Assembly (NCBI RefSeq): GCF_002216065.1
Contig: NZ_CP022282.1
Coordinates: forward strand, 4,030,001-4,094,000
From: Chryseobacterium sp. T16E-39
GTDB taxonomy: Bacteria > Bacteroidota > Bacteroidia > Flavobacteriales > Weeksellaceae
Reading direction: 5' to 3'
DNA length: 64,000 nucleotides
In this document: one piece after another, positions 1-64,000 of the stretch
How the letters are laid out: every line of letters begins with the position of its first letter
Numbering within the stretch: the stretch's first letter is position 1
Made by a program: the position numbers and the translations under genes
Notes under the pieces: generated by a model
Told to the model about the DNA's origin: nothing
What the model saw: the letters and a program-made list of their open reading frames with translations, nothing else
Databases searched by the model: none

Positions 1-175
1 TATTACAGTGAAAATTAAGAAGAGATTCCTTGTCGCATTTGTTAGTATTACGGGACATTTCAGGTTTTGCTTTTTGCCAAGCTTTATTTTCCTGATTGAC
101 GATTTGGGCTTGTAGCGAAAAGAATCCAGCGAAAAGTATTGATAGACATGTGAAATGTTTACTTTTGGTATTCAT
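1..175 (-). CDS. N-terminal fragment of a secreted protein (cut by window edge)
   Basis: The reading frame starts with ATG at 175 on the minus strand and stays open to the left edge, giving about 58 residues. The N-terminus has a basic start (MNTKSKH), a hydrophobic stretch and an LQAQ cleavage-like site, so it looks like a Sec signal peptide near residue 24. The visible mature part is polar and contains a Cys. The family cannot be named from this much sequence. Confidence 0.6.
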   Translation of the reverse strand, partial: MNTKSKHFTCLSILFAGFFSLQAQIVNQENKAWQKAKPEMSRNTNKCDKESLLNFHCN

Positions 176-687
176 GTCGTGGTAAATTTGATTGTTAGTT
201 TTTAATTGGCTGTTAAATTAACTAAAATTATGATTTAGTTGATATTTTATTTTGTGTAATTTTGAATTTGTAGTATCCATGGTGTATCTGGTGTTCTTTT
301 TCATCACTTTTTTGTGACTTTTTAAAGATTTAATCGATTTTTTAAGATATTTTGAAAATCATGGTTATTATTTTTTACTATAATCAAAGATGTCATGATT
401 TTCGTTGCCTTACAAATAAATACTTTATAGATTCATGAATTTATATAGGTGATTTTATGATTTGTAATATTTTAATTAGTTGTTTTTCAGTTGTTTGTGT
501 TTGTTGGTTTAATTTTTTTCTCTCTCTATTCTATTTCTTGTTATATGTGTCATTCCAATAGGTTCATATTGATATTTGTCAATGTTTTTTTCGGTCAAAA
601 ATCAATGAAAATATTCTTATTGATCATGCAACTTTGTACTTGTAAATGATTATGAAAATTCAGATCTAATTAAAATAAATAGCGAAA
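176..687. other. AT-rich intergenic region, no gene seen
   Basis: About 510 bases of very AT-rich sequence lie between the divergent edge gene and the broken lipoprotein locus. I see no ORF with coding character. The region around 620-650 has CTTTGTA-type promoter-like sequence that could drive the locus at 688, but no clear -33 partner was found. Confidence 0.5.
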
Positions 688-785
688 ATGAAAGCTCAAC
701 ATTATTCTCACTATCGCTTTTACTTATACTGTCATCTTGTAAGCAGAGCAGTACAGACAGTCCAAACAATTAAATTTCACATTCT
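688..785 (+). pseudogene. Broken lipoprotein signal peptide in front of the SnoaL-like gene
   Basis: The frame that contains 693-773 reads as a lipoprotein signal peptide: a Ser/Leu-rich core, then LILSSCKQ with a lipobox Cys, then a short polar linker ending at TAA 771-773. The only upstream ATG (688) is one base out of frame; restoring one A in the ATGAAA run would give a normal MKSS start. The same frame continues through the TAA, four codons later, directly into the ATG at 786. So the downstream protein was probably once a longer lipoprotein that has since gained a 1-base deletion and a stop. A sequencing error cannot be excluded. Confidence 0.55.
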
Positions 786-1166
786 ATGACAGCAAAAGAA
801 TTATTATTGGAATATTTGCAGAACATTCAAAACCCCCAAAGAGTAGCAGAATTGTTTGCCGAAGATGGCGCGATAGAATTGCCTTATTTTAAATCAGTTA
901 ACATTCCTCCAAGATACCAGGGGAAGAAGGAGATTGAAACTTTTATTTCAGACCTCTTAGAGCAGGCTCCAACTTTCGAATTTATTAATATCAAAGTATT
1001 GATTGAAACCCCGGAGCAAGTATTTGCAGAATACGAAATCAATACAGTTTTTAATGGTAAGCCTTACAAACAATTGTATATGGGACGACTGGTTTCTAAA
1101 AACGGAAAGATCGTTTTACTTCGGGAAGCATGTGATACTGTACCCATTGAAAGACTTAAAAATTAA
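786..1166 (+). CDS. SnoaL-like / NTF2-fold protein
   Basis: This 126-residue protein has the length and pattern of the SnoaL/NTF2-like cone fold: an N-terminal helix pair containing LFAEDGAIELPY, a middle segment with a G-K-x-x-I-x-x-F motif, and a C-terminal beta-sheet ending in a conserved-looking strand (KIVLLREACDTV). Such proteins are often small isomerases, hydrolases or ligand binders; the substrate cannot be told. The frame upstream encodes a disrupted lipoprotein signal, so the present product is probably cytoplasmic while its ancestor was membrane-anchored. No RBS is obvious before the ATG, which makes present-day expression uncertain. Confidence 0.7.
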   Translation: MTAKELLLEYLQNIQNPQRVAELFAEDGAIELPYFKSVNIPPRYQGKKEIETFISDLLEQAPTFEFINIKVLIETPEQVFAEYEINTVFNGKPYKQLYMGRLVSKNGKIVLLREACDTVPIERLKN

Positions 1167-1224
1167 AATTCAAAATTCAAAATCGGCAAGGCTACTACAT
1201 TTAAACTAAAACATTTTAATTCAC

Positions 1225-1232
1225 TAACTTTG
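1225..1232 (+). promoter_or_regulatory. -7 promoter box upstream of map
   Basis: TAACTTTG matches the Bacteroidota -7 consensus TAnnTTTG. It would place the transcript start just upstream of the small uORF and about 70 bases before map. Confidence 0.5.
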
Positions 1233-1255
1233 TTGCTCCAAATGAGCACGTAACT

Positions 1256-1306
1256 ATGTCAGCCATAGTCATGAGGCTTGGAAAATTATATGAATTAAAA
1301 ATATAA
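1256..1306 (+). CDS. Possible 16-codon upstream ORF coupled to map
   Basis: ATG at 1256 opens a 16-residue frame (MSAIVMRLGKLYELKI) that stops at TAA 1304-1306, only two bases before the map ATG at 1309. It lies just after a good -7 box. The close stop-start spacing suggests translational coupling. Evidence is positional only; chance occurrence is possible. Confidence 0.3.
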   Translation: MSAIVMRLGKLYELKI

Positions 1307-1308
1307 CA

Positions 1309-2073
1309 ATGTCAATAACAAACGAATCCGAATTAGCAGGAATGCAAAAAGCAAGTGAAGCGGTTGCCTATACCTTAAAGGAGATGATCAATTATACTCA
1401 GCCTGGTATGACGACTAAGGAGCTTGATGAGTTTGGAGCAAAAATACTTTCCGATTTTGGTGCGAAATCGGCACCTTATCTTACATATGGATTTCCAGGA
1501 TGGACGTGCATCAGCGTAGATAATGAATTTTGCCATGGTATTCCGACTGAAGAGAGAGTTTTAAAAGAAGGAGACTTGATTAATATTGATGTTTCCGCAG
1601 AATTAAATGGATTCTGGGCAGATAATGGAGGGTCTTTTATTATTGGAAAGGACATCAACCAGCACCAGAAACTGGTGAACGCTTCTAAGGATATTTTAGA
1701 AAAAGCAATCAGTAACATAAAGGGCGGGGTCAAAATAGCAGATATTGGATTGCTTATGGAGACTGAAGCTAAAAAAAGAGGTTTTAAGGTTATTAAAAAT
1801 TTAGCAGGACATGGCATCGGAAGAAGTCTGCATGAACAGCCTGATGAATTGTTTAATTATAAAAATCGTTTTGATTCAAGGAGATTCAAGAAAAATTCCG
1901 TTGTTGCAATTGAAACATTTATCTCGACCTCTTCCAATTTAGCTGTTGAATTGAGTGATGGATGGACAATGGTAGGAAATAACGGGGGATATATGGCGCA
2001 ACATGAACATACGATTGTAGTGACTGATGGTAAGCCAATCATTTTAACTGAAATGAATGGAATATTGAATTAA
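1309..2073 (+). CDS. map: Type I methionine aminopeptidase
   Basis: Cytosolic metalloprotease that removes the initiator Met from nascent proteins. All five metal ligands of the pita-bread fold can be placed: D94 and D105 (INIDVS, WAD), H168 (AGHGIGR), E202 (AIETF) and E233 (QHEH), with the substrate-binding H76 in CHGIP. The 254-residue length fits the short bacterial type I enzyme without an N-terminal extension. The segment after D105 reads NGGSF where many type I enzymes have TxxTF, so this may be a paralogue of a canonical map elsewhere in the genome. It stands alone, preceded by a short uORF and followed by a terminator. Confidence 0.9.
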   Translation: MSITNESELAGMQKASEAVAYTLKEMINYTQPGMTTKELDEFGAKILSDFGAKSAPYLTYGFPGWTCISVDNEFCHGIPTEERVLKEGDLINIDVSAELNGFWADNGGSFIIGKDINQHQKLVNASKDILEKAISNIKGGVKIADIGLLMETEAKKRGFKVIKNLAGHGIGRSLHEQPDELFNYKNRFDSRRFKKNSVVAIETFISTSSNLAVELSDGWTMVGNNGGYMAQHEHTIVVTDGKPIILTEMNGILN

Positions 2074-2099
2074 AAAAATTTGGTATTTAAAAAATATAG

Positions 2100-2131
2100 A
2101 AGCCATTGACAAATAAAGTCAATGGCTTTTT
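2100..2131. terminator. Hairpin terminator between convergent genes
   Basis: AAGCCATTGAC and GTCAATGGCTT form a perfect 11-bp stem followed by T-rich sequence. It can serve map on the plus strand and, by symmetry, the convergent gene at 2150. Confidence 0.8.
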
Positions 2132-2149
2132 TGTAAGAATATCTGGTCT

Positions 2150-3448
2150 TTATTTCGTTTTGAATCTTATAGTCTGACTATCACCGATAAGAGGATGCCC
2201 ATCTTTTGACATAAATTCATTGCCAATAATAAATTCGTATTCGCTGTCAGGTTTTAGACTCATTTCCATAACAAGAATTTTATCATCGTTTTCAAATCCG
2301 ATTGTTTTTTTAAAAGGAAATACTTCCTTTCCTTTCTCAGAAAGCTTTATTGACATTATTTTTGTATTCATTTCCTTTGAAAATACAATTCGGAATTCTT
2401 TCGTCGCGGGATCAACATTTACTGAGCCATTTTCAAAGGGTTGGGTTTTTATAACATAAGGTGATTTTTTCTGATACTCTTTTACTAATTCTTCTTTATT
2501 AAAACCTTCTTTATAGAATTTGGATTTTCTCAAAAACTCTTCCACAGTGTGATCATCACCATAATTTAATTCTATGATATCTTTTATTGCCTGTTTCTTA
2601 TTTTTAGCATTTTTATAATAGCTTTTGGAAATTTCGTAACCCATAAAATAACCAAGATCGGCAGCCTCTCCTTTCTGATTACCATTATAAAGCCAATTAG
2701 TGTATGAATTAGAAAACATTTCTTCTTTAAATAATTTTTTCAATTCCGGAAAATGAGCTTTACCATAAGTGATATATTTTCTTTGCAGAGGTTTTTGTAG
2801 AACCAATTCTGTAATGAAGTCACAAGAGCCTTCCCTGATGACTTGGTTTATAAGTGTATTGCCTTTTCTTGGTTTTTGTTGGGTATGAACATATTCGTGG
2901 ATATTTACAGAAACAATGTTGTTAAGATCCTGAGAGGCAAAAACATTTTTCAGCCAATTGCTTTTAAATTCAGAAACATCTGTTTCAGGTGTCGCCATTG
3001 AAATTTCTGCTCCTATCAGAACCATATTATCTGTGATGGTTCCTCCTGAGTTTAGGGCACCTATTGTAAAATACATATCAGAATTTTTGAGGTCCGGATA
3101 AAGTTTTTGAAAGCTCTGAACTGCACTCTCAAATTCCGTTATCTTATTTTTAACTGTTAAGGTATTGGACCTGATGGAATTCCAGAACTTTGGATATTCT
3201 TCAATTGATTTTATGTAAAGAGAATCGTTATAATCTCTCAATTTCATAAATTCTTTTAAACCCTTTGTGCCTTTGTCAATATAAAGCTTATTGATGAAGT
3301 TCAATTTTTTTGAAAAGTCATGAGTTTTTTGGATGCTGTCATAAGCCACCCAGAAGTTGTCAATATCGGATGTGAAAATTTTGTTTGAAGATTGGGAATG
3401 AAAGAGTCCAAATAAGAACGTGAAAAGGAAGAGGAAAACTGATTTCAT
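2150..3448 (-). CDS. Secreted HExxH metalloprotease-like protein with C-terminal Ig-like domain
   Basis: The 432-residue protein begins with a clear Sec signal peptide (hydrophobic core at residues 3-16, FHSQS cleavage region). A zinc-protease motif HEYVH lies at residues 184-188 and is followed by a helical region; this resembles the predicted Zn-dependent protease families near DUF2268. From about residue 335 the sequence changes to a beta-rich module with the pattern of bacterial Ig-like (Big_5/SbsA-type) domains. The product probably acts in the periplasm or at the surface. The substrate is unknown. Confidence 0.65.
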   Translation of the reverse strand: MKSVFLFLFTFLFGLFHSQSSNKIFTSDIDNFWVAYDSIQKTHDFSKKLNFINKLYIDKGTKGLKEFMKLRDYNDSLYIKSIEEYPKFWNSIRSNTLTVKNKITEFESAVQSFQKLYPDLKNSDMYFTIGALNSGGTITDNMVLIGAEISMATPETDVSEFKSNWLKNVFASQDLNNIVSVNIHEYVHTQQKPRKGNTLINQVIREGSCDFITELVLQKPLQRKYITYGKAHFPELKKLFKEEMFSNSYTNWLYNGNQKGEAADLGYFMGYEISKSYYKNAKNKKQAIKDIIELNYGDDHTVEEFLRKSKFYKEGFNKEELVKEYQKKSPYVIKTQPFENGSVNVDPATKEFRIVFSKEMNTKIMSIKLSEKGKEVFPFKKTIGFENDDKILVMEMSLKPDSEYEFIIGNEFMSKDGHPLIGDSQTIRFKTK

Positions 3449-3632
3449 TAGTTATTTTTATTATAAAACAATGTGGAAGTTAAATTTGTTACATTGGGAA
3501 TGTATGTTTCCATTTTATGATGTAAACTACATTTGGTCTTTATCTGGTCATGGGATGACCTTTAATATAACAGAAAAGAACTTTTTGAATTTAAAAAGTT
3601 CCTTTCGATTTATTAACAATTAAAAATTTTAT

Positions 3633-5771
3633 TTACTTTTCACCGCCGCCACCTTTTTCAACATCGGTCTTGGTGTTGGTTTTTACTTTCTGGTTTCCGA
3701 AACGCTTTACAAAGGAAAGTGAAATTCCGTACCAATCCGATTGTGCAGAATCTCTGAAAGTTCCCACCGGACTGAAGGTGGTTGTGTCAAAATTAGGTCG
3801 CTGGAAGATATTCATCAGCTGAAGGCTGACTTCCATTTCTGTTTTTGGAAATATTTTTGTTACCGAAATATTATGAAAGATGTTGGTGTTATTTGCATAA
3901 GAATTTCCATTATTTTGATTAGATACTTCAACCCATGCACTTAAATTAATGTTCTTATTAAACAGATTGGTATAGGAAAGATTGGTGGATCCTCCCCAAT
4001 AGCTGACGTAGTTTCTTGCCTTTAAATCATTTCTTTCATTAAAGTCACTGTTATCAATATAATACCAGCCAAATCCTACGTTTACACTAAATTTATTCTT
4101 TAGGAAAGTCTGATTGGTGCTCGCAAAGAGGTAATATTTCTGAACTTTTCCACTGAAATTACCAGGATAGGTAATTGTTTTGTCTCCCTCAGTAGTAAAG
4201 GTTGTCCAATAGTCCTGCTTGGTGAACATATACCTTGCAGAAAGGAAATATTTTTTCAAAATTCCGAACTTCATATAAAGACGGTCACTTGGATTAGGCT
4301 GTAAGTCGAGATTTCCTCTGGAGTAAATTCCATCATTATTCGGGATAAGAAATGGGTTAAACTCTGTATACCACGGACGCCAGATATTCCGATTATAAGT
4401 TAGGCTCAGATCATATTTGTCTGAAAAAGAATATTTCAATAATAAATTAGGGAGGAAAGTTCCGTAAGAATCTCTTCTTGAAGTACCTGCCACGTCCTGT
4501 CTCAGTTTGAAATCAATATATTCATAGCGTATTCCGATTCTGGTTTCCAGTTTTTTAAAGAAGGTTTTACTGAAGTTAGCATATAGGGAATTGATGTTAT
4601 CCTCATAATGAAAACGATCATTTTTTTGGAGTGATCCCAGTTTATTTCCAGTCAGGTCATTAGGTGCGATATTATTGTTGAAATCCATTTTTCCTCCCGC
4701 TTCAAAAGTTGCTCCTGATTTCCCCAACGATTGCGTGTAATCTATTTTTAGGTAATAATTACGGGTCTGATTATGAATATTGACTCCTATCTCATCAGGA
4801 ATAGGGAGGTTACTGAAAGTTTTTGTAAATTCATTATCCTCTTTTCGTGAATTATAGTTGGTGCCCAAGTTAACATCTAAAATTCTGTTCTTTTCCTTAT
4901 CATAATATTTATAAAAAAGATTGGTTCCCAAAGTACGGTTTGTACCCGTTAAGTATTGATTCTGATTATAAGAATATTTTAAAGAATCATTGGCATAGTT
5001 GGTCGCATTAGCCTCTGATGAAGAAATTACTTTACTTTGGTTATATTCCAGAATAAATCCAATATTATTTTTATCATTCAACTCAAATTCAGAAGTAGAA
5101 GAAATAGAAGGAGTTTTACTTTTATCTGAATTTAATGTATTGATGCTTGTCACTTCATTGTTTTTATACAAGGAATTGGTGATCGAATTTCTCTGAACCC
5201 ATGTATTGTCATTGTAACCTCCAATAACCGTTTGAGTAAATTTTTTCTTATGATAATTAAGATTAAAGTTTGAGTATTGCGAATTTTTTCTGTTTTGTCT
5301 GTTGTTCAAGGTCACACTTCCTTTTATTCCCTCATCGTCCCTTTTTTTCAAAACAATATTGATGACTGATCCAGTCGTTTCATAACGTGAAGAGGGGCTT
5401 GTGATTACCTCGATTTTCATCAGGTTGTCTGCCGGTATCGTAGCCAGATATTGCTTTAGTTCTTTTCCTGTAAAAACCGATTTTCTGTCGTTGATATAAA
5501 CAGTAACATTTTCGCCTTCTGCTTTAATAGCATCATTATTATCAATACTTACCAAAGGAGTCATTCTGAGAACATCCCATGTCGTATTTCCAGCCAGAAT
5601 GGAGCTGTTGGAGACATTAAAAACCGTTCTGTCAATTTTAGATTCTACCGTTGGTTTTCTTACTACTAACGTGACCGCTTCTATATCTTTTTGTTTAACC
5701 GTATCTTTTTTTGCCTGAGCAAAAGCTAAAGAAGCAGTTAATATGGTGATTATCGATATAATTCTTTTCAT
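3633..5771 (-). CDS. TonB-dependent-receptor-like outer-membrane beta-barrel protein
   Basis: About 712 residues starting MKRIISIITILTASLAFAQ, a standard signal peptide; an in-frame ATG six codons upstream (5789) is less likely. After the signal comes a short segment and a plug-like domain, including the pattern MTPLVSIDNNDAI and VYINDRKS. The rest alternates aromatic and polar residues as in a large outer-membrane barrel of the OMP_b-brl_3 type, finishing near the C-terminus with VSLQLMNIFQRPNF and SLSFVKRFG. The usual N-terminal carboxypeptidase-regulatory-like domain is missing. No SusD-type partner is adjacent, so a glycan-uptake role is not supported. The ligand is unknown. Confidence 0.75.
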   Translation of the reverse strand: MKRIISIITILTASLAFAQAKKDTVKQKDIEAVTLVVRKPTVESKIDRTVFNVSNSSILAGNTTWDVLRMTPLVSIDNNDAIKAEGENVTVYINDRKSVFTGKELKQYLATIPADNLMKIEVITSPSSRYETTGSVINIVLKKRDDEGIKGSVTLNNRQNRKNSQYSNFNLNYHKKKFTQTVIGGYNDNTWVQRNSITNSLYKNNEVTSINTLNSDKSKTPSISSTSEFELNDKNNIGFILEYNQSKVISSSEANATNYANDSLKYSYNQNQYLTGTNRTLGTNLFYKYYDKEKNRILDVNLGTNYNSRKEDNEFTKTFSNLPIPDEIGVNIHNQTRNYYLKIDYTQSLGKSGATFEAGGKMDFNNNIAPNDLTGNKLGSLQKNDRFHYEDNINSLYANFSKTFFKKLETRIGIRYEYIDFKLRQDVAGTSRRDSYGTFLPNLLLKYSFSDKYDLSLTYNRNIWRPWYTEFNPFLIPNNDGIYSRGNLDLQPNPSDRLYMKFGILKKYFLSARYMFTKQDYWTTFTTEGDKTITYPGNFSGKVQKYYLFASTNQTFLKNKFSVNVGFGWYYIDNSDFNERNDLKARNYVSYWGGSTNLSYTNLFNKNINLSAWVEVSNQNNGNSYANNTNIFHNISVTKIFPKTEMEVSLQLMNIFQRPNFDTTTFSPVGTFRDSAQSDWYGISLSFVKRFGNQKVKTNTKTDVEKGGGGEK

Positions 5772-5932
5772 TTTCCTGGGAAGTTTCAACTAATAAGACA
5801 ACTGTTAGGTGATATATGTTACATAGATATTAAAAAAAATGAAAAAATTAACTTTAAATTTAAAAAATAGTGATGTTTATTTGATATTTTGGGGTTAGAT
5901 GAAGTAGATATTTAAGGAAATCAGGCTGCCTT

Positions 5933-5969
5933 AATAACAAAACCTGCTTAACTAGCAGGTTTTGTTATT
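5933..5969. terminator. Strong symmetric hairpin terminator
   Basis: AATAACAAAACCTGCT and its exact complement form a 16-bp stem with a 5-base loop. It lies just beyond the stop of the minus-strand lipoprotein gene at 5985. Confidence 0.85.
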
Positions 5970-5984
5970 TATTTAAAAAGAATA

Positions 5985-6470
5985 CTAAGGCTCAGGATGA
6001 TTCGTTGGAGTGTGAATGATATCATAGTATACAGATAGATTATTAGCATCAGGGTATATTCTGTATGTAAATTCCTGTTTTGTTAAAACGATAATTTTTA
6101 CAACTCTGGTGAAAAGAGCATTTCCATTGGCATCTTTTGTAGTAATCGTTCTGGTGGAACCATCAGCTGAAACCGACCAATCCCCGTGCATTTTTGGAGA
6201 ATTATCCAGGTTAAACATGGTAAACGTACCATTTGTTTTAAAATAAGCAAATCCTACAAAATTAGAGACGTTGGTATCGGTTAAGGCTACGGATGCTCCC
6301 TCCTGATTTTTAGCATTGGTTGTTTCCCAAGGAGTGGAGGATAATAGCTGTGAAGGAGTGGATTGTGGTTCCGTAATCACGATTTCCTCTTCGTCGTCAG
6401 AGCACGAGGCAACTGTCGTTATGACAGCTAATAATGTCAGCAAATAACATAACTTTTTTAATATTTTCAT
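5985..6470 (-). CDS. Lipoprotein, probably DUF4822 family
   Basis: 161 residues. The N-terminus MKILKKLCYLLTLLAVITT ends in a VASCSDD lipobox, so the protein should be lipidated at that Cys and exported; the following acidic DDEEE run is typical of Bacteroidota lipoproteins. The remaining ~120 residues have a beta-rich, lipocalin-like look (PWETTNAKNQ, FAYFKTNGTFTMFNLD, MHGDWSVSADG) that I associate with DUF4822 proteins. Function is unknown. It is divergent from the AraC-type regulator at 6657, with which it shares the 186-base promoter region. Confidence 0.6.
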   Translation of the reverse strand: MKILKKLCYLLTLLAVITTVASCSDDEEEIVITEPQSTPSQLLSSTPWETTNAKNQEGASVALTDTNVSNFVGFAYFKTNGTFTMFNLDNSPKMHGDWSVSADGSTRTITTKDANGNALFTRVVKIIVLTKQEFTYRIYPDANNLSVYYDIIHTPTNHPEP

Positions 6471-6656
6471 AATGGATAGGTTTTAAACAGGACAAACTTA
6501 TCCTTTATAAGAATCAAAAGATTGTATGAACTATTTCTTTTGTTGTAAAAAATATCATTGATTATTGCTATTCAGTTATATCAAAAATGATATAGCTGAT
6601 CAACAATAAAAATTTTTGATATTTGTACATTTGATAATCCAAGATGAGAATATACC

Positions 6657-7511
6657 ATGTATGATGAAACGCTTATTCTTGATAAAGAGATAAAGGATTC
6701 TTTTCAGGTCAGGAAAATTACCCGTTCGGTTTTTAAAAATGCCGGTATGGTAAGTGTTATCTATAATCGTGTATTGATTATTCATGAAGGAAATGGGAAA
6801 ATTATTATTGATGACGAGCAATATGATATTACAGGCTCAGAAGTATTCGTCATATCCAAAGGTCAGCTATTTTCCTTTTCTTCTCTTACTCAATTATCCG
6901 GATTTGAGATAAGCTTTGGGGATTGTTTCTGGGAAAAAGCACCTTCAAGCGCATCTAACTGTAAATTATTGCTTTTTAATGACGCTGCTCTTCATCAGAG
7001 ATTGCCCTTACGTGAGAAGGATTTTTACGATCTAAATCCCGTTTGTGAAATTCTTTTAAAGGAATATTCCGATGCAGACTATCCCAATAAGTTAGATGCT
7101 ATGGCAGCTTATTTAAAAATTCTGATGATTAAACTGGCCAATGCAATGCCCTCATTTCAGCAAGGAATTGATGATTTTGATAATCAGATCTATCGTAGGT
7201 TTTTGGAACTGGTCAATACCCACTACAACCAGATGCATGATGTATTATATTATGCGCAAAAACTGTCTGTAACACCTCGTAAGCTTTCCGAAATATCAAA
7301 AAAGAAAAGTGGTAAAGGCGCTAAGGAAATTATTGCAGGACAGGTGATTGCCGAATCGAAGCGCCAGTTACAGTTTTCGGCTAAAACCGTAAAAGAAATA
7401 GCTTATGATCTTTCCTTCAGTACACCAGAACAATTCAGCCATTTTTTTAAAAAACAAACCAATACATCACCGCTTGATTACCGTAAGATTTTCGTAAATA
7501 TTGGCAGGTAA
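6657..7511 (+). CDS. AraC-family transcriptional regulator
   Basis: 284 residues. The N-terminal half looks like a cupin-type sensor (GNGKIIIDDEQYDITGSEVFVI is cupin-like). The C-terminal ~100 residues form the double helix-turn-helix of the AraC/XylS family: first HTH around VTPRKLSEISKKKSGKG, second around VKEIAYDLSFSTPEQFSHFF, ending TSPLDYRKI. The inducer is unknown. It lies directly upstream of the HD-domain gene with a short gap, and is a candidate regulator of that gene or of the divergent lipoprotein. Confidence 0.85.
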   Translation: MYDETLILDKEIKDSFQVRKITRSVFKNAGMVSVIYNRVLIIHEGNGKIIIDDEQYDITGSEVFVISKGQLFSFSSLTQLSGFEISFGDCFWEKAPSSASNCKLLLFNDAALHQRLPLREKDFYDLNPVCEILLKEYSDADYPNKLDAMAAYLKILMIKLANAMPSFQQGIDDFDNQIYRRFLELVNTHYNQMHDVLYYAQKLSVTPRKLSEISKKKSGKGAKEIIAGQVIAESKRQLQFSAKTVKEIAYDLSFSTPEQFSHFFKKQTNTSPLDYRKIFVNIGR

Positions 7512-7550
7512 TACGAAGATTCTGACATTCCGGTCATAGACATACTCACC

Positions 7551-7558
7551 TATTTTTG
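7551..7558 (+). promoter_or_regulatory. -7 promoter box of the HD-domain gene
   Basis: TATTTTTG fits TAnnTTTG. A transcript starting a few bases downstream would begin inside an upstream TTG-initiated extension and just before the ATG at 7580, which is the reason for choosing that ATG. Confidence 0.5.
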
Positions 7559-7579
7559 TATCTATTAAAATATAAAAAT

Positions 7580-8230
7580 ATGTCAGTTCAAAGATTAAAA
7601 AATGTTGCAGGAATTGCCATTCCGGACAGTAAAATTGCTACAGAAGCTACCGAGTTATTATTAGAACACGGAACCGAATTCATCTATAATCATTCCCTGA
7701 GAGTGTTTCTTTTTTCTTCATTGAATGGAAAAAGGAACAATATGGATTATGATGAAGAACTTCTTTATGTAAGTTCTGTTTTTCATGACCTTGGCTTGGT
7801 ACCTCATTATAGCAGTCCAGATTTAAGGTTCGAGGTTGATGGAGCGAATGCAGCAAGGGATTTCCTGAAAAGTCATGGGCTTCCAAAAGATCAGCTACAA
7901 TTGGTTTGGGATACGATAGCATTTCATACAACAATTGGAATCGCAGAACACAAAGAAAATGAAGTTGCCCTTATGTATTCGGGGGTAGGACTGGATGTTA
8001 TGGGAGAAGGCTATGAGCACTTAAGCGAGGCCAACCGAAATGCAATTATAGAGGCTTTTCCTAGAAATGATTTTAAAAATAAAATTATTCCTACATTCTT
8101 TGATGGATTTAAACACAAGACGGAAACTACTTTTGGTAATATAAAAGCTGATGTATGTGCTTTTATGATTCCTAATTTTGAAAGAAAAAATTTCTGCAAT
8201 TGTATTTTACATTCTCCATGGAGTGAGTAG
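7580..8230 (+). CDS. HD-domain phosphohydrolase-like protein
   Basis: 216 residues. It carries the HD signature: the first His in FIYNHSLRVFLF, the HD pair in SSVFHDLGL, and later His/Asp residues in AFHTTIGIAEH. The motif FEVDGANAARDFLKSHG places it in the group of small HD proteins related to cyanamide hydratase-like enzymes. I infer a metal-dependent hydrolase; the substrate is not evident. The C-terminus after FMIPNF (ERKNFCNCILHSPWSE) is probably complete because a stop and intergenic DNA follow. It lies 68 bases after the AraC-family gene. Confidence 0.75.
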   Translation: MSVQRLKNVAGIAIPDSKIATEATELLLEHGTEFIYNHSLRVFLFSSLNGKRNNMDYDEELLYVSSVFHDLGLVPHYSSPDLRFEVDGANAARDFLKSHGLPKDQLQLVWDTIAFHTTIGIAEHKENEVALMYSGVGLDVMGEGYEHLSEANRNAIIEAFPRNDFKNKIIPTFFDGFKHKTETTFGNIKADVCAFMIPNFERKNFCNCILHSPWSE

Positions 8231-8279
8231 ACCGTTTTATTGTAAATTTACATATAAATGAAAAATATCACCATAGCAT

Positions 8280-8702
8280 ATGGATTTACAACTTGAAAAG
8301 AACAAGGAGATCGTAAGACGTTTCAATAAGGAAGTTATTGAGGAAGGTAATGTTGAGGTCTTTGAAGAATTAATGGATGAGCATTTCATCAACCATTCCG
8401 CTCCGCAGGGTGCTGATAATAGAAAACAGGGAATGATTAATACCTTTAATGGGGTGTTAAGGCCAGCAATGCCTGATATTCAGGTGACTATTCTTCAACA
8501 AATTGCTGAGGGAGATCTTGTAACTACAAGAAAAAATATCTCTGGAACCCACACCGGAAATTTCATGGGGATTGCACCATCGCATAGAAGAATAAGCATC
8601 GATGTTATTGATATTGTTCGTCTTAAAAATGGAAAATACGCAGAACATTGGGGGATTAATAATTTATCAGTTGTTTTAGCACATCTAAAAAACGATCAGT
8701 AA
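8280..8702 (+). CDS. SnoaL-like ester cyclase family protein
   Basis: 140 residues with the SnoaL polyketide-cyclase-like pattern: NKEIVRRFNKEV, then MDEHFINHSAP, then a long middle helix, TGNFMGIAPSHRRISI and AEHWGINN. The His and Asp residues of the family's active-site pocket (FINHSAP, EHWG) are present. In genomes like this such proteins are usually stand-alone NTF2-fold enzymes of unknown substrate rather than antibiotic cyclases. It follows the HD gene by 49 bases and ends at a good terminator, so the two may be co-transcribed. Confidence 0.75.
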   Translation: MDLQLEKNKEIVRRFNKEVIEEGNVEVFEELMDEHFINHSAPQGADNRKQGMINTFNGVLRPAMPDIQVTILQQIAEGDLVTTRKNISGTHTGNFMGIAPSHRRISIDVIDIVRLKNGKYAEHWGINNLSVVLAHLKNDQ

Positions 8703-8715
8703 TCATTCATGGAAA

Positions 8716-8749
8716 AAAAAATCCTTATCGATAAATGATAGGGATTTTT
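8716..8749. terminator. Hairpin terminator between convergent genes
   Basis: AAAAATCCTTATC pairs with GATAGGGATTTTT (one G-U pair) and is flanked by A and T runs on both sides, so it can act in both directions. Confidence 0.75.
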
Positions 8750-8788
8750 ATTAGTTCTTAAAATTACTTTCAATGGATAGAATGCATC

Positions 8789-9730
8789 TTATTGTATTTT
8801 AAATTTTTCATTTTTACAGTCAAGAATCACTTTATGATGTAGAAACAGTTTGTTTCCAACCATTCCCTGCATACCGGAAAATTTCATCAGTAAATTTTGA
8901 ACACCGGAAGTTCCTTCAATATAAGTTACCTCCTGAAGCCTTAAACGGGTATTGCTAAATTGGATTTCCTTATTAGCTTTAGCAGAAATAATGTCCAGGG
9001 TCGCCCCCCACGAATTGCCTTTTTCCTTTTTTAAAATACTGTTTTTCGTTTTATATTTTTCCCAGTTTTCTTTGTTGGTAATGAGTTCATATGCACTGGT
9101 TCCACTGTCATACATTACTTTCAGGTTCTTCTGATCGATTTTTGTGGGAAGAAGTATTTTCCTTTTTTTAAATTCAAAATCATTAAAATCAATTTCTGAA
9201 ACACTATCAACAAAAGAACAATAGTTATTGGGAAAATCCAAAACAATGATCCTCTTTTCCAGAAGGTCTGTCCCTATTGTCCCGATAATATTTTTGGCAT
9301 CAGGATCTTGGTAATTCACCTTGCTCCCATAGTCAAGTAGTTGAAAATCATGAGATGAAATAATCATGTCACCAACATTCATATTCAGATTAGCCGTTCT
9401 ATGGTCAATATTCTTTAACGGAGAGAAATGCGGAAAATTTGTAATAATAGATTGCAGGGAATGAGAATAAAAAACAGTGACCGGAGATCCAAAATCCAGC
9501 TGCATATATAGTGGGTAATCTACACCTTTAATTTTGATGGGAAGAAGTACAGCTGCATAAGGTGTATCTCCATCCGAAATCCACAATAAAGGAATTTTTT
9601 TTGCATTTCCTGATACCGTTAAATAATTTTCAGGGGGTGTAAATTTCTTATTAAAATAAACATATCCACCAATGCCTGAAAGAATAAGAATAAGCAAAAA
9701 TATCACTACAATTTTCTTAAATATTTTCAT
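8789..9730 (-). CDS. Membrane-anchored aspartyl-protease-like (retropepsin-like) protein
   Basis: 313 residues. One N-terminal hydrophobic segment (about residues 6-25) acts as a signal or anchor. Two aspartyl-protease-like motifs appear, LDFGSPVT in the first half and YDSGTSAYEL in the second, the arrangement of a two-lobed pepsin-type domain. The first motif is DFGS, not the usual DTGS, so activity is uncertain. The C-terminus ends with a strand, VILDCKNEKFKIQ, typical of small aspartyl-protease-like domains. Role unknown; probably periplasmic. Confidence 0.6.
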   Translation of the reverse strand: MKIFKKIVVIFLLILILSGIGGYVYFNKKFTPPENYLTVSGNAKKIPLLWISDGDTPYAAVLLPIKIKGVDYPLYMQLDFGSPVTVFYSHSLQSIITNFPHFSPLKNIDHRTANLNMNVGDMIISSHDFQLLDYGSKVNYQDPDAKNIIGTIGTDLLEKRIIVLDFPNNYCSFVDSVSEIDFNDFEFKKRKILLPTKIDQKNLKVMYDSGTSAYELITNKENWEKYKTKNSILKKEKGNSWGATLDIISAKANKEIQFSNTRLRLQEVTYIEGTSGVQNLLMKFSGMQGMVGNKLFLHHKVILDCKNEKFKIQ

Positions 9731-9816
9731 TTTATTTTTTTCTTCAAGATTCGGAATTTATCAGAAGAATTATTGGTAAAATGAGATGACAATCTTACGT
9801 CAATTGTGTGCCAGCT

Positions 9817-10362
9817 TTATAAAATGTTGTTTTTCAGTTTTATGTATACTTTTCCTTTTTGATTTAAACTCATTCCATTTTTAAAAATGATAAACAAATT
9901 GATGGCAATGAGAATAATCAATACGGGAAGAAATATGGGAACTCGGGTGGAAATAGATTTCTGAATAAAAGGACAGATGATCATCAGAATACTGGTAAGG
10001 GCAGTCCATATAATCTGAATGGATAGTATGTCTTTGCCAAGTTTTCTGGTATTAAGATCTTTAGTTTTATAAGTTAAAAAAGCGGGAAGAATAATATTAG
10101 TAAATGGGATAAGCAAAAATAATGAAGCTGAAATATTAATAAGCTTTGCGCGGCTGATATCTGCCTCCTCATGACCTTTAGGTGACAGTATTCCGTCCGG
10201 CGATACTTCAAGAGCTTCAGCAAGGGATCTTAAAGTAAATCCTTTGGGAATATGGCCTGCTTCAATACGCTGAATAGTTCTTAAAGATAATCCGGATCTT
10301 TCTGCAAGTTCATTCTGGGTCAGATTTTTTTGTTCCCTTAATTTTTGGACCATGCTACTCAT
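9817..10362 (-). CDS. XRE-type HTH regulator with C-terminal membrane segments
   Basis: 181 residues from the ATG at 10362 (an upstream TTG is possible). Residues 1-65 are a classic XRE helix-turn-helix (KLREQKNLTQNELAERSGLS, then TIQRIEAGHIPKG). The C-terminal half has three strongly hydrophobic segments, resembling DUF4870-like membrane domains, so this is a membrane-bound DNA-binding protein. No partner gene is obvious. Confidence 0.8.
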   Translation of the reverse strand: MSSMVQKLREQKNLTQNELAERSGLSLRTIQRIEAGHIPKGFTLRSLAEALEVSPDGILSPKGHEEADISRAKLINISASLFLLIPFTNIILPAFLTYKTKDLNTRKLGKDILSIQIIWTALTSILMIICPFIQKSISTRVPIFLPVLIILIAINLFIIFKNGMSLNQKGKVYIKLKNNIL

Positions 10363-10486
10363 CAATGCTTTTGTTTATGAGGTCTTTGTTGTTATTAAAA
10401 GGATGAAAGATAAAAATAATAAGAGGAATTTATAGCTATATTTTTATTAAAGAGAAAAAATCTGCTATTTTGTTTAAATTTTTTAA

Positions 10487-11137
10487 ATGAGCAGCATTCA
10501 ACCATGTTCTTTATTTTTTTCAAACTCCTGGAAAGAAAACTATGGAGCTATTGTTAAAGACGAGCATCTACAGAACGTGGACAAAAATATTCTTGGATGG
10601 AAGACTGGGACTTTAGATTGGGATTTTCCGTATTTCAATGAAGAGATTAAAATAAACCGTGAGCAAAGCTTCAATCGTTTTATTTCTATTTTGGATAGTA
10701 AAAACTCCGATTCAGTTAAAGCTGGAAACCTGGAAAAAATTCCATTTGAATGCTGGCTTGATATTCTGGGGCAGCGGTTTACGTCAGCAAGTATCCGTGA
10801 TGAAACAGCCATTCCTCCGCTGAAAAATGTTCTGATTGATAGTTGCCTGGAGCCCTTTAATGAAGAAATTACGGTTGCTCAGAGAGCCTGGGAAAAACAT
10901 ATTGGAAGAACCGAAGATCTGTTTTGGGGTAAAAGTATTGGTAATAACCTGCAAAAACAGGGAAAAGTGATGGAGAAAATTCATTATATCATCGACAATA
11001 AAACATGGTGGAATGTATTTTTTCATTACAAGCATGGCCTCGTTTATGAAATAAGAGAAAGAGAAGGACATGGCATTCGCTGGAGTCATGGAGGAACCCA
11101 ACTAATTGGTTTTCTTGAAACTTTTATCAATGATTAA
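10487..11137 (+). CDS. Hypothetical protein rich in Trp
   Basis: 216 residues, no signal peptide or membrane segment. It is unusually rich in Trp and aromatic residues (NSWKENYG, GTLDWDFPYF, NKTWWNVFFHYKHG, IRWSHGG). I do not recognise a family. The C-terminal part, with two His-Gly motifs (EGHGIRWSHGG), could be a binding site, but this is speculation. The following gene has its own promoter with the shared inverted repeat, so this gene is probably separate from the tatD pair. Confidence 0.55.
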   Translation: MSSIQPCSLFFSNSWKENYGAIVKDEHLQNVDKNILGWKTGTLDWDFPYFNEEIKINREQSFNRFISILDSKNSDSVKAGNLEKIPFECWLDILGQRFTSASIRDETAIPPLKNVLIDSCLEPFNEEITVAQRAWEKHIGRTEDLFWGKSIGNNLQKQGKVMEKIHYIIDNKTWWNVFFHYKHGLVYEIREREGHGIRWSHGGTQLIGFLETFIND

Positions 11138-11145
11138 TATATGCA

Positions 11146-11180
11146 ACGTAAAAAGATTGCGTAGTAACGTGTTTATTTTG
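11146..11180 (+). promoter_or_regulatory. Shared promoter/operator module, copy 1
   Basis: The inverted repeat ACGTAA-N5-TTGCGT at 11146-11162 has a TTG ending 13 bases before a TTATTTTG box (11173-11180). The 17-bp repeat is identical to copy 2 at 24813, and the spacing equals that of copies 2 and 3. It lies 17 bases before the ATG at 11197. Confidence 0.6.
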
Positions 11181-11196
11181 TGAAAATTTTCAGATC

Positions 11197-11514
11197 ATGA
11201 AAAATATCTATAACAAAGGAACATTTCGTGCCCACGAATATGGTAAAATAGGACCTTATCTGAAAAGATATGGAAATAAGAAATGGCGAAGGACTGTACA
11301 GACTGAAATAGAGGATCAGCTCTGTGAGCTTATAAAATTTCGGAAATCAAGAAAGCGAAAACAAAGAATGATCTGGGTAAAAATCACTAAAGAAATCAAT
11401 GGTACAAAACGTTCTCATCATAAAAAATTTTATACCGAAAAATCTTTAAGAAGTGCTGTAAATAGTCCCCACGTTGTAAGATATTTTTACATGACTGATA
11501 AAACAACAAAATAA
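11197..11514 (+). CDS. Small basic hypothetical protein upstream of tatD
   Basis: 105 residues, strongly basic (many Lys/Arg; KWRRTVQT, RKSRKRKQR), with no membrane segment. The composition suggests nucleic-acid binding but no motif is recognised. Its stop lies two bases before the tatD start, so both should be translated from one message driven by the inverted-repeat promoter at 11146. That promoter is shared with the exonuclease and slipin/tRNA loci, which suggests a role in RNA or DNA metabolism; this is inference. Confidence 0.6.
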   Translation: MKNIYNKGTFRAHEYGKIGPYLKRYGNKKWRRTVQTEIEDQLCELIKFRKSRKRKQRMIWVKITKEINGTKRSHHKKFYTEKSLRSAVNSPHVVRYFYMTDKTTK

Positions 11515-11516
11515 AA

Positions 11517-12305
11517 ATGAATACATACATTGATATTGGCATTAATTTGACCAATAAACAGTTCAATAATGAACATGATGAAATAATTAACCGGGCTCTG
11601 GATAATGGAGTGGAACATATGATTCTTACGGGAACCAGCGTGCGCGGGAGTAAAGAATCTGCTGACATTGCAGAAGGATATCCTGAAATTTTATTTTCCA
11701 CTGCGGGAATCCATCCCCATGATGCAAAATCGTTCAATGATCACAGTAGTAAGGAACTCAGGGATTTATTGAGGCTTTCTCATGTCGTCGCCGTAGGAGA
11801 ATGCGGATTGGATTTTGATCGTGATTTTTCACCCAGACCAGCTCAGGAAAAATGTTATCGGGCACAACTTGAATTGGCTATAGAAACTGATAAGCCTTTA
11901 TTTCTTCACGAAAGATCCGCATTTAAAAAATTTAATGAAATCACAGACGAATTCCTGTCAAGTATTCCCGAAGCCGTAGTCCATTGCTTTACAGGTACTT
12001 TAGAAGAGGCAAAAATATATCTGGATAAAGGTTTTTATCTCGGATTCACGGGAGCAATAAGTGATGAAAGAAGGTTTAAACATTTGGAAGATGTCATCAG
12101 GTATATTCCTTTAGACAGGATGATGATTGAAACAGACGCACCGTTTATGCTGCCGAAAAACGTTTCATCCCGAAATCAGAACCGGAGAAATGAGCCTGCT
12201 TTTTTACCGTATGTTGCACAGACAATAGCCCGGTTAAAGAAAATAAGCATTTCTGAAGTGGCAGAAGAAACCACAGAAGTTGCCAGGAAATTTTTTAAGG
12301 TATAA
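11517..12305 (+). CDS. tatD: TatD-family metal-dependent nuclease
   Basis: 262 residues of the TatD amidohydrolase-type TIM barrel. Metal ligands are visible: a degenerate N-terminal motif (YIDIGINLT, where many have HxH), Glu in VGECGLDF, His in LFLHERSA, His in VVHCFTGT and Asp in IETDAPFM. The family contains 3'-5' DNases/RNases used in DNA repair and RNA quality control. The N-terminal YIDIGINL form is also normal for E. coli TatD. It is coupled to the basic 105-residue gene (2-base gap) and followed by a terminator. Confidence 0.85.
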   Translation: MNTYIDIGINLTNKQFNNEHDEIINRALDNGVEHMILTGTSVRGSKESADIAEGYPEILFSTAGIHPHDAKSFNDHSSKELRDLLRLSHVVAVGECGLDFDRDFSPRPAQEKCYRAQLELAIETDKPLFLHERSAFKKFNEITDEFLSSIPEAVVHCFTGTLEEAKIYLDKGFYLGFTGAISDERRFKHLEDVIRYIPLDRMMIETDAPFMLPKNVSSRNQNRRNEPAFLPYVAQTIARLKKISISEVAEETTEVARKFFKV

Positions 12306-12340
12306 AAAAGAGCTCTACTACAATTAGTAAAGCTCTTTTT
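12305..12340 (+). terminator. Terminator after tatD
   Basis: AAAAAGAGCT and AGCTCTTTTT arms, extended by TACTA/TAGTA, form a long stem followed by a T run. Confidence 0.8.
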
Positions 12341-12431
12341 TATTTTGGTTAAATGGTTGCTGAAAGGCAAAATCGAAAAACTGCAGAATCATTAAATCTT
12401 AATACCCTTTTTAATAAAAGGTTCTGTAATT

Positions 12432-12475
12432 AAGCGATTGTACTGTTTAGCAAATCAGCATTTTCGCCATTAAAT
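12432..12475. repeat. Partial copy of an interspersed repeat (AAGCGATT...TTCGCCATT)
   Basis: The stretch with AAGCGATTG, then TTTAGCAAATCAGC, then TTTTCGCCATT matches the right half of the repeats at 40420-40560 and 62070-62165. It sits at the 3' end of deoD. Confidence 0.5.
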
Positions 12476-13180
12476 ACACTTCAACGCAGACTCCAGCGCC
12501 AATTCAATCATCGGTTTTAAAGCAGTTTCTCTCTGATCTGCTGAAATCTTTTCGTGAGTAGGGATAATGTCGGTTACTGTCAGAATAGTAGCTGCATTTT
12601 TTCCTAAATGTTGGGCATTGGCAAATAATCCGAAAGCTTCCATTTCTACAGCCGGACAATCATATTTCGTTGCAATGGCAGGAACTGTAAAATCCTTTCT
12701 GTAGAAAATATCACTGCTGTGAATCGTAACGGCTTTAGCTTTTAAAGAAAGTTCTTCTGCTGTTGCATTGATTGTATCAAAAATGTTTCCCTGATGAGAA
12801 AGATTATCACCTTCAATTTCCCAGGCATATTTTGCGTAGGTACTCTCACTTGCTGCACTTTCAACATTTAAAATATCATATACTTTCAGGTCAGTTGTAT
12901 AAGCTCCACAGGTACCAATTCTGATAATAGTTTCTACATCGTATTCCGTATACAGTTCGTAAGAATAAATTCCTATACTTGGAAAGCCCATTCCACTTGC
13001 TCCTACACTAATTTCTTTTCCTTTGTAAAGGCCCGTATAATATAGAATACCTCTTGTTTTACTTACCAGTTTTGCATTTTCTAAAAAGTTTTCGGCAATA
13101 TATTGTGCACGAAGCGGATCCCCCGGCTGCAATATAACTTTAGCTATTTCTCCTTTTTTTGCACTAATGTGAATACTCAT
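12470..13180 (-). CDS. deoD: Purine-nucleoside phosphorylase, DeoD type
   Basis: 236 residues from ATG 13180 (MSIHISAKKGEIAK); the longer frame upstream to 13279 has no coding character. The enzyme cleaves purine nucleosides with phosphate to base and ribose-1-phosphate. Family motifs include QPGDPLRAQ, GMGFPSIGIYSYEL, RIGTCGAY, AVEMEAFGLF (substrate-binding Met/Glu) and TVTDIIPTHEK. The length fits the hexameric trimeric-dimer type. It is stand-alone. Confidence 0.92.
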   Translation of the reverse strand: MSIHISAKKGEIAKVILQPGDPLRAQYIAENFLENAKLVSKTRGILYYTGLYKGKEISVGASGMGFPSIGIYSYELYTEYDVETIIRIGTCGAYTTDLKVYDILNVESAASESTYAKYAWEIEGDNLSHQGNIFDTINATAEELSLKAKAVTIHSSDIFYRKDFTVPAIATKYDCPAVEMEAFGLFANAQHLGKNAATILTVTDIIPTHEKISADQRETALKPMIELALESALKCI

Positions 13181-13337
13181 AATCTTATTTTGAATGGGGA
13201 CAAAGATAATAACTTTTAGTTTGACAATGTCATTGTGGAGAGCGAAGCAACAAAATGATCTCAATAAGCAAAAAGACAATAAAAAGACTAAAAAGTTGAA
13301 AAATAGGAGTGTTCTTTTTTATTACAATACAATATTT

Positions 13338-13514
13338 GTCATTCTGAACGCATTGAAAGAATCTCAATACTAAAAAATAAAACTAAATTCTCACAGAATA
13401 CCTAGGTAGGACCACACAGCAGAATTGTCATTCTGTAAGAATCTAAACAAATTAAAACTGTTATTATTTTTTTAACCAAATTGTGGACAATCTGGATTCC
13501 TACGGAATGACAAG
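13338..13514. repeat. Three copies of a short interspersed repeat (two direct, one inverted)
   Basis: GTCATTCTG starts at 13338 and 13427; the inverse complement (GGAATGAC) ends at 13511. Together they could form a long hairpin in RNA. The arrangement resembles short interspersed repeats of Bacteroidota genomes. Confidence 0.5.
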
Positions 13515-13641
13515 ATAGCGTTTATAGATTTTAGCCAACGAAAAGCTCACATGTATTTTTGTTATGGATTGATCAAAAAAGTAAATATTATTTAATTTCT
13601 GAATCATTTATATAAAAATTTTATTCTCAAAGAAATAATTT

Positions 13642-13649
13642 TATTTTTG
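13642..13649 (+). promoter_or_regulatory. -7 box in front of the MoxR/vWA operon
   Basis: TATTTTTG is a perfect TAnnTTTG box only four bases before the ATG at 13654, which predicts a leaderless or nearly leaderless message. No convincing -33 TTG is seen. Confidence 0.45.
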
Positions 13650-13653
13650 TTAG

Positions 13654-14307
13654 ATGACCGAAAACACATCTCCTTTTCTGGATACCCTTTTTCTTCTCCG
13701 TAAGGAAGAATGTATCTCTGTTTTTTCAGATATTCAAAAGATTTCGGCAAAAGAAGAGCAGGATGCATCTGATTATTTTGAAGCAGAATTTGAAAAAGAA
13801 AGGTTAGAATTTCTGTCCGACCGGATAACCTATAATAAAGAATCGGCTATCTGGGCTGCAAAGGTCCTTTACTATGCTGCTCAATTATATTTGATCAGAG
13901 AAAATACAGCAAAAGACCTGGACCTTTTAATCCCTGAGTTTACAGGAACGAAAAATGCATTCTCTCAGCTATCTGCTGATCTCTCCCTGAGATTTTTACC
14001 ACAAATAGTATCAGCTCTTCAGGTTTTGGATCCTGTCGATCCTTTGATAGGGAGATTGGAAAGTATTTTGCTACAGTTTCACTATTCAGGAATTGGATAT
14101 GATCTTGATCTTGGAAAAATAGATTGGGAGGATGAGCTGAAAGAACCAACATACCGTAAATTATACATAGAAAGAATTGTTGAAAAGAAAGCCTATAGAT
14201 TGGCTGAGATTCCATATATTAATCAGTTGTTGATGGCAGAATTTGGCTTGCATAAAGACGAATTTTGGCGAGAATTAAAAACTATAAACGAAGAAGAAAA
14301 CAGATGA
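13654..14307 (+). CDS. Ternary-system accessory protein (first gene of MoxR/vWA operon)
   Basis: 217 residues, mostly alpha-helical by composition, acidic N-terminal half, no signal or membrane segment. I recognise no family on its own. Its stop overlaps the ATG of the MoxR-type ATPase by ATGA, and the whole six-gene block has overlaps at every junction, so it belongs functionally to that system. It could be the adaptor or helical component that accompanies MoxR and vWA proteins. Confidence 0.7.
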   Translation: MTENTSPFLDTLFLLRKEECISVFSDIQKISAKEEQDASDYFEAEFEKERLEFLSDRITYNKESAIWAAKVLYYAAQLYLIRENTAKDLDLLIPEFTGTKNAFSQLSADLSLRFLPQIVSALQVLDPVDPLIGRLESILLQFHYSGIGYDLDLGKIDWEDELKEPTYRKLYIERIVEKKAYRLAEIPYINQLLMAEFGLHKDEFWRELKTINEEENR

Positions 14308-15437
14308 TTCCGAATATTACAAAACTCAATACCGTACTTAATTACGTAAAAGATACTTTCGTAGGAAAAAATGATGTCGTTGATCTCTTGGGGATCTGCC
14401 TTTTGGCGAGAGAAAATGCTTTTTTATATGGCCCACCAGGGACCGCAAAATCTGCTATTATAAGAACCTTGTCACAGACCGTTAAAGATGGAAAGAACTT
14501 CGAATATTTACTGACGCGCTTTACAGAACCCAATGAAATTTTTGGTCCTTTTGATATCAGAAAGTTGAAAGAAGGGGAGCTTCTTACCAATACGGAAGGA
14601 ATGATGCCCGAAGCTTCCATGGTTTTTTTAGATGAAATTTTTAATGCCAATTCAGCGATTCTCAATTCCCTGCTAATGGCTCTGAATGAAAAGATCTTTA
14701 AAAGAGGTAAGGAGACCAAGCACCTTCCCGCTTTAATGTTTGTGGGAGCAAGCAATGTATTACCGGAAGATGAAGCATTAAACGCATTGTTCGATCGTTT
14801 TCTTATCAGGATTAATGTAGATTATGTAAATCCGGAACTTCTTCAGCAGGTGCTTTTGGCGGGACGGAAATTGGAAAATATAGTTGAAACAGATATTCCA
14901 GGGATTCAGGCAGATGAAATCAGGGAACTTCAGAACCTCTGTAAAACAGTAGATCTGAAACCTATTTATGAAGTATATCTGAATACGATCATGAGCCTCC
15001 GAAATACGGGAATTGCCATTTCTGATCGTAGAGCAGTAAAAATGCAGAATCTGATTGCTGCAAGTGCCCTGATTTGTGGAAGAAATGAAGCCATTCTTTC
15101 TGATCTGTGGGTATTGAAACATATCTGGGATACAGAAGAACAGATTGAAATTCTGGAAGGAATCATTAACAGAACCATTGAAAAAGACGAAAATCCAAAG
15201 AGCCATCCTCAGGCATTACACAATAAAACACCGAATCCTGAAGAAGTAATGAAAGATGTACAGATTCTTACGGAGAAATGGGACAACGGATCATCAACTT
15301 TTGAAGAGCAGAACGTCATCAAGGATAAACTGAGATACCTCCAGACTCGTTGTGACTGGATCAAAAATCCTGAACAGAAGCAATATATCCAACAGGAAAT
15401 AGAACGTTTATGGCAAAGGATCTTACAGAGCGTATAA
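14304..15437 (+). CDS. MoxR/RavA-type AAA+ ATPase
   Basis: 377 residues from ATG 14304, which overlaps the previous stop (ATGA); the frame open to 14265 lies inside the upstream gene. Walker A is GPPGTAKS at residues 43-50 and Walker B is MVFLDEIF at 106-113. The sensor-1-like segment MFVGASNVLPED and the arginine-finger-type region ALFDRFLIRI follow, as in MoxR/RavA proteins. MoxR ATPases work as chaperones with vWA-domain partners; here the partner is two genes downstream. It ends 28 bases inside the next gene. ATP-driven remodelling of the vWA/propeller proteins is inferred. Confidence 0.9.
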   Translation: MIPNITKLNTVLNYVKDTFVGKNDVVDLLGICLLARENAFLYGPPGTAKSAIIRTLSQTVKDGKNFEYLLTRFTEPNEIFGPFDIRKLKEGELLTNTEGMMPEASMVFLDEIFNANSAILNSLLMALNEKIFKRGKETKHLPALMFVGASNVLPEDEALNALFDRFLIRINVDYVNPELLQQVLLAGRKLENIVETDIPGIQADEIRELQNLCKTVDLKPIYEVYLNTIMSLRNTGIAISDRRAVKMQNLIAASALICGRNEAILSDLWVLKHIWDTEEQIEILEGIINRTIEKDENPKSHPQALHNKTPNPEEVMKDVQILTEKWDNGSSTFEEQNVIKDKLRYLQTRCDWIKNPEQKQYIQQEIERLWQRILQSV

Positions 15438-16153
15438 TAGATTTTTGGGCAGAACTGCCTCGTGCTGATGAAGATTTTTTAGGATCTATCAGGGACTGGA
15501 AGAATATTCAGATAGCAGTGGAGGATGATACGATCTGGCTTAAAGGTTTTACTGAAGAACAGGCTGTTTCTCCGGAGGTACAGCAATTGCCGGATTTCAT
15601 TTTATATGAACTCCGTAATGGATTATTATTTAAAAAGTCGGCTTTGGTTCCTGCGAAGAAAATAAGGACGGCTTTGTTATGGTCGCCAATTGATAAAGCT
15701 TTACGCCTTGTTTTTCCACCTTCTAATCAGAATTTTTTTGGAATAAAGGAAAAAATAAAAATACAATTAAAACCGAGTACTGAAGAACAACCTGCCGTAG
15801 CATTATTAAGTCTGATATCGCAGATTAATGATATGGTCATTGCATTGCCAAAATTTAAACTCGAGAGAAATGAATGGATCGTTATTGAAGATAAAGCACT
15901 ATTCCTGGGGATACCTTTATTGAGTTTACCTGGAAAAACATATTGGGAGAAAGATGGACATCTTTTACCCACCGGATTTGATTTTGAATTTAAAAATTTA
16001 AGTCCTTTACTTCAACGGAAATATAATGAACACCTGGATCAATGGCTTTTATGGAATGAAGACGGCAGCTATTTATCTATTGTTAAAAAAGATTTGAAAA
16101 AGTTGTCAGCAAGTTCTTACCGCCTCACACAAAAAGCGAAAGAATGGAATTAA
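15410..16153 (+). CDS. Probable bpX-type component of a MoxR-vWA-beta-propeller system
   Basis: 247 residues. The start ATG lies 28 bases inside the ATPase gene and the stop overlaps the vWA gene by 10 bases. The N-terminus (ERIIDFWAELPRADEDFLGSI) is helical, the rest beta-rich with recurring aromatic/proline turns (LLWSPIDKALRLVFPPSNQNFF, LFLGIPLLSLPGKTYWEKDGHLLPTGFDFEFKNLSPLL). Position and character fit the bpX-named families that accompany MoxR and vWA genes; which bpX type cannot be decided by eye. Cytoplasmic. Confidence 0.65.
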   Translation: MAKDLTERIIDFWAELPRADEDFLGSIRDWKNIQIAVEDDTIWLKGFTEEQAVSPEVQQLPDFILYELRNGLLFKKSALVPAKKIRTALLWSPIDKALRLVFPPSNQNFFGIKEKIKIQLKPSTEEQPAVALLSLISQINDMVIALPKFKLERNEWIVIEDKALFLGIPLLSLPGKTYWEKDGHLLPTGFDFEFKNLSPLLQRKYNEHLDQWLLWNEDGSYLSIVKKDLKKLSASSYRLTQKAKEWN

Positions 16154-18528
16154 ATGAATATTTCCAATCCTATGAAGGGTATTTTTGGGAATGGAATACG
16201 GATGTAGATGTCCATGATGACTCAGGTTATCATGAGAATAATCTTGTTTCTATTCCAAATGTTGGTGCTATCGCTTACAGGCCCTACCTCATTGAGGTGC
16301 TAAAAGAATTACAGCAACAGGGAATTCCCCCTTTTGGAACGTTATTGCTGGTGCTGTACGCAACGCAGGAAGGATACCTCAATTTTGATGGACTTTCCTA
16401 TTATTTAAAGAAAATTGAGCAGGAGACAAAAGCTAATATTGAGCTTGATTGCATCATCAATTTTTTAGAAAATCTTAATAAATTAGGAAAGTCTTATAAA
16501 AAAGGACAGAATAGAATTCTTCTGTTACAAGTGCTTTTTAATGATGCACATAACAGGATGTCTCCGGCATCCAGTGCTATTCTTCTGAAAAAGTTTGCGA
16601 AAAATCCATATGCTCTTTCCAAGAGTGCTGAAAAAATACCAATGACACCGTTATTTGTATTGAGAGACACCAGAATTTTAGTCTGGCTCAATGAAAAATT
16701 TCCGACGGTTGAATCAATGATCTATGCAATGAAAGGGTTTAGCAGTGAACCGGAATTGGATGATGAGATCGCAGAGGAAGAAATAACGGTGGAATCAAGT
16801 AAGGATTTTATCCAGGAATTAACCGAGGAGCCTAAAACATTTCAGGTAGGGAGTCTGATTAAAAGAATCTGGAGTGGACTCAAAATTCCGATGCGTCATC
16901 TTTCTCCTGGTGAACAGCCAATAGGAGGGATTTCCGATATGTCAAATAAAGGAGATTTTCACAGGATGCTCTTGTCAGAATTTGCCAATGAAGATGAGGT
17001 TTTTATGAGCAGGGTAGCAAACAATGAAACACTTTATATCCAAAGGGAAGTACCTCCTGAAGAAAATGTCTTTGAGAGAATTATTTTAATAGACACTTCT
17101 TTGAGAAACTGGGGAACCCCAAAAGTGATAGCTTATGCATCTGCAATTGCAGTTATAAAACATCCAAAAGCTCATTCAGAGTGTCAGGTTTTTACGCTGG
17201 GACAAACGAGTGTTCCTATTTCTCTTGACCGTGTAGAAAATGTGGTCGATCATTTGAATCAGGTAAGCCCGGTATTAGATGTTTCTCAGGCGCTTGATCA
17301 ATTTTTTAAAGATGAACACACGGATAAGGATCTTGAAGTATTTTTTATCACCAATCAGGAAAATCTGGCCAATGAAAATTTACAAAGGGTCATTCATGAA
17401 AACAGGGATCGGCTTAAGTTTGTTGTAACCACTTCAACTGAAGGGGAGGTCAATTTTTTCAAACATCATAAAGGAACACGGAAGCATATTCAGAAAATTG
17501 TACTTCCATTACAGGAGTTATGGGCCAATCCACCACAGCGGAAACAGAAAGCCGATCAGGAATCTGTAAGTGGTAAGAAAACCGATGTTCCAAAAAACTA
17601 TCCTATTTTGTTTCCCACTCCGGTTAATAAAATAGCTACCTTTTTATATGAGGGTGAGTTTTTTATTTTAAGCAATAAAAAGCAGTTGCTTAGAACCTAT
17701 TTATCCGATAATTATTATAACAAAGACTATTATGACCGTTACAGAATACATCGGGGTTGTGAAGTTTTAATTGAAAATATTTCCATTAAGCCCCGGGGGC
17801 AGTTTGCTTTGGCGAAGAACAAGCAGCAGCAGTTTATTTTATGCCAGTACCAATCTGATAAAAATATTATTTCTAAACTCAACCTGAATACAAAAGAATA
17901 TTCTGAGCTTAATCTGACTGGGAAAAATATTCCTGATGATTACCAATTGATTTATTTCAATAAAAGTTTCTATATGCATCATGCTGAATCTGACTGGATT
18001 TATCATATCAACATTGATGGGAATATTTCAATCGAATCTGTGAAAAATGATAAGGAAATTGCTAAGAATCACTCGAAAGTGGAAACGGAGATGAAGAAAC
18101 TGGCCAATAACGGGATCAAGGTTTTAAACAATTTTAATAATATCGGAATCAATTCAGAAAATAGCTTGGTCATCTCGAATAACAGATTGACAAAGGTTTA
18201 TGATAATTCTTTAACCTTATACAGGAATAATCACCCGATAAAAATAGCTGCAAATCAGTATAAAAATAAATTTACTTTTTCAGATGGAAGCGAGATCATT
18301 ACAGACTCCCGTGGAATTTTAACGTTTAAAAGCAGTAATAAAAACATTCCGGTATTTTATATTCCTTCCACAGAACATGGCTTTCTTTCTCTGGCAACAA
18401 ATACCGAGTTTGGAGGAGCAGAATATTATCTGCCGGAAACGACTCTACTCAAAATGAAAACAGTCGGGGACATGTATTCCGATTATATGGAACCGTTTAT
18501 CACTCAAATTTTGGAATATGGAACTTAG
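16144..18528 (+). CDS. vWA-domain protein with C-terminal beta-propeller-like region
   Basis: 794 residues. About 1-200 is a helical region. About 310-460 is a von Willebrand A-like domain: strand IILIDTSLRNWG (316-324, MIDAS-like but D-T-S-L-R rather than DxSxS) and later strands VFFITNQENL and LKFVVTTS. From about 475 to the end come repeated beta strands with YDxxxRYRIH, LICQYQSDKN, LIYFNKSFYMHHAESDW and LVISNNRLTKVYDN-like units, the look of a beta-propeller. This domain order is the core of the classical MoxR-vWA-propeller ternary systems. The MIDAS is degenerate, so metal binding is uncertain. Confidence 0.75.
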   Translation: MELNEYFQSYEGYFWEWNTDVDVHDDSGYHENNLVSIPNVGAIAYRPYLIEVLKELQQQGIPPFGTLLLVLYATQEGYLNFDGLSYYLKKIEQETKANIELDCIINFLENLNKLGKSYKKGQNRILLLQVLFNDAHNRMSPASSAILLKKFAKNPYALSKSAEKIPMTPLFVLRDTRILVWLNEKFPTVESMIYAMKGFSSEPELDDEIAEEEITVESSKDFIQELTEEPKTFQVGSLIKRIWSGLKIPMRHLSPGEQPIGGISDMSNKGDFHRMLLSEFANEDEVFMSRVANNETLYIQREVPPEENVFERIILIDTSLRNWGTPKVIAYASAIAVIKHPKAHSECQVFTLGQTSVPISLDRVENVVDHLNQVSPVLDVSQALDQFFKDEHTDKDLEVFFITNQENLANENLQRVIHENRDRLKFVVTTSTEGEVNFFKHHKGTRKHIQKIVLPLQELWANPPQRKQKADQESVSGKKTDVPKNYPILFPTPVNKIATFLYEGEFFILSNKKQLLRTYLSDNYYNKDYYDRYRIHRGCEVLIENISIKPRGQFALAKNKQQQFILCQYQSDKNIISKLNLNTKEYSELNLTGKNIPDDYQLIYFNKSFYMHHAESDWIYHINIDGNISIESVKNDKEIAKNHSKVETEMKKLANNGIKVLNNFNNIGINSENSLVISNNRLTKVYDNSLTLYRNNHPIKIAANQYKNKFTFSDGSEIITDSRGILTFKSSNKNIPVFYIPSTEHGFLSLATNTEFGGAEYYLPETTLLKMKTVGDMYSDYMEPFITQILEYGT

Positions 18529-20182
18529 AATAAAACCTTTTCCAAAAAATAATTATCCCAAGAAGGGTCTTTTGATTAAGAGTTCTTCACCATCGGTGTG
18601 GCTGAGAGAAATGGATGTGTTGGAAATTGATCTTAATCAGGTACAAACATTTGCGATCCCCTCTAATGAGCCTAATGTCCTCTACGGATGTTTTATTGTT
18701 TTTAATAATTCCGCTCCCCAGGAAATTGGAAAGAATTCTTATTTTCAATGTGTGGATGATGTATTGTTTATTCCGGAAAATTCTACTTTTTATCCCAAGG
18801 TTAATCCTGAAGACTGGCATCATATTGATTCTATATTTCTTATCATCCATCCCGAATTTGGGATGGTGAAATTAAAAGAAGAAATAGATTGGATCTCCTT
18901 ACTGGATGAATCTGTAAAAGCTCAGGTTTCTATTAAAAAGCCATTGAATGGAGTGTACATTCCCAAGGAAATTAAGAGTTATACAGTCGAGATTGATGAT
19001 GAGAAAATGATGGAATCACTCCAACAATCTCAGACAGAAGAAGAGTGGATGAAAAATCTTCCTTTTGATATGAAGAAAGTGATGGCGGGGAATAAAAAAG
19101 AAATAGAGAAATACCTAAAGTATATTGAGAAATATCCGGACAGAGCTGTAGATCTGGGTGTTCCTTTGGATATTCTCGGGACTTCAAGAGGAGATGGCTG
19201 GGGAAAATTTATATTTAATAATAGCTGGCTGAACCGATTACTGGGAAGGAATAATGGAGGCGGCAAACCCAGAGATTACAGATGGGTTCTGGTTGCTTTG
19301 TGGATTGTGATTATTGGTGGAAGGGTAATTATAGGTTTTACCAAAGATACCCCCAAGACTGAAGCTCCTGCTTCTTCAGGAAATGTAGTATCTAAAGATG
19401 CTTTAAAAAATCAGAATCCGGATAGAATAGCTTTTGAATCTGGGCTAACTGAGATTGATATGAAAATTGATTCCCTTTACCATGATGAAAGAAAAGAATT
19501 AACAAAAGAATATGCGGCTGCAGCTTCGAAAGGGCCTCGTGCCAAGGAATTGATAGAAGTAGAAAAGAAGCTCGAGAACTACAGAACAAAAGAAAATAAG
19601 ACAAGAGATTTTCTTAAAAAAATATACAACAGGAAAATCGCAAAGCATGTTGAAAGCAAATCCACGGAATTTCAAAGGAGGATTTCGGATTCTCTTAAAA
19701 GAAAAAATCCGGACAAGCCTGTTAACCAAGGTGTCGTAAAAAGTGTCTGGACGAAGAAGCGGGTCCTTATGGAAGATTCTTTAGGACGGCTGTACGGAAC
19801 GTTGGGAGGTATAGAGCCTCAATTTACGTCTGGTCAGAATACCAATACAAAGAAAACATTGAATACTGAAAACTCTTCATCACAAAAGATTTCATTCTCT
19901 GAAATTGTTTGGTTAATTATTCTGATTATTGGAAGTGTAGGTCTGTATTCCTATTTCTTCAGAAAAAAAACATTAAATATAGGAGGAGAAAACGTTCCAG
20001 GTGGGGTTAAAATATTCCTGGCTATTATTTTGGTAGGAATGCTGATCTATCTTTTCTACCCACTGATTGAAATGTATGGCTACAACTGGTTTGTATGGCT
20101 TTTGGTTGTGTGTGTGATCCTGCTTATCTATCGTTTATTCAGTGAAGATAAAACCATTTTAAAATCCGACAAAGATGAATAA
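18518..20182 (+). CDS. Membrane protein of the MoxR/vWA operon
   Basis: 554 residues, overlapping both neighbours (11 and 8 bases). The N-terminal ~200 residues are a soluble beta-rich domain resembling the bpX-type partners. A transmembrane segment lies near 255-274 (WVLVALWIVIIGGRVIIGF). A Lys/Glu-rich coiled-coil-like stretch follows (about 300-440). Three more hydrophobic segments lie at about 463-485, 500-520 and 522-545. It probably anchors the system to the inner membrane and spans from the cytoplasmic sensor part to a long linker domain. Exact family not recognised. Confidence 0.7.
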   Translation: MELRIKPFPKNNYPKKGLLIKSSSPSVWLREMDVLEIDLNQVQTFAIPSNEPNVLYGCFIVFNNSAPQEIGKNSYFQCVDDVLFIPENSTFYPKVNPEDWHHIDSIFLIIHPEFGMVKLKEEIDWISLLDESVKAQVSIKKPLNGVYIPKEIKSYTVEIDDEKMMESLQQSQTEEEWMKNLPFDMKKVMAGNKKEIEKYLKYIEKYPDRAVDLGVPLDILGTSRGDGWGKFIFNNSWLNRLLGRNNGGGKPRDYRWVLVALWIVIIGGRVIIGFTKDTPKTEAPASSGNVVSKDALKNQNPDRIAFESGLTEIDMKIDSLYHDERKELTKEYAAAASKGPRAKELIEVEKKLENYRTKENKTRDFLKKIYNRKIAKHVESKSTEFQRRISDSLKRKNPDKPVNQGVVKSVWTKKRVLMEDSLGRLYGTLGGIEPQFTSGQNTNTKKTLNTENSSSQKISFSEIVWLIILIIGSVGLYSYFFRKKTLNIGGENVPGGVKIFLAIILVGMLIYLFYPLIEMYGYNWFVWLLVVCVILLIYRLFSEDKTILKSDKDE

Positions 20183-21194
20183 GCAGAAGTTTATAGATAA
20201 ATTTATCAGAGCATTTTTTATCCTGGTATTTCTTAAGATGTTGGGACTGACTGCCCAGCTGTTTCATCAGAGTTTCTGGAGTGTATTAGGTACCCTGGGG
20301 ATTTTTCTTATCGTAGCTGTTATTATTTTACTTGTCATAATTAGTCTTAAGGATAAAGAAAAAGGGGATCGGAATTCAGGAAGGAGAGGAAGCTCCGGTG
20401 GAAGCTTCTATCTTGAAAATTCACTTTTTGACAGGATCCGCAGTAAATATGAAGAACTGGCCGAAAAATATATAGCGGACGGTGATTATAAAAAAGCGGC
20501 AAAAGTTTATATGAACCTTCTTCAGGACAATTACCGCGCTGCTAAAACACTGGAGAATGGAGGATTATATAATGAAGCTGCGGTTATTTATCTTAAAAGG
20601 TTAAATAATAAATCGGATGCTGCAATCTGCTATGAGAAGGCAAAACAATACAGAAAAGCAATTGATCTTTACAAAGAATTGGAGCAGAAAGAAAAGGTGG
20701 GTGATCTTTATAAAGAGATGAATGATATAAAAAATGCTCATATTTATTACCGGATGGTTGCGGATGATTTTGTTGAAAATAGTCAGATGGTAAAGGCCTC
20801 ACTGGTATACCGGAAAAAAATGGAAATGCCGGAAGAGGCTCAAAAGGTTTTGTTAAAAGGCTGGCAGGAAAATAAAGATACATTCAACTGTTTGAATAAT
20901 TACTTTGCTAATATTTTTGACCATAAAAAATTAGAAACTGAAATCCAGGCTTTGTATAACGAAACACCGTCAGACAAAAAACTGATCTATCTGGAAGCAA
21001 TGAAGTATGAGTTTAAAAAGAATTCTTCCCTGCAGCTGGTGACAAGAAACATAGCTTATGAGATCATTTCGGAAAAAGTGGAAACCCATTCAGAAATTGT
21101 AAACGAGCTAAAGTACTTTAATCCTGATGATCCGCTTATTTTAAAAGATATTTCCAGGTATAAGACAGGAAGGAATAAAATGTTTAGGAATTAG
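20175..21194 (+). CDS. Membrane-anchored TPR-like protein of the MoxR/vWA operon
   Basis: 339 residues. Two N-terminal hydrophobic segments (about 9-30 and 36-60, LGTLGIFLIVAVIILLVII) are followed by a basic, Gly/Ser-rich linker (GDRNSGRRGSSGGS). From about residue 90 tandem helical units of TPR/SEL1 character follow (KYEELAEKYIADGDYKKAAK, NEAAVIYLKRLNN, KAIDLYKELEQKEKVGDLY). Start overlaps the previous gene by eight bases. It is the last gene; TPR arrays usually bind partner proteins, so it may be the effector-recruiting arm of the system (inference). Confidence 0.75.
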   Translation: MNKQKFIDKFIRAFFILVFLKMLGLTAQLFHQSFWSVLGTLGIFLIVAVIILLVIISLKDKEKGDRNSGRRGSSGGSFYLENSLFDRIRSKYEELAEKYIADGDYKKAAKVYMNLLQDNYRAAKTLENGGLYNEAAVIYLKRLNNKSDAAICYEKAKQYRKAIDLYKELEQKEKVGDLYKEMNDIKNAHIYYRMVADDFVENSQMVKASLVYRKKMEMPEEAQKVLLKGWQENKDTFNCLNNYFANIFDHKKLETEIQALYNETPSDKKLIYLEAMKYEFKKNSSLQLVTRNIAYEIISEKVETHSEIVNELKYFNPDDPLILKDISRYKTGRNKMFRN

Positions 21195-21302
21195 GATTTA
21201 AAATTGAAAGATTTAGATGTTTCAATCTCATTTTATAAGTACTTTTTATAATCTGCAGAGAAGCTGAGGTTCCTGAAGCGACCATTTTATTAAGAAAAAT
21301 AT

Positions 21303-21310
21303 TATCTTTG
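21303..21310 (+). promoter_or_regulatory. -7 box of the 42-residue small ORF
   Basis: TATCTTTG matches TAnnTTTG and lies 13 bases before the ATG at 21324, so the small gene should have a very short leader. Confidence 0.45.
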
Positions 21311-21323
21311 CCAACATAAAATT

Positions 21324-21452
21324 ATGACAAAACAAAGCGCACATATCAATGTAAATCTATGCGATTGCCCTATACTAAAGGGATCGTTTGGATATGAATG
21401 GACGATATGGAATGAGGCAAAATGTGCTGACTTTGGAAATTATTTACTGTAA
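21324..21452 (+). CDS. 42-residue small protein, unrecognised
   Basis: The frame starts at ATG 21324 and stops at TAA 21450-21452. The peptide starts MTKQSAHINVNLCDCPILKG and contains three Cys, two of them as CDC. A good -7 box lies 13 bases upstream and a strong terminator (21480-21511) lies 28 bases downstream, so promoter, ORF and terminator form a complete small transcription unit. No family recognised. It may be a leader or a genuine small protein. Confidence 0.45.
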   Translation: MTKQSAHINVNLCDCPILKGSFGYEWTIWNEAKCADFGNYLL

Positions 21453-21479
21453 ACTCGTAAAGATTTAATCAAAATACTG

Positions 21480-21511
21480 CAAAAACGCCTCGATTATCGG
21501 GGCGTTTTTTG
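21480..21511 (+). terminator. Terminator after the small ORF
   Basis: AAAAACGCC(T)CGA and TCG(G)GGCGTTTTT form a 13-bp stem with one G-U pair and a T run. Confidence 0.85.
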
Positions 21512-21736
21512 CGTTTTTAGAAGAGAAATTATTTAGAATGAAAAAAAATAACCAAAAAAGTGAAAATTTTTAATTAACGATGGAATTTTAATACAATAAA
21601 ATAGAGTGATAAGAAAACCGGTGAGAGACAGTCATTTAGGTAATTAAAGGATCTGCAAAAAATTGCGGACAGGAATTTGCATGTCTTTATTTGAGTTTAA
21701 ATTACTGATTTTCAAATAGTTGAATTAAAATTTTAT

Positions 21737-21767
21737 TTGCGAATTCGAAAAAATCATATTTACTTTG
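21737..21767 (+). promoter_or_regulatory. Probable promoter of the tRNA/ncRNA array
   Basis: TTG at 21737-21739 and TTACTTTG at 21760-21767 are separated by 20 bases. The -7 element and its two flanking bases equal those of the promoter at 28067. Confidence 0.45.
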
Positions 21768-21830
21768 CAACCGAAAATTAAAAGCAACAGGCTTTCTGGT
21801 TTTCAAAAATGTTTAAAACAAAAAAATATA

Positions 21831-21956
21831 ATGAAACAATTACATTACATAATTAACCGCAATTCAAAACTACAGGGACAAGAGCCGAAGGGCTTCGCTT
21901 GTATTCTTGATCGTGAATTTATGAATGAAAGGTGCTTATATACGTGGGTCGACTAA
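21831..21956 (+). CDS. Possible 41-residue ORF in a structured leader
   Basis: ATG 21831 to TAA 21956 gives a 41-residue product starting MKQLHYIINRNSK. Within the frame the RNA can fold: ACAAG/CTTGT around AGCC/GGCT at about 21868-21893. The frame overlaps the start of the tRNA-like element at 21930. Either the ORF is real and short or the stretch is a structured RNA. Confidence is low. Confidence 0.3.
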   Translation: MKQLHYIINRNSKLQGQEPKGFACILDREFMNERCLYTWVD

Positions 21957-21988
21957 CGGCTTGATCCGTCAAAATATATACAGCACCT
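21930..21988 (+). ncRNA. tRNA-like hairpin, no T-arm
   Basis: AGGTGCT (21930-21936) and AGCACCT (21982-21988) form a perfect 7-bp acceptor-like stem, followed by TA as at tRNA positions 8-9. The inner hairpin ACGG-CTTGAT-CCGT resembles an anticodon arm with a 6-nt loop. No T-arm is visible. The 3' strand can alternatively pair with GAGGTGCT of the following terminator hairpin, so the two structures exclude each other. Confidence 0.35.
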
Positions 21989-22011
21989 CCCGAAAAGAGG
22001 TGCTTTTTTTT
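21982..22011 (+). terminator. Hairpin with T run just before the first tRNA
   Basis: AGCACCTC-ccgaaaa-GAGGTGCT is an 8-bp stem followed by seven or more T. It may terminate the upstream small transcript or act as an attenuator before the array. Confidence 0.7.
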
Positions 22012-22013
22012 AT

Positions 22014-22086
22014 GGTTTCTTTAGCTTATTTGGTAAAGCGTCGGTTTGTGGCACCGGAGAACAGGGTTCGATCCCCGAAGATACCC
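22014..22086 (+). tRNA. tRNA-His (GTG), structurally degenerate
   Basis: Anticodon stem TCGGT/ACCGG encloses TTGTGGC, giving anticodon GTG. D-arm (GCTT/AAGC) is intact. The acceptor stem has a T-T mismatch and the outer two T-stem pairs fail (CAGGG against CCCGA). The G-1/C73 pair expected for His can be drawn. No encoded CCA. Could be a weakly folded or decoy tRNA. Confidence 0.55.
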
Positions 22087-22093
22087 AAAGTAC

Positions 22094-22167
22094 AATCTCA
22101 TAGCTCAATTGGTCAGAGCACCGGTCTTTTAAACCGGGGGTTGAAGGTTCAATTCCTTCTGGGATTA
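22094..22167 (+). tRNA. tRNA-Lys (TTT), divergent body
   Basis: Full cloverleaf: acceptor AATCTCA/TGGGATT (one G-U), D-arm GCTC/GAGC, anticodon arm CCGGT-CTTTTAA-ACCGG, T-arm GAAGG/CCTTC. The acceptor starts with A-U pairs, unlike the usual GC-starting bacterial tRNA-Lys, suggesting an extra, divergent copy. Confidence 0.8.
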
Positions 22168-22173
22168 CAAAAA

Positions 22174-22245
22174 GGTCTATTGAGGTAATGGCTAACCTGC
22201 CCGACTGTCTCTTGGGCACTGCGAGTTCGATTCTCGCATAGACCG
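22174..22245 (+). tRNA. tRNA-Asp (GTC)
   Basis: Acceptor GGTCTAT/ATAGACC, D-stem AGGT/ACCT, anticodon arm CCCGA-CTGTCTC-TTGGG, T-arm GCGAG/CTCGC, discriminator G73 as expected for Asp. Position 37 is T, which is unusual (normally a purine). Confidence 0.75.
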
Positions 22246-22248
22246 CAT

Positions 22249-22309
22249 AGGTTCATGGAAAACTTTGGCTCCGACTGTCTCTCGGAAAAGAAGTTGGAAA
22301 CTGAACCTT
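22249..22309 (+). tRNA. Mini tRNA-like, anticodon GTC (Asp type), reduced T-arm
   Basis: Acceptor AGGTTCA/TGAACCT is a perfect 7-bp stem only three bases after the Asp tRNA. The anticodon arm TCCGA-CTGTCTC-TCGGA is perfect and its loop equals the preceding tRNA-Asp. The T-arm is cut down to AGTT-gga-AACT and the D-arm is not clear. Total is 60 nt. Confidence 0.5.
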
Positions 22310-22313
22310 AAAA

Positions 22314-22385
22314 CTGGAAAGATAACGGTGGTTGTTTACCCGCCTTGGACGCGGGAGGCCATAGGTTCGAATCCTATTTTCCAGA
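22314..22385 (+). tRNA. tRNA-Pro (TGG)
   Basis: Acceptor CTGGAAA/TTTCCAG, anticodon arm CCCGC-CTTGGAC-GCGGG (TGG), T-arm ATAGG-TTCGAAT-CCTAT, A73. Positions 8-9 are GA instead of TA and the D-stem is short. Confidence 0.75.
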
Positions 22386-22391
22386 CAATTT

Positions 22392-22465
22392 GATTTCGTA
22401 GCTCAATTGGTTAGAGCATTGGTCTGATACGCCGAAGGTTGAAGGTTCAAGTCCTTCCGAAATTA
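22392..22465 (+). tRNA. tRNA-Ile (GAT)
   Basis: Acceptor GATTTCG/CGAAATT (G-U first pair), D-arm GCTC/GAGC, anticodon arm TTGGT-CTGATAC-GCCGA (two G-U pairs), T-arm GAAGG/CCTTC, A73. A divergent body with weak pairs. Confidence 0.78.
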
Positions 22466-22471
22466 CAAAAA

Positions 22472-22543
22472 GATTTTGTAGCTCAATGGTAGAGCGCTGG
22501 CCTGTTAAGCCTGAAGTTGAAAGTTCGAATCTTTCCAGAATCG
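22472..22543 (+). tRNA. tRNA-Asn (GTT)
   Basis: Acceptor GATTTTG/CAGAATC (one G-U), D-arm GCTC/GAGC, anticodon arm CTGGC-CTGTTAA-GCCTG with one T-T mismatch, T-arm GAAAG/CTTTC, discriminator G73 as in Asn. Confidence 0.75.
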
Positions 22544-22577
22544 CAGACAACTAAATGTTAATTGTTTCGAAAGAGAA

Positions 22578-22650
22578 GAAAAAAGGTAGGTCAAGAGCAG
22601 AAGATCTTTACGCCAAATACAGAAAATACCGACTGCCTTTTTCTTTTTTA
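22578..22650 (+). ncRNA. Repeated hairpin RNA, copy 1
   Basis: Arms GAAAAAAGGTAGGTC (22578-22592) and GACTGCCTTTTTC (22631-22643) form a long stem with one bulge, followed by a T run. The loop carries the core AAGAGCAGAAGATCTTTA (22593-22610), shared with copies 2 and 3. Unrecognised family; it lies between tRNA-Asn and tRNA-Cys. Confidence 0.6.
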
Positions 22651-22701
22651 TGAAATTGAAAATATTATTAGAAGATGAATAATAGAGAGTTTATACATTC
22701 A

Positions 22702-22743
22702 CTATCAACTATCAACTATCAACTATCAACTATCAACTATCAA
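22702..22743 (+). repeat. Tandem 7-bp repeat (CTATCAA, six units)
   Basis: CTATCAA is repeated six times with degenerate continuation into ATTATCATTTATAATCA. Similar ATTTATCA-type low-complexity spacers separate most tRNA genes in the array (23000-23030, 23205-23300, 23400-23460, 23540-23620, 23700-23745). Confidence 0.8.
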
Positions 22744-22769
22744 TTATCATTTATAATCAATAAAAATCT

Positions 22770-22851
22770 GATGGTTCGCCGAAGTGGAAGAGTCGGGGCG
22801 GTCTGCAAAACCGTTGCATAAGCTGAGTGGGTTTGAATCCCATAGCCATCT
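22770..22851 (+). tRNA. tRNA-Cys (GCA) on a class II (Tyr-like) body
   Basis: 82 nt. Acceptor GATGGTT/AGCCATC, D-arm CCGA/TCGG, anticodon arm GCGGT-CTGCAAA-ACCGT (GCA), an enlarged variable region of 12 nt, T-arm GTGGG/CCCAT with TTTGAAT loop (T56 rather than C). Discriminator T73 fits Cys identity. D-arm and junction sequences are close to the tRNA-Tyr at 23033. Confidence 0.75.
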
Positions 22852-22879
22852 CAAATAACTAAAATGAGATTAGTTCCGG

Positions 22880-22950
22880 AGAAAAAGTAAAAGTTTGTCG
22901 AGCGCAGAAGTTCTTATATCAAACAAAAAAATCAAGACAAGCTTTTTCTG
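22880..22950 (+). ncRNA. Repeated hairpin RNA, copy 2
   Basis: Inner arms AAAAGTTTGTC and GACAAGCTTTT form an 11-bp stem. The core GAGCGCAGAAGTTCTTAT is at 22900-22917. The element lies between tRNA-Cys and tRNA-Tyr. Confidence 0.6.
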
Positions 22951-23032
22951 ACTCCACATTTTAGGCAGGGGTTAGATAATAGAGTGAAGTAAAATATCAT
23001 TTAGCTATTATCGATCATCATTCATAAAGAAA

Positions 23033-23116
23033 GGAAGTGCGCCGGAGTTGGAGAGTCGGGGCAGACTGTAAATCTGTTGCTTTATTGCTGAGTAGGTTCG
23101 AATCCTACCACTTCCA
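23033..23116 (+). tRNA. tRNA-Tyr (GTA), class II
   Basis: 84 nt. Acceptor GGAAGTG/CACTTCC, D-arm CCGG/TCGG, anticodon arm GCAGA-CTGTAAA-TCTGT, long variable arm (about 14 nt), T-arm GTAGG/CCTAC, A73. The best-formed member of the array. Confidence 0.88.
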
Positions 23117-23123
23117 CAACAAT

Positions 23124-23194
23124 CAACTGATAATGTAATGGCAGCATGCAGGAACTGTACTCTTGTCGCTTAGGTTCGATTCCTAGTCAGCTGA
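23124..23194 (+). tRNA. tRNA-like, anticodon TGT (Thr?), C33
   Basis: Acceptor CAACTGA/TCAGCTG with an A-C mismatch, D-arm ATGT/GCAT, anticodon stem CAGGA/TCTTG around ACTGTAC, T-arm TTAGG/CCTAG. A seven-base loop gives anticodon TGT but with C at position 33 instead of the universal U33, so decoding ability is doubtful. Confidence 0.55.
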
Positions 23195-23308
23195 TTATTA
23201 TTAATAAGAGATAAAAGATAAACGATAAAAGATGGTTGATAAGCCTAAATGCCAATATAGGATCAATTATCAATAATCATTTATCAATTATACATAAAGA
23301 AAGAGGAA

Positions 23309-23384
23309 AGAGAAAAGTTTGTCAAGCGCAGAAGATCTTTACAAACACTAACAAGCAAAAGTTTATATAGACAGGCTTTCTCTA
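23309..23384 (+). ncRNA. Repeated hairpin RNA, copy 3
   Basis: Arms AGAGAAAAGTTTGTC (23309-23323) and GACAGGCTTTCTCT (23370-23383). Core AAGCGCAGAAGATCTTTA at 23324-23341, almost identical to copy 1. Located between the Thr-type tRNA-like and tRNA-Leu. Confidence 0.6.
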
Positions 23385-23461
23385 ACCTTAATTATCAGTG
23401 ACAGATGATAAAGATTATATCTTATCCATTATAATTTATTATTTATCATTGGTAAAATCCG

Positions 23462-23534
23462 CGGGAATGGCGGAACTGGCAGACGCACTTGATTTAGAAT
23501 CAAGATACTAAGGGTTCGAATCCCTTTTCCCGTA
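23462..23534 (+). tRNA. tRNA-Leu (TAG) lacking the long variable arm
   Basis: Acceptor GCGGGAA/TTCCCGT, D-arm GCG/CGC, anticodon arm CTTGA-TTTAGAA-TCAAG (TAG), T-arm AAGGG/CCCTT, A73. The body is Leu-like (GGCGGAACTGGCAGACGCACTTGA start), but the variable loop is only about five bases, whereas bacterial tRNA-Leu carries a long arm. Confidence 0.78.
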
Positions 23535-23621
23535 CAATATTGTTAATTCATAAAAATGTAAATGATAATGTGGTATTTATAAATAATTATCACTTATCTA
23601 TGATCATTTATAATAACATCC

Positions 23622-23694
23622 GGATCAGTGGTGTAGTAGGTCTGCACGTTAGTCTGAAAAACTGAAGGTACAGGTTCAATTCCTGTCTGTTCCA
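23622..23694 (+). tRNA. tRNA-Phe (GAA)
   Basis: Acceptor GGATCAG/CTGTTCC with one T-T mismatch, D-arm GTGT/GCAC, anticodon arm TTAGT-CTGAAAA-ACTGA, T-arm ACAGG/CCTGT, A73. Confidence 0.75.
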
Positions 23695-23743
23695 CGAAAA
23701 TATAGGTAATAACTTATCATTTATAACTCATAACTCAAGATAT

Positions 23744-23815
23744 TGATTCATAGTGTAATCGGTAGCACACAAGACTTTGACTCTTGTTGTTCAGGTTCGA
23801 GTCCTGATGGGTCAA
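23744..23815 (+). tRNA. tRNA-Gln (TTG)
   Basis: Acceptor TGATTCA/TGGGTCA (two G-U pairs), D-arm GTGT/GCAC, anticodon arm CAAGA-CTTTGAC-TCTTG, T-arm TCAGG/CCTGA, A73. Last tRNA before the YkuK-like gene. Confidence 0.78.
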
Positions 23816-23883
23816 CAAAATAATTTACAAACCTCATTTATCAATAATAAAACAAATGTGTAAAACTTAAAAAATTTAAAAAA

Positions 23884-24369
23884 ATGGAAACGCAACAAGA
23901 AATATGGCAAAATATGAGAGGGAAATTTTTCCACCAGGCTATCACTCAGTTGGTAGAAGAAGCCATCATCCGTGAACAGGCTAATGGACATCGACTTAAA
24001 GTTTGTGTAGGATCAGACTCTCATGTATATGGAGATTCTATTAGCTATGCTACAGCAGTAGTATTTATTCGCGAGGGAAAAGGAGCGTTTACTTTTATTA
24101 GAAAACAAAAGGAATTACAAACCATCAGTATTAAAGAAAGAATGCTTAATGAAGTGAACAAGTCCGTAGAAATTGCTTATGCAATCTGTCCTGTTTTGGA
24201 TGCGTACGGAGTGGAAATGGAAGTGCATGCAGATATCAATACAGACCCGGAATTTAAATCCAATGTGGCATTAAAAGATGCAATGGGATATATTTTAGGA
24301 ATGGGATATGTGTTTAGGGCTAAACCTTTTGCTTTTGCGAGTTCTAATTGTGCTGACATTATGGTATAA
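23884..24369 (+). CDS. RNase H-like YkuK-family (DUF458) protein
   Basis: 161 residues. The pattern VCVGSDSHVYGDSISYATAVVFIR, with an early Asp pair (GSDSH), followed by a helical section and then VEMEVHADINTDPEFKSN and GYVFRAKPFAFASSNCADIMV, is that of the YkuK/DUF458 family, an RNase H-fold group. Candidate catalytic acids are the Asp of GSD, the Glu/Asp of MEVHAD and the final Asp of CADIMV. It follows the tRNA array by 68 bases and may be co-transcribed with it, which points to a tRNA or RNA substrate (inference). Confidence 0.8.
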   Translation: METQQEIWQNMRGKFFHQAITQLVEEAIIREQANGHRLKVCVGSDSHVYGDSISYATAVVFIREGKGAFTFIRKQKELQTISIKERMLNEVNKSVEIAYAICPVLDAYGVEMEVHADINTDPEFKSNVALKDAMGYILGMGYVFRAKPFAFASSNCADIMV

Positions 24370-24386
24370 TACAGCTATAAATTCAC

Positions 24387-24788
24387 ATGATGAAAATGAT
24401 AAAAAGATTTTTGTTTTTGGATGATATAAGATTTCCAGTGGAAGCTTATCATTATACAGGAGAGAAGATTTTCCTTAATAAAGATTGGTATATTGTCCGA
24501 AATTACAGACAGTTCGTTAATCAAATTATACAAAATGGACTTCCTGAAATGATCTCTTTTGATCATGATCTTGCTGATATGAATTCCTCAGACTCTGATA
24601 ATTTAAAATTTACAGAGAAAACAGGATATGATTGTGCAAAATGGCTGGTTGAGTATTGTATGGATAATCATCTGAATCTGCCAAAGTTTTACAGTCACTC
24701 AATGAATCCTGTAGGAAAGGAGAATATACTTAGTCTTTTAGAAAACTTTAAAAAAGTTAATAAAGACTCTTACAATAAGTTTCGGTAA
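24387..24788 (+). CDS. Cyclic-phosphate-processing receiver-domain protein (probable)
   Basis: 133 residues. The start is a receiver-like fold: KRFLFLDDIRFP (acidic DD pair), then WYIVRNYRQF, then MISFDHDLAD (Asp where receivers are phosphorylated), DCAKWLVEYC and FYSHSMNPVGKENI. This matches my memory of the cyclic-phosphate-processing receiver family described in RNA-repair gene neighbourhoods; the SHSMNP motif is characteristic. Such proteins are proposed to act on 2',3'-cyclic phosphate RNA ends. It starts 17 bases after the YkuK-like gene; the two should be one operon. Confidence 0.7.
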   Translation: MMKMIKRFLFLDDIRFPVEAYHYTGEKIFLNKDWYIVRNYRQFVNQIIQNGLPEMISFDHDLADMNSSDSDNLKFTEKTGYDCAKWLVEYCMDNHLNLPKFYSHSMNPVGKENILSLLENFKKVNKDSYNKFR

Positions 24789-24812
24789 TTTTTACCGGAA
24801 CTTTTTATATTA

Positions 24813-24847
24813 CGTAAAAAGATTGCGTACTTGTGTTTTTTCTTTGC
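24813..24847 (+). promoter_or_regulatory. Shared promoter/operator module, copy 2
   Basis: ACGTAAAAAGATTGCGT at 24813-24829 is identical to copy 1. The TTG of its right arm ends 13 bases before TTTCTTTG (24840-24847). Copies 2 and 3 also share the TTGTGT stretch and the ending TTTGCA. Confidence 0.6.
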
Positions 24848-24962
24848 ATAGAAATTTAAAAGTATTTCTTCTCAGGATATTTCTTCTCCTATCCTTTTTC
24901 CACTCACCAACTGAATAACAAAATGTAAACGATATTAGAAATAATATGCAGTATGAAAAACA

Positions 24963-25514
24963 ATGAAAAACAAGACAACAAATGAAATAATAATTATCGA
25001 CCTGGAGGCTACATGTTGGGAAAACGATAGAATTCCTACCGGGCAAAAAGTTGATATTATAGAAATCGGAATTTGCAAATTAGATATAGCATCAAAGATA
25101 ATTTCTCAAAAACAAAGTATTTATGTGATTCCTGAAAGATCCGAGATCAACAGGTTCTGTACAAATCTTACAGGAATTACTCCACAATTAATAGAAGAAA
25201 AAGGGATTTATTTTGAAGAAGCTTGTGAAAAAATCAAAGATGAATACCATTCAGAATCACTTAGCTGGGCAGGTTTTGGAAACTTTGATAAAGAGCAAAT
25301 CTTTGAACAATGTGATTGGCTCGGAATAGAAATTCCTTTCTCCTACGATTATCTGAATGTGATGTATGAATTTAAAGATCACTTTAATCTTCCAAAAATG
25401 ATGGGTTTAAAAAGAAGCCTGGATTATTTGAAAATGGATTTTGAGGGAAATCATCACAGTGGAGCAGACGATGCTTACAATGCTGCCAGAATTTTGAGAG
25501 AAATTTTGAAGTAA
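24963..25514 (+). CDS. DEDDh 3'-5' exonuclease (ERI1/KapD-like), copy 1
   Basis: 183 residues of the RNase T/DnaQ DEDDh fold. Exo I: IIIDLEATCWEN (D and E). Exo II: SWAGFGNFDKEQ (D). Exo III: NHHSGADDAYNAARIL (H and D). The ATCW pattern after exo I is typical of ERI1/KapD-like RNA exonucleases rather than the DNA proofreading subunit. It is preceded by the shared inverted-repeat promoter and followed after 27 bases by a paralogue. Confidence 0.88.
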   Translation: MKNKTTNEIIIIDLEATCWENDRIPTGQKVDIIEIGICKLDIASKIISQKQSIYVIPERSEINRFCTNLTGITPQLIEEKGIYFEEACEKIKDEYHSESLSWAGFGNFDKEQIFEQCDWLGIEIPFSYDYLNVMYEFKDHFNLPKMMGLKRSLDYLKMDFEGNHHSGADDAYNAARILREILK

Positions 25515-25541
25515 TTATTAACAACAAAAAATTTTAAACCA

Positions 25542-26099
25542 ATGAAAACAACAGATACTATATTAATTATCGACCTCGAAGCTACTTGTTGGGATGACCG
25601 GCCACCAAGAGGTCAGGAAAGTGAGATCATAGAGATCGGAATTTGCATCATGGATGTAAAAACCGGTAAGATCACACAAAATGAAGGAATTTTAGTAAAA
25701 CCACAGTATTCCAGGGTAAGTCCCTTTTGTACCGAACTTACTACGATTACTCAAAAAATGCTCGATGAAGAAGGCATTTTATTCGATGATGCTTTAGATA
25801 TTCTCAGAGCTGAATATAATTCTGAGGACCTCACCTGGGCAAGTTATGGGAATTATGATTTGACCATGCTTAAAAATCAGGCCAGAAGATTTAATCTAGA
25901 TTATCCTTTAAGTGATGATCATATCAATGTGAAAACATTATTTGGACAGGTACATCCAACCATCAGGAAAAGCGTTGGAATGAGCCGGGCGCTGGGAGAA
26001 CTCAATTTTAAACTTGAGGGAACCCATCACAGAGGCGTGGATGATGCCCGAAATATTGCCAAGATCTTACACTGGTGTCTTCAGAATTACTCATTATAA
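25542..26099 (+). CDS. DEDDh 3'-5' exonuclease (ERI1/KapD-like), copy 2
   Basis: 185 residues, clear paralogue of the previous gene. Exo I: IIDLEATCWDDR. Exo II: TWASYGNYDLTM (D). Exo III: THHRGVDDARNIAKIL. All catalytic acids and the His are kept in both copies, so both should be active; divergence lies in the middle. Tandem exonucleases with different specificity would fit end trimming of tRNA or other RNAs. Ends at a terminator. Confidence 0.88.
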   Translation: MKTTDTILIIDLEATCWDDRPPRGQESEIIEIGICIMDVKTGKITQNEGILVKPQYSRVSPFCTELTTITQKMLDEEGILFDDALDILRAEYNSEDLTWASYGNYDLTMLKNQARRFNLDYPLSDDHINVKTLFGQVHPTIRKSVGMSRALGELNFKLEGTHHRGVDDARNIAKILHWCLQNYSL

Positions 26100-26124
26100 A
26101 AGCTCCCTCTAAAAGGGAGCTTTT
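26098..26124. terminator. Terminator between convergent genes
   Basis: AAAAGCTCCCT and AGGGAGCTTTT arms around CTA, then TATTTTT. Confidence 0.85.
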
Positions 26125-27016
26125 ATTTTTCTGATCGTCCCACTATCTGCTTAACTTTTTCACACACAGGGGTGTATAATTCCGGTGGAATAGAATGCCC
26201 CATTCCTTCAATAATCATCAGCTCGGAATTAGGAATAGATTGAGCAAGGTCTCTGGCACAATCGGGGTGAAAAATAAGATCGTTTGTACCATGGATGATG
26301 AGAACAGGAGCTCCTATTTGCTTGAGGGTTTTAGGGTCGTATATCCACGAGCCCATAGCCAGTAATTGTCTGAATATGCCATTTTTGGATTGAGAACGGT
26401 TCAGCTCCTTTTCGATAATTTCCTCTTCGTAAATCTCATCTAAAGGGAAAATACCCGATATTTTTTTAGCAAAATCTAGTTTTTCTTTTATGTAATCCTT
26501 TTTATTGATGGCCGGATCGGTAGGAGGTTTGGTCATCATTGACATAATTTCCGGATCCGTGGGTGGCAAATCAGGGCGTAAAGAAGTTGACATAATAATT
26601 GTAAGTGACGAAACTCTTTCCGGAAAATAAGAACCTAAGAGCTGGGCAATGATACCTCCCATAGAACGTCCTATAAAATGTGCTTTTTCAATCTGTAAAT
26701 GATCAAGAAGTCCGATAACATCCTTTGCCATATCCATTAATGAATAAGGAATGTCTTCTTTTTTAATCGTCGAAAAGAGCTGTTGGATATTACCCTGTAG
26801 GTTGATCTCTTTTTCAGCATGGAAAACAGAGTTTCCAGAGTCCCTGTTGTCAAAACGGATAACTTTAAATCCGGATGAAGCCAGTTGTTCACAAAAGGGT
26901 TCATCCCATCGTATCATCTGACTGCCCAATCCTGAGATCAGAACGACAGTTGTATTGTTATTTTCTCCAAAGGTTTCGTAGCATAAATCTACACTGTTGA
27001 TTTTTACGGTTTTCAT
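26123..27016 (-). CDS. Alpha/beta-hydrolase
   Basis: 297 residues. The oxyanion-hole segment VLISGLGSQMIRWDEPFCEQL, the nucleophile elbow GRSMGG in the middle (Ser), the catalytic-Asp region HGTNDLIFHPD and the final GMGHSIPP with the His are all visible. Substrate not clear; the family is broad (esterases, carboxylesterases, peroxidases). It shows no link with the RNA genes and converges on the exonuclease pair across a terminator. Confidence 0.85.
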   Translation of the reverse strand: MKTVKINSVDLCYETFGENNNTTVVLISGLGSQMIRWDEPFCEQLASSGFKVIRFDNRDSGNSVFHAEKEINLQGNIQQLFSTIKKEDIPYSLMDMAKDVIGLLDHLQIEKAHFIGRSMGGIIAQLLGSYFPERVSSLTIIMSTSLRPDLPPTDPEIMSMMTKPPTDPAINKKDYIKEKLDFAKKISGIFPLDEIYEEEIIEKELNRSQSKNGIFRQLLAMGSWIYDPKTLKQIGAPVLIIHGTNDLIFHPDCARDLAQSIPNSELMIIEGMGHSIPPELYTPVCEKVKQIVGRSEK

Positions 27017-27060
27017 TATTTATTGCTTATGCACAATAGTTCTAGTTGATTTTTAAATTA

Positions 27061-27405
27061 TCAGTAAAGGTTTTGAGGAAATTCATGACTTTCTATCAGG
27101 CATTTTTCTGCTTTTAAAACTTCCTGACGATAATTAATATAAGGATTGTTTTGGGCTTCCACTACAGCAATACACTCGAATAAAAAAGAATCTTCTCCAT
27201 ATTCGTTCCAGTCAGCCTGCAATTGTTGATGGGTGTATTGTCCAATCTTTAAAGAGAATTTCATTCTGTTTTCCAGTGCTTCAATATTCAGTGCCCCTTG
27301 AATAAGCTGCCTCCCGGTTACCTTGTTTTTAACAGCTAGAACACCCATTTTTACAGGATAGTCTTTGGCTTTTTCTTTAAGTTGCTGTTTAATGGAATTT
27401 TTCAT
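27061..27405 (-). CDS. GIY-YIG-like small protein with degenerate first motif
   Basis: 114 residues. The order MGVLAVKNKVTGRQLIQGALN, then LENRMKFSLKIGQYTHQQLQADWNEYGEDSFLFECI fits the compact GIY-YIG nuclease group, where GVLAVKN replaces GIYxIxN and the R/E catalytic residues are only partly recognisable (NRMKF, Glu of FLFECI). Activity is doubtful. It lies between the hydrolase and the MarR regulator, 21 bases after the MarR gene. Confidence 0.55.
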   Translation of the reverse strand: MKNSIKQQLKEKAKDYPVKMGVLAVKNKVTGRQLIQGALNIEALENRMKFSLKIGQYTHQQLQADWNEYGEDSFLFECIAVVEAQNNPYINYRQEVLKAEKCLIESHEFPQNLY

Positions 27406-27426
27406 TTCAATTCGGTTATCTGTTAA

Positions 27427-27852
27427 TTATTGTATGTTTCCTCCTAACTCAAATAGCAGGTCAATAGTTGTTTTGAGTGATTTATTTTTTTTAAATGATA
27501 ATATTTCTGAAGTAATATTTTCTGCTGTTTTTTGTGCTTCTTCAAATACTCTTTTTCCGGTGTCTGTAATCACAACGTAGCTCACACGGGCATCTCTTTC
27601 GTTGCTCTCTCTGGAAATAAGGCCAATTTTTTCAAGAGGATTAAGAAGCCTTGTAATCCCTGAAGCCGTTAAACCTATTTTTTCTGCAAGATCGATCCTG
27701 CGTATCTTATGATCCTGGGTATTATTTAGAACGTACAGGATCATAAAATCACTGAAGCTGAGCCCATGTACACTGAGTGCATCAAACTTTCTTGAAATAA
27801 TGGACTGCACTTTGTTCATATTAATTAAAAGTAATAAATCGTCACTTATCAT
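27427..27852 (-). CDS. MarR-family transcriptional regulator
   Basis: 141 residues. Winged-helix segment LSFSDFMILYVLNNTQDHKIRRIDLAEKIGLTASGITRLLNPLEKIGLI followed by wing SNERDARVSYVVITDTGKRVF is a standard MarR pattern. Ligand unknown. It probably autoregulates the small minus-strand operon with the GIY-YIG-like gene and perhaps the hydrolase. Confidence 0.85.
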   Translation of the reverse strand: MISDDLLLLINMNKVQSIISRKFDALSVHGLSFSDFMILYVLNNTQDHKIRRIDLAEKIGLTASGITRLLNPLEKIGLISRESNERDARVSYVVITDTGKRVFEEAQKTAENITSEILSFKKNKSLKTTIDLLFELGGNIQ

Positions 27853-28039
27853 TGATATATATTTGAGTTATCAAGTAATTTAATTATGCAAATGTAATGA
27901 TTTTAATCAATTACAATATTTTATTTACGGTTTTTTTTCAATTTGTGTATTGGGTAAATGAATTAATTACTGATTTTTTGCTTGCTGATGGGTTTGTTTT
28001 CACATAGAAATCTTCAATTTTTATGATCATAATTTTATT
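27853..28039. other. Divergent intergenic region, no gene seen
   Basis: AT-rich. Upstream of the MarR gene on one side and of the shared operator at 28040 on the other. No further gene is supported. Confidence 0.4.
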
Positions 28040-28074
28040 GCGCAAATAGATTGCGCGATTGTGTGATTACTTTG
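28040..28074 (+). promoter_or_regulatory. Shared promoter/operator module, copy 3
   Basis: GCGCAA-N5-TTGCGC at 28040-28056 is a perfect 6-bp inverted repeat. Its TTG ends 13 bases before TTACTTTG (28067-28074), the same offset as in copies 1 and 2. It drives the tRNA-like/ncRNA block and probably the slipin gene. Confidence 0.65.
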
Positions 28075-28093
28075 CATTGTCAAAAAGAAACAA

Positions 28094-28232
28094 TAGTAAA
28101 GTTTTGAAAAACAGGCTTTACTCAAAATATCAGGGAAGTCCAGTTGAGTGTTTCAGTATATCACCATTGCAGAAGAATTTGTTAAGAAACATGATTTTAT
28201 TTCTGTTCAGCTTGACTTGAAGGTTTGAGGAG
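28094..28232 (+). ncRNA. Candidate structured RNA at the start of the slipin block
   Basis: AGTAAAG...CTTTACT (28094-28121) forms a 7-bp stem right after the promoter. Further down, AAGTC/GACTT and CAGAA/TTCTG pairs give a nested fold. GCAGAAGAATTT at 28169-28180 resembles the core of the repeated hairpin RNA. Evidence is by eye only. Confidence 0.35.
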
Positions 28233-28235
28233 TTT

Positions 28236-28291
28236 TCCAAAAAACTTCTACCATGTGCTATGGGTCGAAGGTTCGAATCCTTCTATTTCCG
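28236..28291 (+). pseudogene. tRNA 3'-half remnant
   Basis: A good T-arm GAAGG-TTCGAAT-CCTTC is followed by TATTTCC and G, the look of a tRNA 3' end, but no matching 5' acceptor strand or proper anticodon arm lies upstream. Confidence 0.4.
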
Positions 28292-28294
28292 TAC

Positions 28295-28360
28295 GGGAGT
28301 ATAACTCAGTTGGTTAGAGTAATAGCTTTTTTATGCGTGGGTTCGATTCCCACTCTCATT
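28295..28360 (+). pseudogene. Degenerate tRNA-like (Lys-type loop?)
   Basis: GGGAGTA-TA-ACTC...GAGT gives an acceptor 5' strand and D-arm, and GTGGG-TTCGATT-CCCAC is a perfect T-arm. The anticodon arm is broken (ATAGC-TTTTTT-ATGC), the variable region seems deleted, and the 3' acceptor strand pairs poorly. Confidence 0.4.
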
Positions 28361-28363
28361 TGG

Positions 28364-28423
28364 TTTGAGATAGCTCAGTTGGTAGAGCACTACACTATCA
28401 TTGTAGTTTAAATAGACTCAAAA
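28364..28423 (+). ncRNA. T-armless mini tRNA-like, loop CTATCAT
   Basis: 60 nt. Acceptor TTTGAG/CTCAAA, TA at 8-9, perfect D-arm GCTC-AGTTGGTA-GAGC, perfect anticodon arm CTACA-CTATCAT-TGTAG (anticodon ATC, Asp codon GAT). Between anticodon arm and acceptor only nine bases remain (TTTAAATAG), so there is no T-arm, as in some mitochondrial tRNAs. Confidence 0.5.
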
Positions 28424-28846
28424 TCTATTTTTGGAAGAGTTTCGGATGTTCTCATAAAAAAATATCTGCTATGGAAAACCTGAGCTTTTTCAGTTGTTGA
28501 ATCAACATTTTAAAAAAGCTTGTAAGAAAAATGTTTTTCAGGAATAGAATTAATTAACGAATAATGATGACGAAGTAGATTTTCTAAAAAAGAGGTCTAT
28601 GCGTGAGCGATGGTAACGGATATCCTTTTTTGCTCTGCAAAAAAGATAGAAGTGAACGTAGCGACCCAAGCTGTTGCTTTTGCAATGGCAAAGGGGCACG
28701 CCCAAGATTTGAATGATTGGAAATAAGCTTAAGACTCTTGTTCTGAAATGAATGATTTTTTACTGAATCCCTTTTCTTCCGCCAATTTTGGAAGAAAGAA
28801 CCTCAGTTTTTCCTTTTTGTTATCATAAATAACCTTAAAATATAAT
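28424..28846 (+). other. Region before slipin with several structured stretches
   Basis: No protein gene seen. GTTG-TTGAAT-CAAC and GCTTTTT/AAAAAAGC at about 28485-28550 form one nested fold, and 28600-28702 forms another (separate entry). About 100 AT-rich bases follow up to the slipin ATG at 28847. Confidence 0.4.
28600..28702 (+). ncRNA. Candidate structured RNA with GCGTG/CACGC closing stem
   Basis: GCGTG (28601-28605) can pair with CACGC (28697-28701). Inside, CTTTTTTGC-TCT-GCAAAAAAG is a perfect 9-bp hairpin and GCAATGGC follows TGTTGC. The overall pattern recalls a Bacteroidota repeat-like RNA or 3'UTR element that I cannot name. Confidence 0.4.
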
Positions 28847-29947
28847 ATGATGTTTAGAAATGTACAAATTAAAGCATATCAAGTTGGTTTGGTATTTAAA
28901 AACCGGAACCTGGTTGAGATCTTAAAAGAAGGTAGTCACTGGATTTTTGGTAATAAATCCTTAGAAACCTATGAAATGAAAACATTATTACAAGCTAATG
29001 ATGATCTATTGCTTTTGTTGAAAAATGAAGAGCTGAACACTATGTTGGAGCTTATTGAAGTAAAAGATGGGGAACTTGTTTTGGTGTATGAAAACGGAAT
29101 CTTTAAAGAAGTGCTGCATGTAGGTCAATATGCGATCTGGAAAGGAGTAATGAACAGGGAATTCCTGAAAATTGATCTCACAAAGGTGGAAATTACAGAG
29201 AAAATTTCCAAAACAATCCTTGAAAATGCAAAATTGAAAAATCTTGTCAGAAAATTTGTCGTGACCAATCAGTATAAAGGTTTACTGATCATCGATGGAA
29301 AGCTGGTAAAGGTGCTGGAGGCAGGAACTTATTACTTCTGGATGAACGAAATTTCCGTTGAGGTGAAAAGTGTTGATACCCGTATGCAACAAATGGAAAT
29401 TGCAGGTCAGGAACTTTTAACAAAGGACAAGGCAATGCTTCGGATCAATTTTTATGTGCGTTATCAGGTGGAAAACATTGTGAAAGCACTGATGAATAAT
29501 AAGGAGTATGATAAACAATTGTATATCCTTATGCAATTAGCTTTGCGTGAGTTTGTGGGTGCTTTAACATTAGATGACCTATTGTTGAAAAAAGATAGTG
29601 TAGGAAAAGAGATTCTTAATAATCTGGGGAATAAAGCAGATGATCTGGGATTAAAAGCTTCAGATGCCGGAATCCGGGATGTGATCCTGACAGGAGAAAT
29701 GAAAGAAATCATGAATCAGGTCCTGATCGCTGAGAAAAAAGCTCAGGCCAACAGCATTATGCGTCGTGAAGAGACAGCTTCCACAAGAAGTTTACTGAAC
29801 ACTGCAAAATTGATGGAGGAAAATGAGGTATTGTGGAAGTTGAAAGAAATGGAATATATGGAAAAGATTGCCGATAAGATCGGAGATATTACTGTATCCG
29901 GAAACAGCAATATTGTTTCTCAGCTAAAAGAGATTTTTGCTAAATAA
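28847..29947 (+). CDS. Slipin/SPFH (Band 7) family protein without N-terminal membrane segment
   Basis: 366 residues. The SPFH core is visible in the middle: VRKFVVTNQYKGLLIIDGKLVKVLEAGTYYFWMNE, VEVKSVDTRMQQMEIAGQELLTKDKAMLRINFYVRYQVE, then the helical part LRINF to AEKKAQANSIMRREETASTRSLLNTAKLMEEN. No hydrophobic anchor precedes it, unlike typical slipins. Slipins of this kind are recurrently found with tRNA/RNA-repair genes in bacteria. It lies downstream of the tRNA-like block under promoter copy 3. Confidence 0.8.
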   Translation: MMFRNVQIKAYQVGLVFKNRNLVEILKEGSHWIFGNKSLETYEMKTLLQANDDLLLLLKNEELNTMLELIEVKDGELVLVYENGIFKEVLHVGQYAIWKGVMNREFLKIDLTKVEITEKISKTILENAKLKNLVRKFVVTNQYKGLLIIDGKLVKVLEAGTYYFWMNEISVEVKSVDTRMQQMEIAGQELLTKDKAMLRINFYVRYQVENIVKALMNNKEYDKQLYILMQLALREFVGALTLDDLLLKKDSVGKEILNNLGNKADDLGLKASDAGIRDVILTGEMKEIMNQVLIAEKKAQANSIMRREETASTRSLLNTAKLMEENEVLWKLKEMEYMEKIADKIGDITVSGNSNIVSQLKEIFAK

Positions 29948-29966
29948 CACTAATAACCATTAATAT

Positions 29967-29999
29967 AAACAGGCTTCATTGAAAGATGAAGCCTGTTTT
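29967..29999. terminator. Terminator between convergent genes
   Basis: AAACAGGCTTCAT and ATGAAGCCTGTTT form a perfect 13-bp stem. Confidence 0.85.
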
Positions 30000-30080
30000 A
30001 TGTAATAAAGTCTTGTAGCTTAAAATGAAAATACCACCTGTAAAATTCCTTATTAAACTTGTACAGATGAATGGGGATAG

Positions 30081-30533
30081 TTAAGCGTTGGTTTTTTCAA
30101 GCCATTCCTCATATGAGATTACACCCCATTCCGGTTTACTTTCACCTTCGAGAATGGAGATAAATTCCAGCTGATTTCCATCAGGATCATTAAAGTAAAT
30201 AGCCAAAGCAGGCATCCACGCGAAAACCATGGGTTTATCTAATCCATCTTTCAGGAAATTGTAAGGTTTCAAATTTCTGTTTTTTAAATAATCAGCAGAA
30301 TAATTCAAAATATCATCTTTATCACTTGAGAAGGCAAAATGCCTTGGTTGTAAATTTTCTTTCTGCTCCCATAACCCAAGCATAAATTCTTTGTCTTGGC
30401 CTACCCATAAAAATGCAATAGGTCTTGTTGGGTCTCTATGTGCAAGCTTTAAGCCGAGAATTTCTGTATAAAATAGGATCGCCTCTTCTAAATTACTTAC
30501 CTGAATATGGGTTTCGTATAATCCTTTGATCAT
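30081..30533 (-). CDS. VOC-family protein
   Basis: 150 residues, vicinal-oxygen-chelate (glyoxalase/bleomycin-resistance) fold: IQVSNLEEAILFYTEILGLKL, then FLWVGQDKEFMLGLW, and the second half IYFNDPDGNQLEFISILEG with the terminal Glu ligand. Metal-dependent enzyme or binding protein of unknown substrate. Stand-alone. Confidence 0.85.
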   Translation of the reverse strand: MIKGLYETHIQVSNLEEAILFYTEILGLKLAHRDPTRPIAFLWVGQDKEFMLGLWEQKENLQPRHFAFSSDKDDILNYSADYLKNRNLKPYNFLKDGLDKPMVFAWMPALAIYFNDPDGNQLEFISILEGESKPEWGVISYEEWLEKTNA

Positions 30534-30673
30534 AATCTTATTGTTTTAATGCTATAGATATGAACAAAAGTATAAATGAATTTTTTAAAAATAGTAAAGG
30601 ATCAATTCCTTTATATAAAAAGAATGATAGATAATATGAGTTAATATATTGTGATCAATAAAAATAACAAAAT

Positions 30674-30705
30674 AAAAGCCGGTAAAATATTCTTTACCGG
30701 CTTTT
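30674..30705 (-). terminator. Terminator after the HTH pair
   Basis: AAAAGCCGGTAAA and TTTACCGGCTTTT form a 13-bp stem just past the stop of the minus-strand gene at 30711. Confidence 0.85.
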
Positions 30706-30710
30706 GTATT

Positions 30711-31037
30711 TTAATTAATTTCCTCCTCAAAGTTCTTTTTCCATTTTGCGATGGTGGTTCTACTTATTTTGTACTTTTTAGACATATAACTGGTAGAAAA
30801 ACCGTGCTTTCTTTGGTATTGTAACAGTTTAAGCATTGTTTTTTTGTCATACGTCTTTAGCTTCTGGTTGTTTTTTGAGCTTTCTTTAGATTGTTCGAAA
30901 AGTCTTTCATTAAACTTCAGAACATCATCGGATGTATTAAGCCTTTTAAGTAGCTCCCTGATTTTAGGTTCTTCCAATTTATCAGGATGTTCCAGGCGGA
31001 GCATGTCGTGATAAATTTTACTGTAATTTGGTCGCAT
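30711..31037 (-). CDS. Transposase-type HTH protein (orphan)
   Basis: 108 residues. The C-terminal part KKTMLKLLQYQRKHGFSTSYMSKKYKISRTTIAKWKKNF is a helix-turn-helix of the type found in the N-terminal OrfA parts of transposases. There is no DDE catalytic domain and no terminal repeats were seen, so this is a stand-alone DNA-binding protein. It is 6 bases after the sister gene at 31044. Confidence 0.6.
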   Translation of the reverse strand: MRPNYSKIYHDMLRLEHPDKLEEPKIRELLKRLNTSDDVLKFNERLFEQSKESSKNNQKLKTYDKKTMLKLLQYQRKHGFSTSYMSKKYKISRTTIAKWKKNFEEEIN

Positions 31038-31043
31038 TATATC

Positions 31044-31472
31044 TTATTTAATTGGTGTGTTTATCTTTTGAAGCCAGCGATGAAGTGTGCTTTTGGGAAT
31101 AGAATATTCTTTAATAACGTCATTCAGGCTCATTTCTCCGGATTGAATTCTTTTAATAATGAACTCTTTGATTTCCTGAGTGTAGATGTTCTTTCGGAAG
31201 TAAGGGATTTTCTCTGATTTTTCCGTGTTCTTATTTACGGCTGCTGGTGGAGCATATAAAATAAGGTGAGAACTGTACAGTCTGAAGAAATCATATTCCA
31301 ATAATTTACAGCATCTTAACAGAATTTCAGAATCTATCGACTTGCTATTGAACATGTTTTCAACAAACTCTTCGTCCTTATTTAAAAAATTACAAATCCT
31401 TTCTAATGTAATTCCTTTATCATCAACTCTTTCTTTAATGAATTGTCCTATATGTATGTCTTTGTATAACAT
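31044..31472 (-). CDS. Transposase-type HTH protein (sister of 30711 gene)
   Basis: 142 residues. An N-terminal region with LERICNFLNKDEEFVENMF and a central RLYSSHLILYAPPAAVNKN segment precede a C-terminal HTH (FIIKRIQSGEMSLNDVIKEYSIPKSTLHRWLQKI). Same situation as its neighbour: HTH only, no transposase core. The two are one operon and probably act together as DNA-binding proteins; pairs like this recur in Chryseobacterium. Confidence 0.6.
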   Translation of the reverse strand: MLYKDIHIGQFIKERVDDKGITLERICNFLNKDEEFVENMFNSKSIDSEILLRCCKLLEYDFFRLYSSHLILYAPPAAVNKNTEKSEKIPYFRKNIYTQEIKEFIIKRIQSGEMSLNDVIKEYSIPKSTLHRWLQKINTPIK

Positions 31473-32097
31473 CTATTAAATAAAAATTTTGTTATTAGTA
31501 AATAGCTTCGATAAAGCACCAGGCTACACTTTCATGGAAATTTTGAAATATATAGTTATAATAGAATGTGTAAAAAAAATATATAATCTTTTGTTGAATT
31601 TCAAAGATGGTAAAACTACACGATCTGGTGCAGGATTTTTTGAGTATCTAAAAGAATTACTTGCGTATCCTTCTCAATTCCATCGATGCTTTTAGCGATT
31701 ATTTAATTCTTTTTGTCTCGTCTAGTAAAATGCTATATAGATCAGATTTTATGATTGTAGCGATAATACATTACCTAAAGCCCTTTCATGCAATTTTTCT
31801 TTATATTGTTTACTCGTAGATTAATTTTTTATACAAAAGTTAAATTAGTAATGCTTATTTTAATTTAAGATGTACAAGAAATAATTAACTTATTGGTTTC
31901 CAAATATAGAAAAAAATGAATTTGATGCAAAAGATATAATACTAAATAATGTTAAAAAATGATTTATACGGAAAATTAGTGGTGTTAAATTTTTTTATTT
32001 TTAACAATATAAATTTATTTATGAATTATTATGAATAATGCTTATTCGTTTATGCTATTTTGAAAATTTAGTTATTGGATATAATGTTTCAAGTATT
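31473..32097. other. AT-rich intergenic region
   Basis: About 620 bases between the HTH pair and the SulP gene. A 68-codon frame at 31489 has no coding character. No RNA gene or repeat recognised. Confidence 0.5.
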
Positions 32098-32105
32098 TAC
32101 CTTTG
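32098..32105 (+). promoter_or_regulatory. -7 box of the SulP gene
   Basis: TACCTTTG, a match to TAnnTTTG, ten bases before the ATG at 32115, so the leader is very short. Confidence 0.5.
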
Positions 32106-32114
32106 TGCTTAGTT

Positions 32115-33653
32115 ATGAGTGCCTATACCAATCTATTTGATCTTTCTAAAAAGATAAACTATAAGAATGAGTTGCTTGCAGGATTTACCGTTGCAATGAC
32201 TATGATTCCTGAATCACTTTCGTTTGCTATTTTAGCAGGACTTTCACCTCTTACTGGTTTGTATGCCGCTTTTTTAATGGGGCTGATCACTGCTGTTTTT
32301 GGAGGGAGACCGGGAATGGTTTCCGGGGGTGCGGGGGCTACTGTGGTTGTCCTGATTGCTTTAGCTAAATCCCATGGAATAGAATATTTATTTGCAACAG
32401 TTGCATTGGCTGGTTTTTTCCAGATAATGGTTGGTGTTTTTAAACTTGGAAAATTTGTTCGTCTTATTCCACAGCCAGTAATGTATGGTTTTTTAAATGG
32501 TTTGGCCGTTATTATTTTTATGGCTCAGGTCGAGCAATTTAAATTTGTCGACCATAGCGGTGCTGTTCATTGGCTTCATGGAATTCCTTTGTATAGTATG
32601 GTTGGGCTTACCGCTTTAACTATAGCTATTGTTTATTTTTTTCCTAAAATAACCAAAGTGGTTCCCGCATCATTAGTTGCTATCATTATTGTTTTTGGAC
32701 TTGTTTTAGGATTAAATATTAATACAAAAACAGTTGCAGATATTGCACACATCAGTGGAAATTTTCCGGCATTCCATATCCCAAAAGTGCCATTTTCACT
32801 GGAAACACTTACTATTATTTTCCCTTACGCTCTTATTATGGCAGGAGTAGGACTGATAGAATCACTTTTAACTTTATCGATGGTTGATGAAATTACGGAT
32901 TCTAAAGGGAATGCCAACCGCGAATCTATGGCCCAGGGACTTGCCAATATTACCAACGGTTTTTTCGGAGGAATGGGTGGTTGCGCAATGGTGGCTCAAA
33001 CCTTAGTGAATCTTAATGCCGGATCGAGAGCAAGATTATCAGGGATTATCGCTTCGCTCACTATTTTGATCATAATTCTTGTTGGAGCACCTTTTATTGA
33101 AAAGATTCCTATGGCGGCTTTGGTAGGGGTAATGATGATGGTCGCAATCAGTACATTCCAGTGGGTTTCCATAAGGATTGTCAATAAAATGCCCAAATCT
33201 GATATATTTGTGGGAGTAGTGGTTGCTTTAATAACCATTGTCCTTCATAATCTGGCATTGGCTGTTTTAGTAGGAGTGATTATTGCTGCTTTGGTCTTTG
33301 CCTGGGATAATGCGAAAAGAATAAGAGCCAGAAAATATATTGATGAAAATGGAGTGAAACACTATGAAATATTTGGTCCTTTATTTTTCGGTTCAGTAAC
33401 TGCATTTACGGATAAATTTGATCCGGCGCATGATCCCGAAAGAGTGGTTGTGGATTTTAAAGAAAGCCGGATTGTAGATATGAGTGCAATCGATGCTCTG
33501 GATAAGTTGTCCAAACGGTATCATGATCTTAATAAAACATTGCATCTGCGCCATTTAAGTGAAGATTGCAGAAAAATCCTAAAAACAGCTGAAGCGGTCA
33601 TTGATGTTAATATTGAAAATGATCCAACCTATAAGGTGATGCCTGAAAGATAA
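32115..33653 (+). CDS. SulP-family inorganic anion transporter with STAS domain
   Basis: 512 residues from ATG 32115; a TTG-initiated extension from 32103 overlaps the promoter box and is rejected. Ten or more hydrophobic segments lie in about 1-400, with the SulP signature PESLSFAILAGLSPLTGLYAAF near the start, then GGRPGMVSGGAGATVVV. A short C-terminal STAS-like domain begins around RVVVDFKESRIVDMSAIDAL. Inner-membrane anion (sulfate, bicarbonate or similar) uptake; the exact substrate cannot be deduced. Confidence 0.88.
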   Translation: MSAYTNLFDLSKKINYKNELLAGFTVAMTMIPESLSFAILAGLSPLTGLYAAFLMGLITAVFGGRPGMVSGGAGATVVVLIALAKSHGIEYLFATVALAGFFQIMVGVFKLGKFVRLIPQPVMYGFLNGLAVIIFMAQVEQFKFVDHSGAVHWLHGIPLYSMVGLTALTIAIVYFFPKITKVVPASLVAIIIVFGLVLGLNINTKTVADIAHISGNFPAFHIPKVPFSLETLTIIFPYALIMAGVGLIESLLTLSMVDEITDSKGNANRESMAQGLANITNGFFGGMGGCAMVAQTLVNLNAGSRARLSGIIASLTILIIILVGAPFIEKIPMAALVGVMMMVAISTFQWVSIRIVNKMPKSDIFVGVVVALITIVLHNLALAVLVGVIIAALVFAWDNAKRIRARKYIDENGVKHYEIFGPLFFGSVTAFTDKFDPAHDPERVVVDFKESRIVDMSAIDALDKLSKRYHDLNKTLHLRHLSEDCRKILKTAEAVIDVNIENDPTYKVMPER

Positions 33654-33670
33654 AAAAGGATTAAACCAAA

Positions 33671-33699
33671 TAAGGACCGTAATTATATTACAGTCCTTA
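33671..33699. terminator. Terminator between convergent genes
   Basis: TAAGGAC-c-GTAA and TTAC-a-GTCCTTA pair around TTATA; T runs follow on both sides. Confidence 0.75.
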
Positions 33700-33704
33700 T
33701 CTTT

Positions 33705-35771
33705 TTAGGTCACAACTATATTGGTGATGAATTCCGGCACCAAAGCGTAGTGTGATAATTTCATACTTATGGAAGCTCTTCCACTCGTTAAGGTTCTCAG
33801 ATCAGAAATATATCCGAATGTAGAAGCTAATGGGACTTCTGCAGTAAATATTTTTCTTCCTGAACGTTCGTCAATGGAAGTAATGATCCCTCTTCTTTTA
33901 TTAATATCCGCAGTTATAACTCCTGTATATTCTTCAATACTCTGAATTTCAACCTGCATGATGGGTTCCATTAATTTTGGTTTACACATTTTTGAGGCTC
34001 CTCTGTAGCCATCTCTTGCGACAATTTCAAAATCATAAGCAGCTGAATCCTGACTATGTGTGGATCCGTCTAATAATGTAACTTTCATACTTTCCAAAGG
34101 ATAACCACTCAATGGGCCATTTTCCATAGCCTCTCTGAATCCTTTTTCGATGGAAGGGATAAATTCATTAGGAATTACACCACCTTTAATTTTATTAATA
34201 AATTCAAGTCCGAATTCATTATCATCTCTAGGCCCGATTTCAAAAGTGATATCAGCAAACTGTCCGTTCCCTCCATTTTGTTTGGAAAGCTTCTCCCTAT
34301 GGATTATGGTTCGAGTTAAAATTTCCTTATACGAAACTTTTGGTTTGCCTTGATTTACTTCAATACCATAATTCAACCGAATTTTTTCCAAAGTAACCTC
34401 CAAATGCAATTCGCCTAAACCACTCAACAGAGTTTCTCCAGTCTGTCTGTCTCTCTCTACTAATAAAGAAGGATCTTCTTCCTGAATTTTTGCTAAAACC
34501 AAACCAAAGGATTTCTCATCGTTATTGGTCTTAGGTTCTATTGATACACGAATAACAGGAGTTGGAATCGTAATAGATTCTAACAATACAGGTTTTTCGA
34601 GACTTGATAAAGAATCTCCGGTTTTTGCATCTTTTATTCCTGTTAAAGCAACGATATCACCTGCTCTTCCTTCATCCACCGTTTGGGTCTTATCAGATTG
34701 CATCTTCAGAATTCTCGATACTCGAAAATTTTCACCCGTTCTGACGTTCTGAACGGTATCCCCGGATTTTATTTTTCCGGAATAGATACGAAGCATTGCT
34801 AACTTACCCATGTGCTTATCGATGACGACTTTAAAAATCAATCCTGAAAAAATTTCTTCCTGATTTCTTTCCAGTTCAATATTTTCTCCTGTTTCGGGAT
34901 TCTTTGCTTGTACCGGAGATAATTGATCCGGAGCTGGAAGATAATTGACAATTGCATCAAGTAAAGGCTGAACCCCTTTATTTTTAAAGGCAGAGCCACA
35001 TAAAACAGGAACAATCATCTGAGATTGACAGACTCTTTTAATAGTTTCCAGAATTACTTCGTTAGAAATAAGATTTTCTGAATTCATGAAAAGCTCAAAA
35101 AAAGACTCGTCATATTCCGCCAAAGTTTCCATTAGCTTCATTCTGTATTCGTCAGCTTCTACTTTCAAATGTTCCGGAATTTCTTTTTCTACAATGATCT
35201 CTCCATTTTCACCGGTCCAGTACAATGCCTTTTGACTGATCAGATCGATCACTCCTTCGAAATCATCTTCAGAACCGATTGGAATCTGTAGTGCAAGAGG
35301 GATTATACTAAGTTTTTTTTCAATTTCTCTCATTACATTAAAGAAATCTGCACCAATACGATCCATTTTATTGATGAAACAGATTCGTGATATACCATGT
35401 TTCTCGGCCTGGAACCATACGTTTTCCGTTTGGGGCTGAACACCGGAAGAGGCGCAAAAAACAGCTATCACGCCATCTAAAACTCTTAATGAACGCTCTA
35501 CTTCTACAGCAAAATCAATATGCCCGGGAGTATCTATAATATTGATATTATAGATTTGGTTTTCTTTTTTCCACTGGGTAGAAATTGCGGCAGAAGAAAT
35601 GGTAATTCCACGGTTTTTTTCCTGGATGTCTTTGTCCATTGTTGTATTCCCCTCGTCAACATTCCCTATTTTATGAATCATTCCCGTGTAATACAGTAAT
35701 CTTTCCGTTAAAGTTGTTTTTCCTGCATCTACATGCGCTATTATCCCTATATTTCTTGTGTTGTATTTCAT
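33705..35771 (-). CDS. fusA: Elongation factor G paralogue
   Basis: 688 residues with full EF-G architecture. The G-domain motifs are intact: AHVDAGKTT (G1), DTPGHIDF (switch II/G3) and NKMD (G4). Domain II, III-V elements (GELHLEV, GNGQFADITFEIG, GPLSGYPLESMKV, TSGRASISMKLSHYALVP) follow. It stands alone, not next to rpsG/rpsL/tuf, and the details (AHVDAGKTTLTERLLYYTG, VEVERSLRVLDG) differ from a housekeeping EF-G, so it is likely a second EF-G. It is preceded by a 24-codon leader ORF and a terminator, which suggests control by translation state. Confidence 0.85.
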   Translation of the reverse strand: MKYNTRNIGIIAHVDAGKTTLTERLLYYTGMIHKIGNVDEGNTTMDKDIQEKNRGITISSAAISTQWKKENQIYNINIIDTPGHIDFAVEVERSLRVLDGVIAVFCASSGVQPQTENVWFQAEKHGISRICFINKMDRIGADFFNVMREIEKKLSIIPLALQIPIGSEDDFEGVIDLISQKALYWTGENGEIIVEKEIPEHLKVEADEYRMKLMETLAEYDESFFELFMNSENLISNEVILETIKRVCQSQMIVPVLCGSAFKNKGVQPLLDAIVNYLPAPDQLSPVQAKNPETGENIELERNQEEIFSGLIFKVVIDKHMGKLAMLRIYSGKIKSGDTVQNVRTGENFRVSRILKMQSDKTQTVDEGRAGDIVALTGIKDAKTGDSLSSLEKPVLLESITIPTPVIRVSIEPKTNNDEKSFGLVLAKIQEEDPSLLVERDRQTGETLLSGLGELHLEVTLEKIRLNYGIEVNQGKPKVSYKEILTRTIIHREKLSKQNGGNGQFADITFEIGPRDDNEFGLEFINKIKGGVIPNEFIPSIEKGFREAMENGPLSGYPLESMKVTLLDGSTHSQDSAAYDFEIVARDGYRGASKMCKPKLMEPIMQVEIQSIEEYTGVITADINKRRGIITSIDERSGRKIFTAEVPLASTFGYISDLRTLTSGRASISMKLSHYALVPEFITNIVVT

Positions 35772-35851
35772 TTTTTTTAAAATTAAATGGTTGATTTTTG
35801 AGACTTCAGGAACGAAATCTCCTTTATTGTAAGATCTGGAAATAGGGTAGC

Positions 35852-35881
35852 AAAAAAGGCCTATCTAAATAGAAAGGCCTT
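35852..35881 (-). terminator. Terminator/attenuator between leader peptide and EF-G
   Basis: On the minus strand AAGGCCT-t-TCT-attt-AGA-t-AGGCCTT forms a stem with one mismatch, followed by TTTTTT. It lies 31 bases after the leader stop and about 80 bases before the EF-G start. Confidence 0.8.
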
Positions 35882-35912
35882 CAATATATTTTTGTAAAAT
35901 TAAGGTCGTAAA

Positions 35913-35987
35913 CTATTCAGATAAATATTTAATGCTACCAAAGTACACCGCTCTGATAGGATTGCTTAAAGTAATAATATGTATCAT
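35913..35987 (-). CDS. 24-residue leader peptide upstream of the EF-G paralogue
   Basis: ATG at 35987, stop at 35913: MIHIITLSNPIRAVYFGSI..., 24 codons. It has a proper promoter upstream and a terminator-like hairpin downstream, then EF-G. This order (promoter, short peptide, terminator, resistance- or ribosome-related gene) is typical of ribosome-mediated attenuation. The peptide itself is not recognised, but the arrangement supports it being real. Confidence 0.6.
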   Translation of the reverse strand: MIHIITLSNPIRAVYFGSIKYLSE

Positions 35988-36019
35988 TTTTGTTGACATG
36001 CTTGATTGTTAATCGGTTG

Positions 36020-36049
36020 CAAAAATAGTGAAATTTCTTAAAATATCAA
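36020..36049 (-). promoter_or_regulatory. Promoter of the leader/EF-G unit
   Basis: On the minus strand TTG (36049-36047) and TATTTTTG (36027-36020) are separated by 19 bases, a textbook Bacteroidota promoter. Confidence 0.65.
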
Positions 36050-36243
36050 AAAAATCGTCATTCCTATTAAAAAGAACGTTTGATAAATCTTAAAAAGTTA
36101 TAAAAAAAACAGACTTTGGTTTTAAAAAATTATCTTTGGGAGGAATTGAATAATTCTATTAAAAACTAACAACAAAAAATAAAATTGTATTAAGCATTCT
36201 ATTTTTTTAGAGGAGCTTCATATACATTATAATTGGTACCATT

Positions 36244-36912
36244 TTGAAAGCAGATATTGACATCCACAACCACCATCATTTTTCTTTTGATTTGTGGCTT
36301 ACCTTAATAAAATCTCACCCTGAATTTAAAGCAAAAAGAGTTGAGCTGTTCACCTCGTTTTTTAGTATTAGCCAACCCGTAGAGGAGGTGGCAAAAACGG
36401 TAAAATACTACGATGATTTATGCAATACAATCAATGAGGTAATAGGAGGAAATGTGGATACTTTTGAAATTTATTTGCTCATATTAAATGCTCTGAACGT
36501 TGATATAAAACAAATTAACAGAGATGATCTGACTCTGTTTTATACCAAAAGTGAAGAATTATTTCTTGAATATAAACCTGTGATTATTTTTGAAAATGTT
36601 CATCAGTTTTTTGATGAGATCAAAAATCAGGGAAAAACAATTAATATATTAAGTAACACGGGATTTATAAAGGGGAAAACACTTCGGAAATTTCTGATTG
36701 AAGAAAATCTCGATGAGTATATCGATTTCCATATCTACTCTGATGAGATTAACTGTTCAAAACCCAATCCGATTGCTTTTCAGGAAGTGAAAAATAAAAT
36801 TAAAAATCAGGATATTGAACTTCATCAGGTTTTACATATTGGTGATAATGTGATTGCTGATTTTAACGGAGCGAAGAGTTTTGGTTTCAATGCACACTTA
36901 CTTAAACATTAA
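36244..36912 (+). CDS. HAD-superfamily hydrolase of the Ter operon
   Basis: 222 residues from TTG 36244 (no in-frame ATG before it; the start is unusual). HAD motifs: I FSFDLWLTL (D16 with W18 instead of the second Asp), II INILSNTGF, III SKPNPIAFQE (Lys) and IV HIGDNVIADFNGA. HAD proteins are recurrent in Ter operons, proposed to make or process a small phosphorylated molecule. The D-x-W motif resembles dehalogenase-like members, so phosphatase activity is uncertain. First gene of the operon; 11 bases separate it from the next. Confidence 0.75.
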   Translation: MKADIDIHNHHHFSFDLWLTLIKSHPEFKAKRVELFTSFFSISQPVEEVAKTVKYYDDLCNTINEVIGGNVDTFEIYLLILNALNVDIKQINRDDLTLFYTKSEELFLEYKPVIIFENVHQFFDEIKNQGKTINILSNTGFIKGKTLRKFLIEENLDEYIDFHIYSDEINCSKPNPIAFQEVKNKIKNQDIELHQVLHIGDNVIADFNGAKSFGFNAHLLKH

Positions 36913-36923
36913 AGATAATAACG

Positions 36924-37748
36924 ATGAACACGAGGTATAGTTTACATCACATTCATTCTGCAGAGGAATTCACTTTTTCTCCTGCGGAATACAGTTATTT
37001 TAAATATGGAGACAGGTCTTATGCTGAAAAGTTTGCTAAAGAACTGTTCGATGGATTTATTACTCACCATGAGGAAATTTTCACTACAGATAAAGAAATT
37101 GTGATATTGCCCAGTCCTTATATGGCAATTCCTACGGCTTCAAATTTTTTATGCTTTTACTTTAAAAAATGCTTAGACTTTTATCTGTTTCAAAAAGGGA
37201 AAAAATCAAGTGTTTTATCGAAGATCAACCGCAATCACACCTATACCACAGATTATGGAAATCTTAGCTTTGAAGATCGTAAAAATTTGATTGCCAACGA
37301 TACTTATTATATCGATAAGGATTTTTTAAGAGGAAAACTTTGTATTTTTATAGATGATATTAAAATCACAGGAAGTCACGAACATACTGTAAATAAAATA
37401 TTAAACGAATATGCTGTGAACGCAGATTTTATGTTCTTATATTATGCGGAACTCATGAACTTTGATATTGATCCTACTATTGAAAACTATTTCAATTATT
37501 ACGCAGTAAAAAATGTAGATCATATTGCTGAAGTCATGATAAAGCCAAGTTTTCAGTTCAATACCAGGATTGTAAAATATATTTTAGGGTTGAATTCAAG
37601 TAATTTTGAATATCTTACGTCTAAAGTAAGAAAGGAACATATGGATGACTTGCTGGAATTAGCAATCAGCAACAATTATCATTTAATAAAAGAATACGAA
37701 AATAACATCAATACTTTAACACAAACCGAATTATATTATGGCTATTAA
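36924..37748 (+). CDS. Phosphoribosyltransferase-family protein of the Ter operon
   Basis: 274 residues. A PRPP-loop-like motif LCIFIDDIKITGSHEHT lies at about 139-154, fitting type I phosphoribosyltransferases (hydrophobic strand, acidic pair, then a T/S-G turn). The upstream half carries the hood-like part. Ter operons often encode a phosphoribosyltransferase beside the HAD. Its end overlaps the first TerD by 11 bases, which argues for one operon. Confidence 0.75.
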   Translation: MNTRYSLHHIHSAEEFTFSPAEYSYFKYGDRSYAEKFAKELFDGFITHHEEIFTTDKEIVILPSPYMAIPTASNFLCFYFKKCLDFYLFQKGKKSSVLSKINRNHTYTTDYGNLSFEDRKNLIANDTYYIDKDFLRGKLCIFIDDIKITGSHEHTVNKILNEYAVNADFMFLYYAELMNFDIDPTIENYFNYYAVKNVDHIAEVMIKPSFQFNTRIVKYILGLNSSNFEYLTSKVRKEHMDDLLELAISNNYHLIKEYENNINTLTQTELYYGY

Positions 37749-38292
37749 CTTACAAAAAGGACAAAGAGAAAATATAAATGCCCCTAAATTTACAGTAGGT
37801 TTAGGATGGGATATCAATAATACATCTACAGGCGGAGCTTTTGACCTGGATGCTTCTTTATTTTTATTAGGAGAAAACAAAAAACTAGTTTCAGACAATC
37901 ACTTTATTTTTTACAACAATCTGGAGTCTCCGGATAAAGCGGTGATCCATACTGGTGATAATTTAACTGGTGATGGAGATGGTGATGATGAACAGATCAA
38001 AATTGATTTAACTAAAATAGATTCTGCAGTAAAAGAAATCACGGTAGTCGTTACGATCCACGAAGCAGAAGCAAGAAAACAAAATTTCGGACAGGTAAGA
38101 AATTCTTTCATCAGAATTTTCAATACAGATACCAATGAAGAGCTTCTGAAATATGAATTAGATGAAGATTTCTCTATCGAAACCGCTGTTGAATTCGGAA
38201 GGATATATAACCGCAACGGAGAATGGAAATTCGAAGCTGTAGGAAGCGGACAGAGAGAAGGTCTTGAAAAATTTGTGTCAATCTATCAATAA
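37738..38292 (+). CDS. terD: TerD-family protein, copy 1
   Basis: 184 residues. TerD signature: GLGWDINNTSTGGAFDLDASLFLLGENKK, then the calcium-type motif HTGDNLTGDGDGDDEQIKIDLTKI and FVRIFNTDT-like later parts. TerD proteins bind calcium and belong to the tellurite/stress-response Ter system. Overlaps the phosphoribosyltransferase gene and is followed six bases later by TelA. Confidence 0.92.
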   Translation: MAINLQKGQRENINAPKFTVGLGWDINNTSTGGAFDLDASLFLLGENKKLVSDNHFIFYNNLESPDKAVIHTGDNLTGDGDGDDEQIKIDLTKIDSAVKEITVVVTIHEAEARKQNFGQVRNSFIRIFNTDTNEELLKYELDEDFSIETAVEFGRIYNRNGEWKFEAVGSGQREGLEKFVSIYQ

Positions 38293-38298
38293 TTTAGT

Positions 38299-39459
38299 AT
38301 GGATAATCAATCAAATCAACCTACTGATCCAATTCAGCCGATTGAACCTCTTAAAACATTTGAACCCGCTCCGCCAGTCCAGCCGACTCAGGGAGCTGCT
38401 CCGGTTCTGGTTGACAGAGATGGAAATGTGAATTTAACTCAGATACAGGATGCAGATCTTCAAAAATATGAAACTGCGGCTAATGCAATAGATGAAACCA
38501 ACCCAGGTTCTATCGTGAACTTTGGTTCTGAACTTCAAAAGACTTTAGCCAATCAGAGTGATAGTTTTTTAAATAATGTAAGAAGATCAAATTCCGGAGA
38601 AGTAGGAGAGTTAATCAATAATTTATTGGTTGAACTTAACTATGTGGATGTGGATGAAATCAATGGCGGAAATAAAGTAAAAGGCTTTTTCAGTCGTTTG
38701 CCATTCATGAAGAAAATGATCACTCAGGTAGAAAACTTATTTGCCAAGTACGATAAAATTGTTAATAATATAGATCAGATCTCTTATAAAGTAAATGCAG
38801 GAATTATTACTTCTACAAAAGATAATGCTGTATTGCAGACTATTTTTGATAGTAATGTAAACTCGATCAAGCAGATTGAAGATCTTGTTATTGCAGGAAA
38901 TTTAAGAATGGAAAGAGCAGGCAGAGAGCTTTCCGAAATGGAGACTAATGTTCAAAATTATGCTGATTATCAGATCGCTGATAAAAGAGATTTTATCAAC
39001 AGATTAGACAGAAGATTGGCTGACCTTAAAGTGGTTCGTTTGATCATGATGCAGTCTCTTCCGCAGATCAGACTGGTACAAAATAATAATGTTTCTATTG
39101 CTGAGAAGGCACAGACCATCCTTACAACGACACTTCCTGTATGGAAAAATCAGCTTTCTTTAGCTGTTGCGATGCACAGGCAACAGCAGAATATTGAGAT
39201 CCAGCAGAAAGTTTCTTCTACTACAGAAGAGATCTTGAGAAAGAATGCAGAACGTCTTGGACAGAATTCAAGAAATGTTGCTAAGGCTAATGAACAGACA
39301 ATTGTTTCTGCTGAGACCTTGAAAGAAACAACAGCAATGTTGATCAATACGCTTAATGAAGTGAAACAGATTCAGAAACAGGGAACAGAGAACAGAAGAA
39401 AGCTGGATCAGGATCTTCAGTCATTAGAAAGCGAATTAAAAGCAAATATTAGAGGTTAA
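38299..39459 (+). CDS. telA: TelA-family toxic-anion-resistance protein
   Basis: 386 residues. After a proline-rich N-terminus (about 1-40) comes the TelA/KlaA-type helical protein: FGSELQKTLANQSDSFLNNVR, VENLFAKYDKIVNNIDQI, LVIAGNLRMERAGRELSEMETNVQNY and a long coiled-coil C-terminus. Part of the Ter stress system; function in metal/phage-like stress resistance is known only by association. Six bases separate it from TerD. Confidence 0.88.
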   Translation: MDNQSNQPTDPIQPIEPLKTFEPAPPVQPTQGAAPVLVDRDGNVNLTQIQDADLQKYETAANAIDETNPGSIVNFGSELQKTLANQSDSFLNNVRRSNSGEVGELINNLLVELNYVDVDEINGGNKVKGFFSRLPFMKKMITQVENLFAKYDKIVNNIDQISYKVNAGIITSTKDNAVLQTIFDSNVNSIKQIEDLVIAGNLRMERAGRELSEMETNVQNYADYQIADKRDFINRLDRRLADLKVVRLIMMQSLPQIRLVQNNNVSIAEKAQTILTTTLPVWKNQLSLAVAMHRQQQNIEIQQKVSSTTEEILRKNAERLGQNSRNVAKANEQTIVSAETLKETTAMLINTLNEVKQIQKQGTENRRKLDQDLQSLESELKANIRG

Positions 39460-39498
39460 TAAGACGGTATACCGGTGGATGATGAAGCTGTAATCATA

Positions 39499-40419
39499 AT
39501 GTCTCAAAGTAAAAGAAGATTAACAAAGCTTAAACTTCTTGCTAACTTCTTTGAAAACGTTGATATAATATCCATTTATATTAAGACAGATATTATACAC
39601 AACTTGTTTAATGAAAACAAGACATTGGATTTTCAGAAACTTGAGCTTTTTCATCTGCAGTATACAGATAGTCTGATAGAATTGTTGACCAAAATAAAGA
39701 AGAAAAAGGAAAACGATCTATTGGCTGTTATTAACGAGATCAATATCAATAGCCAATATATTTTGACTTTTGAAGAAAGGAAAGTTGATAGTTTTGAAAT
39801 GGACAGGAAGATGTACAGTGGTATATTTTCCAAACATCTGAAGGCTTTGTATAAAGATTTGACGGAAGATCAGTTTACCCTGAACTGGAATGATGTTTTG
39901 TATTTCCAGAAAAAATATGGAGCAGAGTTTTACAGAACAGATGCAGATGAATCTAAACTTAAGTTTCATCCCGTTCCTTCCTATCAGTACCAGGATTATT
40001 CCATAGAAAGAAAATTATTGGGTAAGCTCAATATACAGAACTTTAAAGTTCGCTTTATGTGCGGATATCGCATTGATAGAAATGAGTATGAATTGTTTAA
40101 GATTTTTCAATCTGATGAACACTTTATCTTCAACGTTGAGGAAAAAAGATTATATCTCATTGATGATGAACTTGCCTATTTAAATACTTCTGAAAATGAA
40201 TCCAATCAGATCCTGGTCATCAATCAGCTGAAAAGGAAAAATGAGGAATTGGAAGAATCTATAGATGAAAGAAAGCGAACGCTTCCGGAAGATGTAGAAT
40301 CTGTTTTAAAAGACTATTTGCGGAACTTGGAAAGTGTTGATATTATGAGCAAAATATTTGATGTCAATGAAGAAACGAATATTCTTCGGGCAATGCTCAA
40401 CTTGAATTTGAAAAATTAG
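39499..40419 (+). CDS. Hypothetical protein of the Ter operon
   Basis: 306 residues from ATG 39499 (a GTG at 39475 would add eight). Helical and charged, no membrane segment. The C-terminus is coiled-coil-like (LKRKNEELEESIDERKRTL). I do not recognise the family. Its position between TelA and the second TerD suggests it belongs to this Ter system. Confidence 0.7.
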   Translation: MSQSKRRLTKLKLLANFFENVDIISIYIKTDIIHNLFNENKTLDFQKLELFHLQYTDSLIELLTKIKKKKENDLLAVINEININSQYILTFEERKVDSFEMDRKMYSGIFSKHLKALYKDLTEDQFTLNWNDVLYFQKKYGAEFYRTDADESKLKFHPVPSYQYQDYSIERKLLGKLNIQNFKVRFMCGYRIDRNEYELFKIFQSDEHFIFNVEEKRLYLIDDELAYLNTSENESNQILVINQLKRKNEELEESIDERKRTLPEDVESVLKDYLRNLESVDIMSKIFDVNEETNILRAMLNLNLKN

Positions 40420-40565
40420 CGAAAAGGCGGAAAGGCAGAATAGCGAAAAGGCAGAATAGCAAAATCGCTTAACCGTAAAATCGTTAAAGAAGAGTGTTAT
40501 TGCAATGAAGTAGAATAGAAAGCGATTTTGCAATTCGGCAGTTTAGCAATTTCGCCATTTAACAA
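40420..40565 (+). repeat. Interspersed repeat (GCGAAAAGGC...TTTCGCCATT), full copy
   Basis: GCGAAAAGGC and AGCAAAATCGC on the left and GCGATTTTGC, TTCGGCAGTTTAGCAATTTCGCCATT on the right form an imperfect long hairpin. Related sequence occurs at 62070-62165 and 12432. It interrupts the Ter operon before the second TerD. Confidence 0.7.
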
Positions 40566-40588
40566 AAAAATAACTAAACATAAAAAAG

Positions 40589-41200
40589 ATGGCTATTAAC
40601 TTACAAAAAGGTCAAAGAATCAACCTGACCAAAGAAAACGGGACAGCTCTTACGCAAGCCTGTGTTGGAATAAACTGGGGTGCTATAGAGAAAAAAAGTT
40701 TTTTTGGCGGCAGTAAAAAAGAAGCAGTAGACTTAGATGGAAGCTGTATTTTGTACGATTCAAACAAAAATGCTACTGAAGTTATTTACTTCGGAAATTT
40801 GAAATCTAAAAACGGATCTGTAAAACACAGTGGAGATGATCTTACCGGGGATGTAGATGGAGATGATGGTCTTGATAATGAGGTGATCACAGTAGATTTC
40901 AGCCAGCTGGATTCAAGTGTTGAATATGTTGCAATGGTTTTGAACAGCTACAGAGGTCAGGATTTCGGTACAATTCCTTTTGCTTCTATCCGTATTTATG
41001 AAGGAACTCCTACAAATGTAAGAGAGGTTTTTGCTAAATATGACATCGCTAATGATAAATCATTTAGCGGGCATGTTGCAATGGTAATGGGAGTTTTCTA
41101 CAGAAGAAACGGTGAATGGAAGTTCAATGCAATTGGTGATCCGACAGCAGATAGAAAATTGGAGCAAACGATTCAGACTGTTCAGCAAAAGTATCTATAA
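40589..41200 (+). CDS. terD: TerD-family protein, copy 2
   Basis: 203 residues. Signature GINWGAIEKKSFFGGSKKEAVDLDGSCILYD, calcium-type motif HSGDDLTGDVDGDDGLDNEVITVD and FRIYEGTPTN-like end. N-terminus MAINLQKGQR is shared with copy 1, so the two are paralogues. Placed 169 bases after the hypothetical gene, across the repeat element, so it may have its own transcript. Confidence 0.92.
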   Translation: MAINLQKGQRINLTKENGTALTQACVGINWGAIEKKSFFGGSKKEAVDLDGSCILYDSNKNATEVIYFGNLKSKNGSVKHSGDDLTGDVDGDDGLDNEVITVDFSQLDSSVEYVAMVLNSYRGQDFGTIPFASIRIYEGTPTNVREVFAKYDIANDKSFSGHVAMVMGVFYRRNGEWKFNAIGDPTADRKLEQTIQTVQQKYL

Positions 41201-41398
41201 GATATAAATTTTTAAATAAGCTATTATCCCCAAATAACAGTCCTGACATCTATTTAATATAGAAATAATATGTGGAATGGGGTTTTGTCAGGTTGAGTTA
41301 TATCGGAATTAGTTATATTTACGAAAATTAAAATAAATTAGCAATAATTGTACTTTGTACAGCTATTGCTTTTTATCATATAATAACACATAATAAAA

Positions 41399-42436
41399 GT
41401 GGAAAAACATCAAAGTATTTTAGAACTGCATCCAGGTTTGGTGTGGGGATTTGCGATAACGGTTGTTATCATGTTGCTTCTGGATTTAGGAGTTTTCAAT
41501 AAAAAGAGTCACGAAGTTTCATCTAAAGAAGCTACCATCTGGTCTGTAGTATGGATTTCATTATCTATGATTTTTTCAGGAGTGGTGTATTGGGTGTTTA
41601 ACCAATCGGACGGTCATGCGCTTGCAGTGGAAAAATTCACACAATATCAGGCGGCTTATTGGATTGAGAAAGCTCTTTCGGTCGACAACCTGTTTGTATT
41701 TATCCTTGTTTTCGGATTCTTTAAAGTTCCGAAATATTTACACCACAAAGTTTTATTTTGGGGAATTATAGGAGCTTTGATCTTCAGGGCAATATTTATA
41801 TTTGCTGGAGTTGGCCTTATCAATTTAACTTATTTACCGGAGATGAACATTTTTGGTGAAGCTGTTAAAATTAATATTGTTATGATGCTGTTCGGTTTAT
41901 TCCTTGTGTATGCAGGTATTAAATCCTGGGGTGATGGAGATGATGATGACGATGAAGACTACAGTAATACCGCAGGAGCAAGGTTAATAAAAAGCTTCTG
42001 GAAAGTTTCGGATAATTATGACGGAGATAAATTCTTTACCATCCAGAATGGAATTAAAATGGCAACGCCACTTTTGGTTGTGGTAGGAGTAATTGAATTC
42101 ACTGACGTTCTTTTTGCCGTAGATTCAATTCCTGCAATTTTTGCAATTTCTGATGATCCATTCATCCTTTATACTTCGAATATTTTTGCTATTTTAGGAC
42201 TAAGATCGCTTTATTTCCTGTTAGCGAACTTTATCCATATGTTCAGCAAGCTGCCATATGGTTTGGCGATTATTTTATCCTTTATTGGAGTTAAAATGTT
42301 AATTGCACCATGGATCCATATTTCGTCTCCTGTTTCTTTAGGAATTGTAGGCGGGGTATTAGTGATTTCGGTTATTTTATCAATTATGTTCCCTGAGAAA
42401 AAGGAAGATGAAAAAGAAAAATTAGAAGAAAATTAA
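41399..42436 (+). CDS. terC: TerC-family integral membrane protein
   Basis: 345 residues from GTG 41399. The TerC core is plain: LDLGVFNKKSHEVSSKEA, then ALSVDNLFVFILVFGFFKVP, LFWGIIGALIFRAIFIFAG, and VIEFTDVLFAVDSIPAIFAIS. It has seven to nine membrane segments with acidic residues as in metal-exporting TerC proteins. An acidic loop (GDGDDDDDEDYS) lies near the middle. Last gene of the Ter operon, followed by a terminator. Confidence 0.92.
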   Translation: MEKHQSILELHPGLVWGFAITVVIMLLLDLGVFNKKSHEVSSKEATIWSVVWISLSMIFSGVVYWVFNQSDGHALAVEKFTQYQAAYWIEKALSVDNLFVFILVFGFFKVPKYLHHKVLFWGIIGALIFRAIFIFAGVGLINLTYLPEMNIFGEAVKINIVMMLFGLFLVYAGIKSWGDGDDDDDEDYSNTAGARLIKSFWKVSDNYDGDKFFTIQNGIKMATPLLVVVGVIEFTDVLFAVDSIPAIFAISDDPFILYTSNIFAILGLRSLYFLLANFIHMFSKLPYGLAIILSFIGVKMLIAPWIHISSPVSLGIVGGVLVISVILSIMFPEKKEDEKEKLEEN

Positions 42437-42440
42437 TACA

Positions 42441-42470
42441 AAAAAGCCTTACTGAAAAGTAAGGCTTTTT
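42441..42470 (+). terminator. Terminator after terC
   Basis: AAAAAGCCTTACT and AGTAAGGCTTTTT form a 13-bp stem. Confidence 0.85.
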
Positions 42471-42575
42471 TATTGTTTACAATCGATAAGAATTAACTTA
42501 AAATGATTTCCAATTCTACGCTCAATCTACTCTAATCTTTAAATCATTCAATTTTTAAATCTTTACATTTAGTAA

Positions 42576-43574
42576 TCATCCATGCAACAATTTATTGATC
42601 TTACGTCTGGTCTGTAATGAAACCTTGTACGCTTCATCCCGTAGTTTCTGTATTTTACCCACCGGATGGAAAATAGATTTACTTTCAAATGGATTAAAAG
42701 ATAATAGTTCCGTTTCGCAGGATCTGGGATCCAATAAGCAGCCTTTCATCATTTTTACTTCCCCTACCTTTATAAAGGGTGAATTTTTCCATTCCTGATT
42801 GAGCTTGTTGATAGGCTGGTCATTCAGATCATAACATAGCTGGATCATAACATCAGCAGTATAATCATTTGATTCAAAATAGGATTCAAGGGCTTTTTGC
42901 ATACTCATTTTCCTTCCGAAATTCTTTTTGACGGATTGGGGTTGAAGTTTTATTTTCATGACGTATTCTCCCATTCGATATGCCCCGACTGAATAATAGT
43001 CAAATGCTAAAAGGAAATCATTTCTTTTTCCTATAAACCTAAAGACATTTTTTATCATTGAAGGAGTGAAAAAATAAGGCGCTGCTTTTATCACCTGTGC
43101 TGTTAATGAAAATACATTGTTCCATTTTTTAACGAAAAATCGATTGACAGCAGTGAATAACTGTAAAAAAGTACTGACAGAATTAATTGGAAATAATGGA
43201 AAATTGACCATAGGATAATTAGCCAGTAGATCTCCATTTTCGTCTTTTATTTTTACAGCAAAACCATAAGCCGGGATTTCTTTCCTGTTTTTACCGACCT
43301 GGGGATGGGCATTTGAAAACCGGATCATTAAGTCATATTTGTCCTTATCAAAGAACTGCTGTAACTCTTCCGGAATACCCGGGTTGATTTTAAATTCTCC
43401 ATGGGCTACGGCATATGTTTTTGCATGTGCATTTCGGGTTGCGTAATTGACATCGCTTACTGAAGATGATTGTTCAACAAAATCAGCTATGCTTTTCTTG
43501 TTGATTTCAAAGAGTGCTTTTTCCTCGTCAGTAAGTTGATCAAATTTCTTATTATATCTTATTGTGCTTGGCAT
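42576..43574 (-). CDS. Catalase-like heme protein (short form)
   Basis: 332 residues, shorter than true catalases. The sequence resembles the catalase core: ATRNAHAKTYAVAHGEFKINPG (distal His region), DLMIRFSNAHPQVGKN, and near the end LSFNPFESKSIFHPVGKIQKLRDEAYKVSLQTRRKIN. The typical proximal Tyr motif is not obvious. Such short members may act in organic peroxide detoxification; activity is not proven. Stand-alone. Confidence 0.7.
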   Translation of the reverse strand: MPSTIRYNKKFDQLTDEEKALFEINKKSIADFVEQSSSVSDVNYATRNAHAKTYAVAHGEFKINPGIPEELQQFFDKDKYDLMIRFSNAHPQVGKNRKEIPAYGFAVKIKDENGDLLANYPMVNFPLFPINSVSTFLQLFTAVNRFFVKKWNNVFSLTAQVIKAAPYFFTPSMIKNVFRFIGKRNDFLLAFDYYSVGAYRMGEYVMKIKLQPQSVKKNFGRKMSMQKALESYFESNDYTADVMIQLCYDLNDQPINKLNQEWKNSPFIKVGEVKMMKGCLLDPRSCETELLSFNPFESKSIFHPVGKIQKLRDEAYKVSLQTRRKINKLLHG

Positions 43575-43664
43575 TAGTTTTTTAAATTCAATTATAACAC
43601 CAAGTTTTGAAATGAATGTTACGATAATGTTATTTTACTGCTTCATCTTCTTTAATTAATAGTT

Positions 43665-43693
43665 TTGGCTCTTTTTTAGAAAGTTTATCTTTG
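43665..43693 (+). promoter_or_regulatory. Promoter of the FKBP gene
   Basis: TTG at 43665-43667 and TATCTTTG at 43686-43693, 18 bases apart. Confidence 0.6.
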
Positions 43694-43707
43694 TAAAAAA
43701 TTAAATA

Positions 43708-44142
43708 ATGGGAGTAGCAGATATGTTATTTAAACGTAAAAAAGAACTGGCTGAGAAAAACCTTAATGAAGGAAAAGCTTTTATGGAGGAAAATGCCAAA
43801 AAAGAAGGTGTTGTAACGTTACCAAGTGGATTGCAATATGAAATCATTACAGAAGGTGATGGAGCTCAGCCAAAAGCAAAGGACACCGTAAAATGTCACT
43901 ACCACGGAACTACGATCAAAGGAAATGTTTTTGACAGCTCTGTAAAAAGAGGAACTCCGGCATCTTTTCCTTTGAACAGAGTGATCTCGGGATGGACAGA
44001 AGCTTTACAGTTAATGCCTGTCGGAAGTAAATGGAGATTATTTCTTCCTCCAAATCTTGCCTATGGTGAAGAGCAAATCAGCAAAGAAATCGGACCAAAC
44101 AGTACGCTTATTTTTGAAGTTGAATTGTTAGGAATTAAATAA
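43708..44142 (+). CDS. FKBP-type peptidyl-prolyl cis-trans isomerase
   Basis: 144 residues. The N-terminal ~40 residues are a helical spacer, then the FKBP domain: [87 protein letters not shown]..., with the conserved Tyr, Phe/Asp, Trp and Ile pocket residues. Catalyses proline isomerisation; probably cytosolic as no signal peptide is present. Confidence 0.92.
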
Positions 44143-44164
44143 TTGACCTTATTAAATAAAGCTT

Positions 44165-44194
44165 AAAATTTACCTGAATTCCAGGTAAATTTTT
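44165..44194 (+). terminator. Terminator after the FKBP gene
   Basis: AAATTTACCTG and CAGGTAAATTT form a stem followed by a T run. Confidence 0.8.
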
Positions 44195-44308
44195 TTATTT
44201 ACTTTAAATTCGTATTTTAGATTTTAAGTTGATTGGAAAGGGGATAGATTATTTTTATCATAATCTACCATACAATTACAATTAACTGATTACACAAAAA
44301 TAGATTGA

Positions 44309-45259
44309 ATGAAAAAGCTACTTTACCTTTTTGCTATTTTTAGCTTACTGACTTCATGTGTTTCCAAAAAAAATCAGGCCATAAAGCAGAATATCCTCAC
44401 ATTGAAGGACAGCTACTGCAAGGCACCGTTTCAATATAATTACAGTAAAAAACTTCCTTCTTACAATTCAGATTCTATTTTATTAGCGAATAAGGAACTT
44501 AAAGGAACATTTTCTGACCAGAGCATTTTGATCTTGAATGCGTTAGATAATCTGGATGAAGTTCATGATATTATGAAACTGAAAAAAGATTCATCTTTAA
44601 GCGCACAGGTTAAAGTTCTGCAGCTTAAAACAAAGATAAACAGTAAGATAACCATTGCTCTCACAGAGCTGGATGCCGTAGCAGCAGAATTTGACTGTGA
44701 GGGAGAACGCGTTGCCCAGATTGGAAGCTATGTGGATAATTTAAACAATTCAAGAAATAATAAATTGATTCTATATTCTATTGTAGCCGGAGCTGCGGCA
44801 TCTATTGCAGGAGGAATTGTAAAAGACGAAGGATGGAGTAGTGCTATAGATATTGGAGGGGGAGCCTTAGGAGCTGGATTTGGTTTGGCAACACTGAATC
44901 CTAAAGGAAAAAAAGTAGAATTTGTTCATCAGAGAAATCTTCTGAGGGATATATGGCATGAAAAACTTGAATCTCCAAATTTCCCACCTTTTATCTGGTA
45001 TATGTACACAGAAAAGAAGTTTTCTAATAAAGAATCAAATTCGATTATTCAGAGTATGAAGCAAAGATGGCTTCACTATCAGTTTGATGATAACCAAAAA
45101 GAAGCTGATGGTTCTGTAATTTTTAGTGATGGAGGTTTTTACCGTGCTGATGATTTACAAAACCGTGCAGCGATGCTTAATCAGATGCAATCGGCAACAC
45201 GGACAATCAATCAGAATATCAATTATTTATTATTGGATTTAGATAAATTAATACTTTAG
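44309..45259 (+). CDS. Lipoprotein of unknown function
   Basis: 316 residues. N-terminus MKKLLYLFAIFSLLTSCVSKK is a lipoprotein signal with lipobox LTSC. Residues about 150-200 hold a Gly/Ala-rich hydrophobic stretch (LYSIVAGAAASIAGGIVKDEGWSSAIDIGGGALGAGFGLATL) that may insert into a membrane. No known family. Mostly helical; the 50 bases to the next gene carry that gene's promoter. Confidence 0.7.
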   Translation: MKKLLYLFAIFSLLTSCVSKKNQAIKQNILTLKDSYCKAPFQYNYSKKLPSYNSDSILLANKELKGTFSDQSILILNALDNLDEVHDIMKLKKDSSLSAQVKVLQLKTKINSKITIALTELDAVAAEFDCEGERVAQIGSYVDNLNNSRNNKLILYSIVAGAAASIAGGIVKDEGWSSAIDIGGGALGAGFGLATLNPKGKKVEFVHQRNLLRDIWHEKLESPNFPPFIWYMYTEKKFSNKESNSIIQSMKQRWLHYQFDDNQKEADGSVIFSDGGFYRADDLQNRAAMLNQMQSATRTINQNINYLLLDLDKLIL

Positions 45260-45271
45260 GAAAAATTTAAC

Positions 45272-45290
45272 TGTAATATAATTTGTTACA
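45272..45290. promoter_or_regulatory. Probable Rrf2 operator, site 1
   Basis: TGTAA-N9-TTACA inverted repeat in the promoter region of the Rrf2 gene. The same motif occurs in reversed orientation before the regulated oxidoreductase (45756). Confidence 0.55.
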
Positions 45291-45305
45291 TTTAAAATTT
45301 TGTTT

Positions 45306-45313
45306 TACCTTTG
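45306..45313 (+). promoter_or_regulatory. -7 box of the Rrf2 gene
   Basis: TACCTTTG, TAnnTTTG type, 13 bases before ATG 45327. Confidence 0.5.
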
Positions 45314-45326
45314 TCCGGTAATTATA

Positions 45327-45737
45327 ATGAACAATACAAGATTTGCTACGGCAGTACATATTATGACCTTATTGGCAGAAAGTCCTCAGGAGTGGCTAAC
45401 TTCTGAATGGATGGCCGGTAGTATTAATATTAATCCTGTAGTTGTTCGCAAAGAATTAAGTGTTTTAAGAACAACAGGTTTAGTGATAAGCAGACAAGGA
45501 AAAGAGGGTGGAAGCCAGCTTTCAAGAAGTGCAGAATCAATCAGTATTTCCGAAATTTATTCGGCGGTAAAGAACACTGAAGTTCTTGGAAAGAAAAATC
45601 AAAATCCAAATCCGGCATGTAGTGTTGGAAGGGAGATTAACAATCATTTAAATACTTTATTCGGTGAAACGGAAAAATTGGTTATTCAATTTTTAGGAGA
45701 TAAGTCATTACAGGAATTTTGTAATCAATTCAAGTAA
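45327..45737 (+). CDS. Rrf2-family transcriptional regulator
   Basis: 136 residues from ATG 45327 (the longer frame starts inside the promoter). Winged-helix N-terminus: TRFATAVHIMTLLAESPQEWLTSEWMAGSININPVVVRKELSVLRTTGLVISRQGKEGGSQLSRSAESISISEIY, the standard Rrf2 pattern with the KEGG wing. The three-Cys cluster of IscR-type Fe-S members is absent, so a different signal is sensed. The two TGTAA-N9-TTACA sites flank it, suggesting autoregulation and control of the two downstream genes. Confidence 0.88.
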   Translation: MNNTRFATAVHIMTLLAESPQEWLTSEWMAGSININPVVVRKELSVLRTTGLVISRQGKEGGSQLSRSAESISISEIYSAVKNTEVLGKKNQNPNPACSVGREINNHLNTLFGETEKLVIQFLGDKSLQEFCNQFK

Positions 45738-45755
45738 AAATTTTTTATCCTTAAA

Positions 45756-45774
45756 TGTAACAAGATTTATTACA
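45756..45774. promoter_or_regulatory. Probable Rrf2 operator, site 2
   Basis: TGTAA-N9-TTACA, the reverse complement of site 1 with a few changes, 22 bases before the oxidoreductase ATG. Confidence 0.55.
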
Positions 45775-45795
45775 ATTTAATTTAAAATAAATATT

Positions 45796-46449
45796 ATGAA
45801 AAAAGTAGCAGTAATCGGTGCAACAGGATTTGTAGGTTCACATGTTGTGAAAGAATTGGAAAACAGAGGATACGAAGTAGAAGCTATCGTGAGAGATGCC
45901 TCTAAAATCGAACAAAATGACAAAGTAAAAGCAAAAATCATTGATGTAAACAATGTAGATCAGTTAGCAGAAGGCTTACAAGGAGCTGATGCAGTAATTA
46001 GCACCTATAATGCAGGTTGGACAAACCCAAATCTTTATAATGATTTTCTGACTGGGTCTGAAAATATTGAAAAGGCGGTTGAAAAATCAGGCGTTAAAAG
46101 ATTAATCGTAGTTGGGGGAGCTGGAAGTCTCTATACTCCGGATCATGTACAAATTGTAGATACTCCTGATTTCCCTGAGGCGTATAAACCCGGAGCAACA
46201 GCAGCCAGAGATTATCTAAATAAGATCAAAGGAAACAATACACTGGACTGGACTTTCTTTAGCCCGGCGATTGAAATGAATCAGGCTAATGTAGGAACAA
46301 GAACGGGAAAATACAGAACTTCTTTGGAAACTCCGGTTTTTGATGAGAACGGAAGAAGTATTCTTTCTGTAGAAGATGTGGCGGTGGCCTTAGTAGACGA
46401 ATTAGAGCAAAATAATCATATTCGTGAACGTTTTACAGCGGCATACTAA
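45796..46449 (+). CDS. NAD(P)-binding oxidoreductase (NmrA/SDR-like)
   Basis: 217 residues with an N-terminal Rossmann fold: KKVAVIGATGFVGSHVVKELENRGYEVEAIVRD (GxxGxxG type), ADAVISTYN, KRLIVVGGAGSLYTP and TFFSPAIEMNQANVG. Atypical short SDR of the NmrA group, probably NAD(P)H-dependent. Likely a stress-response reductase under Rrf2 control; the substrate is unknown. Twelve bases precede the MBL gene. Confidence 0.85.
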   Translation: MKKVAVIGATGFVGSHVVKELENRGYEVEAIVRDASKIEQNDKVKAKIIDVNNVDQLAEGLQGADAVISTYNAGWTNPNLYNDFLTGSENIEKAVEKSGVKRLIVVGGAGSLYTPDHVQIVDTPDFPEAYKPGATAARDYLNKIKGNNTLDWTFFSPAIEMNQANVGTRTGKYRTSLETPVFDENGRSILSVEDVAVALVDELEQNNHIRERFTAAY

Positions 46450-46461
46450 TTAAAATATACA

Positions 46462-47640
46462 ATGATGTTAAGAAAAAAATTATTATCATTAATTGCTGTA
46501 TTGGCCTTCGTAAGTACTCTATTAGCTGGAAATCTTAAGATAAAGGTTTATAATCCCGGAACTAAGGCGATTTTTCCCATTTCTTCAACTCTGATTTACG
46601 GAGATAAGGATGCAATACTAGTAGATGGACAGTTTCAAAAGCAGTACGCAGAAGAATTGGTCAAAGAAATAAAAGCAACGGGAAAAAACCTTAAAACAGT
46701 CTTTATTTCTCATAGTGATCCAGATTTTTACTTTGGACTGGATGTTATTAAAAAAGCATTTCCTAATGTGAAGATTATTTCTACGGCTCAGACAGCTTAT
46801 CTTATCTCTGCTTCAAAAGATGATAAATTAGCAGTTTGGAATCCGCAATTGAAAGCTGATGCTCCTTCAGAAGTTTTCGTACCGGAAGCGGTTAATTCTA
46901 TCCCGGATTTAGAAGGAAATAAAATCGAGATCAGACAGAATCCTGATGATTCAGCGCATAGCTTTCTTTGGATTCCTTCATTGAAAACTATCGTTGGTGG
47001 AATTTCTGTTTCAGTGGATTCTCATATATGGATGGCAGATACTCAGAATAAAGAAGCTATTGACAAATGGATTGGACAGATTGATGCAATGAAAGCACTG
47101 CAACCACAGCAGGTAGTACCCTCTCATTTTGCTAAACTGAACCTATCACCGCAGTCACTGGATTTCGTTAGAACCTATCTGGAAAACTATAAAAAAGCGG
47201 TTGCTGATAATAAGACTTCAGATGCAATTGTAAAATATATGGTCAGTCAATATCCGAATCTTCCCGGCAAAGATGAGTTGGAAATGGGAGTAAAGGTATT
47301 TTTGGGTGAGATGAAGTGGGATTTAAAATCACCATATCCAGCCATAGGACAAAAAGTTGAAGTGGATTTTGGAAATGGAAAGTTTGTTCTGGATTATAAA
47401 AATAATACTACCATGTCTTTTACCGGAACAGAAGGTACTCTTAAAGGAATTTCAGATACTGTTCAGTATACTGTGACAGAAGTAGCAAAAAATGTATTCA
47501 TGGTCTACTGGCACGAACCTAAAACAGGAGAGAATGTAACCCATGTTCAGGATTATAATAAGAATATCATCTATACGAATATTGCTGCAAAAGATGGTTC
47601 ATTTAGCCACTTTAAAGTTCCATTCAAAATTTTAAAATAG
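46462..47640 (+). CDS. Secreted MBL-fold metallo-hydrolase, altered metal motif
   Basis: 392 residues. Signal peptide MMLRKKLLSLIAVLAFVSTLLAG. The MBL-fold core: NPGTKAIFPISSTLIYGDKDAILVDGQF and TVFISHSDPDFYFGLDVIKKAFPN. Here the HxHxDH motif reads HSDPDF, so the second His and last His are replaced by Asp and Phe. Later ligands DSAHSFLWIPSL and VPSHF are present. The C-terminal ~130 residues form an extra beta domain. Exported; partner of the preceding oxidoreductase. Confidence 0.75.
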   Translation: MMLRKKLLSLIAVLAFVSTLLAGNLKIKVYNPGTKAIFPISSTLIYGDKDAILVDGQFQKQYAEELVKEIKATGKNLKTVFISHSDPDFYFGLDVIKKAFPNVKIISTAQTAYLISASKDDKLAVWNPQLKADAPSEVFVPEAVNSIPDLEGNKIEIRQNPDDSAHSFLWIPSLKTIVGGISVSVDSHIWMADTQNKEAIDKWIGQIDAMKALQPQQVVPSHFAKLNLSPQSLDFVRTYLENYKKAVADNKTSDAIVKYMVSQYPNLPGKDELEMGVKVFLGEMKWDLKSPYPAIGQKVEVDFGNGKFVLDYKNNTTMSFTGTEGTLKGISDTVQYTVTEVAKNVFMVYWHEPKTGENVTHVQDYNKNIIYTNIAAKDGSFSHFKVPFKILK

Positions 47641-47659
47641 ATATAAATTAAAAAAAGGC

Positions 47660-47699
47660 CTAAAAATAGTGGCTGCCAGATGGCAGCCACTATTTTTAG
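47660..47699. terminator. Perfect palindromic terminator
   Basis: CTAAAAATAGTGGCTGCC and its exact complement flank AGAT (18-bp stem). Serves the plus-strand operon. Confidence 0.85.
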
Positions 47700-47870
47700 T
47701 TGTTTAACGAGGCAAACCAATCAGCAGCTTAATCAAATCAACAAGTTGATTTCCTCTTTGCCTGCTTAAAATTGAAATGACAGAAAATAAAATCTTTGTG
47801 TAAATAAATTTCTCGCAGATTTAGCAACTCTCTTATTAATTTTTAATGTAATAGGCTTTACAAGAAAACA

Positions 47871-47902
47871 AAAAAACGGCTGCCTTTTGGCAGCCGTTTT
47901 TT
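47871..47902. terminator. Terminator of the M23 gene
   Basis: AAAAAACGGCTGCC and GGCAGCCGTTTTTT around TTTT. It shares the GGCTGCC/GGCAGCC core with the terminator at 47660. Confidence 0.85.
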
Positions 47903-47903
47903 A

Positions 47904-48935
47904 TTATAGATTCATAAACAATTTCGGATTAACCGGCGTATTGTTTTTGTGTACTTCATAGTGAAGGTGTGGACCCGTAGAGCGTCCTGAGTTTCCGGAC
48001 TTGGCAATGACCTGTCCTACTTTTACCTTTTGATTTACTTTTGCAATCAGATCAGATAAATGACCATATAAGGTTGCTAAACCATTTCCATGGGAGACAA
48101 TTACGCAGTTTCCATATCCTCCCTTTTGTCCTGAAAAAATGATGGTTCCCGCCGCAGAGGCTCTTACATCAGATCCATAAGCAACCGCAATATCCAATCC
48201 TTTATGGAACTGCATCTGATCAGCTTCTGCAGGAGGATTATTTTTTTCTGTTGAAGTAATTTTAGAAGATGAAGAAGTAGCTGCAACCGATTTTGTCGAA
48301 GCAGGAGTGGAAGCGGATGCCGTGCTCGTTGCTTTTGGTGTTACCATCACTTTTACTTCTCTTTTATTTCCATAGCTGTCTGTCAGTTCAATGGTTTTTT
48401 CTACAGGTTCAGCTTTTACTTCAGGTTTTGAAGCAGCTGCCACTGTTGGCTTAGAATCAGAAGCCACGCTTGTTCCTACCGAGGCATATACGGTTTTAAA
48501 CGGAATAGGATTTTTTCTGACCCCGAAGTTCGAGGAAATATAACCATCAGTAGGCATCCCTAATGGAACCTGCATCAGTTTCTTTTGTAAATCCATTAAA
48601 TATTGGCTGTATCGGTTGGCTTGTTTTGCCAGGTAGACAGAGTTTGAAATACTGTCTTTGCTTAGAAACATCAGCTTTTCACTTGGGACATCTTTTGATT
48701 TTAAAAAAGAGTTAAGCTGTGCTACAGTCTCATCCACTAAAGTGAGATCTGTTTTCATTTTTAAGTAATCTACACTGTCTTTTTCAGTGTTTATTTTTAC
48801 AAGGTTGACTTCATAGGTTTTATCATCCTTTTCAGAAGATAATTTGGCTATGAAAATTCCTTGTGCAAAAACTACTAGTAAAAGTCCTCCCAGGAGAATG
48901 TTTACGTTCTTTTTGCGGCTTAGAAATTTCTTCAT
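47904..48935 (-). CDS. M23-family peptidoglycan endopeptidase (LytM type)
   Basis: 343 residues from ATG 48935 (the longer frame adds an unlikely 14 residues). One N-terminal membrane anchor (NVNILLGGLLLVVFAQGIFI), then a coiled-coil-like part, a Lys/Ala/Ser-rich linker, and the C-terminal LytM domain: HKGLDIAVAYGSDVRASAAGTIIFSGQKGGYGNCVIVSHGNGLATLYGHLSDL...GRSTGPHLHYEVHKNNTPVNP. Zn ligands H and D in HKGLDI and the HLHYE motif are present. Cleaves cell-wall cross-links in the periplasm. Confidence 0.88.
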   Translation of the reverse strand: MKKFLSRKKNVNILLGGLLLVVFAQGIFIAKLSSEKDDKTYEVNLVKINTEKDSVDYLKMKTDLTLVDETVAQLNSFLKSKDVPSEKLMFLSKDSISNSVYLAKQANRYSQYLMDLQKKLMQVPLGMPTDGYISSNFGVRKNPIPFKTVYASVGTSVASDSKPTVAAASKPEVKAEPVEKTIELTDSYGNKREVKVMVTPKATSTASASTPASTKSVAATSSSSKITSTEKNNPPAEADQMQFHKGLDIAVAYGSDVRASAAGTIIFSGQKGGYGNCVIVSHGNGLATLYGHLSDLIAKVNQKVKVGQVIAKSGNSGRSTGPHLHYEVHKNNTPVNPKLFMNL

Positions 48936-49136
48936 ATTTCTTTCACTTAGTATTAAAAAACGGTTTAAAGATTGCAAATTTAATTAAAAATAAGTTTTAG
49001 GATTATTTTTTAATTAAAATTTATTTATATCATTAATAAACGTTGATCTTGATATTTAATTGTATTGAAGTGTTAATTTTTTCAAAAAATTGACTTTTAT
49101 CGTTCTTACAAAAGTGATGTTAATTCTTTGTTTTAA

Positions 49137-49144
49137 TATATTTG
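49137..49144 (+). promoter_or_regulatory. -7 box of gpsA
   Basis: TATATTTG, TAnnTTTG type, 17 bases before ATG 49162. Confidence 0.45.
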
Positions 49145-49161
49145 CAATTCACATTTGAATT

Positions 49162-50202
49162 ATGGCGAAAAAGAAAACAATTTCAGAATCTTCGAATCCG
49201 AAAAAGGATAAAAATGAAGTTTCCGTAGGGGTTGTAGGGAGTGGAAGTTTTGCAACTGCAATTGTAAAAATGCTTGTTGAAAACTGTAAAGTGGTGCACT
49301 GGTGTGTAAGAAGTGAGTTTGTAAAAGGAGCTATTGAGCTTCGGGGACATAATCCTACATATTTAACAGCGGTTAATTTTAATCTTAAAAATTTAAAACT
49401 AACGACAGATATTAATGAATTGGTTTCTGCCTGTGATGTTGTGGTATTGGCAACTCCTTCCATTTACCTTTCAGATACGCTGGAAAAGATGAATTGTGAA
49501 TATAAAGATAAGATCTTTGTTTCTGCAATTAAAGGGATCATTCCTAAAGTGAATGATGTAGTAGCGCATTATCTCAGAGATGAGTTTCAGATTGGTTTTA
49601 GAAATCAGGCGGTTATTGCAGGACCTTGTCATGCGGAAGAAGTCGCAATGGAAAGACTTTCTTACCTTACTGTAGCTACAGTGGAGGACGAGGTTTCTGA
49701 AAAATTGCTGGGTATTTTTAATTCCGATTTCATTAAAATGCATTCCAGTAAGGATATTTTAGGAAATGAATACAGTGCGATCCTTAAAAATATTTTTGCT
49801 ATTGGAGCTGGAATTGCAAGTGGATTAGGCTATGGAGATAATTTCACTGCTGTTTTTGTATCGAATGCGATCCGTGAAATGGAAACATTTCTGGAAGCTA
49901 TCTATGAAGCACCAAGAGACGTGAATGAAAGTGCTTATTTAGGAGATCTACTTGTAACCGCATATTCCCTGTTCTCAAGAAACAGAAGTTTAGGAAATCT
50001 TATTGGAAAGGGATATACGGTGAAATCAGCTATACAATCCATGAATATGGTTGCAGAAGGATATTATGCTGCTGATTCCATTTATAAAACAGCCAAGCAA
50101 AAGAAACTGAAATTACCTATTGTAGATACCATCTACGGAATTTTATATGAAGGGAAAAATGCAGAGAAACAATTCAAAAAATTGACGACGAAATTAAACT
50201 AA
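49162..50202 (+). CDS. gpsA: Glycerol-3-phosphate dehydrogenase [NAD(P)+]
   Basis: 346 residues. An extra Lys-rich N-terminal tail (about 20 residues) precedes the NAD(P)-binding motif VGVVGSGSFATAIVKMLVENCKVVHWCVR. Catalytic Lys segment NEYSAILKNIFAIGAGIASGLGYGDNF and the C-terminal YLGDLLVTAYSLFSRNRSLGNLIGKGYTVKSAIQSMNMVAEG agree with GpsA. It makes sn-glycerol-3-phosphate for membrane lipids. Stand-alone; terminator follows. Confidence 0.93.
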   Translation: MAKKKTISESSNPKKDKNEVSVGVVGSGSFATAIVKMLVENCKVVHWCVRSEFVKGAIELRGHNPTYLTAVNFNLKNLKLTTDINELVSACDVVVLATPSIYLSDTLEKMNCEYKDKIFVSAIKGIIPKVNDVVAHYLRDEFQIGFRNQAVIAGPCHAEEVAMERLSYLTVATVEDEVSEKLLGIFNSDFIKMHSSKDILGNEYSAILKNIFAIGAGIASGLGYGDNFTAVFVSNAIREMETFLEAIYEAPRDVNESAYLGDLLVTAYSLFSRNRSLGNLIGKGYTVKSAIQSMNMVAEGYYAADSIYKTAKQKKLKLPIVDTIYGILYEGKNAEKQFKKLTTKLN

Positions 50203-50232
50203 GAGGATCTGAAAATTCTCGACAAAAATATA

Positions 50233-50260
50233 GGCATCAGCAAATTTGCTGATGCTTTTT
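50233..50260 (+). terminator. Terminator after gpsA
   Basis: GCATCAGCAAA and TTTGCTGATGC are perfect complements, followed by TTTTT. Confidence 0.8.
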
Positions 50261-50377
50261 ATTTAGATATTACCTGCTTTTGTAATCCATATTTATTTGG
50301 AGTTAAGTATTATCAGTTTTATTTCAAACTTACCATATGATATTATTTCTAGGGATTACATTTTGTAAATTAGATAC

Positions 50378-51400
50378 ATGAAAAAGATAGGATTTTTATC
50401 ATTCGGACATTGGGGAAACCACCCTTCGTACGACAATAAAACAGCAGGTGATACTTTGCTGCAATCTATAGATTTAGCAGTAGCTGCTGAAGAAATAGGG
50501 ATTGACGGAGCATACTTTCGGGTACATCATTTTGCTAACCAGTTGGCTTCACCATTTCCTTTATTGGCAGCTATTGGTGCCAAAACCCAAAAAATTGAAA
50601 TAGGAACAGGGGTAATCGATATGCGTTATGAAAACCCTTTGTATATGGTAGAAGATGCTGGCGCTGCAGATTTGATTTCGGGAGGTCGGTTACAATTAGG
50701 AATTAGCAGAGGTTCACCAGAGCAGGTTATTGATGGCTGGCGGTATTTTGGATATGATTTGGAAGAAGGTCAAACGGATATAGATATGGGACGTCATAAG
50801 GGCCTTGAGTTTTTTGACTTGTTAAAAGGAGAGGGGTTTGCGCGACCAAATCCCAATCCGATGTTTCCCAATCCACCTGGCTTATTACGGATAGAACCAC
50901 ATTCTGAAGGGCTACGCGACCGCATTTGGTGGGGATCTGCCTCGGATGCAACCGCTGTCTGGGCAGGAGAAATTGGGATGAATTTGCAGAGTTCCACTTT
51001 GAAATTTGACGAAAGCGGAAAGCCTTTTCATATTCAGCAAGCTGAACAAATCCGTTTATACAGAGAAGCTTATAAAAAAGCGGGACATACCCGTGAGCCA
51101 AGAGTTTCTGTGAGCAGATCCATTTTCGCCATAGTCAATGACCAGGACAGATATTATTTTGGACAGGAAGCCGGTAGAACGGATCAAATAGGTGTTTTAG
51201 AAGGGAATCAACGAGCTATTTTCGGAAGAAGTTATGCTGCAGAACCGGAACAGCTTATTAAAGAATTGGCACAGGACGAAGCTATTCAGGAGGCAGATAC
51301 GGTATTGTTGACAATTCCTAATACTTTAGGCGTTGATTACAATGTACACGTACTGGAATCTATTTTGAAATATATTGCTCCTGAGTTGGGCTGGCGTTAA
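50378..51400 (+). CDS. LLM-class flavin-dependent oxidoreductase
   Basis: 340 residues of the luciferase-like monooxygenase barrel. Features: MKKIGFLSFGHWGNHPSYDNKTAG N-terminus, AAEEIGIDGAYFRVHHFANQLASPFPLLAAIGAKTQKIEIGTGVIDMRYENPLYMVEDAGAADLISGGRLQLGISRGSPEQVIDG, all typical. Uses reduced flavin; substrate unknown. Coupled (10-base gap) to the NAD(P)/FAD monooxygenase downstream, which may supply or use the product. Confidence 0.88.
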   Translation: MKKIGFLSFGHWGNHPSYDNKTAGDTLLQSIDLAVAAEEIGIDGAYFRVHHFANQLASPFPLLAAIGAKTQKIEIGTGVIDMRYENPLYMVEDAGAADLISGGRLQLGISRGSPEQVIDGWRYFGYDLEEGQTDIDMGRHKGLEFFDLLKGEGFARPNPNPMFPNPPGLLRIEPHSEGLRDRIWWGSASDATAVWAGEIGMNLQSSTLKFDESGKPFHIQQAEQIRLYREAYKKAGHTREPRVSVSRSIFAIVNDQDRYYFGQEAGRTDQIGVLEGNQRAIFGRSYAAEPEQLIKELAQDEAIQEADTVLLTIPNTLGVDYNVHVLESILKYIAPELGWR

Positions 51401-51410
51401 AAAAGGGAAA

Positions 51411-52493
51411 ATGGCAGGAAAAATTTGGTATAAAACAAAAATTGCAATTATTGGAGCAGGGCAAGCCGGACTTTCTACTGCATATCATCTCAAAAAAATG
51501 GGATTGGAAATCGGAAAGGATTTTATTATTTTAGATGAAGCGCCTTCTCCAGGTGGTGCCTGGCAATCCCGCTGGGACTCATTGACTCTGGGGACAGTAA
51601 ATCGAATTCATGATTTGCCGGGAATGTCTTTTGAAGAAACGGTTCAGGGAGATGAAACTGAAGTTCGGGCCAATGTTGCAGTTCCACATTATTATGATTT
51701 GTACGAGAAAGAATTTGGGTTACAGGTCTATCGACCGGTTAAAGTTGAGAAAGTCACCTTGAATGGAGACAGATTCTATATTGATACTTCTTCGGTTGCA
51801 TTTTCTGCATTAGGAATAATTAATGCCACGGGAACTTGGGAGAATCCTTACATTCCGGAATATCCGGGAGCTAAGCTTTTTCAGGGCGAACAATTGCATA
51901 CCCGGGATTTTAAAAATGCTGAATATTTCAAAGGAAAGCATGTAATCATTGTTGGTGGAGGTATTTCTGCAATTCAAATGCTTGATCAAATTTCAAAAAT
52001 AACCACTACTACCTGGGTTACACGGAGACCACCGGAATTCCGGGAGGGACCGTTTGATGATATGGCGGGAAGTTTAGCGGTCGCTATGGTTGAGAAACGA
52101 GTGAGAAATGGATTATTACCGATGTCTGTCGTTTCAGTAACTGGATTGCCTGTTACTGCTGAAATTAAAGATATGGAAAAAAGAGGAGTACTTAAAAGAT
52201 TCCCCATGTTTAGTGAAATTACCAAAGAGGGTATTAAATGGGAAGATGGAAAGGAAGAAAAAGCCGATGTCATTCTTTGGAATACGGGCTTCCGATGGTC
52301 TCTGTCCCATTTAGATGCTGTTTTACCTAAAGAAGAAGGTGGTGGTATCATCATGTCCGGAAGATTGGCGACCGAAGTTTCAAAAGAACCGAGAATTCAT
52401 TTGGTAGGGTATGGCCCCTCAGCGTCTACCATTGGAGCAAACAGAGCAGGAAGTGCAGCAGCAAGGGAATTGGTTAAAACTTTGGGGATTTAA
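51411..52493 (+). CDS. NAD(P)/FAD-dependent monooxygenase (FMO-like)
   Basis: 360 residues from ATG 51411 (MAGKIWYKT); the longer frame begins inside the previous gene. Motifs: IAIIGAGQAGLSTAYHLKK (FAD, GxGxxG), FILDEAPSPGGAWQSRWDSL and VIIVGGGISAIQMLDQI (NADP-like). A Baeyer-Villiger/FMO-type group; the substrate is unknown. Forms an operon with the LLM enzyme. Confidence 0.85.
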   Translation: MAGKIWYKTKIAIIGAGQAGLSTAYHLKKMGLEIGKDFIILDEAPSPGGAWQSRWDSLTLGTVNRIHDLPGMSFEETVQGDETEVRANVAVPHYYDLYEKEFGLQVYRPVKVEKVTLNGDRFYIDTSSVAFSALGIINATGTWENPYIPEYPGAKLFQGEQLHTRDFKNAEYFKGKHVIIVGGGISAIQMLDQISKITTTTWVTRRPPEFREGPFDDMAGSLAVAMVEKRVRNGLLPMSVVSVTGLPVTAEIKDMEKRGVLKRFPMFSEITKEGIKWEDGKEEKADVILWNTGFRWSLSHLDAVLPKEEGGGIIMSGRLATEVSKEPRIHLVGYGPSASTIGANRAGSAAARELVKTLGI

Positions 52494-52696
52494 AAATAGA
52501 TTTATAGATAAAGATGAAATTTATGCATCATTTCATGATATTGGTGAATAAATTTAAATTTCGGATAAAATACAATCTCAAATTCCCTCTTTTTCTAATG
52601 CAGATTTGGATTAAAATATACTCAATTAACTTTATGTTAAAATACCTAAACCCATTTCTGTTGTAAAAACTTTTCACGAAATTAGTATTAAATTTA

Positions 52697-54208
52697 ATGT
52701 TTATGTCACATTCACTTACAAGCAGAACACCAAAACCAAAATATGACGTTGTTCTCATAGGAGGTGGTATCATGAGTGCCACTTTAGCCACATTACTTCA
52801 TGAATTTGATCCCAATCTTGAGATCGCCATTTTCGAAAGGCTTGGCCGGTTTGCTAAAGAAAGTACAGCAGCCTGGAACAATGCAGGAACTGGACATTCG
52901 GCTTTTTGTGAATTGAATTATACTCCGGAAAAAGAAGATGGAACGATCGATATTTCCAAAGCGGAAAGTATTGCAGAACAATTTGAAATTTCTAAACAGT
53001 TTTGGTCTTATCTGCTCCAGAAAGGCTATATAAAAGATCCTAAAGATTTTATCAATTCATGTCCTCATATGAGTCTGGTATTTGGTGATAAAGATGCTGA
53101 ATATCTTAGAAAACGGCATGATGCTATGATAAACTCGGTACTGTTCTCCGGAATGGAATTTTCAACAGATCATGAAAAGTTGAAAGAATGGATTCCATTG
53201 ATAATGAGTAAAAGAAATCAGTCTGAGGTAATGGCAGCCACCAAAATGGATCTGGGAACAGATGTGAATTTTGGAAGCCTGACAAGGAAAATGGGAAGAC
53301 ATCTTTTGGAAGATTCTAATGTTGAGGTGTTTCTGTACCATGAGGTAAAAGATATTGATCCGCGGGAAAACGGACAATGGGAAATGAAAGTAAAAGATAG
53401 AATTCACAGTCACAAACAGGAAGTAGTTGCCGATTTTGTATTCATCGGTGCCGGTGGTTATGCGCTTCCATTGCTGGATAGTTCAGATATTAAAGAAAGT
53501 GCAGGTTATGGAGGGTTCCCTGTTTCAGGTGAATGGCTGGTAACGCACAATCCTGAATTGGTAGAAAAACATCAGGCAAAAGTGTACACGCAGGCAACCG
53601 TGGATGCACCACCAATGTCTGTTCCTCATTTGGATCTGAGAATTATTGATGGAAAAAAAGCACTTCTTTTTGGTCCTTTTGCAGGTTTCTCAACTAAATT
53701 TTTGAAAGAAGGAAGTTATCTCGATCTTCCTGAAAGTGTGAATACCAAAAATATCAGGTCTCTATTTGGTGCCTGGTGGCACAATATTCCTTTAACGAAA
53801 TACCTGATTCAACAGGTGGCAATGACCAAGGCTCAAAGAATGCAGCACTTAAGAGAATTTGTTAAAGATGCCAATGAAGCAGACTGGGAATTGAAAGTAG
53901 CAGGACAAAGGGTTCAGGTGATAAAAAAAGATGAGAAAGAAGGAGGAAAACTGGAATTCGGAACTGAAGTAGTGGTTAACAAAAGCGGAACAATCGCTTC
54001 TTTATTAGGAGCTTCGCCAGGTGCTTCAACTGCAGCTTATGCTATGTTGAATGTTCTTGAAAAATGTTTTGGAGAGAAACTTCATGGAGAGTGGAAAGAC
54101 AAATTACTGGAAATGATTCCTTCTTACGGACAAAAACTAGCAGATCATCCGGAACTTACGGAAAAGTTGAGAAATTATACGAAGGAGAAACTGGAGTTGG
54201 AGTATTAG
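52697..54208 (+). CDS. mqo: Malate:quinone oxidoreductase
   Basis: 503 residues. FAD motif KYDVVLIGGGIMSATLATLLHEFDPNLEIAIFERL, then ESTAAWNNAGTGHSAFCELNYTPEKEDGTIDISKAESIAEQFEISKQFW, and the C-terminal VTHNPELVEKHQAKVYTQATVDAPPMSVPHLDLR and LFGPFAGFSTKFLKEGSYLDL. All characteristic of MQO. Oxidises malate and feeds electrons to the quinone pool at the inner membrane face. Second ATG 52703 is possible. Confidence 0.92.
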   Translation: MFMSHSLTSRTPKPKYDVVLIGGGIMSATLATLLHEFDPNLEIAIFERLGRFAKESTAAWNNAGTGHSAFCELNYTPEKEDGTIDISKAESIAEQFEISKQFWSYLLQKGYIKDPKDFINSCPHMSLVFGDKDAEYLRKRHDAMINSVLFSGMEFSTDHEKLKEWIPLIMSKRNQSEVMAATKMDLGTDVNFGSLTRKMGRHLLEDSNVEVFLYHEVKDIDPRENGQWEMKVKDRIHSHKQEVVADFVFIGAGGYALPLLDSSDIKESAGYGGFPVSGEWLVTHNPELVEKHQAKVYTQATVDAPPMSVPHLDLRIIDGKKALLFGPFAGFSTKFLKEGSYLDLPESVNTKNIRSLFGAWWHNIPLTKYLIQQVAMTKAQRMQHLREFVKDANEADWELKVAGQRVQVIKKDEKEGGKLEFGTEVVVNKSGTIASLLGASPGASTAAYAMLNVLEKCFGEKLHGEWKDKLLEMIPSYGQKLADHPELTEKLRNYTKEKLELEY

Positions 54209-54264
54209 TTCAGATAAAAAGATCATATAGCTCTGCAAACTTTGGGCTATAATAAAAACGATAT

Positions 54265-54292
54265 AAAAGCCATCTGATATCAGTTGGCTTTT
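54265..54292 (+). terminator. Terminator after mqo
   Basis: AAAAGCCA-t-CTG and CAG-t-TGGCTTTT, followed by T-rich sequence. Confidence 0.75.
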
Positions 54293-54405
54293 ATATTTTG
54301 ATGTACGAAATCCTTAACACAATCATAATCCATTCAAAATATCCGTATCAAATGAAATTTGAATAAATTTGCAGGATATTCATTACTCATTATCTATAAA
54401 GAACC

Positions 54406-54807
54406 GTGGAAGAAATTGTTATAAAGCCTATTATTGCTAAAGAACTTCTGGCATCTCTTAAAACGAAAGTGGAAGAGGAGAAGCAGGTTATTGTACATTG
54501 TTGTTTTCCTGCATCGCCCTTTTTAGGGAATCTGATCAGGATCTGGAATACCACTTATCTTTTTGATAATAGTTCAGAGCATCAAAGTAAGTTGATCCAT
54601 GCAGAGAATATTACCATATTTCCGGATTGGACGCCGGTGCCTTTTATGCAGGATTTTTGGTTTACGTTAATATTTTCAGGATTGCCGAAAGGCTGTAAAA
54701 GTTTTGATCTTAAGGAAGTCATTCCTGAAGAAGGTGGATTTTTTGTAGAGTCTATTAAAAGAAATTCTATGGATGTATACCGGGTAAAAATTTCAGAATC
54801 TTACTAA
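54406..54807 (+). CDS. Hypothetical protein upstream of aadS
   Basis: 133 residues from GTG 54406. No signal or membrane segment, mixed alpha/beta, with a Cys pair (IVHCCFPASPFLGN) and a Trp-rich middle (NTTYLFDN, IFPDWTPVPFMQDFWFTLIF). I recognise no family. Its stop abuts the aadS start with no gap, so the two are probably translated together. Confidence 0.65.
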   Translation: MEEIVIKPIIAKELLASLKTKVEEEKQVIVHCCFPASPFLGNLIRIWNTTYLFDNSSEHQSKLIHAENITIFPDWTPVPFMQDFWFTLIFSGLPKGCKSFDLKEVIPEEGGFFVESIKRNSMDVYRVKISESY

Positions 54808-55671
54808 ATGAAAATGAGAGAAGAAAAACTGCAACAGATTGTTAATTGGGCAGAAAATAACCCGGATATCCGCGTGGTTTTACTGACCAGTTCTTTAGTG
54901 AATCCTTATGCTCCGGTAGATGACTTCAGTGATCTGGATGTTGAGTTCGTTTTTGAAAATATGAAATCTTATGAATCAGATAAAAAATGGGTAGAGCTTT
55001 TTGGAACACCTATTTCTATGGTTGAAGAAGATGATACTTTTTTTGATGGGAAGCACGCCATGAAAATGGTATTGTATGAGGATCATGTAAAAGTGGACTT
55101 CAAACTCTACCAGAAATCTGAATTTATAAAAGAAGTTCAGCAAGAAGAGCTTCCGGAAGATTGGGATGTCGGTTATAAAGTTTTGATTGATAAAGATGGA
55201 TTGACAAAGGTTTTAAAAGCCCCAAGTTATCAGTCTATCATGATTCAGAAGCCTACGCCTGAGAGATTTCAGCAGTTGATCAATGATTTCTGGTGGGATA
55301 CTACTTACGTAGCGAAATGTCTTAAGCGTGATGAAATTTTTTACGCTAAATTTATGACTGAAGATGTTATCAGAACAGATTATCTGGTTCCTTTGATAGA
55401 GTGGTATATCGCCAGTGAAAATGATTGGAAGGATATCACGACCAACAAACACGGAAGACTCTTTAAAAAATATCTTTCTCCTGAACTTTGGGAGAAGCTG
55501 GAAGCTACCTTTTCCGGAAGCAGCATCGAAGAGAATTGGCAAGCCTTATTTGCCTATGCAGATCTGTTTCATGAAATAGGAGTTGATCTGGCTAAGAAAA
55601 TTAATTCAATATATCCTCAGGAACTTGAAAATAGGGTAAGAAAATACCTTAATGAAATCAAGGCTCAATAA
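54808..55671 (+). CDS. aadS: Aminoglycoside 6-adenylyltransferase (AadS-like)
   Basis: 287 residues. Nucleotidyltransferase core: VVLLTSSLVNPYAPVDDFSDLDVEFVFEN, with the D-x-D metal site (SDLDVEF), and later MVLYEDHVKVDFKLYQKSEF with the third Asp. The rest (DFWWDTTYVAKCLKRDEIFYAKFM) follows the ANT(6)/AadS pattern. The family adenylates streptomycin; AadS-type genes are often intrinsic in Chryseobacterium. Whether this copy confers resistance is not shown. Confidence 0.82.
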   Translation: MKMREEKLQQIVNWAENNPDIRVVLLTSSLVNPYAPVDDFSDLDVEFVFENMKSYESDKKWVELFGTPISMVEEDDTFFDGKHAMKMVLYEDHVKVDFKLYQKSEFIKEVQQEELPEDWDVGYKVLIDKDGLTKVLKAPSYQSIMIQKPTPERFQQLINDFWWDTTYVAKCLKRDEIFYAKFMTEDVIRTDYLVPLIEWYIASENDWKDITTNKHGRLFKKYLSPELWEKLEATFSGSSIEENWQALFAYADLFHEIGVDLAKKINSIYPQELENRVRKYLNEIKAQ

Positions 55672-57258
55672 TTAAGCAAACTCATTCTGCCGGATTAAAT
55701 TTTCTATACAATATTCAGTAATCGCAACAATCGTTACAAAAGGATTGACTCCAATAGTTCCAGGAATTAAAGATCCATCCAGAACAAAAAGGTTTTCGTG
55801 ATCCTTTAATTTACCATATTGATTGGTCGCCTCACCTAATACGCAGCCTCCCAAAGGATGATAACATATATTAGGACCAAAACCATTTTTAAAAAGGAAA
55901 TGACTTCTCGTTCCTCCATTGGCTCTGTTCATTTTTTTGATAAAGTAGTCCGCATTGGCCTTCATCTTTTCGGTGTGACTTTCGTTCCAGTCAATAACCA
56001 GTTTTTTAGTAACAGGATCGTAAGAAACCTTTCCTTTTTTATCTACTCTGTTGATTAGTAAATATAATGCGGTGGCTACGTCCATTCCCATTGGCAATGG
56101 TGCAATCTCAGTGAAAAAAGGATGTTCTTGATCATCCCAATTATCAACTCCACCCACAGGAATTGTGGATTGCTGAACTCCTGTACCACCGGATAATGGT
56201 CTTACCCAATTTCTACCGGTCATAAAATTTCCATTATTGCCCCAATTTTCTCCTACATTGTCATTAAGCGGAAGCTGATTTTTAATATTGGATTTCATAA
56301 GAAGCTCTAAACTTCCCATAGTTCCTGCGGATAATATCAGCTTTTTGCATTGGAAAGTTTTGTCTTTTACAACCTCTCCTAAAGTATTAATCTGGTGGAC
56401 TTCCAATGTATAAGTTTTGTCCTCATTTAATCTGATAGAATCGACGGAATGCAGATCAAGAATTTCGAGGTTTCCAGTATCTGATGCTTTTTTTAGATAG
56501 GTTTTGTCCAAGCTATTTTTACCATGGTTATTTCCGTAAATAACCTCCGTATTAAGAGCTGATCTCGGAACCTCATTTTTAAATTCCTTTTCCATGTATT
56601 TGAAATCATATACATTCGGAACCCTGATGGTTTTAAAACCGGCTTTATGAGCCTCTTCTTCACCTACTCTTGTAAATTTATAATAGGGACAAGTATTTAA
56701 AAACTGTTCATCGATCACATTCACCTTCAATTCTTTTCGAGCCAGAGGAAAATAGTAATTATAAAATTTATCGGTATCGAGTTGCGGAAAAACTTCTTTA
56801 AAATAACTTTCCTTAGGTGTTACGGCCATTCCGCCATTAACGATAGATCCGCCGCCAACACCTCTTCCTACCCAGATATTAATGTGTTCAAAATCCAGCC
56901 GATCCAAGGCTCCTGTAAAAGGTGTTAAAGAGAAAAGATTCATGAAGGGAGCTATGGTTTTCTTTTTTAGCCAAGCAGCGCTTTTGCCAGGTTTTAATAA
57001 ATTGGAAAATGGGATTCCTGACTTTTCCCAATTAAGACCCATCTCAAGAATCAATACTTTCTTTCCAGCCTCACATAAACGTAAAGCTGCTACAGCACCT
57101 CCATATCCCGAACCTATAATAATGATGGGTGCTTCAATGATTTCTTTTTCCAAGGTTATTTCCGATTTAGAACCATATAAAAGATCCGTACCTAAAAAAT
57201 AAAAACCTGATACTCCAAGAATACCAGCTCTGATAAACTCTTTTCTATCCATGTCCAT
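55672..57258 (-). CDS. GMC-family FAD-dependent oxidoreductase
   Basis: 528 residues. N-terminus has a short hydrophobic segment (RAGILGVSGFYFLGTDLLYG) that could be a signal. FAD motif APIIIIGSGYGGAVAALRLCEAGKKVLILEMGL. Later GVGGGSIVNGGMAVTPKE, SAGTMGSLELLMKS and the C-terminal GPNICYHPLGGCVLGEATNQYGKLKDHENLFVLDGSLIPGTIGVNPFVTIVAITEYC are GMC/cholesterol-oxidase-like. Oxidises an alcohol; substrate unknown. Its end touches the aadS end. Confidence 0.85.
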   Translation of the reverse strand: MDMDRKEFIRAGILGVSGFYFLGTDLLYGSKSEITLEKEIIEAPIIIIGSGYGGAVAALRLCEAGKKVLILEMGLNWEKSGIPFSNLLKPGKSAAWLKKKTIAPFMNLFSLTPFTGALDRLDFEHINIWVGRGVGGGSIVNGGMAVTPKESYFKEVFPQLDTDKFYNYYFPLARKELKVNVIDEQFLNTCPYYKFTRVGEEEAHKAGFKTIRVPNVYDFKYMEKEFKNEVPRSALNTEVIYGNNHGKNSLDKTYLKKASDTGNLEILDLHSVDSIRLNEDKTYTLEVHQINTLGEVVKDKTFQCKKLILSAGTMGSLELLMKSNIKNQLPLNDNVGENWGNNGNFMTGRNWVRPLSGGTGVQQSTIPVGGVDNWDDQEHPFFTEIAPLPMGMDVATALYLLINRVDKKGKVSYDPVTKKLVIDWNESHTEKMKANADYFIKKMNRANGGTRSHFLFKNGFGPNICYHPLGGCVLGEATNQYGKLKDHENLFVLDGSLIPGTIGVNPFVTIVAITEYCIENLIRQNEFA

Positions 57259-57360
57259 TATTTTCCAAAAACTATGCTAGAAAAACACAAAAAAATATAA
57301 TTTTTAATTAAAGTAAGTGCGACTTTTTATTGTAATTTTAACCTTTAATAAACGAATTTT

Positions 57361-57978
57361 ATGAAAAGATACTTTTTGTTATTCTTGCTTCTTCCTTTAT
57401 TTGCCTTTTCTCAAAAAACAGTTGTCAAAGAGACCGCAGAAATAGAAAAATTTCAGAAAGACCTTAATGCAGAATACTTAAATCCTAAAGAAACTCCTTT
57501 AAGAGGGGATAACTTTAAGAATTTCGAGAAACATCCTTTCTTTCCGATTGATTTAAAATACAGAGTGACTGCAAAGTTTGTGAAAACGGAAAATGCAGAA
57601 CCTTTTGAAATTCCTACTTCATCTGGTAAAACAAAACAATACAAAGAATATGGAAAAGCTACTTTTGAATTAGATGGTAAGTCGTATTCCCTGACATTGT
57701 ACCAAAGTCTTGATTTAATAAAGCTGGAGAAATACAAAGACTATCTTTTCCTTCCATTCCGGGATGCAACAAATGAAAAGGAAACCTACGGTGGCGGAAA
57801 GTACATGGATCTCAAAATCCCAAAAGGAAATACAATTATTCTGGACTTCAATCAGTCATACCAACCTTATTGCGCATATAATGCCTATGATTATAACTGC
57901 CCGATCGTTCCTGAAGAAAATAAACTTCCAGTAGAAATCCGTGCAGGTGTTATGTATAACGATATTTATCATCATTAA
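57361..57978 (+). CDS. DUF1684-family secreted protein
   Basis: 205 residues. Signal peptide MKRYFLLFLLLPLFAFSQ, then FQKDLNAEYLNPKETPLRGDNFKNFEKHPFFPIDLKYRVTAKF, YKEYGKATFELDGKSYSLTLYQS and FNQSYQPYCAYNAYDYNCPIVPEENKLPVEIRAG. This order (PL.G..F...FFP, then NPYCAY...CPxPxxENxL) is the DUF1684 signature. Function unknown. Four bases separate it from the GNAT gene. Confidence 0.85.
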   Translation: MKRYFLLFLLLPLFAFSQKTVVKETAEIEKFQKDLNAEYLNPKETPLRGDNFKNFEKHPFFPIDLKYRVTAKFVKTENAEPFEIPTSSGKTKQYKEYGKATFELDGKSYSLTLYQSLDLIKLEKYKDYLFLPFRDATNEKETYGGGKYMDLKIPKGNTIILDFNQSYQPYCAYNAYDYNCPIVPEENKLPVEIRAGVMYNDIYHH

Positions 57979-57981
57979 AAT

Positions 57982-58455
57982 ATGATCAGTCTGCATTTTT
58001 ACAAACCTGAAGATTTTTCCGGGTTAAGTTATACCTTAGATGAGGTACAGTCTCAATACACATCAACAGTTGAATTTGCAATAGAGAGGATCAAAGAACG
58101 GAATGATGGAAAAGGTTTTTCGGTTACTATTTTTGAAGATCAGAACCCGGCAGGTTATTTTGCTTTGGATTTTGGAGATGATAAATTTGAATTAACGGAT
58201 AATCCTAATTCTGTTTTGTTGAGGTCATTATCTATCAATCCTCAGTTTCAGGGGAAAGGAGTCGGTAAAGCTGCGATGATTCAGGTGGATGATTTTGTAA
58301 GAACTCATTTTGAAAACTGTGACGAAATTGTTTTGGCAGTTAATCAGAACAATATCTCCGCTTATGAACTGTATATAAAAGTCGGATACATCTATGAGGG
58401 TAAAACGAGAATAGGGCGAAGCGGACCACAACTTCTGATGTATAAAAAACTTTAA
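57982..58455 (+). CDS. GNAT-family N-acetyltransferase
   Basis: 157 residues. Acetyl-CoA motif A: LLRSLSINPQFQGKGVGKAAMIQVDDFVRTHF; motif B: LAVNQNNISAYELYIKVGYIYEG. N-terminal part typical of the family. The substrate is not known. Follows the DUF1684 gene in the same short operon. Confidence 0.85.
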   Translation: MISLHFYKPEDFSGLSYTLDEVQSQYTSTVEFAIERIKERNDGKGFSVTIFEDQNPAGYFALDFGDDKFELTDNPNSVLLRSLSINPQFQGKGVGKAAMIQVDDFVRTHFENCDEIVLAVNQNNISAYELYIKVGYIYEGKTRIGRSGPQLLMYKKL

Positions 58456-58528
58456 GAAAAATTTAAAATAAAATCTCTTCATTAGCCTGATTCTTTCCAC
58501 TAACTTTGAGTAACATCAAATAATAAGT

Positions 58529-59338
58529 ATGGAAATATCACTTCGTAATCAGGTGGCTGTCGTTACGGGAGCATCAAGTGGAATTGGAACCGGAATCGCT
58601 AAATCTCTTGCCTCTGCAGGAGCTACAATAATAGTCAACCACTCTTCGGAAAGATCTACAGATGAAGCAAAGGCAGTCTTGAAAGAAATTACAGACACCG
58701 GAGGTTCAGGGATCACCTATCAATGTGATGTTTCGAAAGAAGATCAGGTGGTAGCCATGTTTCAGGATGTTGTTTCGCAATTTGGAACTGTAGATATCCT
58801 TATTAATAACGCGGGTATCCAGAAAGATTCTAAGTTTACAGAAATGACTATTGATCAGTGGAATGCCGTGATCGGGGTCAATTTAACGGGACAATTTCTT
58901 TGTGCCCGCGAAGCTATTAAAGAATTTTTACGCCGTGGAATAGATCTTTCCCGATCAAAAGCTTGTGGAAAGATCATCCATATCAGTTCCGTTCATGAAA
59001 TTATTCCCTGGGCTGGACATGCGAACTACGCATCCAGTAAAGGTGCAATCAGAATGCTAATGCAAACATTAGCTCAGGAACATGGAGCAGATAAGATCCG
59101 GGTTAATTCTATTTGTCCGGGTGCAATTCAAACTCCTATTAATAAAGATGCCTGGAGTACTCCTGAGGCATTAAACAGCCTTCTTAACCTTATCCCTTAC
59201 AACCGAATCGGACAACCGGAAGATATCGGAAATCTGGCGGCATTTTTAGCAAGTGACCTGGCTGATTATATTACGGGAACTAGTGTTTTCGTGGATGGCG
59301 GAATGACTACTTTCGAGAGCTTTTCTACGGGCGGATAA
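58529..59338 (+). CDS. SDR-family oxidoreductase (glucose 1-dehydrogenase type)
   Basis: 269 residues. VAVVTGASSGIGTGIAKSLASAGATIIVNHSS (TGxxxGIG), NNAG in DILINNAGIQ, catalytic Ser in IHISSVHEI and YxxxK in NYASSKGAIRMLMQTLAQE, then RVNSICPGAIQTPINKD. Classical SDR of the glucose 1-dehydrogenase group. Uses NAD(P). Sits directly upstream of the glycoside hydrolase, suggesting a linked sugar pathway. Confidence 0.9.
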   Translation: MEISLRNQVAVVTGASSGIGTGIAKSLASAGATIIVNHSSERSTDEAKAVLKEITDTGGSGITYQCDVSKEDQVVAMFQDVVSQFGTVDILINNAGIQKDSKFTEMTIDQWNAVIGVNLTGQFLCAREAIKEFLRRGIDLSRSKACGKIIHISSVHEIIPWAGHANYASSKGAIRMLMQTLAQEHGADKIRVNSICPGAIQTPINKDAWSTPEALNSLLNLIPYNRIGQPEDIGNLAAFLASDLADYITGTSVFVDGGMTTFESFSTGG

Positions 59339-59373
59339 TTGCCCCATTATTTATTATTCAAAACTTATCATCT

Positions 59374-62028
59374 ATGATTGAGAAACAAAGACTTTCAGAT
59401 GTAACATGGAAGAAATGGGGACCTTATGTAAGCAATAGGGAGTGGGGACTGGTACGTGAAGATTACAGTGCAAATGGAGATGCCTGGAATTATACCAATC
59501 ATGATATTGCTGAGGCGAAGACTTACCGTTGGGGAGAAGAAGGAATTTGTGGCATCTGTGACGATTGGCAAAAGCTGGTATTTTCAGTAGGATTCTGGAA
59601 TAAAAAAGATAAGATGGTGAAAGAACGTTTCTTTGGCCTTTCAAATGGGCAGGGAAATCATGGTGAAGATGTTAAAGAATATTTTTATTACCTCGATTCT
59701 ACCCCTACGCACTCTTATATGAAGATGCTTTATAAGTATCCTCAAAATGCTTTTCCTTACGAAGATCTATTGAAGACCAATGCTGAAAGAAGTAAGAATG
59801 AGGCTGAATACGAATTAATTGATACCGGTATTTTTGACCAGAATGAATATTTTGATATTTTTATTGAATATGCCAAAGAAAGCCAGCAGGATATTCTAGT
59901 AAAATTGACAATCACGAATAAATCTGAAAAGGAAGCTCCGATTATCATTTTACCTACGCTTTGGTTCAGAAATACATGGAATTGGGGATATGATGAATAT
60001 AAACCGCAGCTAAGCTCGGAAGAAGCAACCTCTATTAAAGTTAATCATAAAGATCTTGATATTAAAAATGTCTATTCGAAGCAGTCTGTAAAAACACTGT
60101 TTTGTGATAATGAAACCAATAATGAGAGATTATATCGATCAGCCAATACCTCCAGATACTGCAAAGATGGAATCAATGATTTTATTATCAATAAAAATTC
60201 GTCAGCAATAAACCCTAATGATACGGGAACAAAAGCATCTTTTTATATTGATGAGAATTTTAAAGCTAAAGAAACAAAAACCTTTGAATTTCGGATTTCG
60301 GATAAAATACTGGGAGACCCATTCAAAGATTTTGAAGAAATACTAAATAAAAGACAAAAAGAAACTGACGAATTTTATCATGAAATCCAAAAGGGGATTC
60401 AATCTGATGATGAAAAGCTAATTCAAAGACAGGCCTTTGCAGGGATGCTTTGGAATAAGATGTATTATCATTATAATGTCGAAAAATGGCTGAAAGGGGA
60501 TCCCGGAGAAGTCCGACCACCTAAATCCCGTGGGAAAATAAGAAACTATGACTGGAAGCATCTCAATAATGAACATATCATTTCAATGCCCGATAAGTGG
60601 GAATATCCGTGGTATGCTACCTGGGATCTGGCGTTTCATGCGATTAGTTTTTCATTGATCGACCCGGATTTTGCAAAATACCAGTTGAAGCTTTTTCTTT
60701 TTGAATGGTATATGCACCCCAACGGACAGCTTCCTGCTTATGAATGGGACTTTAGTGATGTAAATCCACCGGTACATGCATGGGCTACTTTTAAGGTCTT
60801 TAAAATTGATGAGTACCTTAAAGATAAGCCGGACCTGCAATTTTTGGAAAGTGCTTTTCAGAAATTATTGATGAATTTTACCTGGTGGGTCAATAAAAAG
60901 GATAAGAACGGGAATAACATTTTTGAAGGTGGGTTTCTGGGACTTGATAATATTGGAGTTTTCGATAGAAACAGTACACTCCCTAATGGTGAACAGTTGG
61001 AGCAGGCAGATGGAACGAGCTGGATGGCGATGTTTGCGTTGAATATGATGAGAATTGCCTTGGAATTGGCTTTGTATAATCCGGTATATGAAGAAATGGC
61101 GATGAAGTTTTTTGAGCATTTTCTATCGATTGCACACTCACTGGATAATATGGGTGATGAAAAGTTTGGGCTTTGGGATGAAGAAGATGAATTCTTTTAT
61201 GATGCAATCTCTTCTAATGGAAATCATATGTATTTGAAATTAAGAACTATTGTTGGGCTTATTCCTATGTTTGCCGTTGAGGTTATAGATGATGAAGTCA
61301 TTGAGAAACTTCCTAATTTTAAAAAAAGAATGCATTGGGTGCTGGAGCATAAACCGGAATTGGCAGCACTGGTTTCCCATTGGGAAATAAAAGGACAGGA
61401 TTCCAAACATTTACTTTCTCTCTTAAGGGGACACCGGTTAAAAAGATTACTCAACAGGATGCTGGATCCTAATGAATTTCTAAGTGAATATGGAGTCCGT
61501 GCATTATCTAAAGTATATGAGAAAGATCCCTATGCTATTAATCTCAATGGTATTGATTACTCAGTAAAATACACCCCTGCTGAAAGTGATAGTGGGCTTT
61601 TCGGTGGAAACAGCAATTGGAGAGGCCCTATCTGGTTTCCGATTAATTTTTTAATTATTGAAAGTCTCCAGAGTTTTTTCTTTTACTATAGTCCCGATTT
61701 TATGGTCGAATATCCTACAGGAAGTGGGAATTACTCTAATCTCGAACAAATTGCCGATGCTTTAAGTAAAAGACTATCAAAAATATTTTTAAAAGATGAA
61801 AAAGGGAACCGACCTGTGAACTCTCAATACCCGAGGTTTCAAACAGATCCTGATTTTAAGGATTACATCTTATTCTATGAGTACTTCCATGGTGATAGCG
61901 GACGTGGAGTTGGAGCCTCACACCAAACGGGCTGGACCGGGCTCATATCAAAAATTCTCCAACCTAAATTCCCTAAAAAAGAAATCGCCGAATCTCAAAC
62001 GGAAATGCCTGAAGATGCCCCAAAATAA
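59374..62028 (+). CDS. Large GH63-like (MGH1-type) glucosidase
   Basis: 884 residues, no signal peptide. The first ~330 residues are a beta-sandwich-like module. The (alpha/alpha)6 barrel begins around LIQRQAFAGMLWNKMYYHYNV, then WKHLNNEHIISMPDKWEYPWYATWDLAFHAISFSL (an Asp in YATWDLAFH fits the catalytic acid) and LPAYEWDFSDVNPPVHAW. The end carries GPIWFPINFLIIESLQSF and GDSGRGVGASHQTGWTGL. This resembles GH63/mannosylglycerate-hydrolase-like alpha-glucosidases. Cytoplasmic hydrolysis of an alpha-glucoside is inferred. Confidence 0.85.
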   Translation: MIEKQRLSDVTWKKWGPYVSNREWGLVREDYSANGDAWNYTNHDIAEAKTYRWGEEGICGICDDWQKLVFSVGFWNKKDKMVKERFFGLSNGQGNHGEDVKEYFYYLDSTPTHSYMKMLYKYPQNAFPYEDLLKTNAERSKNEAEYELIDTGIFDQNEYFDIFIEYAKESQQDILVKLTITNKSEKEAPIIILPTLWFRNTWNWGYDEYKPQLSSEEATSIKVNHKDLDIKNVYSKQSVKTLFCDNETNNERLYRSANTSRYCKDGINDFIINKNSSAINPNDTGTKASFYIDENFKAKETKTFEFRISDKILGDPFKDFEEILNKRQKETDEFYHEIQKGIQSDDEKLIQRQAFAGMLWNKMYYHYNVEKWLKGDPGEVRPPKSRGKIRNYDWKHLNNEHIISMPDKWEYPWYATWDLAFHAISFSLIDPDFAKYQLKLFLFEWYMHPNGQLPAYEWDFSDVNPPVHAWATFKVFKIDEYLKDKPDLQFLESAFQKLLMNFTWWVNKKDKNGNNIFEGGFLGLDNIGVFDRNSTLPNGEQLEQADGTSWMAMFALNMMRIALELALYNPVYEEMAMKFFEHFLSIAHSLDNMGDEKFGLWDEEDEFFYDAISSNGNHMYLKLRTIVGLIPMFAVEVIDDEVIEKLPNFKKRMHWVLEHKPELAALVSHWEIKGQDSKHLLSLLRGHRLKRLLNRMLDPNEFLSEYGVRALSKVYEKDPYAINLNGIDYSVKYTPAESDSGLFGGNSNWRGPIWFPINFLIIESLQSFFFYYSPDFMVEYPTGSGNYSNLEQIADALSKRLSKIFLKDEKGNRPVNSQYPRFQTDPDFKDYILFYEYFHGDSGRGVGASHQTGWTGLISKILQPKFPKKEIAESQTEMPEDAPK

Positions 62029-62069
62029 AATACCTTACTAAAAAGGACTTTTGATTTGAACAGTGGAGA

Positions 62070-62165
62070 TATTAGCGAAAAGGCAAAAAAGCAAAATGGC
62101 AAATATTGTAAATGAAAAACGGGAAGTAAGCGATTTTGCAATTCAGCAGTTTTACGTTTTCACAT
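62070..62165 (+). repeat. Interspersed repeat, second copy
   Basis: AGCGAAAAGGCAAAAAAGCAAAATGGC and later AAGCGATTTTGCAATTCAGCAGTTTTACG resemble the repeat at 40420-40565. It lies between the GH63-like gene and recO. Confidence 0.65.
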
Positions 62166-62173
62166 ATTCACCA

Positions 62174-62860
62174 TTACTCAAATATCTGCTGAATCACCTC
62201 CAAAGAAGTAGGGATCTTAAAATCTGTAATGTGATAATGATAATACACGAGGATGCTATCAAGGAAATCTTTTCTTAAAGATGAATGGATCTTTATTTCA
62301 TAAGGGTGCACTGAAGAGACAATTGACTTCCAGAAACCGGATATTTCATGATTAAATAGCTGATGAACCTGCTGAGGTGAAAAGGTTCCTGTTTCAGGAT
62401 CCAAATAGGGATGATCATCAATTAAAGGAGCTACTCCCTGAATTTTTAAGATCTTAATTAAAAATATAAAATGGGATTGGTAGTTCTTTAAAGAAAGTTT
62501 ATCAATAAACTCATCAATGCTTAAAAATAAGCTGGGGTTTTTCTGTTCATTTCTTAAGATCTGATTGAGAAAATCTGAAACAAAAAAGATGATCGTATTG
62601 ATTTTGATATCAGTATATATGTCATTGTTTTTTACCAGTTCAAATTTTGCAATAGATTGGATTCCGCTGCTTTTTCCATTGCTAATGGAAAATATAAGTT
62701 GATTTAAAGGCAGTAGTAATGCTTTCTTCTTATTTCTTTTGGAGTAAATTCCTTTTAGAAAATAAGTCTGAAAACCATCCTCTTCTGTAAAACAATGCAA
62801 AACTGCATCGTTCTCACCATATTTAATAAACGAAAGTAAAAATCCCTTTTGTGAATTCAT
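62174..62860 (-). CDS. recO: DNA repair protein RecO
   Basis: 228 residues. N-terminal OB fold: SQKGFLLSFIKYGENDAVLHCFTEEDGFQTYFLKGIYSKRNKKKALLLPLNQLIFSI, then the helical region with FLSIDEFIDKLSLKNYQSHFIFLIKILKIQGVAP. RecO loads RecA at gaps with RecR in the RecFOR pathway. Its start overlaps the upstream stop by one base (TAATG), so the two are coupled. Confidence 0.88.
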   Translation of the reverse strand: MNSQKGFLLSFIKYGENDAVLHCFTEEDGFQTYFLKGIYSKRNKKKALLLPLNQLIFSISNGKSSGIQSIAKFELVKNNDIYTDIKINTIIFFVSDFLNQILRNEQKNPSLFLSIDEFIDKLSLKNYQSHFIFLIKILKIQGVAPLIDDHPYLDPETGTFSPQQVHQLFNHEISGFWKSIVSSVHPYEIKIHSSLRKDFLDSILVYYHYHITDFKIPTSLEVIQQIFE

Positions 62861-64000
62861 TAATTAACTACGGCTATTTTAGCGGTAGCCTTATCAGAAC
62901 CATCTTCATTGGTCATTAATACAAAATAGATCCCTGAAGCAACTCTACTACCTCGCTGATTATTCAGATCCCACTCATAGTATCCCCCTCTGGCCACTGC
63001 TGAATGAATGACATTTCCTGCGGCATCAGTAATTCTTATGTTGGTCTTTTCAGCCAAGCCCTTAATCGTAACTTTTCCTTTGAAATTAGAGTATACCACA
63101 GGGTTTGGATACACAAGAACGTTTCCAAAATTAGAAGTTACATCAGCGATATCTCCCTGATAGGTTACAATTCCGCTGTAGGAAACAAAATATACTTTTC
63201 CTGTCTTTCTGTCTACTTTAATATCAGTGATGCTATTGGTAGGTAATGGTGAGTTTTCTTTTGTGAAATGTTTTATGGTCCGTTGTCCGTCTGAAGACAT
63301 ATAATAAACACCCCCTCCATCTACCGAGATCCATTTATAATCTCCTGCATCTACTTCTATCTGTAAAATTTGAGAATCCCGGAAAAGCTCTTCTCCAAGA
63401 TTATTCTGTTCAATAATAATAGGCTTTACACTGACGTTAGGCTCTTTAATTGCAGAGGCTGCATTGGATAAAATTCGTAAACCCGAATCTGTACCGATCC
63501 ACGCATCTCCGGCTTTGTCTATCGCAACTGACAATGTTCCTGCCGAATTAGTAGCAAATCCATTGGATTGATTTAAAACATAAGAAGTATCATCTGATAC
63601 GTTGGTTGGTGTTTTTTTATAATCATATACCATGAAGTTATTGGTTCTTGGCATGGGGATCCATAATAAGTTTTCATAGTATAAAGCTTTTTGGATTCCA
63701 ATACTTAGAACTCCCAGATCTTTTACGATAAAATTGTCTGTTGATTTATCATAAGGAGCTAGGGCAATAGAACCGGTTTCCATAAATGACACCGTAGCAA
63801 ACAGGTTGTTCTGATCGTCATAAGTTAATCCCACCGGGCGTCTTGCGTACATATTAGGTGGTGATAAATCATAAAATTTTACAAAATCGAAATCTTTATT
63901 TGCGGAATTGTATTTCAGTTTGTAAACACCCTGTCCGCCGAAAGTATAATTAGTCGCGTATACTTCATCAAGATTACTTGGGTTGGCGATCACATCTAAA
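62860..64000 (-). CDS. PorZ-like T9SS protein with beta-propeller and sorting domain (cut by window edge)
   Basis: C-terminal part only; the frame is open to the right edge. The visible 377 residues have repeated propeller-like units (NNLFATVSFMETGSIALAP, VAIDKAGDAWIGTDSGLRIL, VDAGDYKWISVDGGGVYYMSSDGQRTIKHFTKENSPLPTNSITDI). From about NVLVYPNPV to GIYFVLMTNEDGSDKATAKIAVVN is a type A T9SS sorting domain. Placement directly before recO and the domain order resemble PorZ of the type IX secretion system. Export through the type IX pathway is expected. Confidence 0.7.
   Translation of the reverse strand, partial: LDVIANPSNLDEVYATNYTFGGQGVYKLKYNSANKDFDFVKFYDLSPPNMYARRPVGLTYDDQNNLFATVSFMETGSIALAPYDKSTDNFIVKDLGVLSIGIQKALYYENLLWIPMPRTNNFMVYDYKKTPTNVSDDTSYVLNQSNGFATNSAGTLSVAIDKAGDAWIGTDSGLRILSNAASAIKEPNVSVKPIIIEQNNLGEELFRDSQILQIEVDAGDYKWISVDGGGVYYMSSDGQRTIKHFTKENSPLPTNSITDIKVDRKTGKVYFVSYSGIVTYQGDIADVTSNFGNVLVYPNPVVYSNFKGKVTIKGLAEKTNIRITDAAGNVIHSAVARGGYYEWDLNNQRGSRVASGIYFVLMTNEDGSDKATAKIAVVN

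Follow-up and report, generated by a model that had tools for sequence, protein, structure and literature searches.

A putative ribosome-mediated attenuator ahead of a spare tRNA array in Chryseobacterium sp. T16E-39

Why does Chryseobacterium sp. T16E-39 keep an array of tRNA genes beside genes for RNA-processing enzymes, and how might such a set be switched? We examined a window of 64,000 nucleotides (the whole stretch of DNA analysed), in which a first-pass annotation had seen an RNA island where spare or decoy tRNAs, some of them degenerate, are maintained and processed. The RNA-centred island, the spare tRNAs, the recurring gene order and the repair neighbours all stood up to analysis; the decoys and a general degeneracy did not. 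As judged from sequence, the array is probably an inducible tRNA reserve, controlled by a ribosome-mediated transcription attenuator whose leader covers nearly every amino acid.

Layout and conservation of the array

Positions 21760-24803 read as one unit, which would be transcribed jointly: promoter, 41-codon leader ORF, intrinsic terminator, 12 tRNAs with interleaved hairpin RNAs, YkuK and cREC (Table 1), followed by a terminator at 24777-24803. The promoter was assigned using the Bacteroidota consensus. ARAGORN called 11 tRNAs within 22014-23816, and Rfam added one array tRNA (23124-23194) and two tRNA matches in 28295-28436; these 12 + 2 come close to the 'about 13' tRNA or tRNA-like genes first counted. 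For the slot at 23124-23194, ARAGORN calls in relatives are Thr(tgt), Ile(tat) or Thr(agt), with anticodon loops AATGTAC, AATATAC and AAAGTAC; the loop of the window copy was read by eye. The Asp-Pro spacing is similar in many relatives. The proposed YkuK-type, receiver and slipin proteins and the first of the two exonucleases were recovered by domain searches, and the YkuK residues D45, E85 and D117 are invariant in 20/20 aligned sequences (alignment A2). The exonuclease pair, which ends at a terminator (26096-26126), probably has its own promoter, as identified by eye.

The expected recurrence was found: gene order is the same in 37 of the 40 fetched same-genus loci, more than chance. Among the named loci listed, 64/80 carry at least two tRNAs upstream of YkuK, and all 64 of these array loci have a leader ORF and terminator. 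The named tRNA-YkuK loci listed include 49 from Chryseobacterium, and others from Tenacibaculum, Psychroserpens, Dokdonia and Kordia.

Table 1. Features of the locus (window coordinates)
Feature	Position	Strand	Basis
bpX4 - bpMoxR - bpX2 - bpX0/bpX1 (vWA component) - bpX3 - TPR operon	13654..21194	+	
Putative Bacteroidota-type promoter, TTTG ... TTACTTTG	21736..21767	+	Sequence; conserved in 45-locus alignment
Leader ORF, 41 codons, all 20 amino acids, MKQLHYIINRNSKLQGQEPKGFACILDREFMNERCLYTWVD	21831..21956	+	
Candidate antiterminator, 21930-21942 (in ORF end) pairing with 21975-21988	21930..21988	+	Minimum-energy fold of 21923-22012, z -2.2
Intrinsic terminator, AGCACCTC-ccgaaaa-GAGGTGCT + 7 T	21982..22011	+	
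tRNA-His(gtg)	22014..22086	+	ARAGORN, Rfam
tRNA-Lys(ttt)	22094..22168	+	ARAGORN, Rfam
tRNA-Asp(gtc)	22174..22246	+	ARAGORN, Rfam
Hairpin between Asp and Pro, unlike the three R1 hairpins	22249..22308	+	Fold z -2.75
tRNA-Pro(tgg), C1:G72	22314..22386	+	ARAGORN, Rfam, array comparison
tRNA-Ile(gat)	22392..22466	+	ARAGORN, Rfam
tRNA-Asn(gtt)	22472..22544	+	ARAGORN, Rfam
R1 hairpin RNA copy 1	22568..22670	+	Model R1; fold z -1.53
tRNA-Cys(gca), long variable arm, U73	22770..22852	+	ARAGORN, array comparison
R1 hairpin RNA copy 2	22875..22981	+	Model R1; fold z -2.64
tRNA-Tyr(gta)	23033..23117	+	ARAGORN, array comparison
Odd tRNA slot, anticodon loop without U33	23124..23194	+	Rfam tRNA, 39.6 bits
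R1 hairpin RNA copy 3	23299..23408	+	Model R1; fold z -2.44
tRNA-Leu(tag), short variable arm	23461..23535	+	ARAGORN, Rfam, array comparison
tRNA-Phe(gaa)	23622..23695	+	ARAGORN, Rfam
tRNA-Gln(ttg)	23744..23816	+	ARAGORN, Rfam
YkuK, RNase H-fold protein	23884..24369	+	PF04308
cREC, cyclic-phosphate-processing receiver	24387..24788	+	PF20274
Two ERI1/KapD-like exonucleases, 24963-25514 and 25542-26099	24963..26099	+	First, PF00929; both match KapD model, below cut-off
YrlA-like RNA, two tandem modules	28248..28440	+	Rfam YrlA and tRNA matches
Slipin (SPFH/Band_7)	28847..29947	+	PF01145

The leader, its terminator and the alternative pairing

Ahead of the tRNA genes lies a putative leader-peptide attenuator that the first-pass annotation missed and that suggests how the set is switched. 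A leader ORF was found in 45/45 loci, in 7/7 loci of other lineages (where it was chosen by eye) and in 64/64 named array loci, three sets that overlap in species. The peptides are unalike between lineages, yet each contains 16-20 different amino acids, with a mean of 18.8 where 15.7 would be expected per 41 residues: among 104 unique peptides, 33 contain 20, 32 contain 19, 29 contain 18, nine contain 17 and one contains 16. Proteins of the window, taken as a control, gave 15.7 per 41 residues, with P(all 20) of 0.00015 and P(19 or more) of 0.013. When the leaders were clustered at 45% identity and the median member of each of the six clusters was used, the richness remained significant (Fisher p 1e-6). 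Tested singly, 33/52 leaders reached P < 0.05; those of L126, L129, L148, L149 and L249 did not. Shuffled upstream DNA gave an ORF at the leader position in 242/1280 cases and one with at least 18 amino acids in 35/1280.

Cys is present in 51/52 leaders against 10.7 expected, and part of this excess may be a by-product because the Chryseobacterium antiterminator arm itself encodes Cys. Gly occurs in 52/52 leaders, yet in 0/38 Chryseobacterium arrays, and leader composition did not track the content of the array significantly (Spearman 0.41, p 0.07). Since Thr (14/45), Ala (9/45) or Trp (9/45) is often missing, coverage is near-universal rather than universal. Constraint on the peptide is mild (pN/pS 0.65; variability at third positions exceeds that at second positions by only 27%). 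An attenuator for a single amino acid was rejected, given the range of amino acids in every one of the unique leaders, and no Rfam 15 family, a T-box riboswitch included, reached its gathering score in the leader.

A terminator separates leader and tRNA genes in 52/52 loci and in 64/64 named array loci. Its distance from the stop codon is narrowly distributed in the 64 loci (mean 25.1, sd 3.4, range 21-37 nt; -6 to 75 allowed). In the window its 3' end lies only 2 nt 5' of tRNA-His, and there is no room for a second promoter between them. The 3' part of the candidate antiterminator includes most of the terminator 5' arm. Its pairing energy gave p 0.055 against shuffles in the window, and p <= 0.05 against dinucleotide shuffles in 30/52 loci and in 6/15 further loci tried. 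Its letters change along with those of the terminator: GGTGCTT/AAGCGCC in the genus, GGGAGA/TCTCCC in L118 and L129, AAGGAGAT/ATCTCCTT in L148 and L149, and GGAAGGT/ACCTTCC in L224. Pairing ends 3-18 nt short of the stop codon in the 14 loci listed and 2-18 nt short of it in 13/15 further loci; the other two, L223 and L233, have their best pairing 44 and 36 nt upstream of that codon, beyond the model's reach.

This anatomy resembles that of the ribosome-mediated trp and his attenuators, which combine a leader ORF and an intrinsic terminator, as here, with an antiterminator that uses a terminator arm, here a candidate. Known leaders of that type abound in one or a few amino acids, whereas the present one holds nearly all of them and would yield tRNAs. 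RNA polymerase would start near 21770, and a ribosome translating the leader would sample (nearly) every amino acid. With all charged tRNAs present it would reach the stop codon and crowd the antiterminator 5' arm; the terminator would then form and the array stay off. A stall further upstream, on a cleaved or uncharged tRNA or by a blocked ribosome, would let the antiterminator form and the polymerase read through. Read-through would yield spare tRNAs, which may be charged, hairpin RNAs, YkuK and cREC and, in relatives, RNA ligases and a phosphoesterase as well. YkuK, cREC and the hairpins may all take part in such a response.

The tRNAs and hairpins, and other readings of the array

The array tRNAs are not the only copies of essential tRNAs. 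With the array left aside, the housekeeping set still serves all 20 amino acids, so the array is not the sole tRNA source and, as a spare set should, supplements a complete one. Compared across 38 Chryseobacterium arrays, most array tRNAs are well formed, and 'degenerate' describes a few members only. In most slots nearly every member retains its discriminator and first-pair bases; Phe and the slot lacking U33 are exceptions. Identity bases are intact: Cys U73 in 29/29, Asn G73 in 27/27, Asp G73 in 26/27, Trp G73 in 17/17, Ser(gct) G73 in 7/7, Pro C1:G72 in 35/35, and in the His slot an end pair G:C followed by C in 30/30.

These bases bear on the suggestion that the tRNAs are decoys, feeding or titrating anticodon nucleases instead of decoding. 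Several slots do share the anticodon loop of their housekeeping counterparts (Lys CTTTTAA, Asn CTGTTAA, Trp CTCCAAA) while their bodies differ, the 11 array tRNAs of the window being 58-71% identical to the housekeeping set of this one genome; one slot lacks U33, and in Leu and Cys the variable arm is of a different size than in the housekeeping copies. A nuclease decoy, however, need not keep its acceptor end, and 57/395 stem pairs (counting only positions paired by ARAGORN) show compensatory double changes. We found the decoy claim unsupported and consider it improbable. Still less credible is a constitutively expressed extra cluster or a phage or plasmid relic. tRNA arrays are known in Mycobacterium and in viruses (parts of PMC5966550, PMC6409571 and PMC12803027), and the array sequences are far from the housekeeping copies, but slot order and chromosomal neighbours are fixed in the syntenic genus loci, and the leader and terminator that precede every array tested would be pointless if expression were constitutive.

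A leader that detects ribosome-targeting drugs generally, with the tRNAs as a general translation-stress response, is also rather unlikely, though less so. In whiB7, one such case, the uORF output is a regulator, not tRNAs. According to the available part of PMC12121999, multi-drug uORFs exist, and toiL/whiB7 uORFs share with our leader the use of one uORF for many kinds of ribosome stall; toiL is there an eight-codon putative uORF whose output is a toxin-antitoxin pair rather than tRNAs. In Anabaena, translation inhibitors induce a silent 26-tRNA operon, trn, and when its repressor TrcR is lost, expression of rtcB and of a slipin gene increases as well (available sections of PMC10272220). That operon resembles the present array in being a large spare set apart from, and additional to, complete housekeeping genes, in having an RNA ligase (rtcB) and a slipin in its regulon and, as proposed here, in its link to translation stress; it differs in its protein repressor and its cyanobacterial megaplasmid location, and those sections describe no leader peptide. 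Against drug sensing, such leaders need no full amino-acid set, and codon sampling accounts better for the wide range of amino acids in peptides that are otherwise unalike. The two readings overlap, as a drug-stalled ribosome would also trigger the attenuator.

The three copies of one hairpin RNA noted earlier are real (E 2.8e-11 to 1.5e-15 with model R1, built partly from these copies); the next-best match in the 4.87 Mb genome has E 0.0175 (150 of 8548 first-look candidates scored). With somewhat less than even odds, the R1 hairpins by themselves may be elements of the rrn type that serve the elongation or processing of a long untranslated transcript, outside the reserve proper though compatible with it. 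In the three rRNA leaders read, the R1 core AGCGCAGAAG stands just 3' of both promoters (by eye), and one has a one-base variant at the second site. The pattern RAGMGCAGAAG matches the genome 20 times against once when reversed, with three matches in the array and four in rRNA leaders, but many of the 20 are coding, since eight of ten other contexts read (three minus-strand matches left out) sit in open frames of at least 174 codons. Stem covariation (0.270 against 0.194 shuffled) and changes on both sides in 9/15 pairs (shuffled mean 6.5) also speak for such elements; RNAalifold on alignment A1 predicts no structure by itself, the rRNA copies share the core and not the flanking stem, and 6/7 other-lineage arrays lack an R1 match to E 0.5 (L126 weak, 5e-4).

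RNA-repair neighbours and the bpX/MoxR operon

The supposed second group of broken tRNAs near 28 kb makes more sense as a tRNA mimic resembling YrlA. Rfam YrlA scores 31.8 bits at 28259-28324, below the gathering threshold of 69, and tRNA matches cover 28295-28358 and 28364-28436; the RNA does not qualify as YrlA (bacterial Y RNA), and its likeness is limited to the tRNA-mimic module. By eye, its modules have the permuted order T arm, acceptor, D arm; in the minimum-energy fold of 28240-28365 the first T arm forms and the permuted acceptor does not. YrlA matches also precede slipin in L076, L085 and L148. An RNA-centred island with repair neighbours is borne out in many relatives, whose loci include a T4 Rnl2-type ligase, an RLIG1-like ligase, a metallophosphoesterase or TROVE, the last in Epilithonimonas and others. 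The T16E-39 genome itself gave 0 matches to TROVE and to the Rnl2 query, and PF09414 appeared only below cut-off (22.4 bits), elsewhere. Burroughs and Aravind reportedly described, in 2016, RNA-repair systems that are built on TROVE or SPFH/Band-7 scaffolds and include a tRNA-like RNA; the array loci share with these ligases, cREC, TROVE or slipin, and tRNA-like RNA. We know of no leader attenuator, YkuK or multi-tRNA array in those systems.

Upstream lies a MoxR-vWA-beta-propeller ternary system, whose bpX4, bpMoxR, bpX2, bpX0+bpX1 and bpX3 proteins exceed Pfam curated cut-offs; Pfam reported no vWA domain itself in the bpX0/bpX1 protein. The operon is linked to the array in 37/40 genus loci but, with its own terminator (21481-21509), reads as a separate unit. 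Neither it (13654-21194) nor the leader and terminator (21831-22011) appear in the first-pass annotation. The available text of PMC7159879, which describes such systems with the same bpMoxR and bpX proteins, calls them enigmatic and without conventional effector modules, suggests a variable N-terminal region as effector and, in its main text, has 'tRNA' once, within a reference title.

A broader reading, on which we are evenly balanced, is that the locus may be a near-universal tRNA-pool sensor, in which one leader peptide would use almost every amino acid as a test codon and loss of any tRNA class would bring out spare tRNAs together with enzymes of RNA processing or repair. It would be an ancient circuit for translation rescue in the Flavobacteriales, which in Chryseobacterium adjoins a bpX/MoxR conflict system for which no effector was known. 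Attenuators are the textbook means of sensing one amino acid. If our reading is right, one leader reading almost every amino acid would make a simple and general sensor of tRNA loss, for example through anticodon-nuclease cleavage in phage defence or toxin attack. Spare tRNA arrays would gain a defined job, and the use of tRNA arrays, YkuK and possibly bpX systems would become directly testable in common laboratory strains.

Gene content and conservation of the locus

The window spans positions 4030001-4094000 of a single-contig genome of 4.87 Mb. The YkuK protein, the cyclic-phosphate receiver protein (cREC), the two KapD-like exonucleases, the slipin and the three copies of one hairpin RNA reported by the first-pass annotation are all present in the 8 kb that it describes, where ARAGORN identifies 11 tRNAs and Rfam adds one array tRNA and two tRNA-like matches. 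The hydrolase between the exonucleases and the slipin shows a likeness to macrolide esterases that lies under the curated cut-offs, and the three-gene insert to which it belongs is found in some relatives only. By eye, the promoters of the exonuclease pair and the slipin unit have the pattern ATTGCG..TTGTG..TTTGCA in common, a sequence similarity that hints at one regulator for both.

Coordinates of features in the window
Feature	Position	Remarks
bpX4, bpMoxR, bpX2, bpX0/bpX1, bpX3, TPR (MoxR-vWA-beta-propeller ternary system)	13654-21194	directly upstream of the 8 kb
Terminator of the bpX/MoxR operon	21481-21509	
Folded leader segment	21923-22012	minimum-energy fold is the putative antiterminator
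Separate stable hairpin	22249-22308	between tRNA-Asp and tRNA-Pro; z -2.75; similar spacing in many relatives
tRNA slot lacking U33	23124-23194	
Putative promoter of the exonuclease pair	24822-24849	
Alpha/beta hydrolase, small protein, MarR regulator	26123-27852	between exonucleases and slipin
Putative promoter of the slipin unit	28038-28079	

A cREC gene was present in 102 of the 118 genus genomes searched. From these 102 we hand-picked 40 loci (39 genomes), mainly for long contigs and thus not at random; the order bpX, tRNA array, YkuK, cREC and one or two exonucleases was found in 37 of the 40. In L086, L088 and L089, which are excluded from the array counts, cREC lies in other contexts with no tRNAs or YkuK detected, and in L091 cREC is broken. 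The arrays have one slot order in common, from His to Trp. In many relatives the gap between YkuK and cREC holds ATP-grasp proteins, and the one from cREC to the exonucleases holds a T4 Rnl2-type RNA ligase, an RLIG1-like ligase, a metallophosphoesterase or a beta-lactamase-fold protein; TROVE lies inside the fetched 20 kb in 4 of the 37 syntenic loci. Searches of the window's own genome gave no match for Rnl2, a sub-threshold match only for RNA_ligase and no TROVE, and we therefore regard the window's version of the island as reduced.

Matches to PF04308 (YkuK), the more widespread anchor of the island, occur in 33/148 family, 69/296 order and 41/395 phylum genomes (the samples overlap). Among 52 YkuK loci picked by hand and fetched, at least two tRNAs lie just upstream of YkuK in 14 and fewer than two in 38 (a few on short contigs). 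In ten of the 14 array-bearing loci the fetched stretch shows none of the bpX genes, and 12 of the 14 have TROVE (7) or slipin (5) downstream. We also analysed the best 80 of 550 confirmed relatives from named genomes (the named loci), leaving out minus-strand tRNA calls: 64 have at least two tRNAs in the 3.5 kb ahead of YkuK, and of these 64, 49 come from Chryseobacterium and 15 from others that include Epilithonimonas, Tenacibaculum, Psychroserpens, Dokdonia, Kordia and a Puia MAG. The 16 with fewer than two are mostly from Saprospiraceae and other MAGs; four of these (L234, L238, L247 and L248) offer less than 3.5 kb of upstream sequence. That YkuK always implies an array is ruled out by the 38 fetched and 16 named loci. 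Array and YkuK thus form the stable pair, which bpX joins in most of the Chryseobacterium loci and in Epilithonimonas caeni. A PDB sequence search with YkuK returned no convincing relative (best E 0.31).

Array tRNAs and associated RNAs

We checked whether the array holds the only copies of essential tRNAs, and it does not: the housekeeping tRNA genes found elsewhere serve all 20 amino acids. Compared with its housekeeping counterpart of like anticodon, each of the window's 11 ARAGORN tRNAs shows 58-71% identity. The earlier suggestion of decoy or degenerate tRNAs is rejected as the main reading, since acceptor-end bases persist. We surveyed these bases, which are known identity elements, in 452 tRNAs from 38 arrays (minus-strand calls dropped): Cys U73 (29/29), Asn G73 (27/27), Asp G73 (26/27), Trp G73 (17/17), Ser(gct) G73 (7/7) and Pro C1:G72 (35/35) are retained, and the His end pair G:C followed by C (30/30) is the register of housekeeping tRNA-His. 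Phe, with G73 in 13/28, is one exception. Compensatory double changes occur at 57 of 395 stem pairs, counting only positions paired by ARAGORN. From their sequences, the array tRNAs look to be under selection for usability and not decaying. Further exceptions are array Leu, with a short variable arm, array Cys, with a long one, and one odd slot. This slot has no U33 in the anticodon loop and its nominal anticodon varies among relatives (tgt, tat, agt); it may not decode. Ala, Gly and Val tRNAs are absent from the 452 tRNAs of the 38 Chryseobacterium arrays. A rule that arrays lack all three was dropped, given Gly(tcc) in L148, L149, L223 and L227 and Val(tac) in L225 and L230; no Ala tRNA was seen in the array listings of the fetched YkuK loci and the best 80 named loci.

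The 38 arrays contain 138 copies of the hairpin motif; a match near 21877 is not a hairpin copy and was left out. A covariance model of the hairpin (R1) gave strong matches in the window's genome in the array only (E 3e-11 or better; next 0.0175) and in 7 of the 52 fetched YkuK loci, all from the genus or from g9, a group that includes two Epilithonimonas records. The stem, named by hand and then counted, covaries; RNAalifold alone predicted no structure from the hairpin alignment. The loop core AGCGCAGAAG recurs shortly after both promoters in three rRNA leaders of the same genome (L250-L252, and L266 and L267 near 1501), one site being the variant AGCGCAGGAG, and no boxA-like site with up to two mismatches was found in these three leaders. 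The recurrence of the core suggests, as a lead only, that it may help untranslated transcripts to be elongated or processed. Elsewhere in this genome, L271 (G000:C1:4100006) has a single GAGCGCAGAAGATCTTTA copy outside long open frames, with an R1 score of 29.8 bits.

The group near 28 kb, previously described as broken tRNAs, can be read instead as two modules in tandem, each running T arm, acceptor, D arm, which is the permuted order of the YrlA effector domain. The Rfam YrlA model scores 31.8 bits there against a required 69, and the permuted acceptor is not formed in the minimum-energy fold. Similar partial matches lie ahead of slipin in L076, L085 and L148, and full-length matches of 39-43 bits occur in the TROVE loci L119, L123 and L126. 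Ordinary tRNAs in tandem also give partial YrlA matches, so placement weighs more than score. The RNAs of these slipin and TROVE loci, all well under the Rfam threshold, may represent a diverged family of Y RNAs in Flavobacteriales.

The leader and a putative attenuator

An ORF of approximately 40 codons (33-69 under the rule applied) and an intrinsic terminator lie upstream of every array tested. They are found in 45/45 genus and near-genus loci, which have the promoter-like box TTTG..TTACTTTG in common, in 7/7 loci of other lineages (ORFs chosen by eye among those printed) and, by a fixed rule applied to the array-bearing named loci only, in all 64 of them (among the best 80 of 550). Under this rule the leader is the longest ATG-initiated ORF of 25-90 codons whose end lies near the terminator; where nothing is found, the search moves upstream by as much as 0.9-1.2 kb from the first tRNA. 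Shuffled upstream DNA yields a comparable ORF in 242 of 1280 trials. Despite unlike peptides, the stop codon precedes the terminator by 25.1 ± 3.4 nt (21-37) in the 64 loci. Of the two other frames, one stays open across the ORF in 1 of 116 cases and the other in 0. In the window only 2 nt separate the end of the T run from tRNA-His, too few for another promoter; the distance from terminator to first tRNA is larger in some other lineages, and in L232 it reaches 1.1 kb, counted to the first ARAGORN tRNA.

All 20 amino acids occur in 33 of 104 unique leaders and at least 18 in 94, whereas 41-residue segments of window proteins contain 15.7 on average (at least 18 in 9.8%, at least 19 in 1.3%, 20 in 0.015%). 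Relatedness inflates the raw count, and we therefore clustered the leaders at 45% identity and took the median member per cluster; with single linkage, 108 of 116 fall in one cluster. The six clusters give a Fisher p of 1e-6 for amino-acid richness, two of them (the L129 type and L249) being unremarkable taken singly. Cys is present in 51 of 52 leaders compared with 10.7 expected, part of the excess possibly arising because the genus antiterminator arm encodes Cys; Thr, Val, Ala and internal Met are below expectation. The pN/pS of 0.65 indicates mild purifying selection, which is expected if the residue set matters more than its order; alone, it is weak evidence for coding. Leader composition did not correlate significantly with the tRNA content of the array.

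In the predicted antiterminator, AGGTGCTTATATA at the end of the ORF pairs with a stretch ending AGCACCT that makes up most of the terminator 5' arm. Both arms are in other letters in other lineages and still match. Taken locus by locus, the pairing is stronger than in shuffled sequences at p ≤ 0.05 in 30 of 52 loci and in 6 of 15 further loci. Among the 29 loci listed, 27 have the end of the paired stretch 2-18 nt ahead of the stop codon, so that a ribosome at the stop would hinder the antiterminator; the distance is 36 nt in L233 and 44 nt in L223. Full translation of the leader would be expected to shut off the array, and a ribosome that is absent or stalled upstream would be expected to allow read-through.

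Known attenuators, the Anabaena trn operon and RNA-repair neighbourhoods each resemble parts of the operon. Searches of open-licence papers turned up no account of a leader with nearly all amino acids, nor of the leader-array-YkuK unit. The best-supported reading, which we consider probable, is that the locus is a reserve tRNA operon under a putative attenuator that would test nearly the whole tRNA pool.
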